From NCBI RefSeq assembly GCF_900167915.1, contig NZ_FUYM01000001.1, positions 124,001 to 188,000 of the forward strand: DNA of 64,000 nt. The letters run 5' to 3'. This document shows positions 1 through 64,000 of this stretch, piece after piece (position 1 is the stretch's first letter; each line of letters starts with the position of its first letter). Under the pieces are notes generated by a model. The model searched no databases. It saw only the letters and a list, made by a program, of their open reading frames with translations, and was not told the origin of the DNA. This stretch comes from Rhizorhabdus histidinilytica (GTDB taxonomy: Bacteria > Pseudomonadota > Alphaproteobacteria > Sphingomonadales > Sphingomonadaceae). Both the position numbers and the translations under genes were made by a program.

Positions 1-1856
1 GGGGCCTGCACGACCTGATCGAGACGGGGGAGGGCGCCTTCGCCACGAATCTCGGCCCTGGGCGTGACCGCATCTTCCTGCGCGGCGTCGCCGACAGTGC
101 GTTCAATGGGCCGACCCAGTCGACGGTGAGCCTGCTGCTCGACGACGCGCGGGTCAGCTACGCCACCCCCGATCCCGACCTGCGCCTGGTCGACATCGAC
201 CATGTCGAGCTGTTGCGCGGGCCGCAGGGGACGCTTTACGGCACCGGCGCGCTCGGCGGCATCATCCGGATCGTGCCGAACAAGCCCGATCTCGCCGACT
301 GGTCGGGCTTCGCCGCGATCGACGGCGCCACGACCCGGCACGGCGCGGCCGGGGGGTCGATCGAGGGCGGCGTCAACGTCCCGCTGGTGCGTGACCGGCT
401 GGCGATCCGCGCGGTCGGCTATGGCGAACGGATCGGCGGCTGGATCGACGATGCTGGCCGGGGCGAACGCAACGTCAACCGCACGGCGCGCTATGGCGGG
501 CGGCTGGCGCTGCGCTGGCAGGCGACGCCCGACTGGACGGTCGACCTCGGCGGCGCGGTCCAGGGGATCAATTCGGACGACAGCCAATATGCCACGCGTG
601 GGCTGAGCCGATCGACCGCGCTCGCCGAACCCCATGACAATGATTTCGTCGCGCTGACCGCGACGGTCCGGGGCGTGGTCGGCGCGCTCGATTTCGTGTC
701 GGCCAGCGCCTTCGTCCACCATGAGGTGGAGAGCGTGTTCGACGCCGGCGCGGTCGCGGCGGCACGCGGCCTGCCGGCCCCGCTCGGCTTCAGCGACATG
801 CGCCGGCTGCGGCTCGGCACGCAGGAATGGCGGTTCAGCGACCCGACGGCGGCGCGGCCCTGGGTGCTCGGCCTCGCGCTGCTCAAGGCCGACAACATCT
901 ATCTCGGCCGCTTCTTCACTCCGCATGGCGGATCGTTGCAGGACATCTCGCTCCACGACGACGCGATCGAGGCGGCGCTGTTCGGTGAGGCGAGCCAGCC
1001 GCTCGGCGGTGCGCTGACCGCGACGCTCGGCCTGCGCGGCTTCTATTCGAAGGTCGACAACGAGCAGCAGGGACAGACCCGCCGCCGCGCGCGCAAGGCC
1101 GGCCTCACCCCCAGCGCGACGCTGTCCTGGGCGCCGCGCGAGGATGCGCTCGCCTGGTTGCGCTATGCCAGTGCGATCCGGCCGGGCGGGCTCAATCCCG
1201 ACGGCGCGCCCGACCTGGCTGACTTCCGCTCGGACGATCTCAAGAGCCTCGAGCTGGGGTGGCGGCTCAGCCCGTGGCGGTGGCTGCGGCTGAACGGAAC
1301 CTTGTTCGGATTGCGATGGGAAAACATCCAGAGCGACAGCATCGGCGCCGACGGCCTCGTCCGCACGATCAACGCGGGCAAGGCGCGCAACGTCGGGCTC
1401 GAGCTCGGCGGGTCGCTGGACCTTTCGCCATGGTCGGTAGAGGCACATCTCACCCTGCAGCACGCCCGTCTCTATGCCCCGTCGGCGGCGGCCAACGCGG
1501 CGGGGGACGACAACCGGCTGCCGGTGCTGCCAGACCGGGCGGGGCGGGTGAAGATCGGTTATGAGCGCGCGATCGCCGGGCTTCCCGTCGGTGGATTCGT
1601 CGCCGCTCGCTACATGGGCAAGGCGCGGCTGAGCTTCGATCCGGGGCTGGCCCGCTCGATGGGCGGCTACTGGACCGCCGATGCGGGACTTGTCCTCGCG
1701 CCCCAGGACTGGCGGGTAGCGCTCACCGTCTCCAACCTGTTCGACGGCCGGGGCGACAGCTTCGGTTTCGGCAATCCTTTCTCGCTGCGCCAGCTCGACC
1801 AGCATACCCCGGTCCGGCCGCGCACCGTCTCGGTCCGCATCGAACGGAAATTCTGA
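1..1856 (+). CDS. TonB-dependent receptor, 5'-truncated by window edge
   Basis: Outer-membrane TonB-dependent receptor, the C-terminal ~617 residues of the protein. The reading frame is open from base 3, so the GTG at 126 is only an internal codon. Upstream of it the frame encodes plug-domain sequence (GPGRDRIFLRGVADS), followed by the typical plug motif VELLRGPQGTLYGTGALGG. The rest is beta-barrel repeats, including the WLRYASAIRPGGLNPDG region, and the protein ends in RIERKF with the terminal Phe expected for BAM-dependent insertion. These receptors import siderophores, oligosaccharides or aromatic compounds. The substrate cannot be read here, and the signal peptide and TonB box lie outside the window. 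Confidence 0.93.
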   Translation, partial: GLHDLIETGEGAFATNLGPGRDRIFLRGVADSAFNGPTQSTVSLLLDDARVSYATPDPDLRLVDIDHVELLRGPQGTLYGTGALGGIIRIVPNKPDLADWSGFAAIDGATTRHGAAGGSIEGGVNVPLVRDRLAIRAVGYGERIGGWIDDAGRGERNVNRTARYGGRLALRWQATPDWTVDLGGAVQGINSDDSQYATRGLSRSTALAEPHDNDFVALTATVRGVVGALDFVSASAFVHHEVESVFDAGAVAAARGLPAPLGFSDMRRLRLGTQEWRFSDPTAARPWVLGLALLKADNIYLGRFFTPHGGSLQDISLHDDAIEAALFGEASQPLGGALTATLGLRGFYSKVDNEQQGQTRRRARKAGLTPSATLSWAPREDALAWLRYASAIRPGGLNPDGAPDLADFRSDDLKSLELGWRLSPWRWLRLNGTLFGLRWENIQSDSIGADGLVRTINAGKARNVGLELGGSLDLSPWSVEAHLTLQHARLYAPSAAANAAGDDNRLPVLPDRAGRVKIGYERAIAGLPVGGFVAARYMGKARLSFDPGLARSMGGYWTADAGLVLAPQDWRVALTVSNLFDGRGDSFGFGNPFSLRQLDQHTPVRPRTVSVRIERKF

Positions 1857-1919
1857 TCGGCCGGACTGTGGTGGCGGCTCGCTGGCGGCGTCTCACGCCA
1901 AAGCGGGAGCGGAAGGCGC

Positions 1920-3170
1920 ATGGGGACGGGATCGATCGGTCTGGGCAAGGTGGGCGCGGAGGCGTTCGCGCCGCCGGGTGTGGAGGCGCTGCCTGGTCGG
2001 GATGGCAGCGCCCGCCCCGCCGATCGATCGCAGACGCCGCGTATCGCCTTCTTCTTCAATGCCCAGCCGCATCAGCTATTGCACGGCATCACCACCGCCG
2101 AAGAACTGGCGCTGGGCTGGCGGGCGGAGGTCGACATCCTCTCCTCGACCCAGGTCAACCTCGATCTCGCCCGCGCGACGGTCCTGCCCGACAGCCGGCG
2201 GCGGCTGCATTTCGAGCAGGTCGGATCGCCGCTGGTGCGGGCGCTGTCGGCGCGGATGGGACGGATCGTCCCGCCCAAGTTGCTCACGCTGCTGGCGATC
2301 CGGCGCCGGATGAACGGCTATGATGCCATCGCCCTGCCCGAACGCACCTCGATCATGCTGCGCTCGCTGGGCGTCACCCGGCCGCGCTTCATCCATATCG
2401 ATCATGGCGCGGGCGACCGGGCGGCGGGGTTCGATCCGCGCATCGCCCGGTTCGACTACGCGTTGATGGCCGGGGAGAAGCAGCGCCGCCGGATGCTCGT
2501 CGAAGGACTGGTCCGGGAGGAAGCGAGCGCGGTGGTCGGCTATCCCAAATTCGACGCCGCCGACCGGCTGCGCGACCGGAGCTGGTCGCCCTTCGCGATC
2601 GAGCGGCCGATCATCCTCTACAACCCGCATTTCTCGCCGACGCTCGGCTCGTGGCGCGATCACGGCTTCGAGCTGGTCCGGCGGATCGTCGAGGCGGATC
2701 GCTACAATCTGATCATCGCCCCGCATATCCGACTGTGCGACACGCGCGGCGGTCGGGCGGCGGCGGAGGCGGCGTTCGGCCCATTCGCGGCACTGCCCCA
2801 CGTCCATGTGGACTATGGCAGCGGGCGGTCGATCGACATGACCTATACCAGCATGGCCGACATCTATCTCGGCGACGTCAGCAGCCAGGTCTACGAATTC
2901 CTCCGCCGGCCGCGTCCCTGCCTGTTCGTCAACAGCAATGGGCGGACGTGGCAGGGCGATCCCAACCACGACCATTGGCGCTTCGGCCCGGTGATCGACG
3001 GCGCCGCGCGGGTGGTGCCGGCGATCGAGCAGGCGATCGCCACCCATCGCGATTTCGCGGCGGCCCAGGCGGCGGCCTTCCGCGACACTTTCGACCTGCA
3101 CGACGGCGAGCGCCATTCGCGCCGCGCGGCGGCGGCGATCGCCGGCTTCCTGGGCCTGGAAACGAGCTAG
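1920..3170 (+). CDS. GT-B type transferase resembling CDP-glycerol glycerophosphotransferases
   Basis: A 416-residue soluble protein. The N-terminal ~40 residues are low complexity, then RIAFFFNAQPHQLLHG opens a Rossmann-like domain. The C-terminal half carries HIDHGAGDRAAG, IILYNPHFSPTLGSW, LIIAPHIR and DIYLGDVSSQVYEFL, the last resembling the DxSS..F nucleotide-sugar/CDP-binding motif of TagB/TagF-like CDP-glycerol transferases. The ATG at 1920 has GGAAGG just upstream. By analogy it would transfer a polyol-phosphate or sugar to a surface glycan, but the acceptor is unknown. It stands alone between a TonB receptor and a convergent kinase gene, whose stop is only 4 bases away. The family assignment is by motif only. 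Confidence 0.6.
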   Translation: MGTGSIGLGKVGAEAFAPPGVEALPGRDGSARPADRSQTPRIAFFFNAQPHQLLHGITTAEELALGWRAEVDILSSTQVNLDLARATVLPDSRRRLHFEQVGSPLVRALSARMGRIVPPKLLTLLAIRRRMNGYDAIALPERTSIMLRSLGVTRPRFIHIDHGAGDRAAGFDPRIARFDYALMAGEKQRRRMLVEGLVREEASAVVGYPKFDAADRLRDRSWSPFAIERPIILYNPHFSPTLGSWRDHGFELVRRIVEADRYNLIIAPHIRLCDTRGGRAAAEAAFGPFAALPHVHVDYGSGRSIDMTYTSMADIYLGDVSSQVYEFLRRPRPCLFVNSNGRTWQGDPNHDHWRFGPVIDGAARVVPAIEQAIATHRDFAAAQAAAFRDTFDLHDGERHSRRAAAAIAGFLGLETS

Positions 3171-3173
3171 GGA

Positions 3174-5438
3174 CTATTCGTCGGCATAGGGATCGACGTC
3201 GCTCTTGCGCAGCGTGATCGTGAAGGTCGTGCCCTTGCCGGGCGCGCTGGTGCAGTCGATCGTGCCGCCATGGCGGGCGACCACGGTGCGGACGAAGGTG
3301 AGTCCCAGGCCGACGCCCTCACGCGGCCCCTGCCGGAAGCGGGCGAAGAGGTTGGCGAGCTGATCCTCGTCCATGCCGACGCCTTCGTCGGCCACCGCGA
3401 CGCGGATCAGCCCCTCGGCTTCGCTCACCGAACAGCGGATGCGCATGCCCGGATCGCTATATTTGATCGCGTTGCTGATCAGGTTGAGGATCGCGCGGGT
3501 GAGGAGCTGGCGATCCCCGTCGACAAGGTGCGGATCGTCGGTCCCCTCGACCGCCACCCTGATGGAGCGCGCCTTCGCCACCGGCCAGAGCGCGTCGGCG
3601 GCGTCGATCGTGAGGTCGTTCATGTCGAGCGGCTCGCGGTCCATAGGCTTGGCCTCGGCGCGGGCGAGCTGGACGAAGTCTTCGGCCAGGTCGAGCGTAC
3701 GGTTGGCGAGGCCCTCGATCCGCGCGGCCATCGCCTTGGGGACGCCGGTCTCGGGTCCGCGCAGCAGCGCCAGGATCGCTGACTGCGGCGCGCGCATGTC
3801 GTGGCTGAGCAGTTGCAGCGCCTCCTCGCGATGGCGCTCCGCCTGCTTGAGCGCGGTGACGTCGACGATCCGGATGATCCAGCCGACCTGCGCATTGGCG
3901 GCGTCGCGCTGCGCGACATAGCGGATGTCGAAGCTGCCGCCGTCCTCGGTCGCGGTCTCGGTGCCGCCGCGTACCGGCGCGTCCGCCGCGAAGGGGGAGA
4001 AGCCGGTGCCGTCGGACGCACGGAACCGGTCGAGCAGGATGCGCAGGTCGGCGCCGACCTCGCTCGGCGCGCCGAGCCGGCGGGCGAGGCGGCGGCCCTC
4101 GGCATTGGTCAGGGCCAGCCGGCCATCGAGCCCGGTAACGAACAGCGCGTCGGGCAGCCGCCCGATCGCGTCCGACAGGAAGCGGCGAAGGTCGCGCAGC
4201 CGGTCGATCGCCTGGCCGAGCAGCCCCGCCTGCAGCGTCACCTCGCGGACGCTCAGCACCCGGTGGCGGCGCGGAAAGGCGTCGTTCTCGGCGTCGAGCT
4301 GGCGCAGCTCGCCGGTCATGTAGCTGCTGATCGCCTGCAACCGCCGCCAGCCCCAGAGCGGATAGACGAACAGCAACCCGATCAGCGCCGCGGACGGCGG
4401 CAGCCAGACATGGCCGAAGCGGAACAGCAGGAAGCTGAACAACGGCAGGGCAACGATCAGGATCAAGGCGAGATTGGCGTTGGCACGCGGCGATAGCCGC
4501 AGGAAACCCACCAGCATCGTCCACAACGCGCATAGCGCCAGCCACAATGTCCACGCCCGAGGAGCGGGGGTGATCGCTTCGCCCCGCAGCAGCGCGTCGA
4601 GGAGCTGCGCCTGGATCTCCACCCCCGCCATCTGGCCGGTCACTCCCGAGGTCGGCGTGGGATAGCTGTCGCCCATGCCGTCGGCGGTGGCACCGATCAA
4701 CACATGGCGATCCCTGATGAACTCGGCCGGGACGCGCCCGGCGAGCAGGTCGACGAAGGATATGGAGCTGACATGGCCGGCGGCCCCTCCATAGGGGATC
4801 AGCACCGGGCGCGCCTGCCACAGGCCGTGCCGTGCCCGCGCCGCGGAGCCGTCGGGCTTGAGCCCCGCCATCAGCGCCGAAAGCTGGAGCCAGGACCGGC
4901 CGCCGCCGCCCTCCTCCAGATAGGCGGTGCGGATCACCCGGTCGTCCTCGAAATGCAGGTTGACCTGGGCGATGCCGGCGGCGGCGTCCTTCAGCGGACC
5001 TGCGGGCAGCGCGATGTCGTAGGGCGCGCCATCGGTGCCCGGCACGTCGATCACCATCGGCAGATAGGTCGGCGTGCGGCGCACCGCCGCGGCGAGCAGG
5101 TCGTCGTCGGCGCTCGGTTCGACGAACAGCACGTCATAGCCGATCGCACGGGGCCGCGCTTCGGCGAGCCGGTCGAGCGCCTGGGCATGGATCGCGCGGG
5201 GCCAGGGCCAGCGCCCGATCGCCTGGAGGCTGCGATTGTCGATCGCGACGATCAATATGTCATCGGGTGGCGGCCGGCCCGAGGCGGTCAGGAGATTGTC
5301 GTAGACGATATGGTCGAGCCGCTCGGTCAACCGGCCCGTCACCAGCGCGAAGATCAGCAGCGTCGCGACGATCGCGACCGCGAGCCACTCAGCGTAGAGA
5401 CGTGCGGGCGGCGATGGCGAGCGGCTGGACAGTGCCAT
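3174..5438 (-). CDS. CHASE2-domain hybrid-less sensor histidine kinase
   Basis: A 754-residue membrane sensor kinase. One TM helix (about residues 17-36) is followed by a periplasmic CHASE2 domain (about 40-295: DDILIVAIDNRSLQAIGRWPWPR, IGYDVLFVEPS, VLIGATADGMGD), then three closely spaced TM helices (about 297-370). The cytoplasmic part has a PAS-like segment (LPDALFVTGLDGRLALTNAEG), a HisKA H-box (LLSHDMRAPQ, phospho-acceptor about His546) and an HATPase domain with the N box NLISNAIKYSD and the G boxes DEGVGMD and VGLGLTFV. The ATG at 5438 overlaps the end of the upstream LysM-FecR gene by 50 bp. It is the last gene of a regulator-FecR-kinase operon and is the likely partner of the OmpR-type regulator. 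Confidence 0.93.
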   Translation of the reverse strand: MALSSRSPSPPARLYAEWLAVAIVATLLIFALVTGRLTERLDHIVYDNLLTASGRPPPDDILIVAIDNRSLQAIGRWPWPRAIHAQALDRLAEARPRAIGYDVLFVEPSADDDLLAAAVRRTPTYLPMVIDVPGTDGAPYDIALPAGPLKDAAAGIAQVNLHFEDDRVIRTAYLEEGGGGRSWLQLSALMAGLKPDGSAARARHGLWQARPVLIPYGGAAGHVSSISFVDLLAGRVPAEFIRDRHVLIGATADGMGDSYPTPTSGVTGQMAGVEIQAQLLDALLRGEAITPAPRAWTLWLALCALWTMLVGFLRLSPRANANLALILIVALPLFSFLLFRFGHVWLPPSAALIGLLFVYPLWGWRRLQAISSYMTGELRQLDAENDAFPRRHRVLSVREVTLQAGLLGQAIDRLRDLRRFLSDAIGRLPDALFVTGLDGRLALTNAEGRRLARRLGAPSEVGADLRILLDRFRASDGTGFSPFAADAPVRGGTETATEDGGSFDIRYVAQRDAANAQVGWIIRIVDVTALKQAERHREEALQLLSHDMRAPQSAILALLRGPETGVPKAMAARIEGLANRTLDLAEDFVQLARAEAKPMDREPLDMNDLTIDAADALWPVAKARSIRVAVEGTDDPHLVDGDRQLLTRAILNLISNAIKYSDPGMRIRCSVSEAEGLIRVAVADEGVGMDEDQLANLFARFRQGPREGVGLGLTFVRTVVARHGGTIDCTSAPGKGTTFTITLRKSDVDPYADE

Positions 5439-6567
5439 GGCCGGTCAGGCGTATCGGAAGCGGCCGGGGCTCGGCCCACAGGCGGAAGGGCGGGGGCGCC
5501 GCCCCGGTCGCGTCGGCGCTCGGTTCGGAAGCGGCCGGGGGTGATGCGCGGCGCACGCCGGGCGCGTAGATTCCCGGCAGCCCTTCGAGCCCCGAAATGG
5601 CGACCGCCGTCAGCCGGACGAAGAAGGTCGCATTGGGCGGCAGCGCGAAGCTGATGCTGGACTCCTCGGTCTGCGCTTCCTCGATGATGTGGAGGAAGGC
5701 GACGTCGGTCGCCAGCTCGACCCGATAGGCCTTCGCCCCCTCCATGCGCTCGACGACGATGCTCACGCCGGTGGCGGTCTTTTCGAGCTGGATCAGCTTG
5801 GGCGGGGGCAGTAGCGCGACCGGCGGCTCGGTGCCGGCGGGGGTGCTGATCGCGCCATAGCCCTTGGGCACGGCGACTTCCGCCGGGGCGGGGCCGGCGG
5901 CGACGCCGACCGTGCCGGCGACGACCTCGGTCAGCGCCCGCTCGCCGCTGTCGTCGACAGCGACCCGGAACTCGGTGCCGCGCACGGCGGCGACCGACAG
6001 CGGGGTCGTCACGCGGAAATTGCTCGCCGGATCCTTCATCGGGATCACGCTCGACCGCGAGCGGCCGGTTTCGAGCCGGAAATTGCGATCGAGCCCGTCG
6101 GTCAGCAGGATGCGGCGGAGCTTGTCGACATGGATGCGGCTCTGCGAAGGCAGCGCGATCGTGCTGCCGTCGGGCATGGCGATGGCGATCGAGGCATTGG
6201 CGCCGGTCTCGACCCGCATCCCCTGGCGCACCTCGCTGCCGAGCGCGGCCTGCCGTCCGTCGATCGTCGCGCTGCCCCGGAAGGAGACGACCTTGCCGGT
6301 CACCGGCTCGGTGCGCAGCAACCGGTCGGGGATCAGCAGGATCGATCCGATCGGCATGCGATAGGGATCGGCGACCTTGTTGAGCCGCTGGATCTCCCGA
6401 TAATCGCCGCCGACCAGGAAATCCCTGGCGAGCGCCGACAGCGTGTCGTTCGGCCGCACCGTATAGCGGAGCATAGGCTCCGCCGCTGGTTGCGCGGCCA
6501 GCGGCGCCGCGGCCAGCAGGGCCGCGACGGGAAGGAGGAACCAGGATCGCCCCACCTGCGCCGGCAT
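5389..6567 (-). CDS. LysM and FecR domain periplasmic protein
   Basis: A 392-residue exported protein. The real start is the ATG at 6567, which overlaps the regulator stop codon as ATGA; the open frame continues upstream but that part is shadow coding. A signal peptide ends near AAPLAAQ. A LysM domain follows (about residues 35-85, YTVRPNDTLSALARDFL...LLIP), then a FecR domain (about 95-230; QGMRVETGANASIAIAMPDG, LSVAAVRGTEFRVAV), then a C-terminal part with a beta-sandwich look (AKAYRVELATDVAFLHI). LysM domains bind peptidoglycan. Together with the CHASE2 kinase this suggests a cell-wall-anchored signal input. This is a common pairing around CHASE2 proteins, and the direct interaction is inference. 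Confidence 0.9.
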   Translation of the reverse strand: MPAQVGRSWFLLPVAALLAAAPLAAQPAAEPMLRYTVRPNDTLSALARDFLVGGDYREIQRLNKVADPYRMPIGSILLIPDRLLRTEPVTGKVVSFRGSATIDGRQAALGSEVRQGMRVETGANASIAIAMPDGSTIALPSQSRIHVDKLRRILLTDGLDRNFRLETGRSRSSVIPMKDPASNFRVTTPLSVAAVRGTEFRVAVDDSGERALTEVVAGTVGVAAGPAPAEVAVPKGYGAISTPAGTEPPVALLPPPKLIQLEKTATGVSIVVERMEGAKAYRVELATDVAFLHIIEEAQTEESSISFALPPNATFFVRLTAVAISGLEGLPGIYAPGVRRASPPAASEPSADATGAAPPPFRLWAEPRPLPIRLTGHGTVQPLAIAARTSLR

Positions 6568-7316
6568 CAACTGTCTTCGGCTTCCAGCGCCTCGAGCCGG
6601 TAGCCGTAGCTGTAGACCGGGATCAGGCGGAAGCCGCGCTCGGGCCGCAGCCCCAGCTTGGCGCGGATGCGCGAGATGTGCGCGTCGAGCGTCCGGGTCG
6701 GCAGGTCGGGGTTCCGGCCCCAGACGATCTCCAGCAGGTAGGAGCGCGACAGCGGGCGGTGCATGTTGCGGAACAGCGTCGCCGCCAGCTCGAACTCCTT
6801 GGCGGTCAGGGTGACGTTCTCGCCGTCTACCGACACCATCTGCCGCGCCGGATGCAGCGTGAAGGGGCCGTAGGATTCGTTCGCCCCGATCGCCTCGCGC
6901 GGGCCGGTGCGGCGGTGGATCGCGTTGATCCGGGCGAGCAGCACCGACGGCTGGACCGGCTTGATGACGTAATCGTCGGCGCCGGCATCGAGCCCAGCGA
7001 CGATGTCCTCGTCGCTGTTGCGGTTGGTCAGCAGCAGCGAGGGGACCGGCTTGTCCATATTTTCCCGCATCCACTGGATGATCTCGACCCCGCTCTTGTC
7101 GGGCATGTTCCAGTCGAGAATCACCAGGTCGAACGTGTCCTGCCGCAGCCGGGAGATCAGCGTCCGCGCATTGGGGAAGTCGTAGCAGTAATGGCCGGCT
7201 TCGATCAGCGTCTGGGTGACGAAGGCCAGCATGGCCGCCTCGTCGTCGAGGACCGCGATACGCATGCTATCGCCCGATGGTTTCGCGGTCGGATCGGTGG
7301 CCATACCCCCGACCAT
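6567..7316 (-). CDS. OmpR-family response regulator
   Basis: Two-component response regulator. The receiver domain begins MRIAVLDDEAAM and carries the phospho-acceptor Asp in VILDWNMPDKSG, a Thr/Ser switch in LLLTNRNS and the conserved Lys in YVIKPVQPS. The C-terminal winged helix shows LTAKEFELAATLFRN and RTLDAHISRIRAKLG, ending in YGYRLE. The start is uncertain: ATGs at 7316, 7304 and 7265 and a TTG at 7340 are in frame. 7265 begins exactly at the receiver domain, and none has a strong ribosome-binding site. It is the first gene of a three-gene operon with the LysM-FecR protein (ATGA overlap) and the CHASE2 kinase. Confidence 0.92.
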   Translation of the reverse strand: MVGGMATDPTAKPSGDSMRIAVLDDEAAMLAFVTQTLIEAGHYCYDFPNARTLISRLRQDTFDLVILDWNMPDKSGVEIIQWMRENMDKPVPSLLLTNRNSDEDIVAGLDAGADDYVIKPVQPSVLLARINAIHRRTGPREAIGANESYGPFTLHPARQMVSVDGENVTLTAKEFELAATLFRNMHRPLSRSYLLEIVWGRNPDLPTRTLDAHISRIRAKLGLRPERGFRLIPVYSYGYRLEALEAEDS

Positions 7317-7445
7317 GCCCGTGGCCACGTTCGATGCCAAGTGCGGATAGGGCCGTTGCGCCCATGATTTGCTCCCTCCCTTTGCCCTGTGGATGGCAGA
7401 CCGTTTAGCCCCAGAGTGCCGGGTGCGAATGTGAGCAACTGCAAA

Positions 7446-7463
7446 GTTACAATTGTTTACAAC
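7446..7463. promoter_or_regulatory. Direct repeat TTACAA with 10-bp period upstream of the OmpR-type regulator
   Basis: GTTACAATTGTTTACAAC contains TTACAA at 7447-7452 and again at 7457-7462, exactly one helical turn apart. OmpR/PhoB-type regulators bind tandem half-sites with this spacing. It lies about 130 bp upstream of the regulator gene, so autoregulation is plausible, but no binding data exist. Confidence 0.35.
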
Positions 7464-7663
7464 AGGATCGGGGCGGTCGGACCCTATTGTCGGAGCCGGT
7501 GGTGCCGGGCCTTTCGATGATCGGGGGTGTCGGACGGGAGGGTTGCTCCCCCGCCGTCCGGCCGGTCTGTCTTTGCCCTGTCAGGCCATTAGGATCATGG
7601 GTTCCGGCATCACCAACCGTCCCCCGGCGCGAATCGCGATCGAGCCACAGTGTCTGTCCCCGT

Positions 7664-7691
7664 CGTCATTCCCGTGAAGGCGGGAATGACG
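7664..7691. repeat. Palindromic intergenic repeat (CGTCATTCCCG family)
   Basis: Perfect 11-bp inverted repeat CGTCATTCCCG / CGGGAATGACG with a 6-base loop, placed between the 3' end of the DUF445 gene and the upstream region. Related elements with the core ATCCCGG...CCGGGAT occur at 9077-9096 and 22834-22853. It could act as a bidirectional terminator or REP-like element. Confidence 0.8.
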
Positions 7692-7732
7692 GACGGATGG
7701 GAGCGGCGCGCTTCGATCACATCCTAAGGATG

Positions 7733-9004
7733 TCAGATGAACTGGCCGATCGCGTGCAGGCCGATGCCGATCAGGCCGCCGACCAGGGTGCCGTTGACCC
7801 GGATATATTGCAGGTCGCGGCCGACCGCATTCTCGAGCTGATGGGTGACGGTGCGGGCGTCCCAGCCGCGGATCGTCTCCGACACCAGCTTGACGATGCC
7901 GTCGCCATAGTCTGCCACCAGCCCGACCGTCATCCGCCGCGCGAAGCGGTTGAAGGTCGCACGCAGGCGAGGATCGCTCTGGAGGGTGGCGCCGAGCTGC
8001 TTGAGCGCCTCGCCGACCTGCCCGCCGAGCGCGGCGTTGGGATCGCGTGCCGCATCGATAAGCCGCAGGCGTGCGCCTTGCCACAGCGTGTCGAGCCAGG
8101 CGGCGACGGCTGGGCTGTCGATCAGGTCACCCTTGATCTGGGCGACCTTCGCCCGCGTCGCGGGATCGTGCTGGAGCTTATGGGCGAGGTCCTCCATCCC
8201 CTCCTGCGCCTTGAGCCGCAGCGGGTGGTGCGGATCGGTCGCCATGTCATCGAGCAGCTTGTGGAGCCCCTCGACGATCGCGGTCGACAATTTCTCGTCG
8301 AGGCCGGTCCAGCGCATGAACTTGCCGGTCCGCGCCTGGACCATCTCGTGGATCATCCCCTCATTATGGAGGAGGATGCGGCTGGCCCAGCCGATCAATC
8401 CGTCGAGCATCTCGGCATGGCGATTCTCGACGATCGCCGCGTCGAGGGTCCGGCCGAGCAGGGGAGCAAGGTCGAACCCGCGCAGCCGGCTGGCGAGCGC
8501 GCCCTTCACCATCGCGCCGAAGCGATCGTCGCCGAGCGATTCCAGGATGGTGGCGAGCGCGCGGCCGATGCCGGCGCGGGTGCGGCCGCCCTGCGGCGGA
8601 TGGGCGAGCAGCCGGCCGAGCGCGCCGGCCGCGTCGACGCGGTACATGCGGCGTGCGACCACCGACGCGGTCAGGAAGTTGACGCGCAGGAAGGCGGCCA
8701 AGCTGTCGCCGATCCGATCCTTGTTGCGCGGGATGATCGCGGTGTGCGGGATCGGCAGGCCGAGGGGATGACGGAACAGGGCGGTGACCGCGAACCAATC
8801 GGCCAGCCCGCCGACCATCGCCGCCTCGGCGAAGGCGCGCAGATAGCCCCAGCCCACCGCCGCGCCCGGCGCTTCGTGCGAGCGGGCGAGCAGGTAGAGC
8901 CCCGCCATGATGACGAGCAGCCCCGAGGCGACGACGCGCATCCCGCGCACTCCGCCCTGGGCGGGATTGAAGCGGTCGAGACCGATGGCCTGGAACAGGT
9001 TCAT
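7733..9004 (-). CDS. DUF445 domain-containing membrane protein
   Basis: A 423-residue protein of the DUF445 family (YjiN-like). An N-terminal TM helix (VVASGLLVIMAGLYLLA, about residues 24-40) is followed by the family signature GGLADWFAVTALFRHPLGLPI and IIPRNKDRIGDSLAAFL. A long helical domain follows, and the protein ends with a hydrophobic tail (LVGGLIGIGLHAIGQFI). The length fits the family. Members are inner-membrane proteins of unknown biochemical role. The ATG at 9004 opens MNLFQAIGLDRF. It is separated from the RND transporter gene by 181 bp that contain a palindromic repeat, so it is probably monocistronic. Confidence 0.9.
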   Translation of the reverse strand: MNLFQAIGLDRFNPAQGGVRGMRVVASGLLVIMAGLYLLARSHEAPGAAVGWGYLRAFAEAAMVGGLADWFAVTALFRHPLGLPIPHTAIIPRNKDRIGDSLAAFLRVNFLTASVVARRMYRVDAAGALGRLLAHPPQGGRTRAGIGRALATILESLGDDRFGAMVKGALASRLRGFDLAPLLGRTLDAAIVENRHAEMLDGLIGWASRILLHNEGMIHEMVQARTGKFMRWTGLDEKLSTAIVEGLHKLLDDMATDPHHPLRLKAQEGMEDLAHKLQHDPATRAKVAQIKGDLIDSPAVAAWLDTLWQGARLRLIDAARDPNAALGGQVGEALKQLGATLQSDPRLRATFNRFARRMTVGLVADYGDGIVKLVSETIRGWDARTVTHQLENAVGRDLQYIRVNGTLVGGLIGIGLHAIGQFI

Positions 9005-9076
9005 GCCTTCACAATGGACAGCCGGGCGGAATGTTCAACCGAAACGAACGGCGGTGTTGCCCAGCTTCCCTCCGCC

Positions 9077-9096
9077 ATCCCGGCGAAAGCCGGAAT
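9077..9096. repeat. Short palindromic repeat (ATCCCGGC...GCCGGAAT)
   Basis: ATCCCGGC and GCCGGAAT form a stem with one mismatch around a GAAA loop, between the RND gene end (9186) and the DUF445 start (9004). It belongs to the same family as the repeat at 22834-22853. Confidence 0.65.
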
Positions 9097-9185
9097 CTCG
9101 CCGCCTTCGTGCGACGGACGCGGGAGATCCCAGCTGTCGCCGGAAGGACGAGTGGGGTGGACCGACGGTCCGAAGCGGGAGGGAA

Positions 9186-12100
9186 CTACTCCGCCGGCTG
9201 CGCCGCCGGTCCCGACTTGTGCTCCTCGTTGTTGACGAGCAGCTTGCCGAGCCGCGGCCCGATCCACTTCTCCATATCGTCGGCCAGGGTGAAGCCCGCC
9301 GGCACGATGACGAGGGTGAGCAGGGTCGACATGGCGATGCCGCCGATCACGCAGACCGCCATCGGCGCCCGCCAGCTCGAATCGCCCGACAGGCCGATGG
9401 CGATCGGGACCATGCCCGCGATCATCGCGACCGATGTCATCACGATCGGCTGGGCGCGTTTGTGGGCGGCTTCGAGGATCGCATCGAACCGGTTGGCTCC
9501 GTGCCGCATCTCCTCGATCGCGAAGTCGACCAGCAGGATCGAGTTCTTGGCGACGATGCCAAACAGCATCAGCAGGCCGATATAGACCGGCATCGAGATC
9601 GGCATGCCGACGATGCGAAGCGCCAGCACGCCGCCCAGCGGCGCGAGCAGCAGTGATGCCATGTTCACGAAGGGCGGCAGCACGCGCTTGTAGAGCAGCA
9701 CCAGCACCGCGAACACCAGCAGGATGCCGGAGACGACGGCGATCGCGAAGCCGGAGATCAGGTCGCCCTGGAACTCCTGCTCGCCGAACTTCACCTCGCG
9801 GACGCCGGCCGGCAGGTTCTTCATGATCGGGGTGGCGTAGATATATTTATAGGCGTCGCCGCTCACAGCGCCGGGCACCAGGTCGGCGCCGACGACGAGG
9901 CGGCGGACCTGGTTGTAGCGGCGGATCTTCGACGGGCCGGCGCCGAAGTTGATGTCGGCGACGACCTTCAGCGGCACGGTGCCGCCCGAGGTGGTCTGCA
10001 CCGGCATGTTCTCGATGGAGGAGAGGTCGCGGCGCGACGCCTCGCTCAGCGACACCCGGATCGGGATCTGGCGGTCGCTCAGCGAGAATTTCGCCATGTT
10101 CTGCTCGATGTCGCCCAGCGTCGCGATGCGGATCGCGTTGCTCAGCGCGGCCGTGGTGACGCCGAGGTCGGCGGCGAGGTCTAGGCGCGGCTTGATGATC
10201 AGCTCGGGCCGCTGGATGTCTCCGTCGATCCGCGGATCGCGGATGATCGAGCTCTTGCGCATCTGCGCGATCAGCGCGTTGGCGCTCTGCTGGAGCTTCA
10301 CGGGATCGTCGCCGGCCAGCATGATCGTCAGGTCGCGGCCGAAACCGCCCGATTGCGACACGAAGTTCACGCGGGCGTCGGGGATCTTGTTGAGCAGCGG
10401 CGCGGTCTCCCGCTCGAATTCGATGCTCGTCCGCGTCCGTTCCTTGGCAGGCTTCAGCGTGATGTAGATCGACGCGAAGCGGGTGTCGCCATTGTCGCCG
10501 ATGTCGGCGAAGGCGGCGTCGACTTCGGGTTGCTGACGGAGCACGGCGATCGTCTCGTCGGCGACCTTCTGGGTGTCCTGTGCGACGCGGGCTCCGGGGG
10601 TGAGCTCGATCTTCACCTGGCTGTAGTCGACGTCGAGCGCCGGCTGGAACTGCTGCGGCGAGGTGGCGAACAGCGCGATCGTCACCAGGAAGGCGACGAC
10701 GCCTATGCCGATCGTCTTCCAGCGGTTGACGAGCGACCATTTGAGCAGCGCGATATATTTGTCCATGACCGGCCCGCCGCCATGTTCCTTCACGCCCTCG
10801 GCCTTCAGGAAATAGGCGGCGATCATCGGGGTGATGAGGCGCGCGACGGCAAGGCTCATCAGCACCGCGACCGCGACGGTCAGGCCGAACTGCTCGAAGA
10901 ACTGACCCGGGATGCCCGGCATGAACGACACCGGCAGGAACACGGCGACGATCGACATGGTCGTCGCGACCACCGCGAGGCCGATCTCGTCGGCGGCGTC
11001 CATCGACGCCTGATAGGCGGTCTTGCCCATCCGCATGTGGCGGACGATGTTCTCGATCTCCACGATCGCGTCGTCGACCAGGATGCCCGCGACGAGGCTG
11101 AGCGCGAGCAGGCTGATCGTGTTCAGCGTGAAGCCCATCAGGTCCATGAACCAGAAGGCCGGGATCGCCGACAGGGGGATCGCCAGCGCCGAGATCATCG
11201 TCGCGCGCCAGTCGCGCAGGAAGAAGAAGACGACGATGACGGCCAGAACCGACCCCTCGACCATCGCGTGGATCGCCGACTTGTACTGTTCCTTGGTGTA
11301 GATGACGCTGGTGTAGAGCTCCTTGAAGGTGATCTTGGGATTCTCCTTGCGGAGCTCGTCGAGCACCTTCTGGGCGGCGTCGTAGACCTTCACGTCGGAC
11401 GCGCCCTTGGCCTTCTGGATGCCGATCGACAGCACCTGGCGGCCGTTCATCTTCGAGATCTGGCGCTGCTCGCCATAGGCATCGCGCACCGTGGCAATGT
11501 CGGCGAGGCGAACGGTGCGACCGTCGCCGACCGATATCTGGGTCTGGCCCAGCTCATAGGCCGAGGCAGCATTGCCGAGCACGCGCACCGACTGCTCGGC
11601 ACCGGCCAGCTCGGCCCGGCCGCCGGCGGCGTTGAGGTTGACGCTGCGCAGGATGTTGTTGACCTGGCTCGCCGTCACGCCCTGCGCCTGCATGCGCGCA
11701 GGATCGAGGATGACGCGGATCTCCCGGCTGACGCCGCCGCCGCGGAACACCCCCGCCATGCCGTCGATCGCCTGGAGCCGCTTGATCACCGTGTTGTCGG
11801 TGAACCAGCTCAGCTGTTCCAGCGTCATGTCGACGCCTTCGATCGAATAATAGGCGATCGGCCCGCCCTCGACGTCGAGGCGCTGGACGGTCGGCTCGAG
11901 GATGCCCTCGGGCAGCTCGGCGCGGATCTTGGCGACCGCATCGCGCACGTCGTTGACGGCGCGGTCGACCGGGGTGCCGAGATGGAATTCGACATTCGTC
12001 CCCGACGTGCCCTCGGTGACGTAGGAGGTGATCGACTTCACATTGCCGATCGACGCTACCGCGGCTTCGACCCGACGGGTGATCTGGGTCTCCATTTCGG

Positions 12101-12272
12101 TCGGCGCCGCGCCGGGCTGGGTGATCTGGACCTCGGCCGCCGGAAAGCTGATGTCCGGCATCTGGTTGATGTCCATCCGCGCGAAGCTGATCAGCCCGGC
12201 GAGGGTGAGGGCGGCGAACAGGACGATCGGCGGGATCGGGTTCCTGATCGCCCAGGCGGAGATGTTACGCAT
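9186..12272 (-). CDS. RND efflux transporter permease (HAE1/AcrB family)
   Basis: A 1028-residue inner-membrane resistance-nodulation-division pump. It starts MRNISAWAIRNPIPPIVLF, with the first TM helix about residues 11-29. A large periplasmic loop follows (PGAAPTEMETQITRRVE), then TM2-6. The proton-relay Asp pair is in LVAGILVDDAIVEIENI, with a second periplasmic loop and the final TM block (FGIVAKNSILLVDFAIEEMR). The length matches AcrB homologues. It exports drugs or hydrophobic compounds using proton motive force. The adaptor gene lies 19 bp upstream in the same operon. No outer-membrane factor gene is adjacent, so a TolC-like partner must be encoded elsewhere. Confidence 0.96.
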   Translation of the reverse strand: MRNISAWAIRNPIPPIVLFAALTLAGLISFARMDINQMPDISFPAAEVQITQPGAAPTEMETQITRRVEAAVASIGNVKSITSYVTEGTSGTNVEFHLGTPVDRAVNDVRDAVAKIRAELPEGILEPTVQRLDVEGGPIAYYSIEGVDMTLEQLSWFTDNTVIKRLQAIDGMAGVFRGGGVSREIRVILDPARMQAQGVTASQVNNILRSVNLNAAGGRAELAGAEQSVRVLGNAASAYELGQTQISVGDGRTVRLADIATVRDAYGEQRQISKMNGRQVLSIGIQKAKGASDVKVYDAAQKVLDELRKENPKITFKELYTSVIYTKEQYKSAIHAMVEGSVLAVIVVFFFLRDWRATMISALAIPLSAIPAFWFMDLMGFTLNTISLLALSLVAGILVDDAIVEIENIVRHMRMGKTAYQASMDAADEIGLAVVATTMSIVAVFLPVSFMPGIPGQFFEQFGLTVAVAVLMSLAVARLITPMIAAYFLKAEGVKEHGGGPVMDKYIALLKWSLVNRWKTIGIGVVAFLVTIALFATSPQQFQPALDVDYSQVKIELTPGARVAQDTQKVADETIAVLRQQPEVDAAFADIGDNGDTRFASIYITLKPAKERTRTSIEFERETAPLLNKIPDARVNFVSQSGGFGRDLTIMLAGDDPVKLQQSANALIAQMRKSSIIRDPRIDGDIQRPELIIKPRLDLAADLGVTTAALSNAIRIATLGDIEQNMAKFSLSDRQIPIRVSLSEASRRDLSSIENMPVQTTSGGTVPLKVVADINFGAGPSKIRRYNQVRRLVVGADLVPGAVSGDAYKYIYATPIMKNLPAGVREVKFGEQEFQGDLISGFAIAVVSGILLVFAVLVLLYKRVLPPFVNMASLLLAPLGGVLALRIVGMPISMPVYIGLLMLFGIVAKNSILLVDFAIEEMRHGANRFDAILEAAHKRAQPIVMTSVAMIAGMVPIAIGLSGDSSWRAPMAVCVIGGIAMSTLLTLVIVPAGFTLADDMEKWIGPRLGKLLVNNEEHKSGPAAQPAE

Positions 12273-12291
12273 GCCGGAAGGCTCCGATCGG

Positions 12292-13473
12292 TCAGCGCGC
12301 GAGGGCGTCGGGCTTGGCGAGCTGCGGCGTCACCTTGTCGCCGGGGTTCAGGAAGGCGCCGGCCGACAGCACCACCTTCTCGTCGCCGCGCAGGCCCGAG
12401 AGGATGACGACGCCCGCGTCGGAGATGTCGCCGACCTTCACGTCGTGGCGGATCACCTTGCCGTCCTTGCCGACGCTGTAGACGAACGAGCCCTTGTCGT
12501 CGCTCTGCACTGCGGATTCGGGCAGGCGCGGCGCGGTGACGCGGCCGCTGGTGATCGTCGCCGTGGCGAAGCCGCCCGGGCGCAGCGCCGGATCATAGGC
12601 AAGCTGGATGCGGGCGACGCCCTGGCGGGTCTGCGGATCGATCACCGGAGAGAGTTGCCAGATCGTGCCGGTGAAGGTCTTGCGGGTGCCGATCGGCGTC
12701 ACCTGCGCCGTATCGCCGACCTTGAGGCGGGCGAGGTCGCGCTCGACGAGCTGGGCGCGGATCTCCATCTCGCCGCCCTTGGCCACGCGGAACAGCGCGC
12801 CGTTGCTCGAATTGACGACCTGGCCGGGCTCGACCGCGCGGGTCAGCACCAGGCCGGCGGCGGGCGAGCGGATGCTGAGGCGGCCGATCTGGGCGCGCTG
12901 CTCGCCAAGCTGGGCCTGCGCGACCGCAACCCGCGCGACGGCGGCGTCGCGCGTCGCGGTGCGGCGGTCGATGTCCGCCTTGGAGATGAAGCCGCGCGCG
13001 ACCAGCGCCTTGGCACGGTCGAGCTCGGCCTGGGCGAGCTCAGCATCGGCGCGGGCGACGCGGACCGAGGCGGCGAGCGAATTGGCCTGCTGTGCCTGGA
13101 CCGAACGTTCGATCACCGCCAGCGTCTGGCCGGCCGCGACCCAGGTGCCGGGCTCGACCAGCACGGCCTGCACCATCCCGCCCTCACCGGCGATGCCGAC
13201 CGGCATCTCGCGCTTGGCGAACAGCGTGCCGGTTGACGTGATCGTCGCGGCGACGTCGGTGCGGCCGGGAATGATCACCGTGACTCCGGGCGCGGGCGGA
13301 GCGGGCGGGGCCGCCTTTTTGCCGCCGAAGATCATGACCCCCGCGACGACCGCGACGATCACGGCGACGATCACCCCGCCGACGATGATCCGGCGGCGGC
13401 GGCGCGCCTGGCCGTCGTCATAGTCATAGGCCGCATAATCGGTCTGGATGCCGGATTCGACGTTCATCCCCAT
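12292..13473 (-). CDS. RND efflux periplasmic adaptor (membrane fusion protein)
   Basis: A 393-residue HlyD/AcrA-type adaptor. A cytoplasmic N-terminus with several Asp and Tyr residues precedes one TM anchor (IIVGGVIVAVIVAVVAGVMI, about residues 30-50). The lipoyl half-motifs GEGGMVQAVLVEPGTWVAAG and SPAAGLVLTRAVEPGQVV flank an alpha-helical hairpin (about 125-195, rich in Ala, Arg and Gln). Beta-barrel and membrane-proximal domains follow (QVTPIGTRKTFTGTIWQLSP, VYSVGKDGKVIRHDVKVGD). It bridges the inner-membrane pump to an outer-membrane channel and is the first gene of the two-gene operon. The ATG at 13473 is the only sensible start. Confidence 0.95.
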   Translation of the reverse strand: MGMNVESGIQTDYAAYDYDDGQARRRRRIIVGGVIVAVIVAVVAGVMIFGGKKAAPPAPPAPGVTVIIPGRTDVAATITSTGTLFAKREMPVGIAGEGGMVQAVLVEPGTWVAAGQTLAVIERSVQAQQANSLAASVRVARADAELAQAELDRAKALVARGFISKADIDRRTATRDAAVARVAVAQAQLGEQRAQIGRLSIRSPAAGLVLTRAVEPGQVVNSSNGALFRVAKGGEMEIRAQLVERDLARLKVGDTAQVTPIGTRKTFTGTIWQLSPVIDPQTRQGVARIQLAYDPALRPGGFATATITSGRVTAPRLPESAVQSDDKGSFVYSVGKDGKVIRHDVKVGDISDAGVVILSGLRGDEKVVLSAGAFLNPGDKVTPQLAKPDALAR

Positions 13474-13689
13474 AGCTTTCCATTGTCGGCCCGGCGCGGG
13501 GCCTGCTGTCTGTTGGAGCTGTATTATCTCAATATGTCACCTCGCTCAAGAGGAGCGATGCCGGCACAGGATCCCGATGGCGACCGGGATCATTTCGTGG
13601 CCGTAAGGCGTTCATGCCCCGTGCAGCGAGGATCGTTATGTCGCGTCTAGCAGCCGCGATCGTCGCGGCCAAGCAGGAGCGCAACCGAA

Positions 13690-14427
13690 ATGGGACATGA
13701 ATTGCTGAAGATCGGTCTGGCCATGCCGGCCGCCCTGGCGCTGATCGCGCCGGCCGCGGCACAGGAGGCGGCGGCGACCGTTCCGCAGGCGATCAGCGGC
13801 ACGCGGCTGGACATCGTCGCGAGCGGGGAGGTCAGCGCGGTACCCGACATCGCGACGGTGGGGGCAGGCGTCGTCACCCAGGCACCGACCGCTGCCGCGG
13901 CGATGAGCGAGAATGCCAGCCGGACCGCGGCGACCGTCGCCGCGATCCGCAAGGCCGGCGTCGCCGATCGCGATATCCAGACAACCGCGATCTCGCTGAG
14001 CCCGCAATATCGCTATGCCGACAACCAGCCGCCGGTGATCACCGGCTATCAGGCATCGAGCCGGGTAAGCGTACGGTTCCGCGACATCAAGAAGGCTGGG
14101 CCGATCCTCGATTCGCTGGTCGCGGCAGGCGCCAACCAGATCGACGGCCCGGCCCTGTCGATCGACAAGCCCGAGCCGCTGCTCGATCAGGCGCGCCAGA
14201 AGGCGGTCGCCGAGGCGCGGGCCCGCGCCGATCTCTATGCGCGCGCCGCCGGTCTGTCGGTGAAGCGCATCGTCGCGATCAGCGAAGGCAGCTTCGAACC
14301 GCCGATGATGCCGCGCCCCGCGCCGATGATGATGGTAGCCCGCGGCAAGGAAGCCGCCGACACCTCGATCGAGGCGGGCGAGCAGAAGCTGTCGATCAGC
14401 CTGTCGGTGACGTTCGAGCTGAACTGA
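13690..14427 (+). CDS. SIMPL domain-containing (DUF541) exported protein
   Basis: A 245-residue exported protein with a signal peptide MGHELLKIGLAMPAALALIA ending near PAAAQ. The SIMPL/DUF541 domain shows LDIVASGEVSAVPDIATVGAGV, TTAISLSPQYRYADNQPPVI, GYQASSRVSVRFRDIKKAG and ALSIDKPEPLLDQARQKAVA. The family includes the oxidative-stress protein YggE and SIMPL in vertebrate signalling, and its exact biochemical role is not settled. The gene is divergent from the RND adaptor with 216 bp between. A GGAG lies about 10 bases before the ATG. Confidence 0.9.
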   Translation: MGHELLKIGLAMPAALALIAPAAAQEAAATVPQAISGTRLDIVASGEVSAVPDIATVGAGVVTQAPTAAAAMSENASRTAATVAAIRKAGVADRDIQTTAISLSPQYRYADNQPPVITGYQASSRVSVRFRDIKKAGPILDSLVAAGANQIDGPALSIDKPEPLLDQARQKAVAEARARADLYARAAGLSVKRIVAISEGSFEPPMMPRPAPMMMVARGKEAADTSIEAGEQKLSISLSVTFELN

Positions 14428-14452
14428 CGGCGGGGCTTTAATCTGAGCCGTT

Positions 14453-14548
14453 CATCCTGAGGAGGGACTGAGCATCGGCGAAGGCCCGTCTCGAAGGACC
14501 ACTCCTTCGAGGCGCCATTTCGCCTTCGCTCAAGGGCTCCTCAGGATG
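14453..14548. repeat. Compound palindromic repeat (CATCCTGAGGAG family)
   Basis: The outer arms CATCCTGAGGAG (14453-14464) and CTCCTCAGGATG (14537-14548) are perfect 12-bp complements. An inner palindrome TCGAAGGA / TCCTTCGA sits at 14491-14510. It lies between the SIMPL gene and the small membrane protein gene, and would fold into a nested hairpin able to terminate transcription from both sides. It has no coding potential. Confidence 0.85.
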
Positions 14549-14646
14549 AGCGGTGGTAGCTGCGTCAAATGAAACGCTCGATATTCTAGACCTTGATTCA
14601 CGCCATCGGCGGAAGCGCAAAGCGCTTCTCCTCAGATGATCAGGCT

Positions 14647-14826
14647 CTAGCGCGGGGGGCCTGCCTTCCAGCCGGTCCTGGGCGGCGCCTTGGTCGGCCG
14701 GAACCCGCTGTGCCTGGGCATGGCGGGCGGTTTCGGCCGGCGCCGGATCAACTCCTTCACGACGACGGTCAGGAGGAAGGCCACGAAAAGGCCCGCGAGC
14801 AGCATCCTGATGTGCGAACTGTCCAT
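14647..14826 (-). CDS. Small single-pass membrane protein, hypothetical
   Basis: A 59-residue protein starting MDSSHIRMLLAGLFVAFLL, with one TM helix (about residues 8-24) followed by a very basic, Pro-rich tail (ELIRRRPKPPAMPRHSGF). GGGAGA lies about 7 bases upstream of the ATG at 14826. An upstream in-frame extension to 14892 is less likely because it would precede that ribosome-binding site. I do not recognise a family. Support is moderate: TM helix, positive-inside tail and ribosome-binding site, but no homology evidence. Confidence 0.5.
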   Translation of the reverse strand: MDSSHIRMLLAGLFVAFLLTVVVKELIRRRPKPPAMPRHSGFRPTKAPPRTGWKAGPPR

Positions 14827-14946
14827 GGCGCCCGTCTCCCACAACGGCTTGACCATAGCTGCGCGGACCCAATCGCCGCGCGGCGGTCCCACACGATGAT
14901 CATAGACCGTTTCGGCTCGCGCGCATAGGCGCCGCCGTTCGGGAGA

Positions 14947-15708
14947 TCAGCCGCCGTTCGCGTCGTCCCGCGCGAAGGGGCGCAGCCGGATGCGGGTGCG
15001 GTGGTCGTCGCCGGCGATCCCCGATCCTTCCAGATTATGACCGCGATAATAATGCTTCTGCCATTTCTGGGCGGCGGCCTCGGTCTCGGGCGTGTGCAGC
15101 GTCGCCAGAAAATTGGCGCGGCTGGCGGTCCAGGCCTCGAATTCGGCCTGGAGCTCGGGATTGGTCTCGATCGAACGGAATTCGGGCTCGATCCGCTCAA
15201 GCTCGCCGCGCTTCGTCGGGAAGACGTGGCAGAAGGGCTCGCCCGCCTCGAAGCGGATCACCGTGTTGGGGCGAGTGAACTGCCAGTTCATCGTGAAGGT
15301 GAAGGGGGTCCAGTCGGTCTCGACGACGCCGGTCAGCGGAGCGATCGCGTCCTTGGGCCGGTTGATCGGGCCCTGGATCATCAGGTCGTAGCCCGGATCC
15401 GTCCGGAACACAGCCGAAACGTGGAAGGTCATGATGCCATAGCCGAAATGGCTGATCGCGGGTTTCTGGCCCTCCTGATCGGGGGTGATGGTGATCGCGT
15501 CGATCGCAAGCTGGCCGTTCCAGTAGGCCGAGAAGCCCGAGGTGCAGAGGATTTCCCAGCCATGCGCATTGGCGATCGTCAGCGGCAGGCAGCGATAGGC
15601 GTAGCGCTGGTCGGTGGCATCCATCCAGTCGCGTTCGTGCGGCGCCGGCCTGATATCGAGCGGCTGCCGGGGCAGCCCATAGGCGATCAGCTTGGCACGG
15701 TCGGACAT
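14947..15708 (-). CDS. DUF6065 family protein
   Basis: A 253-residue cytosolic protein beginning MSDRAKLIAYGLPRQPLDI. Recognisable blocks are DWMDATDQRYAYRCLPLTIAN, WEILCTSGFSAYWNG, HFGYGIMTFHVSAVFRT, YDLMIQGPINRPKD and TFTMNWQFTRPNTVIRF, ending with a Trp/His/Arg-rich C-terminus. This pattern is the DUF6065 family, found next to secondary-metabolism genes and in sphingomonads. Its function is unknown. It is monocistronic, with the gene start 183 bp from the GlsB gene. Confidence 0.82.
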   Translation of the reverse strand: MSDRAKLIAYGLPRQPLDIRPAPHERDWMDATDQRYAYRCLPLTIANAHGWEILCTSGFSAYWNGQLAIDAITITPDQEGQKPAISHFGYGIMTFHVSAVFRTDPGYDLMIQGPINRPKDAIAPLTGVVETDWTPFTFTMNWQFTRPNTVIRFEAGEPFCHVFPTKRGELERIEPEFRSIETNPELQAEFEAWTASRANFLATLHTPETEAAAQKWQKHYYRGHNLEGSGIAGDDHRTRIRLRPFARDDANGG

Positions 15709-15829
15709 GGAATGCTCGGAACCCCCCGGGACGAAGATGTCCGAATGTCTAGAGCCTGATCGTCTGAGGTGGAAGCGTTTCTCTCTCTACCGATGGCATG
15801 AATCGAATGGCCAGAGTCCGGAGTATGGC

Positions 15830-15863
15830 AAGGAAAGAGCCGCCGGACCGTGCCCGGCGGCTC
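15830..15863 (-). terminator. Rho-independent terminator of the GlsB/YeaQ gene
   Basis: On the minus strand GAGCCGCCGG (15863-15854) pairs with CCGGCGGCTC (15846-15837) across a 7-base loop and is followed by TTTCCTT. It sits 29 bp beyond the stop of the GlsB gene. Confidence 0.75.
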
Positions 15864-15891
15864 CCGATGGTCTTTTCACGGATCGCTGCGG

Positions 15892-16140
15892 TCAGCGCAC
15901 CGTGCCGCGCCGGACGAGGTTGACGATCGCGAGCAGGACCACCGCGCCCAGGAAGGCGCTGATCCAACCGTAGATGCCGCCGCCGCCCAGCGACGGGCCG
16001 AACAGCACGCCGCCGATGAACGAGCCGATGATGCCGACGACGATGTTGAGGATGATGCCCTGCTGCGCGTCGGTGCGCATCAGGATGCTCGCCAGCCAGC
16101 CGATGATGCCGCCGACGATAAGGAAAATGATCAGGTTCAT
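15892..16140 (-). CDS. GlsB/YeaQ/YmgE family stress-response membrane protein
   Basis: An 82-residue, three-helix membrane protein: MNLIIFLIVGGIIGWLASIL, then GIILNIVVGIIGSFIGGVLF, then ISAFLGAVVLLAIVNLVRRG. It has the glycine-rich spacing and short Asp/Gln loop (MRTDAQQG) of the transglycosylase-associated GlsB/YeaQ family. Members are induced by envelope or general stress and have no assigned activity. The gene stands alone with its own terminator. An AGGAGGAC sequence lies just upstream of the ATG at 16140. Confidence 0.93.
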   Translation of the reverse strand: MNLIIFLIVGGIIGWLASILMRTDAQQGIILNIVVGIIGSFIGGVLFGPSLGGGGIYGWISAFLGAVVLLAIVNLVRRGTVR

Positions 16141-16266
16141 CGCGTCCTCCTGTCCACTGCCGGTTATGGCCGTAATCTAACCGCTCTGGAGACTACGTTC
16201 GAGTCCTGCGCTGGTTCCTTTCCGATCCGTTCCGATGCCTGTCTTCGTCGCATTTCACGCGACGCG

Positions 16267-16296
16267 AAAAGGCCCGCCCCTGGCAAGGGACGGGCC
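16267..16296 (-). terminator. Rho-independent terminator of sciP
   Basis: On the minus strand GGCCCGTCCCT pairs with AGGGGCGGGCC (one mismatch, 4-base loop) and is followed by TTTT. It begins 35 bp after the sciP stop codon. Confidence 0.85.
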
Positions 16297-16330
16297 GGCC
16301 GGCCGTGGTAAGGACACGGTCGGTAAACGG

Positions 16331-16630
16331 TCAGTATTTCTGCTGACGCTCGTAGAGCGACTTGTAGTGCTGGATGCGGGTGACGCGCAGGCCGGGCATG
16401 CCCGAACGCTCGACCGCGCGTTGCCAGCTGGCGAATTCCTCGATGCTGAGGTCGTAGCGCTCGCAGACCTCGTCCACGGTCAGCAGGCCGCCATTGACCG
16501 CCGCGACCACCTCCGCCTTGCGGCGGACCACCCAGCGGGTCGTGCCCTTGGGCGGAAGGCTGTCGAGGGTCAGCGGCTCGCCGAGGGGGCCGATGACCTG
16601 ATGCGGGCGGATCTTCTGATTCTCAAGCAT
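16331..16630 (-). CDS. sciP: CtrA inhibitor SciP (DUF1153)
   Basis: A 99-residue DUF1153 protein. The helix-turn-helix core reads TRWVVRRKAEVVAAVNGGLL, then TVDEVCERYDLSIEEFASWQ, preceded by the typical HQVIGPLGEPLTL. In Caulobacter the orthologue SciP binds the cell-cycle regulator CtrA and blocks activation of its promoters. Sphingomonads retain it with CtrA. Compared with Caulobacter the length and the core are conserved. It is monocistronic, with a strong terminator immediately downstream. The cell-cycle role here is inferred from the family. Confidence 0.92.
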   Translation of the reverse strand: MLENQKIRPHQVIGPLGEPLTLDSLPPKGTTRWVVRRKAEVVAAVNGGLLTVDEVCERYDLSIEEFASWQRAVERSGMPGLRVTRIQHYKSLYERQQKY

Positions 16631-16741
16631 GCGATACCTCGAACATGGTCGGACGACCGGACTGCGTTTCGGGGAGGCTGGCTATCCGCCCGGCCTTCAA
16701 GGAAGCTTTGCGGTGAAGGGTAAACCGGGAGGTCACCATCT

Positions 16742-17023
16742 TTACGACCGGGGATTGAACAGCGCGGCGGCGGCGGCGTGGAAGCTGCCATGCGCCTGGC
16801 TCCCCGTCGGTACCGGCTGACCCGGCCCTGAGAGCAGGACGGCGACGGCTGGCCGGCTGGCATGATCGGAAGGCTCGCCGGGCCACTCGCCGTCGCGCGC
16901 GAGCCGCGCGGTCGGCGTCTCCGCCTGATGGCGGGCGAGCAGGGTGCGGAGCGTGGCGAAATCGAGCGGCGCATCGGCCGGCTCGGCGCCGTCGACCCGG
17001 AATTTGTTGATGTCGATTTTCAT
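16742..17023 (-). CDS. Hypothetical protein
   Basis: A possible 93-residue protein starting [20 protein letters not shown] at the ATG at 17023. The first ~45 residues look natural (a mix of Lys, Asp, Phe and Leu), while the C-terminal half is Gly/Ser/Pro-rich and may be disordered. It lies between sciP and mnmA, divergent from mnmA. No family is recognised. Support is limited to a plausible N-terminus and the absence of a better gene in this 460-bp interval. Confidence 0.4.
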
Positions 17024-17136
17024 CGCGTGCCCCGCTGCTGTCCGTGTCAGCACAAGAAACGGCTTCGCGGGACAAATCTTTAGGGAAAAATCGCGTAATT
17101 TTGCGGGCGTCGGCGCGACCTGCTATGGGCGCCCCG

Positions 17137-18261
17137 ATGAACCCGGAATTCCAGCTCGAAGGCCGCCAGGCAGGCTCGCTCGCCGGCGCCCGCATCGTCG
17201 TCGCGATGTCGGGCGGCGTCGACAGTTCGGTGGTCGCCGCGCTCGCCGCCGCGAGCGGCGCCGAGACCATCGGCGTGACCCTGCAGCTCTACGATCATGG
17301 TGCCGCCGTCGGCCGCACCGGAAGCTGCTGTGCAGGGCAGGACATCCGCGATGCGCGCGCTGTCGCCGACAAGCTCGGCATCGCCCATTATGTATTTGAT
17401 TACGAAAGCCGTTTCCGGGATTCGGTGATCGCCGACTTTGCCGACGAATATGCCGCCGGGCGAACCCCGATCCCTTGCGTCCGCTGCAACCAGGGGGTGA
17501 AGTTCACCGACCTGTTCGGCATCGCCCGCGACCTCGGCGCCGACTGCCTGGCGACCGGTCATTATGTCCGCCGCGTGGTGGGGGAGGGCGGCCGCGCCGA
17601 GCTGCACCGCGCCGCCGATCCGGCGAGGGACCAGAGCTATTTCCTGTTCGCCACCACGCGCGACCAGCTCGACTATCTGCGCTTCCCGCTGGGCGCGATG
17701 CCCAAGCCGCGCGTCCGCGAGATCGCGGCGGAACTCGGGCTGGGGGTCGCGGCCAAGCCCGACAGCCAGGACATCTGTTTCGTTCCCGATGGCGACTATG
17801 CGAGCATCGTCAAGCGCTTGCGCCCCGAAGCTGCGGAGGAGGGCGAGATCGTCGGCCTCGACGGCCGGGTGCTCGGCCGGCATCGGGGGCTGATCCATTT
17901 CACCGTCGGCCAGCGCCGCGGGATCGAGATCGGCGGAAGCCCCGAGCCGCTCTACGTCGTCCGGCTGGAGCCGGAGACCAAGCGCCTCGTCGTCGGCCCG
18001 CGCCGCGCGCTCGCCGTGTCGGCGGCGCTGCTCGACGACGTCAACTGGATCGGCGAAGGATATGAGGGGCCGGTGACCGCCAAGGTCCGCTCGCTCGCCA
18101 AGCCGGTTCCGGCCCGGTTCGAGGACGGTGCCGTCCGCTTCGACCAGCCCGAATATGGCGTCGCCCCCGGACAGGCGGCCGTGCTCTACGCGGGCGACCG
18201 CGTGCTCGGCGGCGGCTGGATCCGCGCGACCGTCCCGGCCGAGCTTGCCGTAGCGGCCTGA
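17137..18261 (+). CDS. mnmA: tRNA-specific 2-thiouridylase MnmA
   Basis: A 374-residue enzyme that thiolates U34 of tRNA-Glu, -Gln and -Lys using sulfur relayed from the cysteine desulfurase system. Visible are the PP-loop [16 protein letters not shown], the first catalytic Cys in [11 protein letters not shown], the second in [13 protein letters not shown], and [13 protein letters not shown] with the C-terminal barrel. I place the start at the ATG at 17137 (MNPEFQL). An in-frame ATG at 17125 and longer extensions are possible. A CTATGG element just upstream (17123-17128), with TTGCGG at 17101, could be a promoter giving a very short leader, which would exclude the longer starts. Confidence 0.95.
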
Positions 18262-18268
18262 ACGCCGC

Positions 18269-19063
18269 CTAGGACAGCGTGAACACCCCCTCGATCACCG
18301 TCACGCACGATCCGCCGAGCAGCACCCGGTCGCCGTCGAGATGGACGTCGATATGGCCGCCCCGCGCCGACGCCTGGAAGGCGGTGAAGCGATCGCGGCC
18401 GAGTTGCTTCGCCCAATAGGTGGCGAGCAGGCAATGCGCCGATCCGGTGACGGGGTCCTCGTCGATCGCGGCGCCCGGCGCGAAGACGCGACTGACGATG
18501 TCGGTCTCTACGCCCGGCGCGGTGGCGATGAACAAGATGTCGCCCAACGGCCGCATCGCCCGGAAATCGGGCTCCAGCGCGGTCACTTCCTCGGCGCTGC
18601 CGTAGCGGAACAGCGCATAGCCGCCGTCGCGCCACCAGGTCTCGACCGGCGCCCCGCCGAGCAGCGCGGCATGATCGGGCAGGGGCTTCGGCGCCATCTC
18701 CCAGGCGGGCAGGGCGAGGCGATAGCGGTCGCCGTCGCGCGCCACCTCCAGCGGGCCGGCCCGGCGGGTCATGAAACGGACCCGCTGGCTGGCCGGGTTG
18801 CGCGACAGCAGGACGTGGCCGGTCGCCAGCGTCGCATGGCCGCACAGCGCGACCTCGACCGCCGGGGTGAACCAGCGCAGCTCGAAATCGGCCTCGTCGC
18901 CCGCCCAGGGGACGATGAAGGCGGTCTCGGCCAGGTTGTTCTCGGCCGCGATCGCCTGGAGGGTCGCGTCGTCGAGCCAGGCTTCGAGCGGCATCACCGC
19001 CGCAGGGTTGCCGGTGAAGGGGCGGCCGGCAAAGGCGTCGACCTGTTGGAATGGAATCTTCAC
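18269..19063 (-). CDS. PhzF family isomerase/epimerase
   Basis: A 264-residue PhzF-fold protein. The N-terminus [20 protein letters not shown] and the catalytic Glu region IAAENNLAETAFIV are diagnostic. Further blocks are LRWFTPAVEVALCGHATLAT and DEDPVTGSAHCLLATYW (glycine-rich anion site) with GRDRFTAFQASARGGHIDV. Family members isomerise small acids, as in phenazine biosynthesis, but most bacterial copies are uncharacterised. No other phenazine genes are present, so phenazine production should not be inferred. It is the last gene of the MocR-pdxH-CDF-phzF unit and overlaps the CDF gene by ATGA. Confidence 0.92.
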   Translation of the reverse strand: MKIPFQQVDAFAGRPFTGNPAAVMPLEAWLDDATLQAIAAENNLAETAFIVPWAGDEADFELRWFTPAVEVALCGHATLATGHVLLSRNPASQRVRFMTRRAGPLEVARDGDRYRLALPAWEMAPKPLPDHAALLGGAPVETWWRDGGYALFRYGSAEEVTALEPDFRAMRPLGDILFIATAPGVETDIVSRVFAPGAAIDEDPVTGSAHCLLATYWAKQLGRDRFTAFQASARGGHIDVHLDGDRVLLGGSCVTVIEGVFTLS

Positions 19064-19950
19064 GGATGGTTCTCCTCGCCGGGATCCAGATGCCCTTCGG
19101 GCTCGGGATGGATGGTGATGTCGACGCCGGGAAAGGCGACGCGCAGCTTCGCCTCGACCTCGTCCATCACGCGGTGCGCCTCGCCCAGCGACATGGCCGG
19201 GTCGACCCAGACGTGGAACTGGACGAAGTCGTCGCCGCCGGCGGTGCGCGTCTTCATGTTATGGATGCCGCGCAGCTCGGGATGGCGGCTGGCGACCTCG
19301 ACGAAGGCGCGGCGCCGCGCCTCGGGCCATTCCCGGTCCATCAGCTGGTCGATCGCGGCGCGCGAAGCGCGATAGGCGCCGTGGAGCAGCCACAGGCCGA
19401 TGCCGATCCCCGCGACGGCGTCGGCGCCGCGTACCCCGGCCGCGCTTTCCGCCAGCAGCGCGGCGATCACCGCGACGTTGAGCAGCAGGTCGCTCTGGTA
19501 ATGCACCTTGTCGGTGCCGATCGCGAGCGACCCCGTCTGTCGGATCACGCGGCGCTGATAGGCGACCAGTGCCAGCGTCAGCACCAGCGCGATCAGCGAC
19601 ACGGCGATGCCGGCCTCCGCTTTGGTTGGGACCGCGTCGGCGATCAGCCGTTCGGCCGAATGGACGACGATCCAGAAGGCTGAGATGCTGATCAGCACGA
19701 CCTGGAAGAAGGCGGCGATCGCCTCCGCCTTGCCATGGCCGAAGCGGTGGTGGCGGTCGGCGGGGGTCGCCGCCAGCCGCACGCCCCACAGCGTGACGAG
19801 CGAAGCGATCAGGTCGAGCGTGCTGTCGGTGAGCGAACCGAGCATCGCCGCCGATCCCGTCGTCCAGCTTGCATGGCCCTTCAGCGCGATCAGGCTCAAC
19901 GCCACCGCGACCGAGGCCAGGCCCGCCCGGACGGTCGGGGCCATCGTCAT
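19060..19950 (-). CDS. Cation diffusion facilitator (CDF) family transporter
   Basis: A 296-residue inner-membrane metal exporter. The start at 19950 ([10 protein letters not shown]) overlaps the pdxH stop as ATGA. There are six predicted TM helices. The metal-site motifs are [11 protein letters not shown] in TM2 and HYQSDLLLN in TM5, with the cytoplasmic [13 protein letters not shown] loop between TM2 and TM3. The C-terminal cytoplasmic domain reads [19 protein letters not shown] and ends [11 protein letters not shown]. Members efflux Zn, Fe or Mn in exchange for protons (FieF/CzcD-like). The metal is not determinable from sequence. It is embedded in a four-gene coupled operon. Confidence 0.94.
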
Positions 19951-20549
19951 GGGTAGAGCAGGCCCTCGCTCCAGCCGTCGCCGTTGCGCGTAAACAGCCG
20001 GCGTTCGTGCAGGCGATGGGCGCGGTCCTGCCAGAACTCGATCCGCTCCGGCGCGACGCGGAAGCCCGACCAGTGTGGCGGCCGGGGGACGGGGCCACCC
20101 TCGAAGCGACGGACCATCTCCGCATAGCGCGCCTCGAATGTCGCGCGGCTGTCGAGCGGGCGCGACTGGTCGGAGGCCCAGGCGCCGATCTGCGAATCGC
20201 GGTGGCGGGTCGCGAAATAGGCGTCGCCTTCCTCCGGGCTCACCTTCGACACGGGCCCCTCGATACGGACCTGGCGGCGCAACGACTTCCAATGGAAGAG
20301 GAGCGCGGCCCGGCCCGTCTCCAGCAACTGGGTCGCCTTGCGGCTCTCATAATTGGTGTAGAAGACGAAGCCGCGCGCATCATGGCCCTTGAGCAGCACC
20401 ATCCGCACCGAAGGCTGCCCGTCGGCGCCGACCGTGGCGACCGCCATGGCCTCGGGATCATTGGGTTCGGACGCCTTCGCCTCGGCGAACCAGCTTTGGA
20501 ACAGGCTGTGGGGATCGGTGGGATCGATGGTCAATGGGGCCTCGCTCAT
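19947..20549 (-). CDS. pdxH: Pyridoxamine 5'-phosphate oxidase PdxH
   Basis: A 200-residue FMN enzyme oxidising PNP or PMP to pyridoxal 5'-phosphate. It shows [52 protein letters not shown] and the C-terminal signature [19 protein letters not shown]...RLHERRLF. The start at 20549 ([12 protein letters not shown]) overlaps the MocR gene stop as ATGA; a longer open frame upstream is antisense-like and rejected. Translation coupling to a PLP-binding MocR regulator suggests that the operon links PLP supply to its own control. The length is typical. Confidence 0.96.
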
Positions 20550-21919
20550 ATCACAGCCTCGGCGGCCTCGGTTCGGCCGCTGTCCAGCGCCTTGGCGATC
20601 CGGTCGAGCGCGCTGTCCAGCTCGGCCCGGTCCACCGTGGCGCCAAGGCATAGGCGCACGCCCGAGATCAGGGAAGGATCGATCACCGGGGCGGAGGGCG
20701 GGGTCAGCTTGACGCCCGCGCGCAGCGCCCGTGCCGCCACCCGCTCGGCCTCGAGCTCGGGCATCGGCAGCCAGAGATGCGGGCAGCGCGGATCGGCCGG
20801 CGGGCTGGCGGCGCCGCCGAGCCGCTCGATCGCCAGCCGGCCGCGCGCCAGCATCTCGGCCTGCGTCTCGGCGACGATCTCGTCGGCCGAGCCATCCTCG
20901 ATCCAGTGGCAGGCGACGGTCGGCCCCATCGTCGCCGGCGCATAGATCCGCGCCCGGATCAACCGCAGGATCTGCTCGAAATGATCGTCGTCGGGCGCGA
21001 TCAGGAAGCCGGTGCGCAGGCCCGGACCGAACACCTTCGACGTGCCATGGATGTAGAAGCAACGCTCGGGCGCATGCGCGGCAAGCGGGGCGGGGGCGTT
21101 GCCGGTCGCGTAGATCGAATAGAGGTCGTCCTCGACGATCCACAGGTCGCGGCGCCGGGCGATGGCGGCGATGTCGCGACGGCGCTGCTCGCTCATGATC
21201 CGGCCGGTCGGGTTCTGGAGGGTGGGAAGGGTGTAGAGCACCCGTGCTCCGGCCGCCGCGGCGCGATCGAGCGCGTCGGGCAGCAGGCCGTCCTCGTCCA
21301 TCGCCAGGCCGATCGTGGTCTGGCCACCGGCCTGGGCGATCGAGCGGACGCCGAAATAGGATGCCGCCTCTGTCATGATCGCGTCGCCGGGCCGGCACAA
21401 TATGTCGAAGGCGAGGGTCATCGCCTGCTGCGCGCCGGTGGTGACGATCAGGCGGCCGGCCCGCGCGTCGGGAAAGGCGCCGATCCGGCGGAGCCAGCTC
21501 GCCGCCGTCCGGCGATGCGCCTCGAGCCCGGCGGGTGGCGCATAGTCGAGCAGCTGGCCGAGGTCGTGACGCCGGGCGAGGCGGGCGAGCGTCGCCGGCA
21601 GGCGCCGTTGCGCGGAGCCGAGCGGGGGGACGTTGCGGCTGAGGTCGACGACGCCGTCGCCACGATCCGGCCGGGCGACAGCGTCGGCGACGAAGCTGCC
21701 GCGTCCCACCGTCGCGGTAAGCAGCCCCTGCCGCGCCGCTTCGCCATAGACCGAGGTCACCGTTCCGATGCCGATGCCCAGCCGATGCGCCAGGTCGCGG
21801 TGCGGGGGCAGGCGTGTGCCGGGCGACAGCCGCCCCTCCTCGATGTCGCGGCGCAGGGCGGACAGCAATCGACCCGAGACCGTGTCGGCATCATCCTGCA
21901 GCGTGGGGATCCAGCTCAT
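20546..21919 (-). CDS. MocR-type GntR regulator with aminotransferase domain
   Basis: A 457-residue regulator. The N-terminal winged helix reads [20 protein letters not shown], then [21 protein letters not shown] class I aminotransferase-like domain follows, with the PLP Schiff-base Lys in [16 protein letters not shown], the Asp of [11 protein letters not shown] and the Asn/Pro of [12 protein letters not shown]. MocR proteins sense PLP or amines. PdxR members control vitamin B6 genes, and the coupling to pdxH (ATGA overlap) points in that direction. It is the first gene of the operon and divergent from the small exported ORF and lysE. Candidate GTGACAAT sites lie in the intergenic region. Confidence 0.93.
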
Positions 21920-21932
21920 ATGCGCCTTTTAA

Positions 21933-22016
21933 TGTCATAGTGACAATATGCTCTTTGACTCGTGATACAATAGGCGGCAATTGCCCGCTGTCAACATTTC
22001 AAACCGATGTGACAAT
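21933..22016. promoter_or_regulatory. Candidate MocR operator region with two GTGACAAT direct repeats
   Basis: GTGACAAT occurs at 21940-21947 and again at 22009-22016. The first copy overlaps the palindrome TGTCATAGTGACA (21933-21945). The region is AT-rich compared with its neighbours and separates the MocR gene from the divergent plus-strand genes. Distant direct repeats are typical of MocR-type operators, which bend the DNA. The assignment is by position and pattern only. Confidence 0.4.
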
Positions 22017-22029
22017 TGGGACGAGTATC

Positions 22030-22197
22030 ATGAGACATCACTGGACGATGGCGTTGGCCACATTCATCCTGCTCGGCCTCGCGGCCGTGGTCTCGGCGTC
22101 GGCGATTGCATCATCGGCGGGTCCCGACCTACGGAAGGAAGGGCGCGCGATGATGGTCGACGCGCAATATCGGCTGGCCCTCGCACTCAGGCGGTGA
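22030..22197 (+). CDS. Small exported or membrane protein, hypothetical
   Basis: A possible 55-residue protein, MRHHWTMALATFILLGLAAV followed by VSASAIASSAG and a charged tail (KEGRAMMVDAQYRLALALRR). One hydrophobic segment looks like a signal or anchor helix. The ATG at 22030 has GGGACGAG upstream, a fair ribosome-binding site. The stop lies 2 bases before the lysE start, so the two would be cotranscribed. No family is recognised; it could be a leader ORF. Confidence 0.4.
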   Translation: MRHHWTMALATFILLGLAAVVSASAIASSAGPDLRKEGRAMMVDAQYRLALALRR

Positions 22198-22199
22198 CA

Positions 22200-22811
22200 A
22201 TGAGCCCGGACATCATCATCGCGCTCGTGACCTTCTGCGTCGTTTCCTCGGTGACGCCGGGGCCGAACAATATGATGCTGCTGGCGTCGGGCGCGACCTT
22301 CGGCTTCGGGCGGACCATTCCGCACATGGCCGGGATCAGCCTCGGCTGCGTCGTGATGATGCTGCTGCTCGGAATCGGGTTGGCGGGCGTGATCGCGCGG
22401 GCGCCGTGGCTCTACACGGTGCTGCACATCGCCTCGGCCGCCTATCTGCTCTATCTGAGCTGGCGGATCGCCACGTCGGTCGGCGTCGGATCGACCACGG
22501 CGCGGACCCGGCCGCTCGGCATCCTGGAGGCGGCGGCGTTCCAGTGGGTGAACCCCAAGGCCTGGGCGATGTGCCTGGGTATCGCCACCAGCTTCACGCG
22601 TCCCGACCACATCATCGTCGACGTGCCGATCGCCGCGGCGATCCTGGCGCTCGCGGGCCTGCCGTGCATCATGCTGTGGGCGGGTGGCGGAACCGTCGTC
22701 CGCCAGCTTTTGACGCGCCCCGGCGCGCTGCGTGCTTTCAACATCGGCATGGCGCTGCTGCTCGTCGCATCGCTGGTGCCCGGACTGATCGAGCTGGTCG
22801 AGCGGACCTGA
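22200..22811 (+). CDS. LysE family translocator
   Basis: A 203-residue membrane exporter of the LysE/RhtB family, starting [20 protein letters not shown] at 22200. It carries the signature [27 protein letters not shown], then [17 protein letters not shown] near the middle and six hydrophobic segments. Members export amino acids such as Lys, homoserine lactone or Leu. The substrate is unknown. It is divergent from the MocR operon. The longer open frame upstream to 21981 has no ribosome-binding site and no homology. Confidence 0.93.
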
Positions 22812-22833
22812 CTTTCCCTCACGCCGGCCCGTC

Positions 22834-22853
22834 ATCCCGGGGGAAGCCGGGAT
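22834..22853. repeat. Palindromic intergenic repeat (ATCCCGG...CCGGGAT)
   Basis: Perfect 7-bp stem ATCCCGG / CCGGGAT with a 6-base loop, 23 bp after the lysE stop. It is the same family as 9077-9096 and probably ends the lysE transcript. Confidence 0.75.
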
Positions 22854-22974
22854 CTCGGGCGGCTCCTGCCGCGACCTTCTCTCCCTGCCTCCTGAGCTTC
22901 CGGCCTCCGTCGGATTGACGAAAGTTCCAACTCTTCATTGCACCGCACAACGCGATGTGCTGATCCTTGCGTCC

Positions 22975-25900
22975 ATGATTCAGGCGGCGCTGCATCATCA
23001 GACGATCTACCGCTACGACCATCCGGTCCCGCTGGGCCCCCAGCTCATCCGCCTGCGGCCGGCGCCGCACAGCCGGACGGCGGTGAACAACTATTCGCTG
23101 CGGATCAGCCCGGAAAACCATTTCATCAACTGGCAGCAGGATCCGCATGGCAACTGGCTGGCGCGGCTGGTGTTTCCCGAGCGGACCGATGAATTCTCGA
23201 TCACGGTCGACCTGATCGCCGATCTGGTGGTGGTCAATCCGTTCGACTTCTTCGTCGAGGACTATGCCGAGCAGCGGCCTTTCGCCTATGCGCCCGCGAT
23301 CGCCGCCGACCTTGCCGCCTATTTCGAGGTCGAGCCGCAGGGGCCGCTGTTCGATGCGTTCGTAGCGCCCTTCGCCGACCTTCGCGCCCGCACGATCGAC
23401 TTCCTCGTCGACCTCAACGTCGCGATCCACCAGCGGGTCAACTATGTCATCCGCATGGAGCCGGGCGTGCAGACGCCCGAGGAGACGCTGGCGGCCGGCA
23501 CCGGAAGCTGCCGCGATTCGGCCTGGCTGCTGGTGCAGGCCGCCCGGCGCCTGGGCTTCGCCGCGCGCTTCGTATCGGGCTACTCGATCCAGCTCACCCC
23601 CGACATCGTGCCGATCGAGGGCCCCAAGGGGGTCGCCGCCGACGTCTGCGACCTTCACGCCTGGGCGGAGGTCTATGTGCCCGGTGCCGGCTGGATCGGG
23701 ATGGACGCGACCTCGGGCATGTTCGCGGGGGAGGGGCACATCCCGCTCGCCGCGACCCCGCACTACCGGTCGGCGACCCCGATCGAGGGCGCACTGCTCG
23801 AACCCGCCCATGTCGACTTCCATTTCGACATGGACGTGCAGCGCATCGCCGAGGCAGTGCGCATCACCAAGCCGTTCACCGATGCCCGCTGGGAGGCGCT
23901 CGACGCGCTCGGCGAGGCGGTCGACGCCGATCTGCTCGCGCAGGACGTGCGGCTGACGACAGGCGGGGAACCGACCTTCGTCGCGCTCGACGACCCGGAG
24001 GCGCCCGAATGGAACGGCGACGCGGTCGGCCCGACCAAGGCCGGCTATGCCGACCGGCTGATCCGCAAGCTGCGCGCCCGCTTCGCCCCCGGTGGCCTGC
24101 TCCACCACGGCCAGGGCAAATGGTATCCCGGGGAGAGCCTGCCGCGCTGGGGCTATTCGGTCTATTGGCGCACCGACGGCGTGCCGGTGTGGAACGACGC
24201 CTCGCTGATCGCGGGAGAGGGAGGCGGCGCTGCGGTCGGGCCGGAACAGGCCGAGGCCTTCCTCTCCGCCATGGCCGAGGGGCTGGGCGTCGGCGCGGCG
24301 ATGGTCGCGCCGGCCTATGAGGACCCGATCGACTGGTCGGTGAAGGAGGCGCAGCTTCCCGCCAATGTCGACCCCACCGACCCCAGGATCGACGATCCCG
24401 AGGCGCGTGCCCGCATGGTCAGGGCGTTCGAGCGGGGGCTGGGCAGCCCGGTCGGCTATGTCCTGCCGATCCAGCGCTGGAATGCGCGCCAGGCGGCGAC
24501 GCCGGGGCGCTGGCGGTCGGAACGCTGGAGCCTCCGGCGCGGCAAGCTGTTCGCGGTGCCCGGCGACAGCGCGCTCGGCTATCGCCTGCCGCTCGGATCG
24601 CTGCCGCATGTGCCGGCCGCCGACTATCCCTATCTCCACCCGCGCGACACCACCGAGCCGCGCGAGCCGATGCCCGACTTCTACCGCCAGCGGGTCGAGG
24701 CGGTCGCGCCCGCCGCCGGCCCCGCCGCGCAGGAACGGCAGGAACAGGTGCCGATCGAGGGCGCCGTCCGCACCGCGATCACGGCCGAGGCGAAGGACGG
24801 TTATCTCGCGATCTTCCTGCCGCCGACCGAGCGGCTCGAAGACTATCTGGAGCTGATCGCCGAGATCGAGGCGACCGCAGCGCGCACCCGCATCCCGGTG
24901 CGGGTCGAGGGCTATGCGCCGCCGCCCGATCCGCGCCTCAACCTGCTCAAGGTGACGCCCGACCCCGGCGTCATCGAGGTCAACGTCCAGCCGGCGGCCA
25001 GCTGGCGCGAGACGGTCGAGATCACGACCGGCCTCTACGAGCTGGCGCGCGAGACCGGGCTGACCGCCGACAAATTCATGGTCGACGGCCGCGCCATCGG
25101 TACCGGCGGCGGCAACCATATCGTGCTCGGCGGCCGGTCGGTGAACGACTCGCCCTTCATCCGCCGGCCCGACCTCCTCAAGAGCTTCCTGCTCTACTGG
25201 CAGCGGCATCCGTCGCTCAGCTATCTCTTCTCGGGCCTGTTCATCGGCCCGACCAGCCAGGCGCCGCGTATCGACGAGGCGCGCCACGACGGCCTCTACG
25301 AGCTGGAGATCGCGCTGGCGCAGGTGCCGGCGCCGGGCGAAGGCGACGCTCCGCCGCCCTGGGTGGTCGACCGGCTGTTCCGCAACCTGCTGGTCGACGT
25401 GACGGGCAACACCCACCGCACCGAGATTTGTATAGACAAGATGTTCTCACCCGACGGACCGACCGGGCGGCTCGGCCTGCTCGAGTTCCGCGGCTTCGAG
25501 ATGCCGCCCGAGCCGAAGATGAGCCTCGCCCAGCAATTGCTGCTCCGTGCGCTCACCGCCTGGTTCTGGCGTGAGCCGCTGAAGGGCGGACTGGTCCGTT
25601 GGGGCACGGCGCTGCACGACCGCTTCCTGCTGCCGCATTTCGTCTGGGCCGATTTCCTGGAGGTGCTCGGCGATCTTCGCCATGCCGGCTACGCCTTCGA
25701 TCCTGCCTGGTTCGAGGCGCAGCGCCAGTTCCGCTTCCCGGTCCACGGCACCGTCTCCGCCGGCGGCGTGACGCTGGAGGTCGCGCATGCGCTGGAGCCC
25801 TGGCATGTGCTGGGAGAGACCGGGGCGATCGGCGGCACCGTCCGCTATGTCGACAGCTCGACCGAGCGGCTCCAGCTCCGCGCGACCGGGCTGGTGCCGG

Positions 25901-26283
25901 GCCGCCACGTCGTCGCCGTCAACGGCCGCGCGGTGCCGATGACGCCGACCGGGGTGCCGGGCGAGGCGGTCGGCGGGGTGCGCTACAAGGCGTGGAAGCC
26001 GGCCAACTGCCTCCACCCGCTGCTCGATGCCGATGCACCGCTCACCATCGACGTGCTCGACAAGTGGAACGAACGTTCGCTAGGCGGGTGCGTCTATCAT
26101 GTCGCGCATCCGGGAGGCCGCAACTATGACACCGTGCCGGTCAACGATCTGGAGGCCGAGGCGCGGCGGCGGGCGCGGTTCCAGGACCATGGCCACACGC
26201 CGGGCCCGATGACGATCCCGATGCCGGAACGGGCGAGCGAGTTTCCGATGACGCTCGACCTGCGCGTCCCGCCGGGCTGGTAG
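22975..26283 (+). CDS. Transglutaminase / DUF2126 putative amidoligase fusion protein
   Basis: A 1102-residue fusion starting [20 protein letters not shown]. An N-terminal transglutaminase-type domain (about residues 1-290) carries the catalytic Cys in [18 protein letters not shown], the His in [12 protein letters not shown] and the Asp in WIGMDATSG. The remaining ~800 residues are DUF2126, a putative amidoligase of the glutamine-synthetase/GCS fold: [70 protein letters not shown] and [13 protein letters not shown]. The family is found with circularly permuted ATP-grasp and alpha-E proteins. Predicted roles are peptide ligation or tagging, and none is proven. It is the first gene of a three-gene operon with a 7-bp gap to the next. 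Confidence 0.92.
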
Positions 26284-26290
26284 GACGGCC

Positions 26291-28825
26291 ATGCAGGGCG
26301 ACATGATGGCCGAGCTGCCGGGCCTGCCGAGCCTCGGCGAAGGCTGGCTCCAGAGCTATATCGCCAAGGCGGGGATGGCCGACGCGCTGCGGGGCGACGT
26401 CGGCCGCGGCGCCAAATGGTGGCATGCGCTGTTCGAGGGGATCGGGCGGCTGAGCGAAGGCCGGCTCGACCTGCTCCAGCAACGCATGGCGCGGCAGGTG
26501 CAGGAACTGGGCACCGCCTTCCGCCTGCCCGGCGAAGACGGCGAGCGGCCCTGGCCGGTCTCGGCGGTGCCGCTGCTGATCGGCGAGGACGACTGGGCGA
26601 TCATCGCCGCGGGGATCGCGCAGCGCGCCGAGCTGCTCGAACGGCTGCTGGACGACATCTTCGGCGAGCAGACGGTCGTCGCCAGCGGCGCGGTGCCCGC
26701 CGCGCTCGTTACCGGCAGCCGCGCCTTCTGGCGGTCGCAGGTCGGGGTGAAGCCGCCGGGCGGCCATCATCTCCACATCTACGCCGCCGACATCGGCCGC
26801 GATCCGAGCGGCGAATGGCGCGTGCTCGACGATCATGTCCGCGCCCCGGTCGGCGCTGGCTATGCGCTGGAGAACCGGCTGGCGTCGACGCGATTGATGG
26901 GCGCGCTCCAGACCCGGCTCCATGTCGAGCGGCTCGCGCCCTTTTTTTCGGCTTTCCGAGAGGGGCTGTCGGCGGTCTGCCGCCGGTCCGATCCGCGCAT
27001 CGGCCTGCTGACGCCGGGCCGCTACAACCAGAGCTATGCCGAGCAGGCGCATCTCGCCCGCTATCTCGGCCTGCTGCTGGTCGAGGGCAGCGATCTTTCA
27101 GTGACCGAGGACGGGCTGTTCGTCCGCACGATCGAAGGATTGAAGCGGGTCGACGCGCTGTGGCGCCGGATCGATTCGCGCTATCTGGACCCGCTTGCCT
27201 TCGACGCCGGTTCGGCGATCGGCGTTCCGGGCCTGATGGATGCGATGGCGGCGGGGCAGGCGGTGATCGCCAATGCGCCGGGCGCGGGCGCGGTCGAATC
27301 GACCGCGATGGGTGCCTTCCTGCCGATGCTGGCGCAGCGGCTGCTGGGCGAGCATCTGATCCTTCCCAACATCGCGACCTGGTGGTGCGGGCAGGACGGC
27401 CCGCGCGCTCAGGTCGAGGCGCGGCTCGACGAGCTGCTGATCGCGCCGGCGTTCAGCGAGGCGCCGCTCGGCCTGCCGCGCGGTCGCCCGGTGCTCGCCG
27501 GGATACTGAGCCGCGCCCAGCGCGAGGTGCTGCTCGCCGACATGCGCAACCGGCCGACCGACTATGCCGCGCTGGAGGATGTCCATCTGTCGACCACGCC
27601 GGCCGTGCTCGACGGGCAGCTCGTGCCGCGCCCCTTCACGGTGCGCGTGTTCGCGGCGCGCGACGGCGAGGGCAAGTGGACGGTGATGCCGGGCGGCTTC
27701 GCCCGTATCGGCGACGATTCCGACGCGCGCGCCACGGTGATGGGCGAGGGCGCCTTCTCCGCCGACGTCTGCGTGGTCGGCAAGAAGACGGTCGATCCGG
27801 TCTCGCTGCTGCCGCAGAAGGTGCCGATCCGCCGCAATCCGGGCACGCTGCCCAGCCGCGCGGCGGACAATCTCTACTGGCTCGGCCGCTATCTGGAACG
27901 GGGCGAGGCGACCCTGCGGCTGGTCCGCGCAACGCTGGGCGGCTCGATCGTCGCCGACGGCGGCGCGGCGCTGTTCCCGCTGACGCTCGACCGGCTCGGT
28001 ACGATGCTGATCGCTTCAGGCGCCGCGATCGCCGAACGGCCGGCGGCCGAGGAAGGCGAGGAACCGGAGGAGGATGGCGCCGGCGAGACCCACGACCTGC
28101 GCGAGCTGGCGCTGCTCGCGCTTGACGGTGACGGGCCGGCGAGCATCGCGACGTTGATGCGCCATGCCCGCGCCATTGCCAGCGGAACGCGCGACCGCCT
28201 GTCGGGCGACGTCTGGCGCCTCGTCGACGCGCCGTTGCCGACGGCAGCGTCAGACGATGCGGAGGCGACGCTGGCCCGCGCGGTCGACCTGCAGGAGCGC
28301 TTCTCAGCGCTCGCCGGGCTGTCGGCGGAGAATATGGGGCGCACCGCCGGCTGGCGCTTCCACGACATGGGGCGGCGGATCGAACGGGCGTTGTGGGGGT
28401 GCCGCCAGGTCCGCATCTTCGGCGGCGCCGACGCATCGGCCGACGACCTCACCACCCTGCTCGACCTGTTCGACAGCCAGATCAGCTATCGCGCGCGCTA
28501 TCTCGCCGGGCTGGCACTCGAACCGGTTCGCGACCTCGTCGCGCTCGACCCCTATAACCCGCGCTCGATCGCCTTCCAGGTCGAGCGGATCGCCCGCCAC
28601 CTCGCCGAGCTGCCGGCCCTGCACGACGACGGCATGGCCGAAGCCCATGAGATGATCTTCTACCGGATCGAGGCGACGCTCCGCACCGCGACCGCCGAGA
28701 CACTCGACGCCGCGACGATGCTGGGGCTGGAGAATATGGTCTCCGAACTGTCCAACGCGATCAGCACGCGCTTCTTCCTGCAGGGCAGCGAGGGATTGCG
28801 CATGTCCGGCATGACGCTGGCCTGA
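26291..28825 (+). CDS. Circularly permuted ATP-grasp protein fused to an alpha-E domain
   Basis: An 844-residue protein. The first ~515 residues are a circularly permuted ATP-grasp ligase domain (COG2308 type): HIYAADIGRDPSGEWRVL, RIGLLTPGRYNQSYAEQAHL, YLGLLLVEGSDLSVTEDGLF and LPNIATWWCGQ. After PQKVPIRRNPGTLPSRAADN the alpha-E (DUF403) domain begins with the diagnostic LYWLGRYLERGEATLRLVRA and ends with RFFLQGSEGLRMSG. In many bacteria these are two separate proteins; here they are one polypeptide. A peptide-synthesis role has been proposed for the family. It is cotranscribed with both transglutaminase proteins. Confidence 0.93.
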   Translation: MQGDMMAELPGLPSLGEGWLQSYIAKAGMADALRGDVGRGAKWWHALFEGIGRLSEGRLDLLQQRMARQVQELGTAFRLPGEDGERPWPVSAVPLLIGEDDWAIIAAGIAQRAELLERLLDDIFGEQTVVASGAVPAALVTGSRAFWRSQVGVKPPGGHHLHIYAADIGRDPSGEWRVLDDHVRAPVGAGYALENRLASTRLMGALQTRLHVERLAPFFSAFREGLSAVCRRSDPRIGLLTPGRYNQSYAEQAHLARYLGLLLVEGSDLSVTEDGLFVRTIEGLKRVDALWRRIDSRYLDPLAFDAGSAIGVPGLMDAMAAGQAVIANAPGAGAVESTAMGAFLPMLAQRLLGEHLILPNIATWWCGQDGPRAQVEARLDELLIAPAFSEAPLGLPRGRPVLAGILSRAQREVLLADMRNRPTDYAALEDVHLSTTPAVLDGQLVPRPFTVRVFAARDGEGKWTVMPGGFARIGDDSDARATVMGEGAFSADVCVVGKKTVDPVSLLPQKVPIRRNPGTLPSRAADNLYWLGRYLERGEATLRLVRATLGGSIVADGGAALFPLTLDRLGTMLIASGAAIAERPAAEEGEEPEEDGAGETHDLRELALLALDGDGPASIATLMRHARAIASGTRDRLSGDVWRLVDAPLPTAASDDAEATLARAVDLQERFSALAGLSAENMGRTAGWRFHDMGRRIERALWGCRQVRIFGGADASADDLTTLLDLFDSQISYRARYLAGLALEPVRDLVALDPYNPRSIAFQVERIARHLAELPALHDDGMAEAHEMIFYRIEATLRTATAETLDAATMLGLENMVSELSNAISTRFFLQGSEGLRMSGMTLA

Positions 28826-28836
28826 GCGGACGCGCG

Positions 28837-29715
28837 ATGCTCTACCAGGTCCGCCACCGAACCCTGTTCCGCTACGCCTATCCGGTCGCCTTCGCGCGCT
28901 GCAACCTGCGCCTCCGGCCGGTCGACTGGGCGGGGCAGCGGCTGGAGAAGTTCCGGCTCCATCTGTCGCCGGGCGCGCGTGTCACCGGTACGGGGCCGAC
29001 CGGCTATCTCGGCCACGTCACCCGCATGGTGGTGGAGAAGCCGGCGCGCGAGCTGGAGATCGAGAGCCGTTTCCGCATCCGGGTGGATCGGCCGGTACCA
29101 ATGCCGCTGCCCGGCGACCCGACCGTGGCCGAGGTCGCCGCCGCGGCGCGTGCGACGCTCGACATCGGCGCGGAGAGCCCGGCCAACTTCATCTATCCCT
29201 CGCCGACGATCCCGCTGAGCGCGGCGATCACCGCCTGGTCGTCCGAGCTGCTCGACCCCGATCGCGGCATCGTAGAGGCGGGGCTGGCGCTCGCCACCCG
29301 CATCCATGACCGCTTCATCTATGACGGCAGCGCCACGACGGTCGACACCAGCCCGGCCGAGGCGTTCGAGAAGCGGCACGGGGTCTGCCAGGACTTCGCG
29401 CAGATCATGATCGCGGGCCTGCGCGGCGTGGGCGTGCCGGCGGCCTATGTCTCGGGCTATCTGCGCACCATCCCGCCACCCGGCCAGCCGCGCCTGGTCG
29501 GCGCCGACGCGACCCATGCCTGGGTGGTGATCTGGTGCGGGGCGGAACGCGGCTGGCTGGGCTTCGACCCGACCAACGCCTGCCTGGTGGGCAGCGACCA
29601 TATCGTCACCGCCATGGGCCGCGATTATGCCGACGTCGCGCCGATCGACGGGGTGTTCACCGGCCAGGAAGGGCAGAAGATCGACGTCGCGGTCGACGTG
29701 GAGCCGGTGGGGTAA
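28837..29715 (+). CDS. Transglutaminase family protein
   Basis: A 292-residue transglutaminase-like cysteine protease or amidase. The N-terminal bacterial transglutaminase domain (MLYQVRHRTLFRYAYPVAFA) is followed by the catalytic core: Cys in RHGVCQDFAQIMIAGLRGVG, His in ADATHAWVVIWCG, Asp in WLGFDPTNACLVGSDH. It ends the three-gene operon, 11 bp after the ATP-grasp/alpha-E gene. Members probably hydrolyse or form isopeptide bonds; the substrate is unknown. It is a paralogue of the N-terminal domain of the first gene in the operon. Confidence 0.93.
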   Translation: MLYQVRHRTLFRYAYPVAFARCNLRLRPVDWAGQRLEKFRLHLSPGARVTGTGPTGYLGHVTRMVVEKPARELEIESRFRIRVDRPVPMPLPGDPTVAEVAAAARATLDIGAESPANFIYPSPTIPLSAAITAWSSELLDPDRGIVEAGLALATRIHDRFIYDGSATTVDTSPAEAFEKRHGVCQDFAQIMIAGLRGVGVPAAYVSGYLRTIPPPGQPRLVGADATHAWVVIWCGAERGWLGFDPTNACLVGSDHIVTAMGRDYADVAPIDGVFTGQEGQKIDVAVDVEPVG

Positions 29716-29720
29716 ATCTT

Positions 29721-29809
29721 CCGTTCGTCCCGAGCGAAGTCGAGGGACGTTCGCACTCGGCCACGATCCTGCTTCGCACGATCGTCTCGACTTCGCTCGA
29801 CACGAACGG
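29721..29809. repeat. Large imperfect inverted repeat (CCGTTCGT...ACGAACGG)
   Basis: The left arm (29721-29749) and right arm (29783-29809) both contain GAGCGAAGTCGAG or its complement and are bounded by CCGTTCGT and ACGAACGG. The 33-base loop holds GCTTCGCACGATC. It sits directly after the transglutaminase operon stop and before the converging small membrane gene, so it can serve as a bidirectional terminator. This family of repeats is common in sphingomonad genomes. Confidence 0.82.
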
Positions 29810-29832
29810 GATGGAGGAACCTGGCAGACCGT

Positions 29833-30054
29833 TCAGCGCCAGCCGCGCTGGGAACCGGATGGAGCCTGCCGCCAGTCGGGTCGCCGCGCGCGCTCGCGCT
29901 GCTTCTGGGCCATGGATTTCATGTTGCGGAAGCCGCGCGCGCGGCGGCGGCGCTGTCGCTGGTGCCAGCGCAGGCCGAGGTTGAGCAGCAGCGAGCCGAG
30001 CACGATCGCGCCGAAAACGGCGATCGCGCCCCATTGTATCGCCTGTTCCTCCAC
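29833..30054 (-). CDS. Small membrane protein, hypothetical
   Basis: A 73-residue protein. It starts MEEQAIQWGAIAVFGAIVLG with one TM helix (about residues 8-27), followed by a strongly basic tail (RWHQRQRRRRARGFRNMKSM, then RRPDWRQAPSG). AGGAAGGATCGG lies upstream of the ATG. I do not recognise a named family. Coding is supported by the membrane topology, the start signal and its placement between a terminator-like repeat and a divergent porin gene. Confidence 0.6.
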   Translation of the reverse strand: MEEQAIQWGAIAVFGAIVLGSLLLNLGLRWHQRQRRRRARGFRNMKSMAQKQRERARRPDWRQAPSGSQRGWR

Positions 30055-30167
30055 GGCCCGATCCTTCCTGTCCGTCGCTTCTTCTACCAGCGTCCGGGTT
30101 GAACCGATGTTAACAAGTGCAACGCTGCCACTGGCGCCGGGCGCGACTTTTCTCTAGCGCCGCGATT

Positions 30168-31511
30168 ATGATGACACCGCCCCGGATCGCCCTGTTCCTC
30201 TCCGTCCCCGCATTGGCCGCGGCCGCGCCTGCGCTGGCGGCCGATGGGCTGGCGATCGGCGGCGAGGTGCGCGCGCGCTACGAGGCGATCGACGGGCAGG
30301 CGCGGGCGGGATTCGACAGCCGGGACACGCTGTTCACCCTGCGCACCCGCATCCACGCCGAATATCGTACCGGCGCGGTGCGCTTCGGCGCGGAGCTGTT
30401 CGACAGCCGTGCCTATGGCGCCGATCGGGGGACGCCGCTGTCGACCGGTGAGGTCAACACGCTGGAGCCGGTCCAGGCCTATGTCGCGGGGGACATCGAC
30501 GGAGCGCTGGGGGCGGGAAGCCGGCTGTCGCTGACGGCGGGACGCATGACGCTGAACCTCGGGTCGCGCCGGATCGTCGCCGCCGACGATTATCGCAACA
30601 CCACCAACAGCTATACGGGGCTGCGCGCCGACCTGACCGCGCGCGGCGGCGTCAACGCGACATTCATCTATACATTACCGCAGATGCGGCGGCCCGACGA
30701 TGCGGAGGCCCTGCGCGACAACCGGCCGAAGCTCGATCGCGAGAGCTTCGACGCGGTACTGTGGGGCGGCCTGGTCAGCCGCGACGACATGATCGGCCGC
30801 GCGATGCTCGAGCTCAGCTTCTTCCATTTCGGTGAACGGGACTCCCCGCGCCTCGCGACGCGGGACCGGTCGCTCGATACCTTCGGCGGGCGGATCATCG
30901 CCGAGCCGGCGGCGGGACGCCTCGACTATGAAGTCGAGGTCCTCGCGCAGCGCGGCTCGATCAGCCGTTCGCTCGCCGCCGGCGCCGGCCGGCAGTCGGT
31001 GCGCGCCAGCTTCGTCCATGCCGACATCGGCTACAGCTTCCGCACCGCCTGGAAGCCGCGGCTGTCGATCGAGTTCGATCGGGCGAGCGGGGATCGGGCG
31101 GGCGGCCGCTATGGCCGCTTCGATACGCTGTTCGGCATGCGGCGCGCCGACCTGGCGCCTTCGGGGATCTACGGTGCCGTCGCGCGTGCCAACATCGTGA
31201 CGCCGGGCATCCGTATCGAAGCCACGCCAAGCGGCCGGCTCGACGGTTTCATCGCCTATCGGCCGATGTGGCTCGCGGCCGACGAGGATGCTTTCTCCAC
31301 CAGCGGCGTGCGCGATGCGACGGGCCGGTCGGGCGACTTCGCCGGCCATCAGATCGAAGGGCGACTGCGCTACTGGCTGGTGCCGAAAAGGCTGCGCTTC
31401 GAATTCGACGGGGTGCTGCTCGCCAAGGGGCGCTTCCTGCGGGATGCCCCCAATGCGACGCGCAAGCGCTGGACTCGCTATGGATCGTTCAACCTGACCG
31501 CCAGCTTCTGA
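30168..31511 (+). CDS. Alginate-export (AlgE-like) family outer-membrane protein
   Basis: A 447-residue outer-membrane beta-barrel with a signal peptide ending near AAPALAA. The domain shows LAIGGEVRARYEAIDGQ, TLFTLRTRIHAEYRTGAVRF, TAGRMTLNLGSRRIVAADDY, GRYGRFDTLFGMRRADLAPS and a final strand RYGSFNLTASF with the C-terminal Phe. These blocks match the alginate_exp family (AlgE-like porins). It would allow diffusion of anionic sugars or other small solutes. No alginate biosynthesis genes are nearby. The start is the ATG at 30168 (a second ATG follows at 30171); longer extensions to 30117 break the signal peptide. Confidence 0.88.
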   Translation: MMTPPRIALFLSVPALAAAAPALAADGLAIGGEVRARYEAIDGQARAGFDSRDTLFTLRTRIHAEYRTGAVRFGAELFDSRAYGADRGTPLSTGEVNTLEPVQAYVAGDIDGALGAGSRLSLTAGRMTLNLGSRRIVAADDYRNTTNSYTGLRADLTARGGVNATFIYTLPQMRRPDDAEALRDNRPKLDRESFDAVLWGGLVSRDDMIGRAMLELSFFHFGERDSPRLATRDRSLDTFGGRIIAEPAAGRLDYEVEVLAQRGSISRSLAAGAGRQSVRASFVHADIGYSFRTAWKPRLSIEFDRASGDRAGGRYGRFDTLFGMRRADLAPSGIYGAVARANIVTPGIRIEATPSGRLDGFIAYRPMWLAADEDAFSTSGVRDATGRSGDFAGHQIEGRLRYWLVPKRLRFEFDGVLLAKGRFLRDAPNATRKRWTRYGSFNLTASF

Positions 31512-31622
31512 TTTCTTTTTGTTTCCCGCCTTGTTCCGGCGGCGGAGCATCCTATCTCGATGGTGCGGGCCGGGCCCCTCTGGCGCTTCTTCGGAAGCGT
31601 GATGTCGGACCGCATCGGGTAA

Positions 31623-31656
31623 GCCGGTGCAGGTTCGATCATCCTACCTCACCGGC
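31623..31656. other. Hairpin GCCGGTG...CACCGGC before the DUF465 gene
   Basis: GCCGGTG-C-AGGT and ACCT-CACCGGC form an 11-bp stem with a one-base bulge around an 11-base loop, 39 bp before the DUF465 start. It has no T-tract, so it is a weak terminator for the porin gene or a 5'-UTR structure for the next gene. Confidence 0.4.
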
Positions 31657-31694
31657 ATATCCGATCGATGCAACCATCGAAGGGAATGCCTGAC

Positions 31695-31865
31695 ATGACT
31701 GCCATGATGTACCGCCTGTCCGTGATCCACCACAAGCTGGACACCGAGATACGCCGCGAGCTGAAGCGCCGCTTTCCGGACAGCATCCGCCTGCTGAGGC
31801 TCAAGAAGCTTCGGCTGATGGTCAAGGACCGGCTGGCGGGCAATATGCGCGGGGCGTTCGCCTGA
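31695..31865 (+). CDS. DUF465 (YdcH-like) family protein
   Basis: A 56-residue helical protein: MTAMMYRLSVIHHKLDTEIR, then RELKRRFPDSIRLLRLKKLR, then LMVKDRLAGNM. The pattern HHKLDxEI...LKKLRLxxKDRL is characteristic of DUF465, a coiled-coil hairpin family of unknown function. AGGGA lies 10 bases before the ATG at 31695. In-frame ATGs at 31668 and 31686 would add residues not seen in the family. It is monocistronic. Confidence 0.85.
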   Translation: MTAMMYRLSVIHHKLDTEIRRELKRRFPDSIRLLRLKKLRLMVKDRLAGNMRGAFA

Positions 31866-31881
31866 TCGATCGGCCGGCGCG

Positions 31882-33387
31882 TCAGCCGAACAGGATCGCG
31901 CCGGCGATCAGGGCGAGGCCCAAGAACAACGCGATCGCGATCCGGCCGCCCGCCGCCGCGAGCGCCGCTGACGGATCGGCCGGCCGCGCCGGTTCGGGCT
32001 CGTTGCCCAGCCGGCGCATCGCTCCGCGCAGCAGCCGCGGCGCGTCTTCCCCGGCGCGGCCGAACTCCCACAGCAATTCGCGCAAGGTCCGGGTCCAGCG
32101 ATCGGGATCGAGCCGGGCGAGCGCGATCCGGCTGCCGGCGCGCGCGATCGCAGCCGATAGGTCATAATCGGGTGCGATCGCCGACAGGACGCCGTCGATC
32201 GTCACCAGCGCCTTGAAGATCAGCACCAGGTCGGGGGGCAGCACCAGCCGCTCCTCCCGCATCAGTGCGAAGAAATCGGCGATCATCGTCTTCAGCACGA
32301 TGCGCGTGCCGCCATGGCGTTCGACCAGCCGATCGGCGGCGCGGCGGAAGGCGGCAGCCGGAATGTCGTCCACGACCGACCAACGCCGCAGGATAGCAGC
32401 GAGGCTCGCGGCGTCCGCGCCGGCGATCGCGCGGACGAAGTCGATGAATTCCTCCCGTCGGAGAGGGGAAACATGACCGATCATCCCCAGGTCGAGCAGG
32501 GCAATGCGGTTGCCGGGCAGGCAGAGGAGGTTGCCGGGATGCGGATCGGCGTGGAAGCGCCCGTTCACCAGGATCATGTCGAGGACCATGTCCGCGCCGA
32601 GATCGGCGATCGCGGCGGGATCGATCCCCTGCGCGATCAGGCTCGCCGCGTCGCGGGGCGGTACGCCGGCGACGAAATCCATCACCAGCAGGGTTTCCGA
32701 TGTGAGCTCCCAATGGATATCGGGGATCACCACGTCGGGATGGCTGGCAAAATCCTCGCGCAGGCGATCGGCGTTCCGGCCTTCATGGGTGAAGTCCAGT
32801 TCCTCGAGCACCGCTTCGGCAAGGCGGCGGACCAGTGCGGCCGGAGCCCAGCGTCGCGCCTCCGGACTCGCACCCTCGATCATCCCGGCGAAATGGGTGA
32901 GCAGGCGCAAGTCGGCCTCCATCCGCGCGCGGATGTCGGGCCGGCGGATCTTGACCGCCACCGCCCGGCCGTCGCGCAAGGTGGCGCGATGGACCTGCGC
33001 GATCGAGGCGGCGGCGAGCGGTGCGGTGTCGAAGCTGGCAAAGGCCGTCTCGGGCGGCTCGCCAAGCGCCGTTTCGACGGCGGGGCGGAGCCGGTCGAAG
33101 GGAAGGGTCGGCGCCCGGCTGTGAAGCTGCTCGAACTCGGCGATCCAGGCCGGCGGCAACAGGTCGCCGCGCGTCGCGAGGATCTGGCCGAGCTTGACGA
33201 ACGTCGGCCCCAGTTCCTCCATCGCGCGGCGGGCACGGCGGGGAAGATCATCGCCATCGGTTCCGCCGTCGCCCAGCGACAGGCCCATCCGTCTCAGCAG
33301 CAGCTGCAGCCCAAAGCGCGAAACGACCCCCACGATCTCGGCAAGCCGCCCCCGGTCGCGGGCGGCGACCCTTATCATGCCGAGCAT
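31882..33387 (-). CDS. ABC1/UbiB family atypical protein kinase
   Basis: A 501-residue ADCK/UbiB-type protein. It shows the KxGQ motif in FVKLGQILATRGDLLPP, the Ala-rich loop and Lys in AAASIAQVHRATLRDGRAVAVK, EELDFTHEGRNADRL, the catalytic region VNGRFHADPHPGNLLC and the metal Asp in ALLDLGMIGHVS. It ends in one TM helix (IAIALFLGLALIAGAILFG). The family supports ubiquinone biosynthesis; this C-terminally anchored type has no specific proof. The start is ATG 33387 or 33378; the latter overlaps the upstream peptidase stop as ATGA. It is cotranscribed with the zinc peptidase gene. Confidence 0.92.
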   Translation of the reverse strand: MLGMIRVAARDRGRLAEIVGVVSRFGLQLLLRRMGLSLGDGGTDGDDLPRRARRAMEELGPTFVKLGQILATRGDLLPPAWIAEFEQLHSRAPTLPFDRLRPAVETALGEPPETAFASFDTAPLAAASIAQVHRATLRDGRAVAVKIRRPDIRARMEADLRLLTHFAGMIEGASPEARRWAPAALVRRLAEAVLEELDFTHEGRNADRLREDFASHPDVVIPDIHWELTSETLLVMDFVAGVPPRDAASLIAQGIDPAAIADLGADMVLDMILVNGRFHADPHPGNLLCLPGNRIALLDLGMIGHVSPLRREEFIDFVRAIAGADAASLAAILRRWSVVDDIPAAAFRRAADRLVERHGGTRIVLKTMIADFFALMREERLVLPPDLVLIFKALVTIDGVLSAIAPDYDLSAAIARAGSRIALARLDPDRWTRTLRELLWEFGRAGEDAPRLLRGAMRRLGNEPEPARPADPSAALAAAGGRIAIALFLGLALIAGAILFG

Positions 33388-34493
33388 GCATGCTCCGGCA
33401 CGGCGCCCGCTTCCGCCCGTCCCGCTGCCTTGGCGACGAGGCGGTTCACATAGTCGATCTTGGCGGTGATCGCAGGCGACAGACGAAAGGGATAGAGATC
33501 CGGCTGCCCCATGCTGCGGTTGACCGTGTTCAGCGCGAAACTCCACGGCACCATCTGCGCGGCGAGCCGTTCGGTCGGCGCCGTGTAGGGGTCGAAGCCG
33601 ACCGCCGCGCCGGGGTGGCCTTCGGGGCCCGGGAAAGGCGCCATCCGCATGTCGAAGCCGCCGATCGTCGCCAGCGTGTCGACCATGTGGAGATAATGGG
33701 CGAAGGTCTCTGCGAAATCCTCCCATGGGTGGGCGGTCGCGTAGAAGCTGACATAGTCGTCGGTCCAGACCTTGTCGCCTCCAGCGCCGTAATGCGCCTG
33801 CAGTGCCTGGGCATAGTCCACCGTCTCGTCGCCGAAGAGATCGCGGAACGCTGCCAGTTCGGCCGGATCGGTCGCGACGAGCCGCGCCCAGTAATGATGG
33901 CCGACCTCATGCCGGAAATGGCCCAGCAGGGTGCGGTAGGGCTCCCCCATCGCGCGGCGCATCCGCTCGCGCTCGGCATCGTCGGCTTCGATCAGGTTGA
34001 GCGTCACCACGCCGCCGTCATGGCCGGTGGTGACCTGGGCGTTGCCTTGTTCCTCGGCTGAGGGATCATATAAGAAATCAAAGGCAAGCCCTTGGATCTT
34101 ATCGCGTTCCTCTGCCTTGGTTTCCAGCGGCAGGCCTAGCCTGATCAGCGTATGGAACATCCGCCGCTTGGCCGCCTCGATCTTCGCCCAGCGTGGCGGC
34201 ACCGATGGCACCGACAAGTCGGGGATCGTCCGGTTATGGCGACAGGCGCGGCAATAGGGCGTGTTCTCGCCCGTGCCCACGAGCCAGTTGCACACGCCGT
34301 GCGCGTCGTTGTTCGCGCAGACCACGACATCGTGCGGCTGCCCGTCGATGTCGCGCCAGGTGGTGGCGCCGTCGCCGAGGAAGAGAAACCCGTCCGACGC
34401 CGGATCATAGCCCAGGGTGAAGGCGCAGGCGGGGCAGATGCGCGCCTCGAAATGCAACAGGCGCTTGCAGTTGGGGCAGGGATAGGGCGCCAT
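33375..34493 (-). CDS. Putative zinc-binding metallopeptidase with zinc-ribbon N-terminus
   Basis: A 372-residue cytosolic protein. The N-terminal zinc ribbons read YPCPNCKRLLHFEARICPAC, then a second Cys set CANNDAHGVCNW...YCRAC. The metallopeptidase part has the HExxH motif in LLGHFRHEVGHHYW and a downstream Glu-rich helix (WEDFAETFAHYLHMVDTL) that probably supplies the third zinc ligand. This is the putative zinc-binding metallopeptidase family (Peptidase_Mx). Its substrate is unknown. It is the first gene of a two-gene operon with the UbiB-type kinase and is divergent from the DnaJ-like gene. Confidence 0.9.
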   Translation of the reverse strand: MAPYPCPNCKRLLHFEARICPACAFTLGYDPASDGFLFLGDGATTWRDIDGQPHDVVVCANNDAHGVCNWLVGTGENTPYCRACRHNRTIPDLSVPSVPPRWAKIEAAKRRMFHTLIRLGLPLETKAEERDKIQGLAFDFLYDPSAEEQGNAQVTTGHDGGVVTLNLIEADDAERERMRRAMGEPYRTLLGHFRHEVGHHYWARLVATDPAELAAFRDLFGDETVDYAQALQAHYGAGGDKVWTDDYVSFYATAHPWEDFAETFAHYLHMVDTLATIGGFDMRMAPFPGPEGHPGAAVGFDPYTAPTERLAAQMVPWSFALNTVNRSMGQPDLYPFRLSPAITAKIDYVNRLVAKAAGRAEAGAVPEHACSA

Positions 34494-34580
34494 GGCGGCA
34501 ACTCGCTTGTAGTTCGTCGATTTAGGTCCCAGAACGCGGGTCGGCTCCGGCGGGTTGCCGCTGAAGCCGCCAAATTTTCA

Positions 34581-34630
34581 CTTGCGGAACGGCAAGCCGA
34601 TACACATCTCCCATGTTGCATTTTTGCAAC
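34581..34630 (+). promoter_or_regulatory. Candidate heat-shock type promoter and hairpin before the DnaJ-like gene
   Basis: CTTGCGG (34581-34587), a 15-base spacer and CACATCT (34603-34609) resemble a sigma-32 promoter of consensus CTTG...CCCATNT. Just downstream GTTGCATTTTTGCAAC (34615-34630) is a perfect 6-bp hairpin with a TTTT loop, ending 15 bases before the start codon. The promoter call is weak; the hairpin is seen directly. Confidence 0.35.
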
Positions 34631-34645
34631 AGGTGCGACGGCAGG

Positions 34646-35632
34646 ATGACGACGACGACGATGGCGGATCTCTATTCGAAGCTGGGTGTGAAGCGTGGGG
34701 CGGACGAGGCCGAGATCAAGAAGGCCTATCGCAAGCTCGCCAAGGAGCTGCACCCCGACCGCAACCAGGACAATCCGAAGGCCGCCGAGCGCTTCGCCGA
34801 GGTGACGGCCGCCTATGACCTGCTATCCGATCGAGACAAGCGCGCTCAATATGATCGCGGGGAGATCGACGAGCAGGGCAATCCGCGCGGACCCTTCGGT
34901 TTCGGCGGACGCGGCGGCGGCGGCGGGGGCGGGGGCGGCTTCCATCCCGGCGCGGGCCCCGGCGGCGCAAGCTTCGAGTTCGGCGACGCTTCCGACTTCG
35001 GCGACATCTTCGAGGGTATTTTCGGTCGCTCGCGAGGCGGCGGCGGTCCCGGCGCGGGCCGGCGCGGCTTCGGCGGTTTCGGGACCCAGGGCGGCAGCCG
35101 CCCCATGAAGGGCGCGGACGTCTCCTATCGACTGGCCGTGCCGTTCGAGGAGGCCGCGGCGCTGAAACCGCAGCGTATCACCCTGGCGAACGGCAAGACG
35201 ATCGACGTCAAGCTGCCCAACGGGGTCGAATCGGGGACGCAGATGCGGCTGGCCGGGCAGGGCGAGGAAGGCCCCGGCGGCAAGGGTGACGCGATCATCA
35301 CCGTAGATGTCCGTCCGCACCGCTTCTTCCGCCGCGACGAGGACGACGTCCGGCTCGACCTTCCGGTCGCGATCGACGAGGCTGTGATGGGCGCCAAGGT
35401 GAAGGTGCCGACCGTCGACGGCGCGGTGATGCTGGCGATCCCCAAGGGCACCAGCTCGGGCAAGACGCTACGGCTCAAGGGCAAGGGTTTCCATCGCAAG
35501 GACGGGTCGCGCGGCGACCAGCTCGTCACCGTGATGATCGACATCCCGGCCGGCGATGCCGATCTCGAGGCGTTCATCGAGACATGGCCGGGCAAGGGGC
35601 AGCGCAACCCGCGCGCCAATCTGGGCGTTTGA
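34646..35632 (+). CDS. DnaJ C-terminal domain protein (CbpA-like co-chaperone)
   Basis: A 328-residue type II J-protein. The J domain ([20 protein letters not shown], then [18 protein letters not shown]) contains the HPD triad that stimulates DnaK. It is followed by a long Gly/Phe-rich linker (about residues 75-160, with a run of about nine glycines) and the C-terminal substrate-binding beta domains ([56 protein letters not shown]). The DnaJ zinc finger is absent, as in CbpA. Starts at 34646 ([10 protein letters not shown]) and 34661 are both possible. It is divergent from the zinc peptidase gene. Confidence 0.94.
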
Positions 35633-35670
35633 TCGGACGGGCATTGGCGAGGCGATAGGAGCGGCGCGCT

Positions 35671-36597
35671 TTGGTGAAGGACGAATCCCCCGAAGCCCGC
35701 CGTCGCCGGCCGTTCGAGAAGCACCTGAACGAGATGCGCCCCGGCGGGCGCATCTACACCATCCTCCGCCGCGCGGCGCTCGGCGTCTATGCCGACGGCT
35801 TCATCCATGCCGGCAACATCGCCTATCTGGCGCTGCTGACGATGTTTCCTTTCTTCATCGTCATGGCGGCGCTGGCGCAGCTGTTCGGCCGGACGCCTGA
35901 TGTCCAGCACGCGGTCTACGGCTTCCTCGCGACGGTGCCGCCCTCGGTGCGCCAGCTCGTCGCCCAGCCGATCAGCGACGTGCTGGCGGCGAACAACAAG
36001 GGCGCGCTGCTGTGGCTTGGCGCGCTGGTCGGGCTGTGGACGGTCGGCAGCTTCATCGAGACGATCCGCGACATCCTCTACCGCGCCTATGGCACGCGGC
36101 CGAGCAAGGGCTTCTGGCATTATCGCGTCGGCTCGATCCTGATCATCGTCGTGTCGGTCATCCTCGTCATGGCGGCGTTCAGCGCCCAGGTCGTGCTGAC
36201 CGGCGTCGAGCAGATCATCTGGCGGCTGCTACCCTTCGCGGACAACGTCCAACCGCTGATCAACCTCTCGCGCATCGGCCCGCTGCTGATGCTGGCCGGC
36301 GCGCTCTATGCGCTGTTCGTGGCGCTGACCCCGCTCAAATATCGGATATCCGACTGCCCGAAATGGCCCGGCGCACTTTTCACCGCGGGCTGGTGGATGG
36401 CGGTGACCATGCTGCTGCCGATCGTGGTCGGCGCGTTCGGCGGCTATGGCCGCACCTATGGCAGCCTGGCGGGCGTGATCGTGACACTGCTGTTCTTCTG
36501 GCTGGTGGGGCTGGGGTTGGTTTTCGGGGCGCACCTCAACGCGGCTCTAGCGGAAGGACCGGAAACTTCTGTAAAGGAGGCCGCGCCGAACGAATAA
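35671..36597 (+). CDS. YihY/BrkB family inner-membrane protein
   Basis: A 308-residue polytopic membrane protein of the YihY/virulence-factor-BrkB family. It shows FIHAGNIAYLALLTMFPFFI (TM1), LLWLGALVGLWTVGSFIETI, ILIIVVSVILVMAAFSAQVV, LMLAGALYALFVALTPL and VIVTLLFFWLVGLGLVFGAH with a basic N-terminal tail. The family is not RNase BN, despite old annotations, and its function is unknown. The start is TTG at 35671 or GTG at 35674; AGGAG lies 9-12 bases upstream. fabI follows after 10 bp, so the two are probably cotranscribed. Confidence 0.93.
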   Translation: MVKDESPEARRRRPFEKHLNEMRPGGRIYTILRRAALGVYADGFIHAGNIAYLALLTMFPFFIVMAALAQLFGRTPDVQHAVYGFLATVPPSVRQLVAQPISDVLAANNKGALLWLGALVGLWTVGSFIETIRDILYRAYGTRPSKGFWHYRVGSILIIVVSVILVMAAFSAQVVLTGVEQIIWRLLPFADNVQPLINLSRIGPLLMLAGALYALFVALTPLKYRISDCPKWPGALFTAGWWMAVTMLLPIVVGAFGGYGRTYGSLAGVIVTLLFFWLVGLGLVFGAHLNAALAEGPETSVKEAAPNE

Positions 36598-36607
36598 GGG
36601 AGATGTC

Positions 36608-37411
36608 GTGGCGGGTTTGATGCAGGGGAAGCGCGGGCTGATCATGGGGCTCGCCAATGATCGCTCGCTGGCGTGGGGAATCGCCAAGGCGCTTCACGAG
36701 CAGGGCGCGGAAATGGCGTTCAGCTACCAGGGTGAGGCGCTGGAGCGGCGCGTCCGTCCACTGGCCGAGCAGGTCGGTTCCGATTTCCTGATCGAGTGCG
36801 ACGTGTCGACCGATGCGGGCGTGGACGCGGCCTTCGCGACGCTTGCCGCGCGCTGGCCGACGATCGACTTCCTCGTCCACGCGATCGGCTTTTCGGACAA
36901 GAACGAGCTGCGCGGCAAATATGTCGACACCAGCCTCGACAATTTCCTGTTGACCATGAACATCTCGGCCTACAGCCTGGTCGCGGTCACCAAGCGCGCG
37001 CGGCCGATGATGGCGGCGGGCGGATCGATCCTGACGCTCAGCTATTACGGCGCCGAGAAGGTGGTGCCACATTATAACGTGATGGGCGTCGCCAAGGCCG
37101 CGCTGGAGACCAGCGTCAAATATCTGGCGATGGACCTGGGGCCGGAGAATATCCGCGTCAACGCGATCTCGGCCGGGCCGATCAAGACGCTGGCGGCCAG
37201 CGGGATCGGCGATTTCCGCTACATCCTCAAGTGGAACGAGCTCAACTCGCCGCTCCGCCGCAACGTGACGATCGAGGATGTCGGCGGCGCCGGCCTCTAC
37301 ATGCTGTCCGACCTCGCCTCGGGCGTGACCGGCGAGATCCACCATGTCGATGCCGGCTACAACGTCATCGGCATGAAGGCCGAGGACGCCCCGGACATCG
37401 CGCTGGCGTAG
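36608..37411 (+). CDS. fabI: Enoyl-[acyl-carrier-protein] reductase (NADH) FabI
   Basis: A 267-residue short-chain dehydrogenase of fatty-acid elongation, reducing trans-2-enoyl-ACP. It shows the atypical cofactor motif GKRGLIMGLANDRSLAWGIA, the catalytic Tyr-x6-Lys in SYYGAEKVVPHYNVMGVAKA and the substrate loop AISAGPIKTLAASGI, all diagnostic for FabI. It ends VDAGYNVIGMKAEDAP. The start is the GTG at 36608, with GGGAGA 6 bases upstream. It is followed by the repeat-flanked DUF559 gene and then aroC on the same strand. Confidence 0.97.
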   Translation: MAGLMQGKRGLIMGLANDRSLAWGIAKALHEQGAEMAFSYQGEALERRVRPLAEQVGSDFLIECDVSTDAGVDAAFATLAARWPTIDFLVHAIGFSDKNELRGKYVDTSLDNFLLTMNISAYSLVAVTKRARPMMAAGGSILTLSYYGAEKVVPHYNVMGVAKAALETSVKYLAMDLGPENIRVNAISAGPIKTLAASGIGDFRYILKWNELNSPLRRNVTIEDVGGAGLYMLSDLASGVTGEIHHVDAGYNVIGMKAEDAPDIALA

Positions 37412-37413
37412 AT

Positions 37414-37476
37414 TTCCCTCTCCCGGAAGGGAGAGGGAAGGGGCCCGCGCCGTAGGCGTGGGAAGGGTGAGGGCAC
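37414..37476 (+). repeat. Left ~62-bp inverted repeat flanking the DUF559 gene
   Basis: This block begins TTCCCTCTCCCGGAAGGGAG and ends GGGTGAGGGCAC, immediately after the fabI stop and 1 bp before the DUF559 GTG start. It contains two internal hairpins (CCCTCTCCC/GGGAGAGGG and a GC-rich stem). It matches the reverse complement of 37829-37888 almost base for base, with a few substitutions and two single-base gaps. Confidence 0.9.
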
Positions 37477-37477
37477 G

Positions 37478-37894
37478 GTGAAGGCGATCGACGGCACCGA
37501 GGCCCTCGCGCGATCCCGCGCCCTTCGCCGGTCGGCGACGGACGCCGAAAGGATCCTCTGGCGTGAGTTGCGAAACCGGCGGCTGGACGGCTTCAAATTC
37601 CGCCGCCAGGTCTGGATCGGTCCGTTCATTGCCGATTTCGCCTGTGTCGAGGCGAAGCTGGTTGTCGAGGCCGATGGATCGCAGCATGGCGAAAATCGGG
37701 AATATGACGTAGGGCGCGACGCCTATCTGAGGAGCGAGGGATATCGGGTGATCCGGGTCTGGAACAATGAAGTGACGGGAAACCTGCCCGGCGTGCTGGA
37801 AGCGATCCGTTGCGCGCTCGTTGAGCGCGTGCCCTCACCCTCCCAAGCCTGCGGCTTGGGCCCCTCCCTCTCCCTTGGGGAGAGGGAAGCATGA
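37478..37894 (+). CDS. DUF559 endonuclease-like domain protein
   Basis: A 138-residue protein with a DUF559 domain of the PD-(D/E)xK nuclease superfamily (Vsr-like): [53 protein letters not shown] and [12 protein letters not shown]. Candidate catalytic residues are the Asp of IADFAC and the Glu/Asp of [10 protein letters not shown]. The last ~21 residues (from [14 protein letters not shown]) are encoded inside the right flanking repeat, so the tail is probably not functional domain. The stop overlaps the aroC start as ATGA. The GTG start follows the left repeat by one base. Biological role unknown. Confidence 0.85.
37829..37888 (-). repeat. Right ~60-bp inverted repeat flanking the DUF559 gene
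   Basis: GTGCCCTCACCCTCCCAAGC through CTTGGGGAGAGGGAA is the inverted partner of 37414-37476. It contains the hairpins CCCAAGC-CTGC-GGCTTGGG and CCCTCTCCC...GGGGAGAGGG. It is translated as the C-terminus of the DUF559 protein and ends 2 bp before the aroC ATG. Confidence 0.9.
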
Positions 37895-38961
37895 GCTTCA
37901 ACAGCTTCGGCCGCGTCTTTCGCTTCTCGACCTGGGGGGAGAGCCACGGGCCGGCGATCGGCGCGGTGGTCGACGGCTGCCCGCCGGGGCTGGCGCTGAG
38001 CGAGGCCGATATCCAGCCCTGGCTCGACAAGCGCCGGCCGGGCACCTCGCGCTTCACCACCCAGCGGCAGGAGCCCGACCAGGTCCGCATCCTGTCAGGC
38101 GTGTTCGAGGGTCGGACGACCGGAACGCCGATCAGCCTGATGATCGAGAATGTAGACCAGCGCTCGAAGGATTATTCCGAGGTCGCGCTCGCCTATCGGC
38201 CCGGCCATGCCGACTATGCCTATGACGCCAAATATGGCTTCCGCGACTATCGCGGCGGCGGGCGTTCCTCGGCGCGCGAAACGGCGTCGCGGGTGGCGGC
38301 GGGCGCGGTCGCGCGGCTGGTGATCCCGAATGTCAGGATCCGGGCTTATCTCATTGAACTCGGCGGAGATCGGATCGATCCCGCCGCGTTCGATGATGCC
38401 GCGATCGACGAGAATCCTTTCTTCTGCCCCGACCGCGCGGCGGCAGCGCGCTGGGAGGCGATCGTCGACGATGCGCGCAAGGCCGGCTCCTCGGTCGGCG
38501 CCGTCGTCGAATGCGTCGCGGAGGGCGTTCCGGCCGGCTGGGGCGCGCCGCTCTACGCTAAGCTCGACAGCGAGCTGGCGGCGGCATGCATGTCGATCAA
38601 CGCCGTCAAGGGCGTCGAGATCGGCGACGGCTTCGCCGCGGCGCGGCTGACCGGCGAGAGCAATGCCGATCCGATGCGGCCCGGCAATGACGGCAAGCCG
38701 GTATTCCTGGCCAACCATGCCGGCGGGATCGCGGGCGGCATCGCCACCGGGCAGCCGGTGGTGGTGCGGATCGCGCTCAAGCCGACATCGTCGATCCTGA
38801 CCCCGGTCGAGACGATCGGCCGCGACGGCCAAGCCGCCGACATCCGCACCAAGGGCCGCCACGACCCCTGCGTCGGGATCCGCGCAGCGCCGGTGCTGGA
38901 GGCGATGGTCGCGTTGGTGCTCGCCGACCAGAAGCTGTTGCACCGGGCGCAGGTCGGATGA
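37891..38961 (+). CDS. aroC: Chorismate synthase AroC
   Basis: A 356-residue FMN-dependent enzyme converting EPSP to chorismate, the last shikimate step. It shows [20 protein letters not shown] near the N-terminus, the signature [38 protein letters not shown] and the C-terminal [19 protein letters not shown]. The length is typical. The ATG at 37891 overlaps the DUF559 stop, and its stop overlaps the acylphosphatase start (ATGA), so translation is coupled downstream. The 5' region contains the flanking repeat, which could affect expression. Confidence 0.97.
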
Positions 38962-39257
38962 GCGGGGCCGACCGCCCTGATCGCATCGCCCGCCGCATCC
39001 ATGTGAAGGGCAAGGTGCAGGGCGTCTGGTTCCGCGCCTGGACGATCGAGCAGGCGGCCGAGCTCGGCCTCGACGGTTGGGTGCGCAACCGCATGGACGG
39101 TTCTGTCGAGGCGGTCGCGGCGGGGCCCGCCGACCAGGTCGAGGAACTGATCGCCCGCTGCCGGCGCGGATCACCCGCGTCGCGGGTCGCTTCGGTCGAT
39201 GTCGAGGATACGCCCGGCGTGGTCGCGCAGGGCTTCACCCAGAAGCCAACGGTATGA
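38958..39257 (+). CDS. Acylphosphatase
   Basis: A 99-residue acylphosphatase. The active site is [20 protein letters not shown] (the Arg binds the phosphate) and [19 protein letters not shown] (the Asn activates water). The enzyme hydrolyses carboxyl-phosphate bonds such as acetyl phosphate and 1,3-bisphosphoglycerate. It overlaps aroC and pgeF by ATGA at both ends, forming a tightly coupled three-gene unit. The length and both catalytic residues match the family. Confidence 0.95.
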
Positions 39258-40027
39258 GCATGAGCGTCCGCCCGATCCGGATCGATGCGCTGGGCGCGCT
39301 GCCGCACGGCTTCCTCGGCCGCGAAGGCGGGGTGTCGCAGGGCATCCATGCCGGGCTCAACGTCGGGCTGGGATCGGACGACGATCGCGACGCGATCCGC
39401 GAGAATCGCCGCCGCGCGGTCGAGGCGGTGGCGCCCGGCCATGATCTCGTCACGCTCCACCAGGTTCATTCGGCCGATGCGGTGGCGGTCACTGCTCCCT
39501 TCGCCGACGATGCGCGGCCGCATGCCGATGCGCTGGTCACCGACCGGCCGGGCCTGCTGCTCGGCATCCTCACCGCCGATTGCGTGCCGGTGCTGTTCGC
39601 CGATGCGGCGGCCGGTGTGGTCGGCGCAGCGCATGCCGGCTGGAAGGGCGCGCTGTCGGGAGTGACCGACGCCACCCTGGCCGAGATGGAGGCGTTGGGC
39701 GCCGACCGCTCGCGGATCGTCGCGGCGATCGGGCCGTGCATCGCGCGGGCGAGCTATGAGGTCGACGAGGGCTTCGTCCGCCGCTTCGAAGCCGACGACC
39801 CCGCCAATGAGCGCTTCTTCGCCGACGGGCGCCGCGCCGGCCACGCCCAGTTCGACATCGAGGCCTATGTCGCGCACCGGCTGGCGGCGACGGGGGTGGG
39901 ACGGGTGATCGCGATCGGCGAGGACACCTATGCCCAGCCCGATCGCTTCTTCAGCTTCCGCCGGGCCACCCACAAGGGCGAGCCCGGCTATGGTCGGCAG
40001 ATATCGCTGATCGGACTGCCCGGCTGA
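39254..40027 (+). CDS. pgeF: Peptidoglycan editing factor PgeF (YfiH, laccase-domain family)
   Basis: A 257-residue Cu/Zn-site oxidoreductase of the YfiH family. It shows GREGGVSQGIHAGLNVGLGS, VTLHQVHSADAVAV, GILTADCVPVLFAD and AAHAGWKGALSGV, with the metal-binding His and Cys in these blocks, and IGPCIARASYEV. The E. coli orthologue prevents misincorporation of Ser for Ala in peptidoglycan; older annotation is polyphenol oxidase. The start is the ATG at 39254 overlapping the acylphosphatase stop. It is the last gene of the coupled unit and is followed by a strong compound hairpin. Confidence 0.94.
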   Translation: MSMSVRPIRIDALGALPHGFLGREGGVSQGIHAGLNVGLGSDDDRDAIRENRRRAVEAVAPGHDLVTLHQVHSADAVAVTAPFADDARPHADALVTDRPGLLLGILTADCVPVLFADAAAGVVGAAHAGWKGALSGVTDATLAEMEALGADRSRIVAAIGPCIARASYEVDEGFVRRFEADDPANERFFADGRRAGHAQFDIEAYVAHRLAATGVGRVIAIGEDTYAQPDRFFSFRRATHKGEPGYGRQISLIGLPG

Positions 40028-40032
40028 GTCGG

Positions 40033-40173
40033 TTGGAAAATGCGGTTTCACCGCATTTTGCGGCACCGGCCCGCTCCCCCACCCGACCTCCCACTCAGTG
40101 TATCCTTGATGGGAGGTCGGGTGGGGGAGCGGGCCGGCGCCACTTCGAAATGCGCCCTTCCGCGCATTTCCAA
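40033..40173. repeat. Three-hairpin palindromic element between pgeF and the DUF1134 gene
   Basis: The central perfect 28-bp inverted repeat (40066-40093 with 40110-40137) has a 16-base loop and runs of GC-rich CCGCTCCCCCACCC. It is flanked by two small hairpins: AAAATGCGG/CCGCATTTT (40037-40059) and GAAATGCGC/GCGCATTTC (40147-40170). The flanks are themselves complementary (TTGGAAAATGCG against CGCATTTCCAA), so the whole 141 bp can form one large cruciform. It lies between convergent genes and probably terminates both. Confidence 0.9.
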
Positions 40174-40184
40174 ACAGACCCTCC

Positions 40185-40958
40185 TTAGAAGGGGATGACC
40201 TTCGATTTGTGGGTGAAGTTCATATAGCCGACATTGACACCGAGCCGCCAGCCGACGCCGAGCCGGATCGGGATCATCACAACGTCGCCGCGGCGCAGAT
40301 AGGTCGCGGTGAAGCCGCCGACGACATAGGCAGTGCCTTCCACCGCCGGGAAGCGATGATAGGCGTCGGCGGTGTCAAACAGGTTGTAGACCAGCACGAA
40401 GCTCTTTGCTCCATTGGCGCCGAGGTCGAAGCCCAGGGATGGACCGGTCCAGTAGATCGGCTGCTGCCCCTCCACCTTGTGGAACAGCGTACCCGAGCCG
40501 TAACGCACGCCGACGATGATCGCGCCGCCGGCTTCGCGGCCCGCGATATAGGCGTTGGGTCGGCCCTGCTCGGCGAAGATCTTTTCGACCAGCTTGGCAA
40601 GGCCCTCGGCGCCCTTGCCGAACACGCCCTCGGCGGCGGCGAGCACGTCGTCCTGCGCATAGGTCGAATTGGCGGCGGCATCGGCAGCCTGCGCGCGGGC
40701 TGGCATCGGCGCTCCCTCGACGGTGACCGAATCACCGGTGGCGGCGTCATTGCCGACGGCGGCGGCGTCGGTGGTCCCGGCCGGTTCGGGCGCCGGGGCG
40801 GGGGCCGAGACCTGGGTGCCGTAATTGGCCTCGCTCGCCGGGACGGGGGCAAGATCGCTCGCGGCGTTGGGGTCGACCGTCCTGATCTGCGCCTGCACCG
40901 CGCCCGAAAACGCGAGCGCCATCGCCCCCGCCATGCCGAGCACCATCCCCTTGACCAT
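40185..40958 (-). CDS. DUF1134 (EipA-type) envelope protein
   Basis: A 257-residue exported protein. The start is the ATG at 40958 (MVKGMVLGMAGAMALAFSGA) with GGAGAA 7 bases upstream; a longer frame to 41057 has no signal. The signal peptide ends near AVQAQ. An Ala/Pro-rich linker precedes the DUF1134 domain (about residues 110-257): YWTGPSLGFDLGANGAKSFV, FPAVEGTAYVVGGFTATY and the C-terminal LGVGWRLGVNVGYMNFTHKS. Brucella EipA of this family supports cell-envelope integrity. The function here is inferred from that family. Monocistronic. Confidence 0.9.
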   Translation of the reverse strand: MVKGMVLGMAGAMALAFSGAVQAQIRTVDPNAASDLAPVPASEANYGTQVSAPAPAPEPAGTTDAAAVGNDAATGDSVTVEGAPMPARAQAADAAANSTYAQDDVLAAAEGVFGKGAEGLAKLVEKIFAEQGRPNAYIAGREAGGAIIVGVRYGSGTLFHKVEGQQPIYWTGPSLGFDLGANGAKSFVLVYNLFDTADAYHRFPAVEGTAYVVGGFTATYLRRGDVVMIPIRLGVGWRLGVNVGYMNFTHKSKVIPF

Positions 40959-41114
40959 GCCTGTTCTCCGCAAACCGCTTCGCCTGTCCCGTGGTAAAGC
41001 CTCTTTTGAGGGATGCTGCAATGAATCGAACCTGAATATTGATGGCGGAAAATGCATCGAGAGGCGGTTGATCAGGTCGCACCTGCCCGCTATAGCGCGG
41101 CCTCTGCCTCCGCC

Positions 41115-41207
41115 GGAGACGTGGGTGAGTGGCTGAAACCAGCGGTTTGCTAAACCGCCGTACGGGGATTACTCGTACCGAGGGTTCGAATCCCTCCGTC
41201 TCCGCCA
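41115..41207 (+). tRNA. tRNA-Ser (anticodon GCT)
   Basis: A complete tRNA gene. The acceptor arm GGAGACG pairs with CGTCTCC, the D arm contains GGGTGAGTGGCTGAAACC, and the anticodon arm GCGGT-TTGCTAA-ACCGC places GCT at 41149-41151. A long serine-type variable arm (GTACGGGGATTACTCGTAC) and the T arm GAGGGTTCGAATCCCTC follow. The 3' CCA is encoded (41205-41207). It reads AGC and AGU codons. It marks the border between backbone genes and the accessory catabolic block, a frequent integration-site position, but no integrase is present. Confidence 0.97.
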
Positions 41208-41374
41208 CGATCGTTCCGCAGGGCCCCGACTGGAATCCTTCCAGCGCGGCTGCAACCTCTCGCAATGATCCGCTTTGGCGTAGGCCACCGAGACCTCATG
41301 CCTTTCTATTCTTTCCCCCCAACAGGCTCTCTTTGGAATTGGGGCAGTTTTCCGAGGCAGATTGCGGTTTCTGC

Positions 41375-42106
41375 TTAGTTGCTGGCGATTATTTGCAACA
41401 ATGCGGTCAATTCATCCGGAGCCGAGTAGAATGGCGAATGATCGGTTTTCAATGAATATGTATCGCAGGGCTGCCTCGCTACCATGAGCCGCTGTAGGTC
41501 AGGCGTAACAGCCCGGTCTTCCTCACAGTGGATATAGCTGCGCGGCACCGCGCCATATCGGGCGCTTGAAAGAAGGACTGCCGTGGTCCGCATATTTGCG
41601 GGTTCAGCCGTCAGGCGCGCGAACGCGGCGTCCGCTCGTTCGGATGGCGTAGTGCCATAAAAGGTGCTGATCGCCGCCTTGCGCGAGTGCCAGATCATGG
41701 TCCTGCCGTCGTCCGACATGCCGATGGCATCGGCGACTTGCGGCGACCGGTCCTGCCCCCCAACCTGGAACAGGTCGGCCATCGTCTCGCCGGGCGAGGG
41801 CATCACGGCAGCGAGGTAGACGAGCCGCCGCACCGCCTGAGGCGCAAGTTCCGCCGCGCGGCTGATGACGATGCCGCCTCGACTGTGGCCGACGAGGATG
41901 GACGGCTCATCCTGCGCGCTCGCCATCCCAGCAATGAACATCGCCCACTCGTCAAGCGTCGCGACATGGCCCGACGCGGCATCGGCGCCCATGCCCGGCA
42001 GATCGGGTGCGCGAACCTGATGCCCAAGCGCGTTCAGCCGGGGGCTGACCTCATCCCAGCACCAACCACCATGCCAGGCGCCGTGAACAAGAATGAAGCG
42101 TGCCAT
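41375..42106 (-). CDS. Alpha/beta fold hydrolase (esterase)
   Basis: A 243-residue alpha/beta hydrolase related to plant-type methyl-ester/salicylate esterases. The oxyanion/N-terminal motif is ILVHGAWHGGWCWDEV. The nucleophile Ser is in SILVGHSRGGIVISRA, with Asp in IHCEEDRAVTPDLQ and His in SLKTDHSPFYSAP, giving a full catalytic triad. It is cytosolic with no signal peptide. It is the last gene of a minus-strand set with a TonB receptor and an MFS carrier, under the likely control of the divergent TetR regulator. It probably hydrolyses an imported ester or lactone; the substrate is unknown. Confidence 0.92.
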   Translation of the reverse strand: MARFILVHGAWHGGWCWDEVSPRLNALGHQVRAPDLPGMGADAASGHVATLDEWAMFIAGMASAQDEPSILVGHSRGGIVISRAAELAPQAVRRLVYLAAVMPSPGETMADLFQVGGQDRSPQVADAIGMSDDGRTMIWHSRKAAISTFYGTTPSERADAAFARLTAEPANMRTTAVLLSSARYGAVPRSYIHCEEDRAVTPDLQRLMVARQPCDTYSLKTDHSPFYSAPDELTALLQIIASN

Positions 42107-42196
42107 GCGCTTGCTCTTTCAACGATAAGCTTGTGCTCTGACAGCTGTCGTCGGTGGAGGCCGGCATCAGCTCGAGCCTCCACCGACGATCGGGCG

Positions 42197-44440
42197 TCAG
42201 AATTCGAACCGGGCAGACAGCCCATACATGCGCGGATCGCCGCGAAGGCCGGTTGCATAGCCGCTGGACGCGGTCAGGTTGGTCGCATAGGCAAAATAGG
42301 CTTTATTGAACAGATTGGTGACATAGGCGGACAAGCCGATGCCGCTGCCGCCGATATTGTTGTAGTCGAGGCGCAGATTGACCAGATCCCAGCCGTCGAT
42401 ATAGCCTCCTACAGGCACCACCACATCTGCTGAATAATAGCGGCTCTGGTATCTGTATCCAGCAGTGCCGACAATTTCGCCGCCCTTGTCATCGGCCGGA
42501 AAGGCATAGCTGATCTGCGCATTCGCCGTGTATTTGGGAATGTAGCCAAAGGGCGTGATTGCTGCGACATCGACACCGTTGTTGATGAAGCTCCTATATT
42601 TGGGGTCGGTATAGCTGAAGCTGCCCGAGATGCTGAGACCCGCCAGCGGCTGCAGCATCGCCTCGGCCTCCACGCCGCGGATGCGGGACCGGGCCGCATT
42701 GAAGATAGAGGATACCAATGTGCCGCTGGTCGGCGAAATGAAGCTCACCTGCCGCTGGATATCCTTGTACCAGGCCTGATAGGCGGCCAGGTTGAGCCGG
42801 AGCTTCGTCCCGCCGCCCAGGTCCGTGTCGAGCTTGAGGCCAAGCTCGACATCGTCGACCTTCTCCGGGTCATAGGGGATCGCCGAAGCCTCCGTGGTTG
42901 CGCGTGATTGCAATCCGCCCGCTCGATAGCCGTGGCGGTGCGACGCATAGATCATCAGTTCGTCGTTGAGCTTGTAGTTCAAACTGGCGAGCCAGCTCGG
43001 TTCGTTGAACGAAACCTCCTGATGAAACAGGCAGGGCGGTGCGATGACCGTTCCGTCGAGCAGCCTGAACGTACAGCTGCTGCCGGTCATCTGCAGGCCG
43101 TTGCTGACCTTCTTGTCATGGGTGTAGCGAAGGCCGAGGTTGAGCGACAGGCCCGTTTCGCCAAAGCGGTATGTGCCCGATGCAAAGGCCGAGTAGCTGA
43201 TATTCTTCGCATAGACGCCGGACGGCCGATCCACGGCCGGAGCAGATGGAAGATTGCTGGTGGCGATATCGCTCCCTTTCTCGTTGAAGTAGAACAGGCC
43301 GAAAATCCAGTCAAAGGCGCGGCTGTTGCCTTGCAACTGCAATTCCTCGCTAAACTGCCGAATGTGCGATTCTCCCTTGAACCGCAGCAGAAACAGGGAT
43401 GAACCGTCGATATCCCATTTCGAGAAGCTATTGATCTTCCGATAACCCGCGACATTCTTGAGAGTGAGGGAATCGGAAAGATCGATGGTCGAGGTGTTGG
43501 AGAAGTCATAGGTTCTGGCGGTTTCCAGCGGGGCGTCATTATTGCTGAAACTCCACGGGTCCGCCCTGTTCGCCGCCACCTCCGCGCTCAGCGTCGGGAG
43601 AACCGGACCCAGCGACGCAATGGCGGGATTGACGGCATAGATGACGTTGGCCGTGCCATGGTCCTCGGACTGGAAATAATTGGCGTAGAAGGTGCTGGTG
43701 ACGTCCATGGTCGGTTCCAGCTTCAGCGTGGCTCGCACAGCCTTGTAGTTCTGGCTATTGGCATCAAACTTGGTCTGTCGGTCGCGCATGAACCCGTCAC
43801 GTGTGCGGATCGTCCCGGCGATGCGAAGCGCGGCCCCCTCGGCAAGCGGGATGTTGAAGGCGCCCTTGACGTCGAGCAGCCTCAGATTGCCGACCGTTGT
43901 TTCGAAATTGCCTTCCATCGCGTCGCTGGGCTGGACGGTCGTCACCAGCACCGCACCACCTGTGGTATTCCGCCCGAACAGCGTTCCCTGCGGCCCGCGC
44001 AGCACCTGCACCGACTGGATGTCGAAAAGCGCCGCGTTCAGGCCCTGGGGCCGCATGAAGGGAACTTCGTTGAAATAATTGACGACCACCGGATCCAGCA
44101 CCAGCGAGGTGTCGATCACGCGTTGACCGCGCATGGTGAAGCTGGGTGTATTGGACCCGCGCGGCGACTGGGAGACCGTAAGCGACGGAGCGACACGCCC
44201 AAGATCCAGCAGCGTCTGCACCCCCTCGGCACGCAGCGCTTCGCCGCTTTTGGCGGTCACCGCCACCGGGACATCGATCAGCCTCTCCTCCTTGCGGCGG
44301 GCCGTCACCACGATATCTTCCGAATCGCCGAGCACCTGCCCGGCCGAAGCGGGCTGATTTTGCGCCCAGGCAGGCATGGCGGTGGATAGGGCAATCCCGC
44401 TCGCAGCCTGCAGCAGTATAGATGCGGAGATCTTCATCAT
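42197..44440 (-). CDS. TonB-dependent receptor
   Basis: A 747-residue outer-membrane receptor. The signal peptide is MMKISASILLQAASGIALST...AMPAWA. The TonB box region DIVVTARRKEERLIDVPVAV and the plug motif VQVLRGPQGTLFGRNTTGGA are typical, and the barrel ends in YGLSARFEF. It is of the type used by sphingomonads for aromatic or other organic substrates rather than a classic siderophore receptor, though substrate prediction is inference. It is 27 bp downstream of the MFS gene in the same operon. The hydrolase gene follows after 90 bp. Confidence 0.96.
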   Translation of the reverse strand: MMKISASILLQAASGIALSTAMPAWAQNQPASAGQVLGDSEDIVVTARRKEERLIDVPVAVTAKSGEALRAEGVQTLLDLGRVAPSLTVSQSPRGSNTPSFTMRGQRVIDTSLVLDPVVVNYFNEVPFMRPQGLNAALFDIQSVQVLRGPQGTLFGRNTTGGAVLVTTVQPSDAMEGNFETTVGNLRLLDVKGAFNIPLAEGAALRIAGTIRTRDGFMRDRQTKFDANSQNYKAVRATLKLEPTMDVTSTFYANYFQSEDHGTANVIYAVNPAIASLGPVLPTLSAEVAANRADPWSFSNNDAPLETARTYDFSNTSTIDLSDSLTLKNVAGYRKINSFSKWDIDGSSLFLLRFKGESHIRQFSEELQLQGNSRAFDWIFGLFYFNEKGSDIATSNLPSAPAVDRPSGVYAKNISYSAFASGTYRFGETGLSLNLGLRYTHDKKVSNGLQMTGSSCTFRLLDGTVIAPPCLFHQEVSFNEPSWLASLNYKLNDELMIYASHRHGYRAGGLQSRATTEASAIPYDPEKVDDVELGLKLDTDLGGGTKLRLNLAAYQAWYKDIQRQVSFISPTSGTLVSSIFNAARSRIRGVEAEAMLQPLAGLSISGSFSYTDPKYRSFINNGVDVAAITPFGYIPKYTANAQISYAFPADDKGGEIVGTAGYRYQSRYYSADVVVPVGGYIDGWDLVNLRLDYNNIGGSGIGLSAYVTNLFNKAYFAYATNLTASSGYATGLRGDPRMYGLSARFEF

Positions 44441-44466
44441 CTTCCTCCCCTTTTTAGATGTTCAGG

Positions 44467-45714
44467 CTATATTTCAGCGAGTGCCGCCCTCGGCCGCCAC
44501 CAACCCGGCGCTGCGAAAGTCAAGGCGAAGGACAGGGCCAGCAGCGCGGCGAACACCGCCCAGACCAGCGTGTAGTCACCCGTCGAATCGGAGATCAGTC
44601 CGGCGATGACCGGGCAGACCATGCTGATGGGGGCCATCGCCGCGCGGGTCCATCCCAGCGCGCGTCCATAGCTGCCGAGGCCGAAGATCTTCGCGACGAT
44701 CCCGCCCCAGACCGGCAGCATCGCGCCAAGCCCGAAGCCGAACAGCATCGCGCCCGCGAACAGCATCGGGTAGAGCAAGTCGGCTGTAAGGACGAGCAGT
44801 CCGGACGCCATGAGCACGAGGCCGATGCGCAGGGCGATGACGGGCGACAACCTGTCGGCGGCAATGCCGAAGGCCAGCTTTCCTATCACCGACGTAGCGC
44901 CGATCGCGGACAGCAGGGCGGAACCCTCCAGGCTGCTGAAGCCACGTGATACGGCGAAGGCGACGATCGAAACCATCGTCCCGGTATTGGCCCCGATCAT
45001 GGCCCCGATCGTCAAGGTGACGATCCAGAAAGCGGGCGAACGGAACAGTTCATTCAAGCTGATGGGCGGGCCGTCGGGCCGGCGAAGGGCGACGGGAAGC
45101 CGCTCATGTTCCGCTATGCTCCCGGGCAGTCGCGCCAGAAACCAGATCGGCGGTACCAGCACCAGCATCAGGACGGCGTAGATCAGGAAGGTCGCGCGCC
45201 ATCCGACACGCGAAAACAGGATGTCCGTCAGCGGGGGGAAGATCACGGCGGCAACGGCAGTCCCGATCACCGAAAGGCCGATCGCAAACGCGCGACGTCT
45301 TTCGAACCAGTGCGACACCAGGATGTTCGTGACCACGGTGCCGATGCAGATATCCGCAAGGGCGATAAGAGTGCTGAACACGAGCAGGACCTGCAGGATC
45401 GAGGACGCGGTCGACACGAGTGCGAAGCCGGTGGCGGTGCCCAGCACGCCGAGAAGCGCGACGCCCCTGATCGGCCAACGTTCGGCCATCATCCCTACGG
45501 GGGCCGAGCCCAGATTGCCCAGCAGCAGCACCATCGTATAGCCGATGTTGATGGTTGCCCGGTCCGCATTGAAGCTTTGGGCGAAAGCCAGGGCGTAATT
45601 GCCATAGGCGTAATAGACGGGCCCGGCGCTCAGCATCAGCATGACGAAGCAAAGCGCGACCACGGCCCAGCCGCGATATATGCCGGCCGGCTGCGCAGCG
45701 CTGTGGACGGTCAT
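44467..45714 (-). CDS. MFS transporter (MCT/OFA-like)
   Basis: A 415-residue, 12-TM major facilitator. The start is the ATG at 45714 (MTVHSAAQPAGIYRGWAVVA). A longer frame to 45825 would put a charged extension before TM1 and run into the TetR operator. Motifs include YRGWAVVALCFVMLML (TM1), the loop GMMAERWPIRGVALLGVLGT and IGATSVIGKLAFGIAADRLS in the second half. The pattern resembles monocarboxylate/oxalate-formate-type carriers. It probably takes up an organic acid. It is the first gene of the TetR-controlled set with a TonB receptor and a hydrolase. Confidence 0.9.
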   Translation of the reverse strand: MTVHSAAQPAGIYRGWAVVALCFVMLMLSAGPVYYAYGNYALAFAQSFNADRATINIGYTMVLLLGNLGSAPVGMMAERWPIRGVALLGVLGTATGFALVSTASSILQVLLVFSTLIALADICIGTVVTNILVSHWFERRRAFAIGLSVIGTAVAAVIFPPLTDILFSRVGWRATFLIYAVLMLVLVPPIWFLARLPGSIAEHERLPVALRRPDGPPISLNELFRSPAFWIVTLTIGAMIGANTGTMVSIVAFAVSRGFSSLEGSALLSAIGATSVIGKLAFGIAADRLSPVIALRIGLVLMASGLLVLTADLLYPMLFAGAMLFGFGLGAMLPVWGGIVAKIFGLGSYGRALGWTRAAMAPISMVCPVIAGLISDSTGDYTLVWAVFAALLALSFALTFAAPGWWRPRAALAEI

Positions 45715-45801
45715 CCCATATGCGGTTGGGCGTCTTGCCACGATCACTATCTTCCCCACGCAGGCTTTTGGTTTTATGGCCCTGGGTTGTGGGACGAGAT
45801 T

Positions 45802-45818
45802 CCATACAAGTTGTATGG
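45802..45818. promoter_or_regulatory. Perfect 17-bp palindrome, candidate TetR operator
   Basis: CCATACAAGTTGTATGG is a perfect palindrome about a single central G. It sits between the MFS start (45714) and the tetR start (45889), about 88 and 71 bp from them, as expected for an operator controlling both divergent promoters. Binding by the adjacent TetR protein is inference from position and symmetry. Confidence 0.65.
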
Positions 45819-45888
45819 TGATCAATGGCGAGCTTGTCAGTCGCGGCGGCTTACGGCCATAAGCGCCAAAACATCACATGGGCGTAGG

Positions 45889-46545
45889 ATGACTTTCGTG
45901 GCAGAAGCGACTTGCGGCGCGCGGGTTGTCGGCTCGGCGGCGCAGCGTCGGCGGGGAAGTGGACCGCGCGGACAATCACGAGGGGATGTGCGGACCCGCC
46001 TGGTCCTGGCGGCGGCGCGCCTGTTTGTCGAGCGTGGCTTCCTCCAGACAAGCGTCGAGGATCTGCTGGGAGCCGCACGGATCAGCCGCGCCAGCTTCTA
46101 TACCTATTTCGAAAACAAGATCGCGCTGCTTGCCGCGCTGGTCGATGAACATATCGAGCGCAGGACGCGCCACTTCCATGATCTGGCGCAACTCGGCCGA
46201 CCCGACGTGGAGCAAGTTGCCTCATGGTTCAAAAAGGTCGGCGAAACGAGTCGAGAACAAGCCGGTATCGTCCGGCTCATGCGGCTGGCTGTCGCACTGG
46301 ACCCCGGCCTAATGCAACGCTTCGTCCGCGCGCGCGACAAATATGCGGAGATTTTGGGTGAGAATTTCCCTCGGCTGGATCTTTCAATCGGCGACGATGA
46401 TGAACGGGAAGCACGTCGTGCGACGGCCCATCTGCTGATCATTCAAGTAGAACAGTTCGCCTCCAGCTCGGCCGACGGAAGCTGGTATCTGGATGTAGAC
46501 ATCACCTCGCGAACCTTTGCGCGACTATTAATGCGGTATGCCTGA
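45889..46545 (+). CDS. TetR/AcrR family transcriptional regulator
   Basis: A 218-residue repressor. After a basic N-terminal tail (about residues 1-33) the helix-turn-helix reads RTRLVLAAARLFVERGFLQT, then SVEDLLGAARISRASFYTYF, ENKIALLAALVDEH. The C-terminal ligand domain is helical and unrelated to a named subfamily. The ATG at 45889 follows GTAGG closely; the upstream frame is an antisense shadow of the MFS gene. It is divergent from the MFS-TonB-hydrolase set with a perfect palindrome between, suggesting local repression relieved by the imported compound. Confidence 0.9.
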   Translation: MTFVAEATCGARVVGSAAQRRRGSGPRGQSRGDVRTRLVLAAARLFVERGFLQTSVEDLLGAARISRASFYTYFENKIALLAALVDEHIERRTRHFHDLAQLGRPDVEQVASWFKKVGETSREQAGIVRLMRLAVALDPGLMQRFVRARDKYAEILGENFPRLDLSIGDDDEREARRATAHLLIIQVEQFASSSADGSWYLDVDITSRTFARLLMRYA

Positions 46546-46622
46546 AGATGTCACGACGGAGAGAGGAACAAGGCCTGCTCCCCATTCCATTTGTTTTCCG
46601 AAGTTGTCGGCGGATCGATGAC

Positions 46623-46862
46623 CATTCTCATTCAAGAGCGCCCCGCTCCGTCCATGCCGCAATCTCGCCGTCGGCAATGGTGAGTGTTACGCGCCAGCGA
46701 TCGGTGCGGCGCAAGATGTAGATGTGGTCCCACTCGGCGATGGTCTCGCCGCTGGCGCCCAGCATGCGATAGGGCCATGCGCGCCTCCGCGACATTGGGG
46801 TAGAGCAGGATGGTGGAGAGAAGTTCCCCCGAAGCGATATGTGCGGGATTTTGCAGCGTTAC
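46623..46862 (-). pseudogene. Remnant of a small protein gene, broken by frameshift
   Basis: On the minus strand two pieces in different frames read naturally. The first is VTLQNPAHIASGELLSTILL, then YPNVAEARM (about 46862-46776). The second, shifted, is WPYRMLGASGETIAEWDHIY, then ILRRTDRWRVTLTIADGEIA (about 46777-46655). Stop codons occur just upstream of the first piece, so the N-terminus is lost. The Trp/Arg-rich second half recalls NTF2/SnoaL-like small enzymes, but I cannot name the family with confidence. It fills most of the 371-bp gap between tetR and marR. Confidence 0.5.
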
Positions 46863-46916
46863 CTTAGCTTATGCTTAGGCAGCATCCCTTGTTGTTGAAG
46901 GCTCTGTCGCAACCTC

Positions 46917-47459
46917 TCAGTCCCGCTTCTTGTCGAGCGACGATGTTATGAAGTCACCGATATTCTGATAGGATCGCTCAAGAAGGTCCCTGAAGGTCGC
47001 CTTTTCGATTTCGGAGAAATCCTTTACGACGACCGCCTGAAACTGATCGCGCATCCCGGCCACCGCCTCGCTGATCGTCTTGCCTTCCTTCGTCAGGCAG
47101 ACGAGGGCTTTGCGCCGGTCGGTGGCGTCCTTCTTGCGCACGACCAGTCCAGCGCGTTCGAGCGCGTCGATGGCCTTGCCGATCGCGGCATCCTTGAGAT
47201 TGAGGCGGCTTCCGAGCTCACGCTGGGACATTCCGTCCTCGACACGCAGAACGGCCAGCGGATACCAGGCGCTCAGCGTCAGACCCACAGGCTCGAGGAG
47301 CAGTTCGATCGCATAAATTTCACGCATGCGGATCATGCGGATGAGATAATCTATCTCACCGGAAAACAGACTATCAAGTAAGGGCCTGTCCGATTTGTAA
47401 TCATGTGGTTCGCGAAAGGATGCGTTCTTGTTATTTTTCTTACGAGTATCCATGCCCAT
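46917..47459 (-). CDS. MarR family transcriptional regulator
   Basis: A 180-residue winged-helix regulator starting at about 47459 (MGMDTRKKNNKN); ATG 47453 or a longer start at 47540 cannot be excluded. The DNA-binding part reads YPLAVLRVEDGMSQRELGSR, LNLKDAAIGKAIDALERAGL, VVRKKDATDRRKALVCLTKE, with the wing DATDRRK typical of MarR. Long helices at both ends form the dimer interface. It lies downstream of the Rieske-aldolase-cupin set on the same strand, with a 155-bp gap holding two palindromes. It is the best candidate regulator of the TTAT-N3-ATAA sites in this locus; this is inference. Confidence 0.9.
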   Translation of the reverse strand: MGMDTRKKNNKNASFREPHDYKSDRPLLDSLFSGEIDYLIRMIRMREIYAIELLLEPVGLTLSAWYPLAVLRVEDGMSQRELGSRLNLKDAAIGKAIDALERAGLVVRKKDATDRRKALVCLTKEGKTISEAVAGMRDQFQAVVVKDFSEIEKATFRDLLERSYQNIGDFITSSLDKKRD

Positions 47460-47480
47460 CGCGCTTTCATCAGGCCAATC

Positions 47481-47518
47481 GAAATATTTCAAGTGCAGGT
47501 GGCACTTTAATCTAAATT
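47481..47518. promoter_or_regulatory. Palindromes upstream of marR, possible autoregulatory site
   Basis: GAAATATTTC (47481-47490) is a perfect palindrome, AAGTGC/GCACTT (47491-47507) a second, and TTTA-ATC-TAAA (47506-47516) a third. On the minus strand the last reads AATTTAGATTAAAGTGC, which resembles the ATTTGATAAGTGC of the Rieske promoter operator. This may be a weak version of the same regulator site. Confidence 0.35.
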
Positions 47519-47614
47519 GTTTCATCGCCACAGGCGGCAAGCCTGATGCGGGTCTATCAGTTTAGGGCAGGCGAGCAAAGCCGTATGTCGCCGCAGCCCC
47601 CTTGGCGAAACAGC

Positions 47615-48514
47615 CTATCCGGCGTCCGCCTCCATCGGATAATCGGCGGCATTGCGGACCCAGCGTGGCTTTGCGGAAAAATCGTGGCGCGGTGGCGCGA
47701 AGATGTCGACGAGCCGCGCACCCATGCTGGACCAACTGGTCGTGTGGATCATCTGCGGCGGGATCACGATCAGCGAGCAGCCCGAGCAGTCGATATGCTC
47801 GTCGGCGCGCCACAGCGATCGATCCCGGCCCCAGGGCGTGCGGAGATAATGGGAAAAATCCCCCTTGATCGTTAGGGATCCCTGCTCGAAATCCTGGTGG
47901 GCATGCGGGCTCAGCAACGCCGTATCGCGCGGCCCCTGCGACGGTTCGAAGATGTTGACCATCAGGTTGGTGGATCGGAAAATCCGGCCGAAGCCCACAT
48001 CCTCGCTATGATCGCGCAGCCTGTACAGGCGCAGCCGGAAGCCGCCCGTCGGCCCTGGCCAATAGGCGAGGGGCGCGGTGTCCTGCACAGTCTCGGCATA
48101 GGCGCCCGCATTCGCGGCCAAGCCAGCCATGTCGCGCGCGGCGCTTGAAAAAATCCGAATGACGATGCCCGATCCCTGCAGCGTCACGCGTGCTGCACCG
48201 GGCGGAAGAATGGCCAGGGTCTCCTCGGTGACGGTCTCCCCGGCTGCGCCCGCCGCGATGGTGGCGGACATGGAGGATGGAACCAACAGCATCGATTCAT
48301 CGGGGATATCGTGCTGGTCGAGGATGGCCTGCCGATCGACGAAGCTTGCCGCCACCACGAAATTGGCGCCTCGCGCAATCCAGGTCGGTGTCCCGTCAGC
48401 TTCCCGCTTCCGCGGCGTCCCCACACCAAATTGGACGAAGCTTGCCGGACGGCAGGACGCAGCGGGGGTGATGGTCTCGCGGCCATCGCGAAAGCCGCCG
48501 GACGAAAGGGTCAT
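47615..48514 (-). CDS. Cupin-type protein, function unknown
   Basis: A 299-residue protein starting MTLSSGGFRDGRETITPAAS at 48514, overlapping the aldolase stop as ATGA. The C-terminal half carries cupin-type metal motifs: LLSPHAHQDFEQGSLTIKGD and LIVIPPQMIHTTSWSSMGAR (two His in the first block, one in the second). The N-terminal half also looks like a degenerate beta-barrel (LILVP-like MLLVPSSMS, IVIRIFSSAA), so it may be bicupin. Cupins in aromatic loci include ring-cleaving dioxygenases and isomerases; which applies here is not clear. It is cotranscribed with aldolase and Rieske genes. Confidence 0.75.
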   Translation of the reverse strand: MTLSSGGFRDGRETITPAASCRPASFVQFGVGTPRKREADGTPTWIARGANFVVAASFVDRQAILDQHDIPDESMLLVPSSMSATIAAGAAGETVTEETLAILPPGAARVTLQGSGIVIRIFSSAARDMAGLAANAGAYAETVQDTAPLAYWPGPTGGFRLRLYRLRDHSEDVGFGRIFRSTNLMVNIFEPSQGPRDTALLSPHAHQDFEQGSLTIKGDFSHYLRTPWGRDRSLWRADEHIDCSGCSLIVIPPQMIHTTSWSSMGARLVDIFAPPRHDFSAKPRWVRNAADYPMEADAG

Positions 48515-49299
48515 GCCGATGGTCCTTGTCTTGCCTGATGTGCCCGAAAATCCCGCAGTTGTCGCGCCGCCGCGGCCCGCAGCAGCCCTTGATCGGAGCT
48601 TACCGCCAGCGCACCGACGCCGAGGTCGAGCAGCCACTCTGCCGCCTCGATCGTGCCGGCCGTCGCCAACAGCGCCTTGCCATGACGGCCGGCGGCTTCG
48701 GCCACTGCCAGGGCTGCGGGTCGCAGTTCGGATGGCGACGCATCCGGCCGACCCGAGGCGACCGCGAGATCGCCCAGGCCGAGGAAAAGCGCATCGACTC
48801 CTTCGACCGCTGCGATCTCCTCCGCGTTGCGGACCGCATCGGGATGCTCGATCATGACCGAGACCGCGACGCCCGCGTCGGCGCGGGCGACATGCTCGGC
48901 CAGGCCGAGCCCGCCATAGCGGCCCGCGCGCGGGGAGGGGGAGCAGCCGCGCTTGCCCCCGGCATAACGAGCGGCGGCAACCGCCGTCTCGGCCGCGCCG
49001 GCCGAATGGACGTGCGGCACCAGGATGCCGGCCGCGCCCATATCGAGAGCCGGCAGAATCGAGGTGAGGCCGGCGACGCGGACGACGCCGGCGATCCCCA
49101 GGGCGCCGGCCGCCATCAGCAGCAGGTCGAGCGCGCCGCGATCGAAGGGGCCGTGCTCTTCGTCGATGATGACGAAATCGAAGCCAAGTTCCGCGAGAAT
49201 CTCGGTGGCATGGACGTTCGGCGTCTTGATGAAGCTGCCAAGCAGCGGTCGGGCGCCGCGCAGCGCACGCCGGAAGCCGCCGAACTCGTCCTGTCTCAT
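48511..49299 (-). CDS. HpcH/HpaI family aldolase
   Basis: A 262-residue class II pyruvate-type aldolase. It shows GSFIKTPNVHATEILAELGF, FVIIDEEHGPFDRGALD (base region), GAAGILVPHVHSAGAAETAV and the metal-binding Glu/Asp region VMIEHPDAVRNAEEIAAVEG, DALFLGLGDLAVASG. The family cleaves 4-hydroxy-2-oxo acids to pyruvate plus an aldehyde, the last step of extradiol pathways. The start is the ATG at 49299 with GGAGA 5 bases upstream. It lies between the Rieske beta gene (49 bp upstream of its start) and the cupin gene. Confidence 0.9.
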   Translation of the reverse strand: MRQDEFGGFRRALRGARPLLGSFIKTPNVHATEILAELGFDFVIIDEEHGPFDRGALDLLLMAAGALGIAGVVRVAGLTSILPALDMGAAGILVPHVHSAGAAETAVAAARYAGGKRGCSPSPRAGRYGGLGLAEHVARADAGVAVSVMIEHPDAVRNAEEIAAVEGVDALFLGLGDLAVASGRPDASPSELRPAALAVAEAAGRHGKALLATAGTIEAAEWLLDLGVGALAVSSDQGLLRAAAARQLRDFRAHQARQGPSA

Positions 49300-49348
49300 G
49301 GAAATCTCCGGCTCATCTCCGGGCACGCCGATCGGTCGACGGCCGGGC

Positions 49349-49897
49349 TCAGAAGAAGGTGGTCAGATTCTTGAACAGCATCTTGCTCTGATCGAGGAAG
49401 ATCGACCGCTTGCGGAGCAGGAAGCCGTCGCCGTGCACGCGAAGGACGTCGGCGCGCTTGCCGATGAACAGCCGCACTTCATCCTCCCGGCGGTTCACAT
49501 AGAGGAGGAAGCGACACTTCACCGCGATCTCGTCCTCGGTCGCGGAGACGATCCGGACGTTGCTCGTCATATGCGTCGTGCGTGACAGCGGTTCCTCCGC
49601 CCAATGATCGCCGCCCTGGATCTGCTTGATGCGCTGGGTCAGCGTCGGCTTGCCCTCGTCGAACCAGGCGGCGTCGCGATCTTGCCGACTATATTCGTCC
49701 TGCGGCCGGCTATGCTCGAAATTGCGGACGAGCGGCATCCAGTAGTGGATGTCGTCGTCGAGCAGGTCCAGCCAACGGTCGAACTGTCGTTCGTCGAGCA
49801 GTTCCGCCTCATAGGAGAGGAAGTCCTCGACCCGCTCCTTCAGCGTCGAGGCGATGGCGGTCGGTGTGGTGACAGTCGGGGCGCCCTGCGCGGTCAT
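49349..49897 (-). CDS. Aromatic ring-hydroxylating dioxygenase, beta subunit
   Basis: A 182-residue small subunit of the NTF2-like fold. It shows VEDFLSYEAELLDERQFDRW, LDLLDDDIHYWMPLVRNFEH, HMTSNVRIVSATEDEIAVKC and the C-terminal LLRKRSIFLDQSKMLFKNLT, all typical of naphthalene/biphenyl dioxygenase beta subunits. The start at 49897 (MTAQGAPTVTTPTA) overlaps the alpha gene stop as ATGA. It supports the alpha3beta3 hexamer and is not catalytic itself. The longer open frame upstream is a shadow of the alpha gene. Confidence 0.94.
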   Translation of the reverse strand: MTAQGAPTVTTPTAIASTLKERVEDFLSYEAELLDERQFDRWLDLLDDDIHYWMPLVRNFEHSRPQDEYSRQDRDAAWFDEGKPTLTQRIKQIQGGDHWAEEPLSRTTHMTSNVRIVSATEDEIAVKCRFLLYVNRREDEVRLFIGKRADVLRVHGDGFLLRKRSIFLDQSKMLFKNLTTFF

Positions 49898-51243
49898 TCC
49901 GCGGCCTCCCTGCGGAAGGCCTGAGGCTGGCCGGTCATCATCTCGGTCCATCGATCGTAGAATATCCGCTGGGCATGTTCGGACACGCCCTCGTCGACCA
50001 GCGCCCCCGCGCCGATCCAGGGTTCGGGCCAGGCCCATTGCGCATGGCCGCCCAGGCGAAGCTGGTAATTCATCGGCAGGCGCCGGGCGAGGTGGCTCTC
50101 GGCACCGATCTGCGCCGACCCCCAATTCTCGAAATCGTCCTGCTCGACCATGCCGGCCGGACCAGTGTAGCGCAGCAGATAGTGGCGCATGACGTCCTTG
50201 ACGACCTGGGGGGCGTTCTTGGGCACGAAGATCCATTTCCATATCTCGGTGCGGCCAGGCGCTCGTGGGACATAGGAGGTCACCGAGGTCCGGTTGGCGG
50301 CATTGTAGATGAAGTTGGGGAAGACCACGCCGCCGCGATTCAGCAGCCGTTCCCTTTCGCCGATGCGCTTCTGGCGCGCGAAATGGGCATCGCGGAAATA
50401 GGCGTCCACCTCCGGATTGGCACCCCATTGCGATTGATAGTCCCGGCCGGCAACGTCGTAGAGATTGCCGCGCACGGCGTGTCCGCCCGCCGGGAAGGTG
50501 ATGTTCAGCATCCGGAACTTAGCCTTGTCGGCGTCCCAGGTGTGGCGGGTCCGCAGGCCGGTGAGGGCCAGGCCGACCCGCTGCACCGACTTGTGGCTCA
50601 CGTCGTGATAGAGGTCTCCGGCGGCATTTTCGGCGCCGAACTTCCAATTGCTGGGAATCTCGTTCTTGAGGATGCCGTCGATGACCTCGAGACCGTCATC
50701 CTCGCCGTCGGGCCCCATCATGAACTCGCGCAGCCACCACGCCATGTCGCCGAGGAAATCCTCGAACGACGGGGCCGCTTCGTCGAAGGTCGCCCAGATC
50801 GATCCGTAATAGCGGGCGACACGCGCCTTGATCATTCCCCATTTCGAGCGGTCGAGCTTGCCGCCATAGCCTTCGGAATTCAGCGGAACGCCGGAAAGCT
50901 CGCCCGTGTTGGAGAAGGTCCAGCCATGATAGGGGCAGGTGAAGCGCTTCGCATTGCCTTTGTCATACCGGCACACCGGCATTCCGCGATGGGTGCAGAT
51001 GTTGAGCAGCACGCTGACGTCCCCGCCGGCGTCGCGCGTCACAACGACCGGTTCGCGTCCCGCTTGCGAGAGGAAATAGTCGCCGTTGTTCGGGATCTGG
51101 CTCTCATGCCCGACGAACAGCCATGACTTGCCGAACACCAGGTCCATCTCCCGATCGAAGATGGCCTGATCGGAAAAGATCGTCCGATCGATCATGCCGG
51201 TGCGGGTGTCGATCAGACCCCCTCCCGCGGAATCATACCCCAT
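49894..51243 (-). CDS. Aromatic ring-hydroxylating dioxygenase, Rieske alpha subunit
   Basis: A ~449-residue oxygenase large subunit. The Rieske [2Fe-2S] motif C-x-H-x17-C-x2-H is seen as CTHRGMPVCRY then FTCPYHGWTFSNTGELSGVP. The mononuclear iron site is GDLYHDVSHKSV (Asp then two His), with the third ligand Asp in EQDDFENWGSAQ. The start is ATG 51243 or 51246; AAAGGA lies 6 or 3 bases upstream, favouring 51243. It needs ferredoxin and reductase proteins not encoded in the window. Transcription starts from the shared promoter module at 51292-51341. Substrate unknown. Confidence 0.96.
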   Translation of the reverse strand: MGYDSAGGGLIDTRTGMIDRTIFSDQAIFDREMDLVFGKSWLFVGHESQIPNNGDYFLSQAGREPVVVTRDAGGDVSVLLNICTHRGMPVCRYDKGNAKRFTCPYHGWTFSNTGELSGVPLNSEGYGGKLDRSKWGMIKARVARYYGSIWATFDEAAPSFEDFLGDMAWWLREFMMGPDGEDDGLEVIDGILKNEIPSNWKFGAENAAGDLYHDVSHKSVQRVGLALTGLRTRHTWDADKAKFRMLNITFPAGGHAVRGNLYDVAGRDYQSQWGANPEVDAYFRDAHFARQKRIGERERLLNRGGVVFPNFIYNAANRTSVTSYVPRAPGRTEIWKWIFVPKNAPQVVKDVMRHYLLRYTGPAGMVEQDDFENWGSAQIGAESHLARRLPMNYQLRLGGHAQWAWPEPWIGAGALVDEGVSEHAQRIFYDRWTEMMTGQPQAFRREAAE

Positions 51244-51291
51244 CATGCATCCTTTCTGCGGCACCGGATCGCGACAGCGTCCATAGCCATA

Positions 51292-51341
51292 TTGCACTTA
51301 TCAAATAAGTTATGCTAGCAAAGTATTATCTGTCAAGCAGG
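51292..51341 (-). promoter_or_regulatory. Shared promoter module A, upstream of Rieske alpha
   Basis: In promoter direction (minus strand) it has CCTGCTTGACA (-35 TTGACA at 51336-51331), a 16-base spacer and CATAAC (-10 at 51314-51309). The spacer and -10 contain CTTTGCTAGCATAA. Just downstream ACTTAT-N3-ATAAGT (51296-51310) is a perfect palindrome where a repressor would block initiation. The alpha start codon is 49 bp downstream. About 41 of 51 aligned positions match module B at 62716-62766. Confidence 0.75.
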
Positions 51342-51435
51342 GACGGTCGTGGGACGCCTGCGTTGCTCGATCAGATAGGGCGCCGCCCAGGAGCGAGGTT
51401 CGCGGCCGAGCAGCGTCAAATGCAGAGGAGAAGAG

Positions 51436-52356
51436 ATGCCGATCGTCATGGGCGCCGCGGTGAGCCATTCGCCGCTTCTGTACAGGGAGCGGAGCGCATG
51501 GAATGCGGTCTCCGCCATCCTGCGGAAGGACGCCATCCAGCCGAAGAGCGCTGCGGCCGAAGGGGCGGACATGCTGGACGGCTATGCGGACCGCGTGACA
51601 CGTGGCCTGTCGGCGATCCAACAGGCGATCGCGCGGGCCGATCTGGATGCGATCATCCTTCTCAGCGCCGATCGCGGTACCCAGTTCGACAGTTCGCATG
51701 TCCCCCAGATCCATCTCCAGGTCGGGGGAGAATTATGGGGTGATCCCGCCATCGCCGAACTCGGCGAGCCGAGCCGCCGATTGAGTTTTTCGGGAGAAAG
51801 CGAGGCGGCCTCGATGATCATCGAGGAACTGGTGCGGGACGGCTTCGACATTGCCGAGGCCAGGGATCAGTTCGATCCGGTTGGCGATCCGGCGCGAGGA
51901 CTGACGCCCGCCGCGGTCGAGGCCGTCGACCGGCTGGCCGATGGGCTGCCGATCATCGCGATCAGCATCAACTGTCATGTCGCTCCGGTCATCGGTGGCG
52001 GGCGGGTCCATTGCTTTGGGCTGGCGCTTGAACGTGCCGCGCGGCTGACTGGAAAAAGGTTGGGCCTGCTGGTGGCCGGCGGCCTGTCGGGCGATCCGGA
52101 AGGGCGCATGGGCGGATGGATCGATGACGTCTTCGACAAATGGGTGCTTACGCGCCTGGAGCGGGGGCGTTCGATCGATCTGGCGCGGGTATGGGACGCC
52201 CGCTCGCGCACCCTGCTGGGTAGCACAGCCGAGGTTCGGCTGTGGGCGGCGGCTGGTGCTGCCCTCGAACAGGCCGGCTGCCGCGCCACCGTCCATGATT
52301 ATCTCGCGATCCACGCCGCTGCGGCCGGCATCGCTTTCACGACCTGGGAGAACTGA
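51436..52356 (+). CDS. LigB-like (class III extradiol) family protein, catalytically doubtful
   Basis: A 306-residue protein of the LigB fold. It keeps the N-terminal metal His in MGAAVSHSPLLYRER and the late metal Glu in LLGSTAEVRLWAAAGA. The second metal His is replaced in LLSADRGTQFDSS, and the catalytic His position reads VAGGLSGDPEGRMGGW, with Gly where LigB has His (GGMSH). It is therefore probably inactive as a dioxygenase or has another role, perhaps a partner of the next gene, 2 bp downstream. Ribosome-binding site GGAGAAG upstream. It is divergent from the Rieske alpha gene. Confidence 0.85.
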   Translation: MPIVMGAAVSHSPLLYRERSAWNAVSAILRKDAIQPKSAAAEGADMLDGYADRVTRGLSAIQQAIARADLDAIILLSADRGTQFDSSHVPQIHLQVGGELWGDPAIAELGEPSRRLSFSGESEAASMIIEELVRDGFDIAEARDQFDPVGDPARGLTPAAVEAVDRLADGLPIIAISINCHVAPVIGGGRVHCFGLALERAARLTGKRLGLLVAGGLSGDPEGRMGGWIDDVFDKWVLTRLERGRSIDLARVWDARSRTLLGSTAEVRLWAAAGAALEQAGCRATVHDYLAIHAAAAGIAFTTWEN

Positions 52357-52358
52357 TC

Positions 52359-53357
52359 GTGCCGATCGTTGCCGCAATGGCGTCGTCCCATTCGCCGATC
52401 CTGTTCCAGGACACCTATCGCGGCTGGATGCGCTGGTTCGAACTGATCAGCTCCGGAATCCCGCAGCCGGAAGATGTGCTGCTTCAGGACGAGGCGTGCG
52501 TCACCGACTGGATCCGGCGCCGCCAACAGGCGTTCGGCCGCTTCGAGGCGGCGCTGGAGAAGCACAGGCCCGAAGCTCTGATCGTCGTGGGCGGCGACCA
52601 GTTCGAATGGTTCTCAGCCGCGAACAATCCCAATATCATGGTTCATGCCGGGCAAGAGGATATCCTCGGCTTCCACAATTATCGCGATTTCGATACCGAG
52701 CCTCTGGCCAAGTTCTGGGAGGACTTCGACCGCTTCGGCGTCCGGCTGAAGGTCCATGCCGAGTTCGCCGAGTATCTGCTGGGCGGACTGGTGGCCCGCG
52801 ACTTCGACGTTTCGATCAGTCGCAGCCAGAATCCGCGCGGGCGGCCGCAGTTCAAGGCACCGCACGCGTTGACCCGGACCATGCCGCTTCTGATGCCCAG
52901 GCTCGACATCCCCGTCATCCCGGTCATCATCAAGACGACCGAGCGGACGTCGGCTGCCCTGTCCGGCGAGCGGTGCATCGCGCTGGGCCAGGAGATCGGA
53001 CGGATTTGCGCCGAAATCGATGCGCCGATCGCGATCTACGGCAGCGGCGGCATGTCGCATGATCCCGAAGGGCCGCTGTCGGGCTGGGTCGACCAGACCC
53101 TCGACACATGGGTGCTCGATTGCCTCGATCGTGCCGATTTCGATCAGCTTGGCGGACTGTTCTCTTTCCGGTCGGCCGCCACCGATTCGGGAACGGGCGA
53201 GTTGCGCACCTGGCTGGTCGCCGCGGCCGCGATGCACGCGGCGCAGCCCGCCGCACCCTGCCAGCTGATCGATTATTTTCCGGCGCATATCGCCACCGTC
53301 GGTGCCGGCTGGGTGCTGTGGGAGGCCGAGCCGCGAAGCTCCGCCGATAAATTATGA
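52359..53357 (+). CDS. LigB-type class III extradiol dioxygenase
   Basis: A 332-residue protein of the LigB family, starting at the GTG at 52359. It shows the metal His in MASSHSPILFQDTYR, the position equivalent to the second metal His as Gln in VVGGDQFEWFSAANN, the catalytic His in IYGSGGMSHDPEGPLSGW and the metal Glu in SGTGELRTWLVAAAAMH. The Gln variant occurs in a LigB subgroup with GDDQ motifs, so activity is possible but not assured. It would cleave a catecholic or gallate-like ring meta to the hydroxyls. The tandem with the preceding LigB-like gene suggests a heteromer or duplication. Confidence 0.88.
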   Translation: MPIVAAMASSHSPILFQDTYRGWMRWFELISSGIPQPEDVLLQDEACVTDWIRRRQQAFGRFEAALEKHRPEALIVVGGDQFEWFSAANNPNIMVHAGQEDILGFHNYRDFDTEPLAKFWEDFDRFGVRLKVHAEFAEYLLGGLVARDFDVSISRSQNPRGRPQFKAPHALTRTMPLLMPRLDIPVIPVIIKTTERTSAALSGERCIALGQEIGRICAEIDAPIAIYGSGGMSHDPEGPLSGWVDQTLDTWVLDCLDRADFDQLGGLFSFRSAATDSGTGELRTWLVAAAAMHAAQPAAPCQLIDYFPAHIATVGAGWVLWEAEPRSSADKL

Positions 53358-53366
53358 TTGCATATA

Positions 53367-53383
53367 TTATTATAGCATAATAA
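53367..53383 (+). promoter_or_regulatory. Perfect 17-bp palindrome with TTAT-N3-ATAA core before the TonB receptor
   Basis: TTATTATAGCATAATAA is a perfect 7-3-7 palindrome 65 bp upstream of the TonB receptor start. Its core TTAT-AGC-ATAA has the same form as the operators in promoter modules A and B, and it contains the octamer TAGCATAA also found in both. It is very AT-rich compared with its surroundings. Confidence 0.6.
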
Positions 53384-53448
53384 ATAGGCCTCGGCCATCG
53401 AGCGTGCCGCCACAGCATGCCGATAAGCCCTGGGGGAGGGGACAAGAC

Positions 53449-55809
53449 ATGATGCGGAACAGATTGCTTTTGAGCAGCGCCATCGCGATCGGCGTGCCTT
53501 ACGGTGCCGGCTTGCTCGCGCCGGAAATTGGAATGGCACAGGCGTCGCAGGAGGCTCCCGCCACGGTCGATGCCGTCGAGGAGATCGTCGTCACTGCCCA
53601 GAAACGCGAACAGAGCGTGCAGGATGTTCCGATCTCGATCGCGGTCACGACCGGCGCGACGATGCGGCAGGCGCAGATCACCAATCTCAACGACCTGGGC
53701 AATCGGATCAGCGGCGTGAAGGTCAACAAGGCCGGCGCGTCGGACTCGCTGAACATCCGCGGCATCGGCTCGGGCTTCAACATGGGCTTCGAGCAGTCGG
53801 TCGCGACGTTCATTGACGGTGTCTATCTCAGCCGGTCGCAGGCGACGCGGGTCGGCTTTCTCGACCTCGAGCGGATAGAGGTCCTCAAGGGACCCCAGTC
53901 GACCTATTTCGGCAGCAACGCGATCGCCGGCGCGCTGAGCGCGGTGACGCGCAAGCCAAGCCAGACCTTCGAAGGCTATGCGTCGGCGCTCTATGCGCCG
54001 TCGGACGGAGAATATGACCTGCAGTTGGCGGTCGGTGGTCCGCTCGGTGAGAAGCTTTCGGGACGTGCCGCGATCCGTTTCTCCGGGATGGACGGATATA
54101 TCCGCAACGTCCGGATCAACGCGGACGGACCGGATAACCGGGACGTGCAGGGGCGGCTTGCGCTGCGCTACGAGACGCCGGGCGCGCTCGATGTCAACTG
54201 GCGGGTCGACTATGCCCATTTCGACGATAAGCATGCCGAGTTCCAGGAGATACTGAACTGTCCGCCCGCACCCGGTTACGGCGCGCCAGGCGCGGGCTGC
54301 CTGTCGGTGATCGCGGCCGGCAATGCCGACAACAAGCTCGACTATCGCACCAGCACGGGCGATTCCTTCTTCAGGCTGGAATCGGTCAGCAGCGCGCTCA
54401 ACATCGCTTGGACGGCGGGCAGTCACACGCTGACATCGACCACGGGCTTCTATTGGCACGACATCACCCGCTTCACCGACAGCCCGCTGCTGGCCATCGC
54501 CGGGCTGACGGGGATCGGCAAGTCGAGCGGCCTGCCCATCTACCAGCGGGAGAAATTCCGCTCGATCAGCCAGGAAGTGCGCCTGGAATCCGAGAAGGGC
54601 GGGTTCCTGGAATATGTGCTCGGCCTTTATTACGATGATTCCAATCTGAAGGGCGGCCTGTCCTTCGGCTTCTACTTCGCGCCTTTCTTCGCCCGGCTTC
54701 CCGGCCTGGTCGCGCCGTTCACGCCGATCGCCCAGCAGGTGCTGGGCGATCAAGACCAGTCCAACCGTTCGGCCTTCGCCGCGGCGACGCTCAATCTGTC
54801 GCCGGAGCTCCGGCTCAACCTTGGTGCGCGCTACTCCTCGATCCGCAAGGAAAACCATCGCACGACCATCGTCGGCTTCGGCGACGACCTCGGGCGGGTG
54901 AAGGCCGATATGCTGTTGTCGCCCGCGGCGACCGCAGCCTGGACCGGCACCGTCGGATTTCCGTCAGGCGACTATCCGGTGACGCATCGAACAGACGACA
55001 AGTTCATGCCGTCGATCAACGTGCAATATGACCTCACGTCGGATGCGATGGTCTTCGCGTCCTACACGACCGGCTTCAAGGCCGGAGGCTGGGCGATCGG
55101 CAACACGCGCGACTTCTTCGGGCCGGAAACCGTCAAATCCTTCGAAGGGGGTATCAAGGCGTCCTGGTTCGGGCGGAAGCTGACCACCAACATCTCGCTG
55201 TTCAACAGTCGCTACAACGGCCTGCAGGAATCGACGACGCTGATCAACGCGGCCGGCCTGCCGGTACCAGCGATCGCGAATGTCGGCCAGGCGAGGGTGC
55301 GGGGCGTCGATCTGGAAGTTGGCATCCGTCCCTTCGCCGGTGCCAGTATCAACGCCAATATCGGCTATCTCGATGCCAAATATCTGGAATATCCGAACGC
55401 GCCCTGCACCCAGCTGCAGCTTCTCGCCCGGCCGACCGGCTGCACGCAAAACCTGGCTGGCAAGCGCAAGGCGTTCGCGCCCGAATGGAGCGGCAGCGTC
55501 AACGCCAACTATGCCTTCGAGCTGACGGACGATCTGAAGGCCAAGCTGGGTGCCTGGGTCTATTTCACCTCGGGCTACTATCAGCAGGCGAGCATCGATC
55601 CGCTCTTCTACCAGCCGCATTACGCCAAGCTCGATCTCCGCGCCGCTATCGCCGGTTCGGAAGACCGGTGGGAGGCCGCGGTGATCGCCAAGAACGTGAC
55701 CGACAAGGTGACCTCATCCTACCGTTCGGTGATGACGGCTTCCAACGCCGTCACCGCCATTTCCGACAGGTCGCGTTCGATCGCGATCCAGTTATCGACC
55801 AAGTTTTGA
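53449..55809 (+). CDS. TonB-dependent receptor
   Basis: A 786-residue outer-membrane receptor. The start is the ATG at 53449 (MMRNRLLLSSAIAIGVPYGA) with GGGAGGGG upstream. The signal peptide ends near GMAQA. The TonB box region is EEIVVTAQKREQSVQDVPIS and the plug RIEVLKGPQSTYFGSNAIAG. The barrel ends in AIQLSTKF. It is the receptor of the aromatic locus, lying between the LigB genes and the AAHS carrier, and probably imports the aromatic growth substrate, perhaps a bulky ester. A 9-bp hairpin separates it from the carrier gene. Confidence 0.96.
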   Translation: MMRNRLLLSSAIAIGVPYGAGLLAPEIGMAQASQEAPATVDAVEEIVVTAQKREQSVQDVPISIAVTTGATMRQAQITNLNDLGNRISGVKVNKAGASDSLNIRGIGSGFNMGFEQSVATFIDGVYLSRSQATRVGFLDLERIEVLKGPQSTYFGSNAIAGALSAVTRKPSQTFEGYASALYAPSDGEYDLQLAVGGPLGEKLSGRAAIRFSGMDGYIRNVRINADGPDNRDVQGRLALRYETPGALDVNWRVDYAHFDDKHAEFQEILNCPPAPGYGAPGAGCLSVIAAGNADNKLDYRTSTGDSFFRLESVSSALNIAWTAGSHTLTSTTGFYWHDITRFTDSPLLAIAGLTGIGKSSGLPIYQREKFRSISQEVRLESEKGGFLEYVLGLYYDDSNLKGGLSFGFYFAPFFARLPGLVAPFTPIAQQVLGDQDQSNRSAFAAATLNLSPELRLNLGARYSSIRKENHRTTIVGFGDDLGRVKADMLLSPAATAAWTGTVGFPSGDYPVTHRTDDKFMPSINVQYDLTSDAMVFASYTTGFKAGGWAIGNTRDFFGPETVKSFEGGIKASWFGRKLTTNISLFNSRYNGLQESTTLINAAGLPVPAIANVGQARVRGVDLEVGIRPFAGASINANIGYLDAKYLEYPNAPCTQLQLLARPTGCTQNLAGKRKAFAPEWSGSVNANYAFELTDDLKAKLGAWVYFTSGYYQQASIDPLFYQPHYAKLDLRAAIAGSEDRWEAAVIAKNVTDKVTSSYRSVMTASNAVTAISDRSRSIAIQLSTKF

Positions 55810-55813
55810 CCGT

Positions 55814-55853
55814 GACGCCCCGGTGCCCGGGCCATGTCCGGATGCGGGGCGTC
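55814..55853 (+). other. Hairpin between the TonB receptor and AAHS carrier genes
   Basis: GACGCCCCG (55814-55822) and CGGGGCGTC (55845-55853) form a perfect 9-bp stem with a 22-base loop. There is no T-tract, so it is more likely an mRNA stabiliser or attenuator that sets receptor above carrier expression than a true terminator. Confidence 0.5.
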
Positions 55854-55878
55854 GAAGGCAGTGAAGGAACGACGTCCC

Positions 55879-57288
55879 ATGTCGATATCGAGTGAAGGTG
55901 GCGCAGCTCTCCCCGCCGTCGATTTCGCGCGCACCGTGCGTGAAGGTCCGTTCGGGCGCAGGCAGGGCATCATCATCTTCATGCTGGGCCTGCTGGTCCT
56001 GCTCGACGGCATGGACACGCAGATGCTGGGCGTGATCGCGCATGACATCACGCGCGACCTGGGCCTGCCGATATCGAGCTTCGGTGTCGTCTTCGCATCG
56101 GGGCTGGCGGGCGCGATCATCGGGGCGATGGTGATGAGCCTGATGGGTGACCGATGGCTCGGTCGCAAGACGATCACCATCCTCTCGATGGCGCTCGCCA
56201 GCCTGTCGACGATCGTCACGCCGCTGGCGACCAATCTGAACGAGCTCCTGCTGATACGCATCATCGCGGGGATCGGCCTCGGCGCGGCGATGCCGGGGGT
56301 CTTCTCCCTGTTGATGGAATTCTCGCCGACGCGCTACACGCGGCCCATCACTTCCTGTCTCGTCGCCTTCATGCCGCTCGGCTCGTTCCTCGGCGGCATG
56401 ATCGGCCAGGCGGTGGTCCCCGATTTCGGATGGCGGATGCTGCTCTATGTCGGCGGCGGCCTGACCCTGGCGGTGACGCTGGTCGCGATGGTGTTGCTGC
56501 CGGAGTCGGTCTATTTCCTGCTGAACATCAAGAAGGACACCGCCCGCGCATTGTCCGTCGCGCGACGCTTCCTTCCGCATATGGCGATCGGCTCGCTCGT
56601 GCCCGATGAGCGCCACGTCGCCGCCCGGCAGAACCAGCCGGTCGCCAAGCTGTTCGCCGGCGGCTTCTGGAAGTTCACCCTGCTGATCTGGCTGGCCTAT
56701 ATCCTCAACCAGGGTATCGTCTATTTCGTGCTGAGCTGGACTCCGGCCCTGCTCGAATCCTCGGGTGCGGCGCAGAGCTCTGGGATGCATGCGGCCTCCA
56801 TGTTCGGACTGGGCGGGGCGCTCGGCACGGCGCTGCAGGGGTGGATGGCCGCGAGGTTCAACATCTACCGGCTGATGTTCATCGAGATGGCCGTCTATGT
56901 GATCGGCATCCTCATCCTGCCGTCGATCCTGGCGGACGAACTGTTCGCGCCGGTGGCGGTGTTCTTCATCTCGGCAGGCATCTGCGCCTATCATGCCGGC
57001 TTCATCATCATCCTGTCGGAAACCTATCCCGACGACTTCCGCACGACGGGCTTCGGCTGGGCGCTGGGTATAGGTCGGTTCGGGGCGACGCTGGCACCTG
57101 TCCTCGCGGGGACGATGGTCGGGCTGGGCTGGGGGGCGCAGCACATCTTCTCCGCCGCCGCCATCCCGGGTGTCGCGAGCGCGCTGACCCTGTTCGGTAT
57201 CGCGATCCTGCTGGGCGCGAAGGGCCGACGGACGCGGACGGCCGCCGCGGTCATGCCCGCGGGCGATCCGCTGACCTCGACGCGCTGA
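55879..57288 (+). CDS. MFS transporter, aromatic acid:H+ symporter (AAHS) type
   Basis: A 469-residue 12-TM carrier. The start is the ATG at 55879 (MSISSEGGAALPAVDFARTV) with GAAGGAA upstream. The family signature is in TM1, FMLGLLVLLDGMDTQMLGVI, with the essential Asp residues (DGxD). It also shows DRWLGRKTITILSMALASL and LLIRIIAGIGLGAAMPGVFS. AAHS carriers (PcaK, BenK, VanK) import aromatic acids with protons. This one is followed after 11 bp by the carboxylesterase gene, indicating that the ester and acid steps share an operon. Confidence 0.93.
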   Translation: MSISSEGGAALPAVDFARTVREGPFGRRQGIIIFMLGLLVLLDGMDTQMLGVIAHDITRDLGLPISSFGVVFASGLAGAIIGAMVMSLMGDRWLGRKTITILSMALASLSTIVTPLATNLNELLLIRIIAGIGLGAAMPGVFSLLMEFSPTRYTRPITSCLVAFMPLGSFLGGMIGQAVVPDFGWRMLLYVGGGLTLAVTLVAMVLLPESVYFLLNIKKDTARALSVARRFLPHMAIGSLVPDERHVAARQNQPVAKLFAGGFWKFTLLIWLAYILNQGIVYFVLSWTPALLESSGAAQSSGMHAASMFGLGGALGTALQGWMAARFNIYRLMFIEMAVYVIGILILPSILADELFAPVAVFFISAGICAYHAGFIIILSETYPDDFRTTGFGWALGIGRFGATLAPVLAGTMVGLGWGAQHIFSAAAIPGVASALTLFGIAILLGAKGRRTRTAAAVMPAGDPLTSTR

Positions 57289-57299
57289 GGCCGGGCGAC

Positions 57300-58757
57300 A
57301 TGGAAGCGCCGGTCGTCAGCACCGTTCATGGTCGGGTGCGCGGCTTGTCCGTGTCGGCGGACATCTGGGGGTATCATGGCATCCCTTATGCGGCGCCACC
57401 GGTGGGACCGCTGCGCTGGAGGCCGCCTCAGCCCGCCGCCGGCTGGACCGGCATCCGCGAGGGGGTGGCCTTCGGACCGGACCCGATCCAGCCGCCGGGG
57501 GCACGCACGTCGCGAGCGCCGGGCATGGCGGAGGATTGCCTCTATCTCAATGTCTGGGCGCCCAAGGAACATCGTGCAGGCGGCTGGCCCGTCCTGATCT
57601 GGTCGTGCGGCGGCGCCTTCACGACGGGGGGAGGGGCTTTCGCCGAGGAAGATCCGGCGCGGCTGGCGGCGAAGGGGGCGGTGGTCGTCTCGTTCAACGT
57701 CCGCCTCAACATCTTCGGTTTCCTGGCGCACCCCGCGCTGAGCGCGGAATCGCCGCAGGGCTCATCCGGCAATTACGGCCTGATGGACCAGGCAGCGGCC
57801 TTCCGCTGGATCCGCGAGAATATCGAAGCCTTCAATGGCGACAGCCGCCGGATGACCTTCTTCGGAGAATCGGCCGGGGCGACCATGGCGCTGCTGCTGC
57901 TGGCGTCTCCGCTCTTCGAGCGTCCCTATGATCGCGCGATCTTCCAGTCCCCGGGATCATTCGGCGATCTGCTGCCGCTGGCGGCGGCGGAGGAGCATGG
58001 CGCGGCACTTGGCGGCTCGGTGGAGGAGATGCGGGCTATCCCGGCCGACGAACTGCTCGACAGGCTGAAACGCCTGCCCGCCGTGCGGCCCAGCCTGTGG
58101 CTTGCGCGGCCGATCCGCCCGATCGCGGACGGCTGGCTGATCCGTTCGACGATGCCTTTCACCGAGGACTTCGATGCCGTGCCGGCCATCATCGGCGTCA
58201 ACGAGGATGAGGGGGCCTTCTTCGGGCCGCGCATGGGCGTTCGAACCCTCGACGACTACCGCGCGTTCGTTTCGGGGATTTTCGGCGAGAACAGCGAGGA
58301 GGCCCTGGCATATTATCCCGCGACCGATGAGGGGCAGGTCGGGGCGATGTTCGCTGCCGTCTATGGCGACCGCGGCTTTCTCTATCCGATCGATCGGCTC
58401 GCCCGGGCTTTCGTCCGGCAAGGCGCCGACGTCCATCGCTATGTCTATGCCTATCGCCACGGCGAGACGCGGCGGCCGCCGACCCATTCCGACGAGATCG
58501 GGGTGCTGATGGACAGGCTGCCCCATGTCCGGCCGCAGGACGCCGACATGGCGGATATCCTGGCACGCAGCTGGATCGCCTTTGCCGAGACGGGCGATCC
58601 GAACTGCCACGGCCTGCCCGATTGGCCGCGCTATGATCCGGCGACCGATCGCTATCTGAGGCTGGATGTGCCGCCGTCCGTGGGTGCCGGCTGGCGTGCG
58701 GACGCGATCGATTTCGTCGCCCGCAAGAGCGTCGATCGATCGGTTTCGGGGAGATAG
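57300..58757 (+). CDS. Type-B carboxylesterase
   Basis: A 485-residue esterase of the cholinesterase/carboxylesterase family. The nucleophile Ser is in MTFFGESAGATMALLLL, the Glu in IIGVNEDEGAFFG and the His in RPPTHSDEIGVLM. Other family blocks are IPYAAPPVGPLRWRPPQPA, EDCLYLNVWAPKEH and GNYGLMDQAAAFRWIRENI. The oxyanion-hole motif is unusual: CGGAF where the family has HGGAF. There is no signal peptide, so it acts in the cytosol. It probably splits the imported ester. The start at 57300 is set by 11-bp spacing to the AAHS stop; upstream frame extension is a shadow. Confidence 0.93.
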   Translation: MEAPVVSTVHGRVRGLSVSADIWGYHGIPYAAPPVGPLRWRPPQPAAGWTGIREGVAFGPDPIQPPGARTSRAPGMAEDCLYLNVWAPKEHRAGGWPVLIWSCGGAFTTGGGAFAEEDPARLAAKGAVVVSFNVRLNIFGFLAHPALSAESPQGSSGNYGLMDQAAAFRWIRENIEAFNGDSRRMTFFGESAGATMALLLLASPLFERPYDRAIFQSPGSFGDLLPLAAAEEHGAALGGSVEEMRAIPADELLDRLKRLPAVRPSLWLARPIRPIADGWLIRSTMPFTEDFDAVPAIIGVNEDEGAFFGPRMGVRTLDDYRAFVSGIFGENSEEALAYYPATDEGQVGAMFAAVYGDRGFLYPIDRLARAFVRQGADVHRYVYAYRHGETRRPPTHSDEIGVLMDRLPHVRPQDADMADILARSWIAFAETGDPNCHGLPDWPRYDPATDRYLRLDVPPSVGAGWRADAIDFVARKSVDRSVSGR

Positions 58758-58760
58758 GCC

Positions 58761-60173
58761 TTGGCGATATCCAGACGAGAGCTGATGGTGGCCGGAGGTG
58801 GATTGACGGCGGCGGCGCTCTGTGGAGCCGGCGCGCAGGCGGGGCGGCGGGATCCGGTGGAAGCGCTTCGCGCGCGGTTGCGGGGCAGGCTGCTCGTGCC
58901 GGCCGATGCCGGCTATGCTGCAGCTCGTCGGGGTGAGGGGACGACGCCGGTGGGAGATCGCTCCCCGATGCTGATCGTCCAGCCAGAAGGGCCCGACGAC
59001 GTTGCCCGCACGCTTGATTTCGTGCGTACGCAGGGCGTCGACGTCGCGGTCCGCTGCGGCGGGCATGACCTGCTCGGCGTCTCGACACCGGCTCGGGGCG
59101 TGCTGATCGATCTGTCGCGGATGAACGACGTTGTTCTCGACCCTGTCGCCGGCGTCGCGCGGGTCGGCGGCGGTGCACGGGCGGGGGCGCTGACCGCGGC
59201 GGGGGCGCCGCACGGCCTTGCGCCTGCGCTGGGGATGAATCCCAATGTCGGGGTGGGTGGCCTGACGCTTGGCGGAGGCATGGGATGGCTCGCCGGCACC
59301 CATGGCGCGACCGTCGACAATCTGCTGGCGGTCGATGTCGTCACCGCGGACGGACGGTCGCTCAAGGCCAGCGCCGACGAGAACGAGGACCTGTTCTGGG
59401 CGCTGCGCGGCGGCGGCGGCAATTTCGGCGTGGCCACCGCCTTCACCTATCGCATGCGCCCGGTTCCGCAGGTCCTGGCCGGCGACATCGGCTACAGGAC
59501 AGATCCGGCCCGGTTTCTCCGCTTCCTGCGGGACTTCCTTGCAACCAGTCCCGATGAACTCGAATTGGGCGTGTTGTTCTCGCTGGGGAGCAATCCCTTC
59601 GCGATCACAAGGCTGTGCTGGTCGGGAGACGCGGCGGCGGGAGCGGCGGCGCTACGACCGTTGCGGACGTTCGCCTCGCCAATGCTCGATACCGTCAGGC
59701 CGCAGAGCTATGCCGGCTTTGCCAACGGCGCGGCGCATTTCGACAATATGTTCCTGCGCGGCGGCGAGTTCGCCGGACTGGGCGACGAGGTGATCGATGC
59801 CCTTGCGGCGATCATCGAGCGGGGTGGGCCGAAGGACTGTCTGGTCGGCGTCCTGCACTATATGCACGGGGCGCTGTGCCGGGTGCCGGCGGATGCTACG
59901 CCCTTCATCCGCACGCCGGGTCACATCCTCTACAACATCGTCGCTCCCTGGCAGGGGGCCGGACTGCAACGGGACAGGATGGACTGGGCGCTCGCAGCCT
60001 CGGAGGCGCTCCGGGGCGTCAACAGCAAGGGCATCTACATCAATTATCTGAGCTATGAGGGCGAAGCCCATGTGCGGGACAGTTTCGGTCCGCATCATGC
60101 CCGGCTTCGGGCGATCAAGCGCCGATATGATCCCGAAAATCTCTTTCACCATAACCGCAACATCCGGGCCTGA
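58761..60173 (+). CDS. FAD-dependent oxidase, berberine-bridge-like, Tat-exported
   Basis: A 470-residue FAD-linked oxidase. The N-terminus MAISRRELMVAGGGLTAAAL carries a twin-arginine signal. This requires the TTG start at 58761 (GGGGAGA upstream) and places the enzyme in the periplasm. The FAD-binding block VAVRCGGHDLLGVST contains the His for covalent flavin. VGGLTLGGGMGWLAGTHGAT follows, and the C-terminus RYDPENLFHHNRNI is typical. The Cys that forms the second flavin bond in plant enzymes is absent. Members oxidise alcohols, sugars or monolignols, giving aldehydes. It is 3 bp after the esterase and followed by an aldehyde dehydrogenase. Confidence 0.92.
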   Translation: MAISRRELMVAGGGLTAAALCGAGAQAGRRDPVEALRARLRGRLLVPADAGYAAARRGEGTTPVGDRSPMLIVQPEGPDDVARTLDFVRTQGVDVAVRCGGHDLLGVSTPARGVLIDLSRMNDVVLDPVAGVARVGGGARAGALTAAGAPHGLAPALGMNPNVGVGGLTLGGGMGWLAGTHGATVDNLLAVDVVTADGRSLKASADENEDLFWALRGGGGNFGVATAFTYRMRPVPQVLAGDIGYRTDPARFLRFLRDFLATSPDELELGVLFSLGSNPFAITRLCWSGDAAAGAAALRPLRTFASPMLDTVRPQSYAGFANGAAHFDNMFLRGGEFAGLGDEVIDALAAIIERGGPKDCLVGVLHYMHGALCRVPADATPFIRTPGHILYNIVAPWQGAGLQRDRMDWALAASEALRGVNSKGIYINYLSYEGEAHVRDSFGPHHARLRAIKRRYDPENLFHHNRNIRA

Positions 60174-60248
60174 CCGCGCGCGTCGGTGGCGGGCGAAGGC
60201 CCGCGACGAAAACTGGTGCTCGCTGTGCGCCCCCGACGGGAGAATATC

Positions 60249-61727
60249 ATGGAGGCCGATGCAATCGAGGCGCCGACGGTGACGAATGGACCGGCGGCCA
60301 CGCACTTCATCGACGGCGAATGGAGATCGTCCCGCTCGGGCGCGAGCTTCGCCAGCCTGGACCCTGCGAGCGGGACGGCGATCGGCGATGTCGGCGCCGG
60401 GGATGCGCACGATGTCGATGCGGCTGTTCGCGCCGCGCGGGCCGCGTTCGACGAGCGGCGCTGGCTCGCGATGCCGGCGCCGCAGCGGGCGAGGATCATG
60501 TTCGCGATCGCCGACGGCATCGAAGCGGCCCTAGACCAGCTGGCCGTCAACGAGGTGCGCGAAAACGGCATGCCGCTCCGTCTGGCCCGCGCCACGATCA
60601 GCAACGGTGCCCAGGCCTTTCGCTATTTCGGCGGCTGGATCGGCAAGATCCACGGCCAGACCGGCGAGATGGCGGCCGGCGACGCATTCCACGCTTACAC
60701 GCTGAAGGAACCGATGGGCGTCGCCGCGCTGATCGTGCCCTGGAACGGGCCTTTCATGATGGCCTGCCACAAGGTCGCACCCGCGCTCGCCGCCGGATGC
60801 ACGGTGGTACTCAAGCCCGCCGAGGACACGTCGCTGAACACACTTCATCTGGCCCGCATCGCAACCGAGGCGGGGGTGCCGGCCGGGGTGCTGAACCTCG
60901 TTACCGGCCTGGGCTCGGTGGCAGGAGCGGCGCTGGTCGAGCATCCCGACGTCGACAAGGTCAGCTTCACGGGCTCGACGCCCGTCGGCCGCCAGATCGT
61001 GCAGGCCTCGGCCGGCAACTTCAAAAGGCTCTCGCTGGAACTGGGCGGCAAGTCGCCGGTCATCGTGCTCGACGATGCCGATCTCGACATGGCGGTGCCG
61101 GCGATCGTGGCGGGGATCATGACCAATTCCGGCCAGGCCTGCGTTGCCGGATCGCGGCTTTATGCGCAGCGGGGCATTTACGACAGGCTTATCCAGGCGG
61201 TGTCCGATGCCGCATCGAGGATGGTGGTCGGCAACGGTCTCGACGAGGCCACGCAGATGGGGCCCGTGATCTCGCAGAAGCAGCTCGATCGGGTCCTGTC
61301 CTATATCGATACCGGCGTGGCGGAGGGGGCGGAACTGGCCACCGGCGGCAAACGGTGCGGCGATACCGGTTTCTTCGTCGAGCCCACCATCCTGTCGCGG
61401 GCCCCGGCCGATGCGCGGGTCGTGCGCGAGGAGATTTTCGGGCCGGTGCTGTCGGCGATGCCGTTCGACGATCTCGACTGGGCGATCCGCCAGGCGAACG
61501 ACACGCGCTATGGCCTGGCTGGCGCGGTCTACACGACATCGCTCGACAAGGCGCACCGGGTCGCGCGGTCGGTGCGCGCGGGCAATGTCTGGATCAACTG
61601 CCACAGCGTTCAGGATTTCTGGCTGCCGTTCGGAGGATATAAGGAGTCCGGCTGGGGCCGCGAGCGCGGTGCGCAGGGGCTGGATGCCTTCATGGAAACC
61701 AAGTCGGTCGTCGCACGGCTATACTGA
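60249..61727 (+). CDS. Aldehyde dehydrogenase (NAD(P)+)
   Basis: A 492-residue ALDH. The start is the ATG at 60249 (MEADAIEAPTVTNG) with GGGAGA upstream. It shows VPWNGPFMMACHKVAPALAA, the cofactor block VSFTGSTPVGRQIVQASAG, the general base Glu in LSLELGGKSPVIVLDDADLD and the nucleophile Cys in TNSGQACVAGSRLYAQRG, and ends with PFGGYKESGWGRERG. It oxidises an aldehyde to the acid, most likely the product of the preceding FAD oxidase or of later ring-cleavage steps. It is the last gene of the plus-strand set before the convergent VOC gene. Confidence 0.95.
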   Translation: MEADAIEAPTVTNGPAATHFIDGEWRSSRSGASFASLDPASGTAIGDVGAGDAHDVDAAVRAARAAFDERRWLAMPAPQRARIMFAIADGIEAALDQLAVNEVRENGMPLRLARATISNGAQAFRYFGGWIGKIHGQTGEMAAGDAFHAYTLKEPMGVAALIVPWNGPFMMACHKVAPALAAGCTVVLKPAEDTSLNTLHLARIATEAGVPAGVLNLVTGLGSVAGAALVEHPDVDKVSFTGSTPVGRQIVQASAGNFKRLSLELGGKSPVIVLDDADLDMAVPAIVAGIMTNSGQACVAGSRLYAQRGIYDRLIQAVSDAASRMVVGNGLDEATQMGPVISQKQLDRVLSYIDTGVAEGAELATGGKRCGDTGFFVEPTILSRAPADARVVREEIFGPVLSAMPFDDLDWAIRQANDTRYGLAGAVYTTSLDKAHRVARSVRAGNVWINCHSVQDFWLPFGGYKESGWGRERGAQGLDAFMETKSVVARLY

Positions 61728-61783
61728 GCGACCCGCGGCTCCCGGCCATCGGGATAGGCCGACGGCCCATCCCATGCGCCCCG

Positions 61784-62656
61784 TCAGCTCCGCAGGAAGG
61801 CGGTGCCCCAGCTGTTGAGCGTGCGTTCCTCATGTATCCACAGCTTGGTCTCGCGCGGACCTTTGACCAGCTCGAGCTCGGTCGAGAATTCGATCCAGTT
61901 GCCGTCCGGATCGTTGACGAAGAAGAACAGGTTGTTGCCCGGTCCATGTCGTCCGGGGCCCCAGCGCAGGGTGATGCGTCGATCGGCGAAGCGGTCCGCC
62001 CAGTCGCGGATCGCTGTCCAGTCCGCCACGTCGTAGCAGAGGTGGTCGAGCCGTTTCCGGGGTGCCCTGAACACTGCGATGCTGTGATGTTCCGGGCTGC
62101 AGCGCAGGAAGGCGGAGGTCAGGTCGTCCGCTTCGTCACTCACATAGTCGGAAGGCGCGAAGCCCAGCACGTCGCAATAGAAGCGGACCATCCGTCCGGC
62201 TTCGTCGCTGGCGAAGACGATGTGCTGCAAGCGGGGAAAATCCGGCGCGTCCGTCGCCGGCGCGTCGGCCGCGACGCCGAAGACGAGCCGGTTGCCGTCG
62301 GGATCGGCCAGCTCGATCGCCGGGCCCGACAGCAATGTGTCGAAGATATCCCCGACCCCGACCTTTTCGGAAACCAGCCGGCCGCGAAGATCGGCCAGGT
62401 GCAGGGGGTCGGGCAGGGCGAAGATGCTATGATCGACGCTGTTCGCGCTTCCCGGCCGGATCGACAGCCTGCGGCCGGCAAGAGAGCCGGTCCAGACGTC
62501 ACCGTGCCACTCGCCGCGATAGCCCATGGCGTCCATGTAGAAGCCCGCCAGCCGACGTGGGTCCGGCGAGGTCAGCGCGACACCTGCAAGATGGGCGCGC
62601 AACCGGGGCGCTCCGCCCTTCGGCAACCGGTCGAGATGTCCCTCCGCTTCGATCAT
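61784..62656 (-). CDS. VOC-fold extradiol dioxygenase (BphC/catechol 2,3-dioxygenase-like)
   Basis: A 290-residue two-domain glyoxalase-fold protein. Iron ligands are the His in RLQHIVFASDEAGRMVRFY, the His in RKRLDHLCYDVADWTAIRDW and the Glu in DPDGNWIEFSTELELV. The ERHH-like block is SPEHHSIAVFRAPR. In the C-terminal domain GRHGPGNNLFFFVNDPDGNW has Asn and Phe where BphC has a conserved His and Tyr (GRHTNDHMVSFY). It therefore may be slower or use another substrate. The start at 62656 (MIEAEGHLDRLPKG); an upstream extension overlaps promoter module B. Divergent from the FAH gene. Confidence 0.88.
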   Translation of the reverse strand: MIEAEGHLDRLPKGGAPRLRAHLAGVALTSPDPRRLAGFYMDAMGYRGEWHGDVWTGSLAGRRLSIRPGSANSVDHSIFALPDPLHLADLRGRLVSEKVGVGDIFDTLLSGPAIELADPDGNRLVFGVAADAPATDAPDFPRLQHIVFASDEAGRMVRFYCDVLGFAPSDYVSDEADDLTSAFLRCSPEHHSIAVFRAPRKRLDHLCYDVADWTAIRDWADRFADRRITLRWGPGRHGPGNNLFFFVNDPDGNWIEFSTELELVKGPRETKLWIHEERTLNSWGTAFLRS

Positions 62657-62715
62657 CGTCTTTGTCCGCTCCTCTGGTAGCAGCCCCGCCGGGCAGCTTT
62701 TCCGGCTATCGTCGG

Positions 62716-62766
62716 CCTGCTTGACACAATTAAGCTTTGCTAGCATAAGTTATTATATAAGTGCAA
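62716..62766 (+). promoter_or_regulatory. Shared promoter module B, upstream of the FAH-family gene
   Basis: CCTGCTTGACA (-35 TTGACA at 62721-62726), a 17-base spacer and CATAAG (62744-62749) match module A. CTTTGCTAGCATAA is identical in both. Downstream AGTTAT-TAT-ATAAGT (62748-62762) is the near-perfect equivalent of the module A palindrome, again TTAT-N3-ATAA. The FAH start codon is 41 bp downstream. The VOC dioxygenase gene starts 60 bp away on the other strand. Confidence 0.75.
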
Positions 62767-62806
62767 TGGCACGTTGTTTCGTTCAAGGAAGTTGAGGGGG
62801 CTGATC

Positions 62807-63646
62807 GTGCGTTACATCTCGTTTTCGATCGAAGGGGCTGCTCGCTGGGGATGGACCGACGGCGATCGGGTCTGGCCGCTCGACCATGTCCATCCATCGC
62901 TGAAGGCGGCGATCGAGGCGGGGCCGCTGGGCGGGGTACCCGCTACGGACGGATCGTCCTTCGCGCTCGCGGATGTCGTGTTCCTCCCGGTCCTGCCCGA
63001 TCCGGGGAAGATCCTCTGCGTCGGGCTGAACTATGAGAACCACCGCCGCGAGACCGGGCGGGCCGAGGTCGCCCATCCGACGATCTTCACGCGCTTCGCG
63101 GATTCGCAGACCGGTCATGGCGCGCCGATCCTTCGTCCGAAGGAATCCGAGAAGCTCGATTATGAAGGCGAGCTGGCGATCGTGATCGGCAAGGGGGGAC
63201 GGCGGATCGCCGAGGCCGACGCTCTGGACCATATCGCCGGCTATAGCTGCTACAATGACGGATCGGTCCGCGACTGGCAGGCGCATACGATTCAGTTTAC
63301 CCCCGGCAAGAATTTCCCGGAGACGGGCGCTTTCGGCCCCTGGCTGGTGACCCCGGATGCGTTCGGCGTGCCGGGCCCGCAGCGTATCCAGACTCGCCTG
63401 AACGGGCAGGTGATGCAGGACGCCGTGCTCGACGACATGATCTTCCCGATCGCGCGGCTGGTGGCCTATTGCTCGACCTTCACGCCATTGGCGCCGGGCG
63501 ACGTGATCGTCACCGGGACGCCGGGCGGCGTCGGCGCAAAGCGCGATCCACAGGTCTTCATGAAGCCCGGCGACCGGGTCGAGGTGGAGATCGACGGCAT
63601 CGGAATATTGGAAAACGGGATCGCCCAGGAAAGGCGTGCAGGCTGA
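62807..63646 (+). CDS. Fumarylacetoacetate hydrolase (FAH) family protein
   Basis: A 279-residue FAH-fold enzyme. The start is the GTG at 62807 (MRYISFSIEGAARWGWTDGD) with GAGGGGG 7 bases upstream. It shows ILCVGLNYENHRRETGR, the metal Glu/Asp ligands in KLDYEGELAIVIGKGGR, YSCYNDGSVRDWQAHTIQFT and the C-terminal DVIVTGTPGGVGAKRDPQV. The family hydrolyses or isomerises ring-cleavage products such as acylpyruvates and 2-hydroxyhepta-2,4-dienedioate. Here it would process the extradiol product. It is cotranscribed with the second Rieske oxygenase, 80 bp downstream, from module B. Confidence 0.94.
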   Translation: MRYISFSIEGAARWGWTDGDRVWPLDHVHPSLKAAIEAGPLGGVPATDGSSFALADVVFLPVLPDPGKILCVGLNYENHRRETGRAEVAHPTIFTRFADSQTGHGAPILRPKESEKLDYEGELAIVIGKGGRRIAEADALDHIAGYSCYNDGSVRDWQAHTIQFTPGKNFPETGAFGPWLVTPDAFGVPGPQRIQTRLNGQVMQDAVLDDMIFPIARLVAYCSTFTPLAPGDVIVTGTPGGVGAKRDPQVFMKPGDRVEVEIDGIGILENGIAQERRAG

Positions 63647-63726
63647 CGCTGTCCGCGCGGCATCGCGCTCCGGCAGCCGCAGAGCCGCCGCCGGGGCAAG
63701 CGGTGCGTGCCCGATGGAGAGAGAAG

Positions 63727-64000
63727 ATGTTCCTCAAGAATTGCTGGTATGTCGCCGCCTGGCCGAACGAGCTGCCGACCGATGGCGTCATCCCGCGTCG
63801 TATCCTGGACCGGCCGGTCCTGCTCTATCGCACCGCCGAAGGTGATCCGGCGGCGTTGCTCGATCGCTGCCCGCATCGGCTGGTGCCACTGTCCGCCGGA
63901 GTGCGGAAGGGCGATCATATCCGTTGCGGCTACCACGGCATGACCTTTGCGCCGGATGGACGCTGCACGCATATTCCCGGCCAGTCCCAGATACCGTCCA
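63727..64000 (+). CDS. Rieske oxygenase, VanA/phthalate-dioxygenase type, cut by window end
   Basis: The first 91 residues of a Rieske non-heme iron oxygenase. MFLKNCWYVAAWPNELPTDG and then the [2Fe-2S] motif C-x-H ... C-x2-H as LDRCPHRLVPLSAG and HIRCGYHGMTFAPDG are the N-terminal signature of vanillate O-demethylase-like one-component oxygenases. It differs in type from the alpha/beta dioxygenase upstream. A VanA-like enzyme may remove methyl groups or hydroxylate. The catalytic domain lies outside the window. Ribosome-binding site GGAGAGAGAAG directly before the ATG. Confidence 0.93.
   Translation, partial: MFLKNCWYVAAWPNELPTDGVIPRRILDRPVLLYRTAEGDPAALLDRCPHRLVPLSAGVRKGDHIRCGYHGMTFAPDGRCTHIPGQSQIPS

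Follow-up and report, generated by a model that had tools for sequence, protein, structure and literature searches.

The window, a stretch of 64,000 nucleotides from Rhizorhabdus histidinilytica, carries two closely similar segments of about 50 bp that lie before distant, oppositely oriented genes of an uncharacterised ring-hydroxylation and ring-cleavage cluster. This raises the question of what the shared segment does and which protein may act on it. The two copies (modules) and the genes next to them are the following:

51291-51340, minus strand: module A, directed toward Rieske alpha, inside the Rieske/LigB1 divergent gap
49894-51243, minus strand: Rieske dioxygenase alpha subunit, first gene behind module A
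51436-52356, plus strand: LigB-type dioxygenase 1 (LigB1), which diverges from Rieske alpha and may also be served by module A
62717-62767, plus strand: module B, directed toward FAH, inside the VOC/FAH divergent gap
62807-63646, plus strand: FAH-family gene, behind module B
61784-62656, minus strand: VOC-family dioxygenase, which diverges from FAH and may also be served by module B

By aligning both modules in promoter direction, 43 of 51 columns are found to be identical, with one gap; the earlier note had counted about 41 of 51. It had also placed each module 40-50 bp from a start codon in unrelated surroundings. Indeed, the ATG of Rieske alpha at 51243 (minus strand) lies 47 nt past module A and the GTG of FAH at 62807 (plus strand) 39 nt past module B, and the flanks agree at only 8 of 50 upstream and 11 of 40 downstream positions. 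The 31-base pattern TTTGCTAGCATAASTTATTNNATAAGTGCAA, with up to three mismatches, occurs at two places in the window and at none in 100 shuffles; across the whole genome of 5,473,339 bases it returns the same two places (reversed-pattern control, 0). Because the match is confined to two places genome-wide, is absent from the shuffles and has unrelated flanks, it is neither chance nor a dispersed repeat. It is conserved control DNA. The genome-wide search had been set beforehand as a possible refutation by revealing a dispersed repeat; with two copies in the genome, that reading is ruled out.

On the minus strand, the cluster runs from Rieske alpha through Rieske beta, an HpcH-type aldolase and a gene with no Pfam or NCBIfam match to marR, which is preceded by a gap of 155 nt. 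The plus strand carries two LigB-type dioxygenases, a TonB receptor, an MFS transporter, a carboxylesterase, an EncM-like FAD oxidase and an ALDH, followed by the VOC dioxygenase (minus) and the FAH-family gene (plus). The TonB receptor, MFS transporter and carboxylesterase were named from their translations, and the other families by Pfam/NCBIfam. Among the NCBIfam families listed, none of the ten proteins scanned reaches an equivalog cut-off (ALDH: best 25 of 43), and the Rieske beta subunit passes one subfamily cut-off. Behind FAH, positions 470-4976 of L003 hold a VanA-like Rieske oxygenase, a TonB receptor and a glutathione-transferase (GST)-like ORF, again named from translations; the oxygenase has a 75% identical ORF in G094.

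The same cluster, MarR gene included, is present in two other genomes, G094 and L047 (a Sphingomonadales MAG), the latter being the one relative that came out of a LigB2-alignment scan of genome contigs limited to two peptide patterns. The G094 cluster is syntenic (Rieske alpha 83%, LigB2 74%, FAH 74%) and has modules before Rieske alpha and FAH. In L047 the cluster spans MarR to ALDH, and modules precede Rieske alpha and ALDH, so that ALDH has its own copy there. No match to the FAD oxidase, VOC or FAH was seen in 21 kb of L047, and the best FAH match in its genome, on another contig, is 56% identical. Between carboxylesterase and ALDH, where the window carries the FAD oxidase, L047 has, in its region 16615-19027, an ORF that is weakly like the glutathione-transferase-like ORF of L003 (27%).

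Beyond these relatives, the distribution of the cluster is patchy. The LigB2 alignment across 396 order genomes, and MarR in 385 class genomes at E<=1e-25, returned the own genome only. Some MarR match occurs in 289 of 298 family genomes (own included); a close one outside the own genome is found only in G094, at 70% identity, the others among the matches listed being at most 39%. Close MarR orthologs are present in 1 of 14 genomes of the genus and in 1 of 3 of G094's genus, in each case an already-known genome. Plasmid records with LigB2 matches (45) or Rieske alpha matches (936) all stay below 60% identity. The literature search returned no description of this cluster or operator and no paper with TTATGCTAGCATAA, its short-motif part giving only noise, in keeping with the earlier designation of the regulon as undescribed.

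By comparing the promoter sites of the three genomes, each module can be divided into blocks:

51331-51338, minus strand: -35 element GCTTGACA, module A, 8/8 in all seven compared pairs
51310-51323, minus strand: predicted operator CTTTGCTAGCATAA, module A, two mismatches to the palindrome TTATGCTAGCATAA
51305-51309, minus strand: STTAT block, module A, which with the preceding bases contains the candidate -10 TAACTT
51291-51295, minus strand: GCAAT block, module A, reading ATTGC on the plus strand
62719-62726, plus strand: -35 element GCTTGACA, module B, from site comparison
62735-62748, plus strand: predicted operator CTTTGCTAGCATAA, module B, from site comparison, palindrome match and matrix
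62749-62753, plus strand: STTAT block, module B, from site comparison
62763-62767, plus strand: GCAAT block, module B, from spacing and alignment

In the seven compared pairs, which are drawn from six promoter sites in three genomes only, GCTTGACA is identical at 8/8 positions throughout, the 14-base operator at 11-14/14 and STTAT at 3-5/5, while GCAAT is identical at 5/5 in six pairs and at 1/5 in the pair with the L047 ALDH. The 50 bases upstream agree at 8-23/50 and the 40 downstream at 10-19/40. The distance from TTGACA to the GC is 11 nt at five sites and 12 nt at one, and GCAAT lies 13 nt after CATAAS in 5 of the 6. Conservation thus resides in the -35, the palindrome, STTAT and GCAAT and does not extend to the inner spacer, although the earlier note had counted the spacer as conserved: where TTGACA is separated from the operator by seven bases, these agree at 1-3/7 per pair (3/7 between the window copies), and conservation is confined to the part next to GCTAGC. 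The block after the -10 is likewise conserved in STTAT and GCAAT but not in ATAAGT, which both window copies show and the other two genomes miss.

The operator consensus, drawn by eye with the TonB-receptor sites included, is TTATGC-TA-GCATAA. At all six promoter sites this inverted repeat follows the -35 and overlaps or adjoins the core promoter, as an operator would. Its left half is imperfect in every module (CTGCGC in G094, for example). Over the six sites, dyad symmetry is strongest for GC-NN-GC (5.0 of 7 pairs) and next for an ATAASTTAT centre (4.33 of 7); the second dyad being nearly as strong, the axis of the predicted operator may lie at either. With up to three mismatches, the palindrome occurs four times in the window, always before cluster genes (shuffle mean 0.15), and three times each in the G094 and L047 stretches, counts that are partly circular because the consensus comes from the same sites. 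An independent test is provided by a symmetric matrix built from the six TTGACA-bearing promoter sites alone, with the TonB-receptor sites excluded.

This matrix bears on a further pair of predicted sites:

53367-53380, plus strand: third operator TTATTATAGCATAA, before the TonB receptor (ATG 53449), two mismatches to the palindrome
53352-53365, plus strand: weaker site TTATGATTGCATAT next to the third, possibly a fourth operator copy, three mismatches, fifth in the window by matrix score

The TonB-receptor site takes third place by score both in the 64-kb window (16.9, followed by 13.5) and in the 39.8-kb G094 stretch (16.0, followed by 9.6). In L047 it comes second (20.2), and the other top-three places in each stretch are module sites. 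On the three whole genomes, the six-site model gives eight matches at E<=10, all inside the cluster. Six are the sites on which it was built and two are TonB-receptor sites, in L047 at E 0.014 and in G094 at E 0.11; that of the window is missing from the list. The TonB-receptor copies have no TTGACA at the module's distance. It is most likely from these matches that the regulon has at least three heads, including the TonB receptor at 53449. The two operons of the original proposal thus keep their place as Rieske and FAH heads, and the list was incomplete.

Taken together, these results make it probable that each module acts as an inducible promoter containing its own operator, to which the cluster's own MarR repressor binds. 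A perfect -35 element (GCTTGACA), 11-12 nt before GCTAGC, is followed by the 14-bp pseudo-palindrome (TTATGC-TA-GCATAA), which would lie between the -35 and the start site. Without inducer, a MarR dimer would occupy the palindrome and exclude RNA polymerase from the Rieske operon and the FAH gene. The palindrome overlaps or abuts each candidate -10, and such overlap fits repression by exclusion. The TonB receptor would be repressed likewise through the further operator copies, and the divergent LigB1 and VOC genes may be under the control of the module operators as well. MarR would be released by an inducer, which is probably the pathway substrate or an intermediate of ring cleavage, and all parts of the pathway would then be switched on at once. 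Should marR be the final gene of the Rieske operon, it would be autoregulated; the 155-nt gap before it would also leave room for a promoter of its own. The general kind of switch is familiar and the details are new. For a cluster so far uncharacterised, this would define a regulon that can be tested, its operator stated and its regulator linked, and thereby offer a direct way to the inducing substrate and a possible biosensor part.

The proposed binder is encoded at the far end of the minus-strand genes:

46917-47459, minus strand: MarR-family regulator, proposed operator binder (Pfam MarR_2, E 1e-11)

It has the winged-helix DNA-binding domain of MarR proteins (Pfam MarR_2 45.2 bits, cut-off 27; MarR 44.6, cut-off 24.6) and falls below the cut-off in all 16 NCBIfam families listed (HpaR, 42.5 of 121.2; Saro_0803, 42 bits against a cut-off of 200; BilQ and others). 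In the structure model, the wHTH region is fair and the whole weak (mean pLDDT 59.7). The regulator gene accompanies the operator in all three clusters, the proteins of the other two being 68 and 73% identical, and the helix-turn-helix stretch SQRELGxRLNLKDAAIGKA is unchanged across them but for one residue. Because it is inherited with the cluster, and by analogy with CouR, Saro_0803, DesR and SlyA, this MarR is the best candidate binder of the palindrome, as had been suggested. Just before its start, at 47488-47510, there is an inverted repeat around AAGTGC/GCACTT (9-nt arms, 89% complementary), which is not obvious in the other two genomes and is possibly a separate control of marR.

Published MarR regulators bind inverted repeats near promoter elements (CouR, PMC4737184; Saro_0803, PMC10046596; DesR, PMC6888825). 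CouR of Rhodococcus jostii RHA1 is described as a MarR-family repressor of aromatic catabolism with demonstrated binding to inverted repeats at several promoters, one of which, between divergent promoters, was proposed to control both; its cATTGA-N5-TCAATg overlaps the -35, whereas the predicted operator TTATGC-TA-GCATAA follows it (PMC4737184). Saro_0803, a MarR-like regulator of the aromatic-degradation gene nov1 in Novosphingobium, has an inverted repeat, GCAATA-N6-TATTGC, that overlaps a predicted -10 but differs from the window's (PMC10046596), and the window MarR does not belong to its protein family. DesR of Sphingobium sp. SYK-6 is reported as a MarR-type repressor acting at similar inverted repeats in separate lignin-aromatic promoters, its own included; its repeat is, however, the 15-bp GTTTGTGTCACATAC, at -40 to -26 or +23 to +37 (PMC6888825). 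The consensus of SlyA, also of the MarR family, is TTAGCAAGCTAA, likewise a short palindrome with half sites that join at GC-NN-GC, although the outer bases differ and SlyA often relieves H-NS silencing (PMC5797941).

On the other hand, the operator might belong to a different regulator, such as the TetR (gene at about 45890-46545) or a protein from some other locus of the genome, a possibility we regard as unlikely. At E<=1e-10 nothing in the other two cluster stretches matches this TetR, while MarR occurs in all three clusters and its DNA-binding domain is nearly unchanged there. The TetR gene and the MFS gene that diverges from it (MFS1) are separated by a gap with a different, perfect 8-1-8 palindrome, CCATACAA-G-TTGTATGG at 45802-45818, which is probably the operator of that TetR; the TetR was set aside as binder. 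A regulator encoded elsewhere would need to be common to all three genomes.

Another reading would do without a dedicated regulator, the module being just a core promoter formed by the -35 and an alphaproteobacterial housekeeping -10 (GCTAGCAT). The earlier note had claimed a good -35 and -10. TTGACA is indeed perfect at both modules, but a scan for standard sigma-70 promoters (TTGACA plus TATAAT-like, 16-18 nt apart) reports 0 at either site. By eye, candidate -10 elements are CATAAS at 16/17 nt; TAACTT, TAAGTT or TAACAT at 18/19 nt, with A2 and T6 in all six sites; and the sigma-73-like GCTAGCAT, in whose place the L047 ALDH site has GCCGGCAT. The last is similar to the sigma-73 consensus that PMC5324124 quotes for Caulobacter, TTGaCgS-x11-14-GCtAxAwC, with a spacing here of 10-11 on that count. 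However, the L047 ALDH site does not carry GCTA, and the palindrome also stands before the TonB receptor, there without TTGACA. Moreover, only 9 of 397 family genomes carry TTGACAN{10,13}GCNNGCATAA, at 11 places (reversed control, 5): two in the window's genome (G000), two in G094 and one in each of seven others, those seven without GCTAGC. In G563 it occurs at two places, both on the cluster contig. A core promoter by itself is disfavoured because the pattern is rare, whereas a general promoter would be common, and we consider this reading improbable. A regulator bound at the module, and not RNA polymerase alone, is the best reading of the block conservation, as the earlier note had held. An RpoH promoter was rejected by eye, since CTTGACA and GCATAAC do not fit the alphaproteobacterial consensus sequences (RpoH1 CTTGAA-N15-16-CCTATAT; RpoH2 CTTGCC-N15-16-CCTATCT; PMC4843759).

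The likeness of the window copies could also reflect recent copying or gene conversion instead of regulation. The nine bases after STTAT agree at 7/9 between them, but at 2-3/9 in the other compared pairs, and both copies have ATAAGT there (51296-51310, 62749-62762), which in copy A yields a further inverted repeat, ACTTAT-3-ATAAGT. On present comparison ATAAGT is lineage-specific, because the sites of the other two genomes lack it, and either local copying or a second, lineage-specific operator would fit it. Copying may account for this extra motif, but not for the conserved core, which two other genomes retain even as the spacer diverged to 1-3/7; conservation in three genomes refutes it as the whole explanation, and its chances against regulation are very slight. 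A Xer/dif site, considered since GCATAA recalls the dif core, was set aside, the module being two copies at promoters, and an RNA element was dismissed with no Rfam family at gathering score within 46900-64000.

The module may also be bidirectional. The distance in G094 from TTGACA to the divergent start codon is 20 bases at one module (LigB1 ATG) and 30 bases at the other (VOC ATG, chosen by us), so little room that the promoters of LigB1 and VOC must either share sequence with the module or be located on its far side. All five divergent-gap sites have GCAAT, which reads ATTGC on the opposite strand, and it is missing at the L047 ALDH, which has no adjoining divergent gene and is the single non-divergent site in this contrast. 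The short gaps and the GCAAT pattern suggest a two-way promoter with one operator, similar to the proposal for the CouR divergent pair (PMC4737184), and there is no clear reverse -10 at the modules. Tentatively, and a little short of calling it probable, we propose a bidirectional promoter of about 50 bp with a single MarR operator at its centre that would gate RNA polymerase from either side, with TTGACA serving Rieske and FAH and ATTGC forming part of the -35 for LigB1 and VOC; the cassette, re-used at the L047 ALDH, would keep at least four transcription units in step. Such an arrangement would resemble the bidirectional promoters of E. coli and Salmonella, in which divergent transcription comes from one short, partly symmetric element with a shared -10 and start sites usually 18 bp apart (PMC12825309, PMC10268837). 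A bidirectional promoter in this sense would have start sites on both strands within about 7-25 bp. If true, it would show how one operator keeps divergent catabolic operons in step.

Across whole genomes, the exact core WGCATAASTTAT occurs twice in G000 and three times in G094, always inside the cluster; one mismatch adds two and four places elsewhere, respectively (reversed control, 8 and 2 matches). The shorter YTWTGCNNGCATAA is by no means unique to the cluster: with at most one mismatch it gives 45 matches in G000 (control 22), 10 in G094 (5) and 35 in G563 (14). By our own tally, CTWTCCTCGCATAA makes up 27 of these 45. It comes from an unrelated dispersed element, about 130-190 bp long with inverted ends CTWTCCTCGCATAAGCTCGGGCG, which lies between genes outside the window (for example L080, L081 and L082); its ends make up these 27 copies, 0 of them in the window. 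In G563, further regulon members are possible, because two of the four exact matches of the short palindrome lie on contigs other than the cluster contig.
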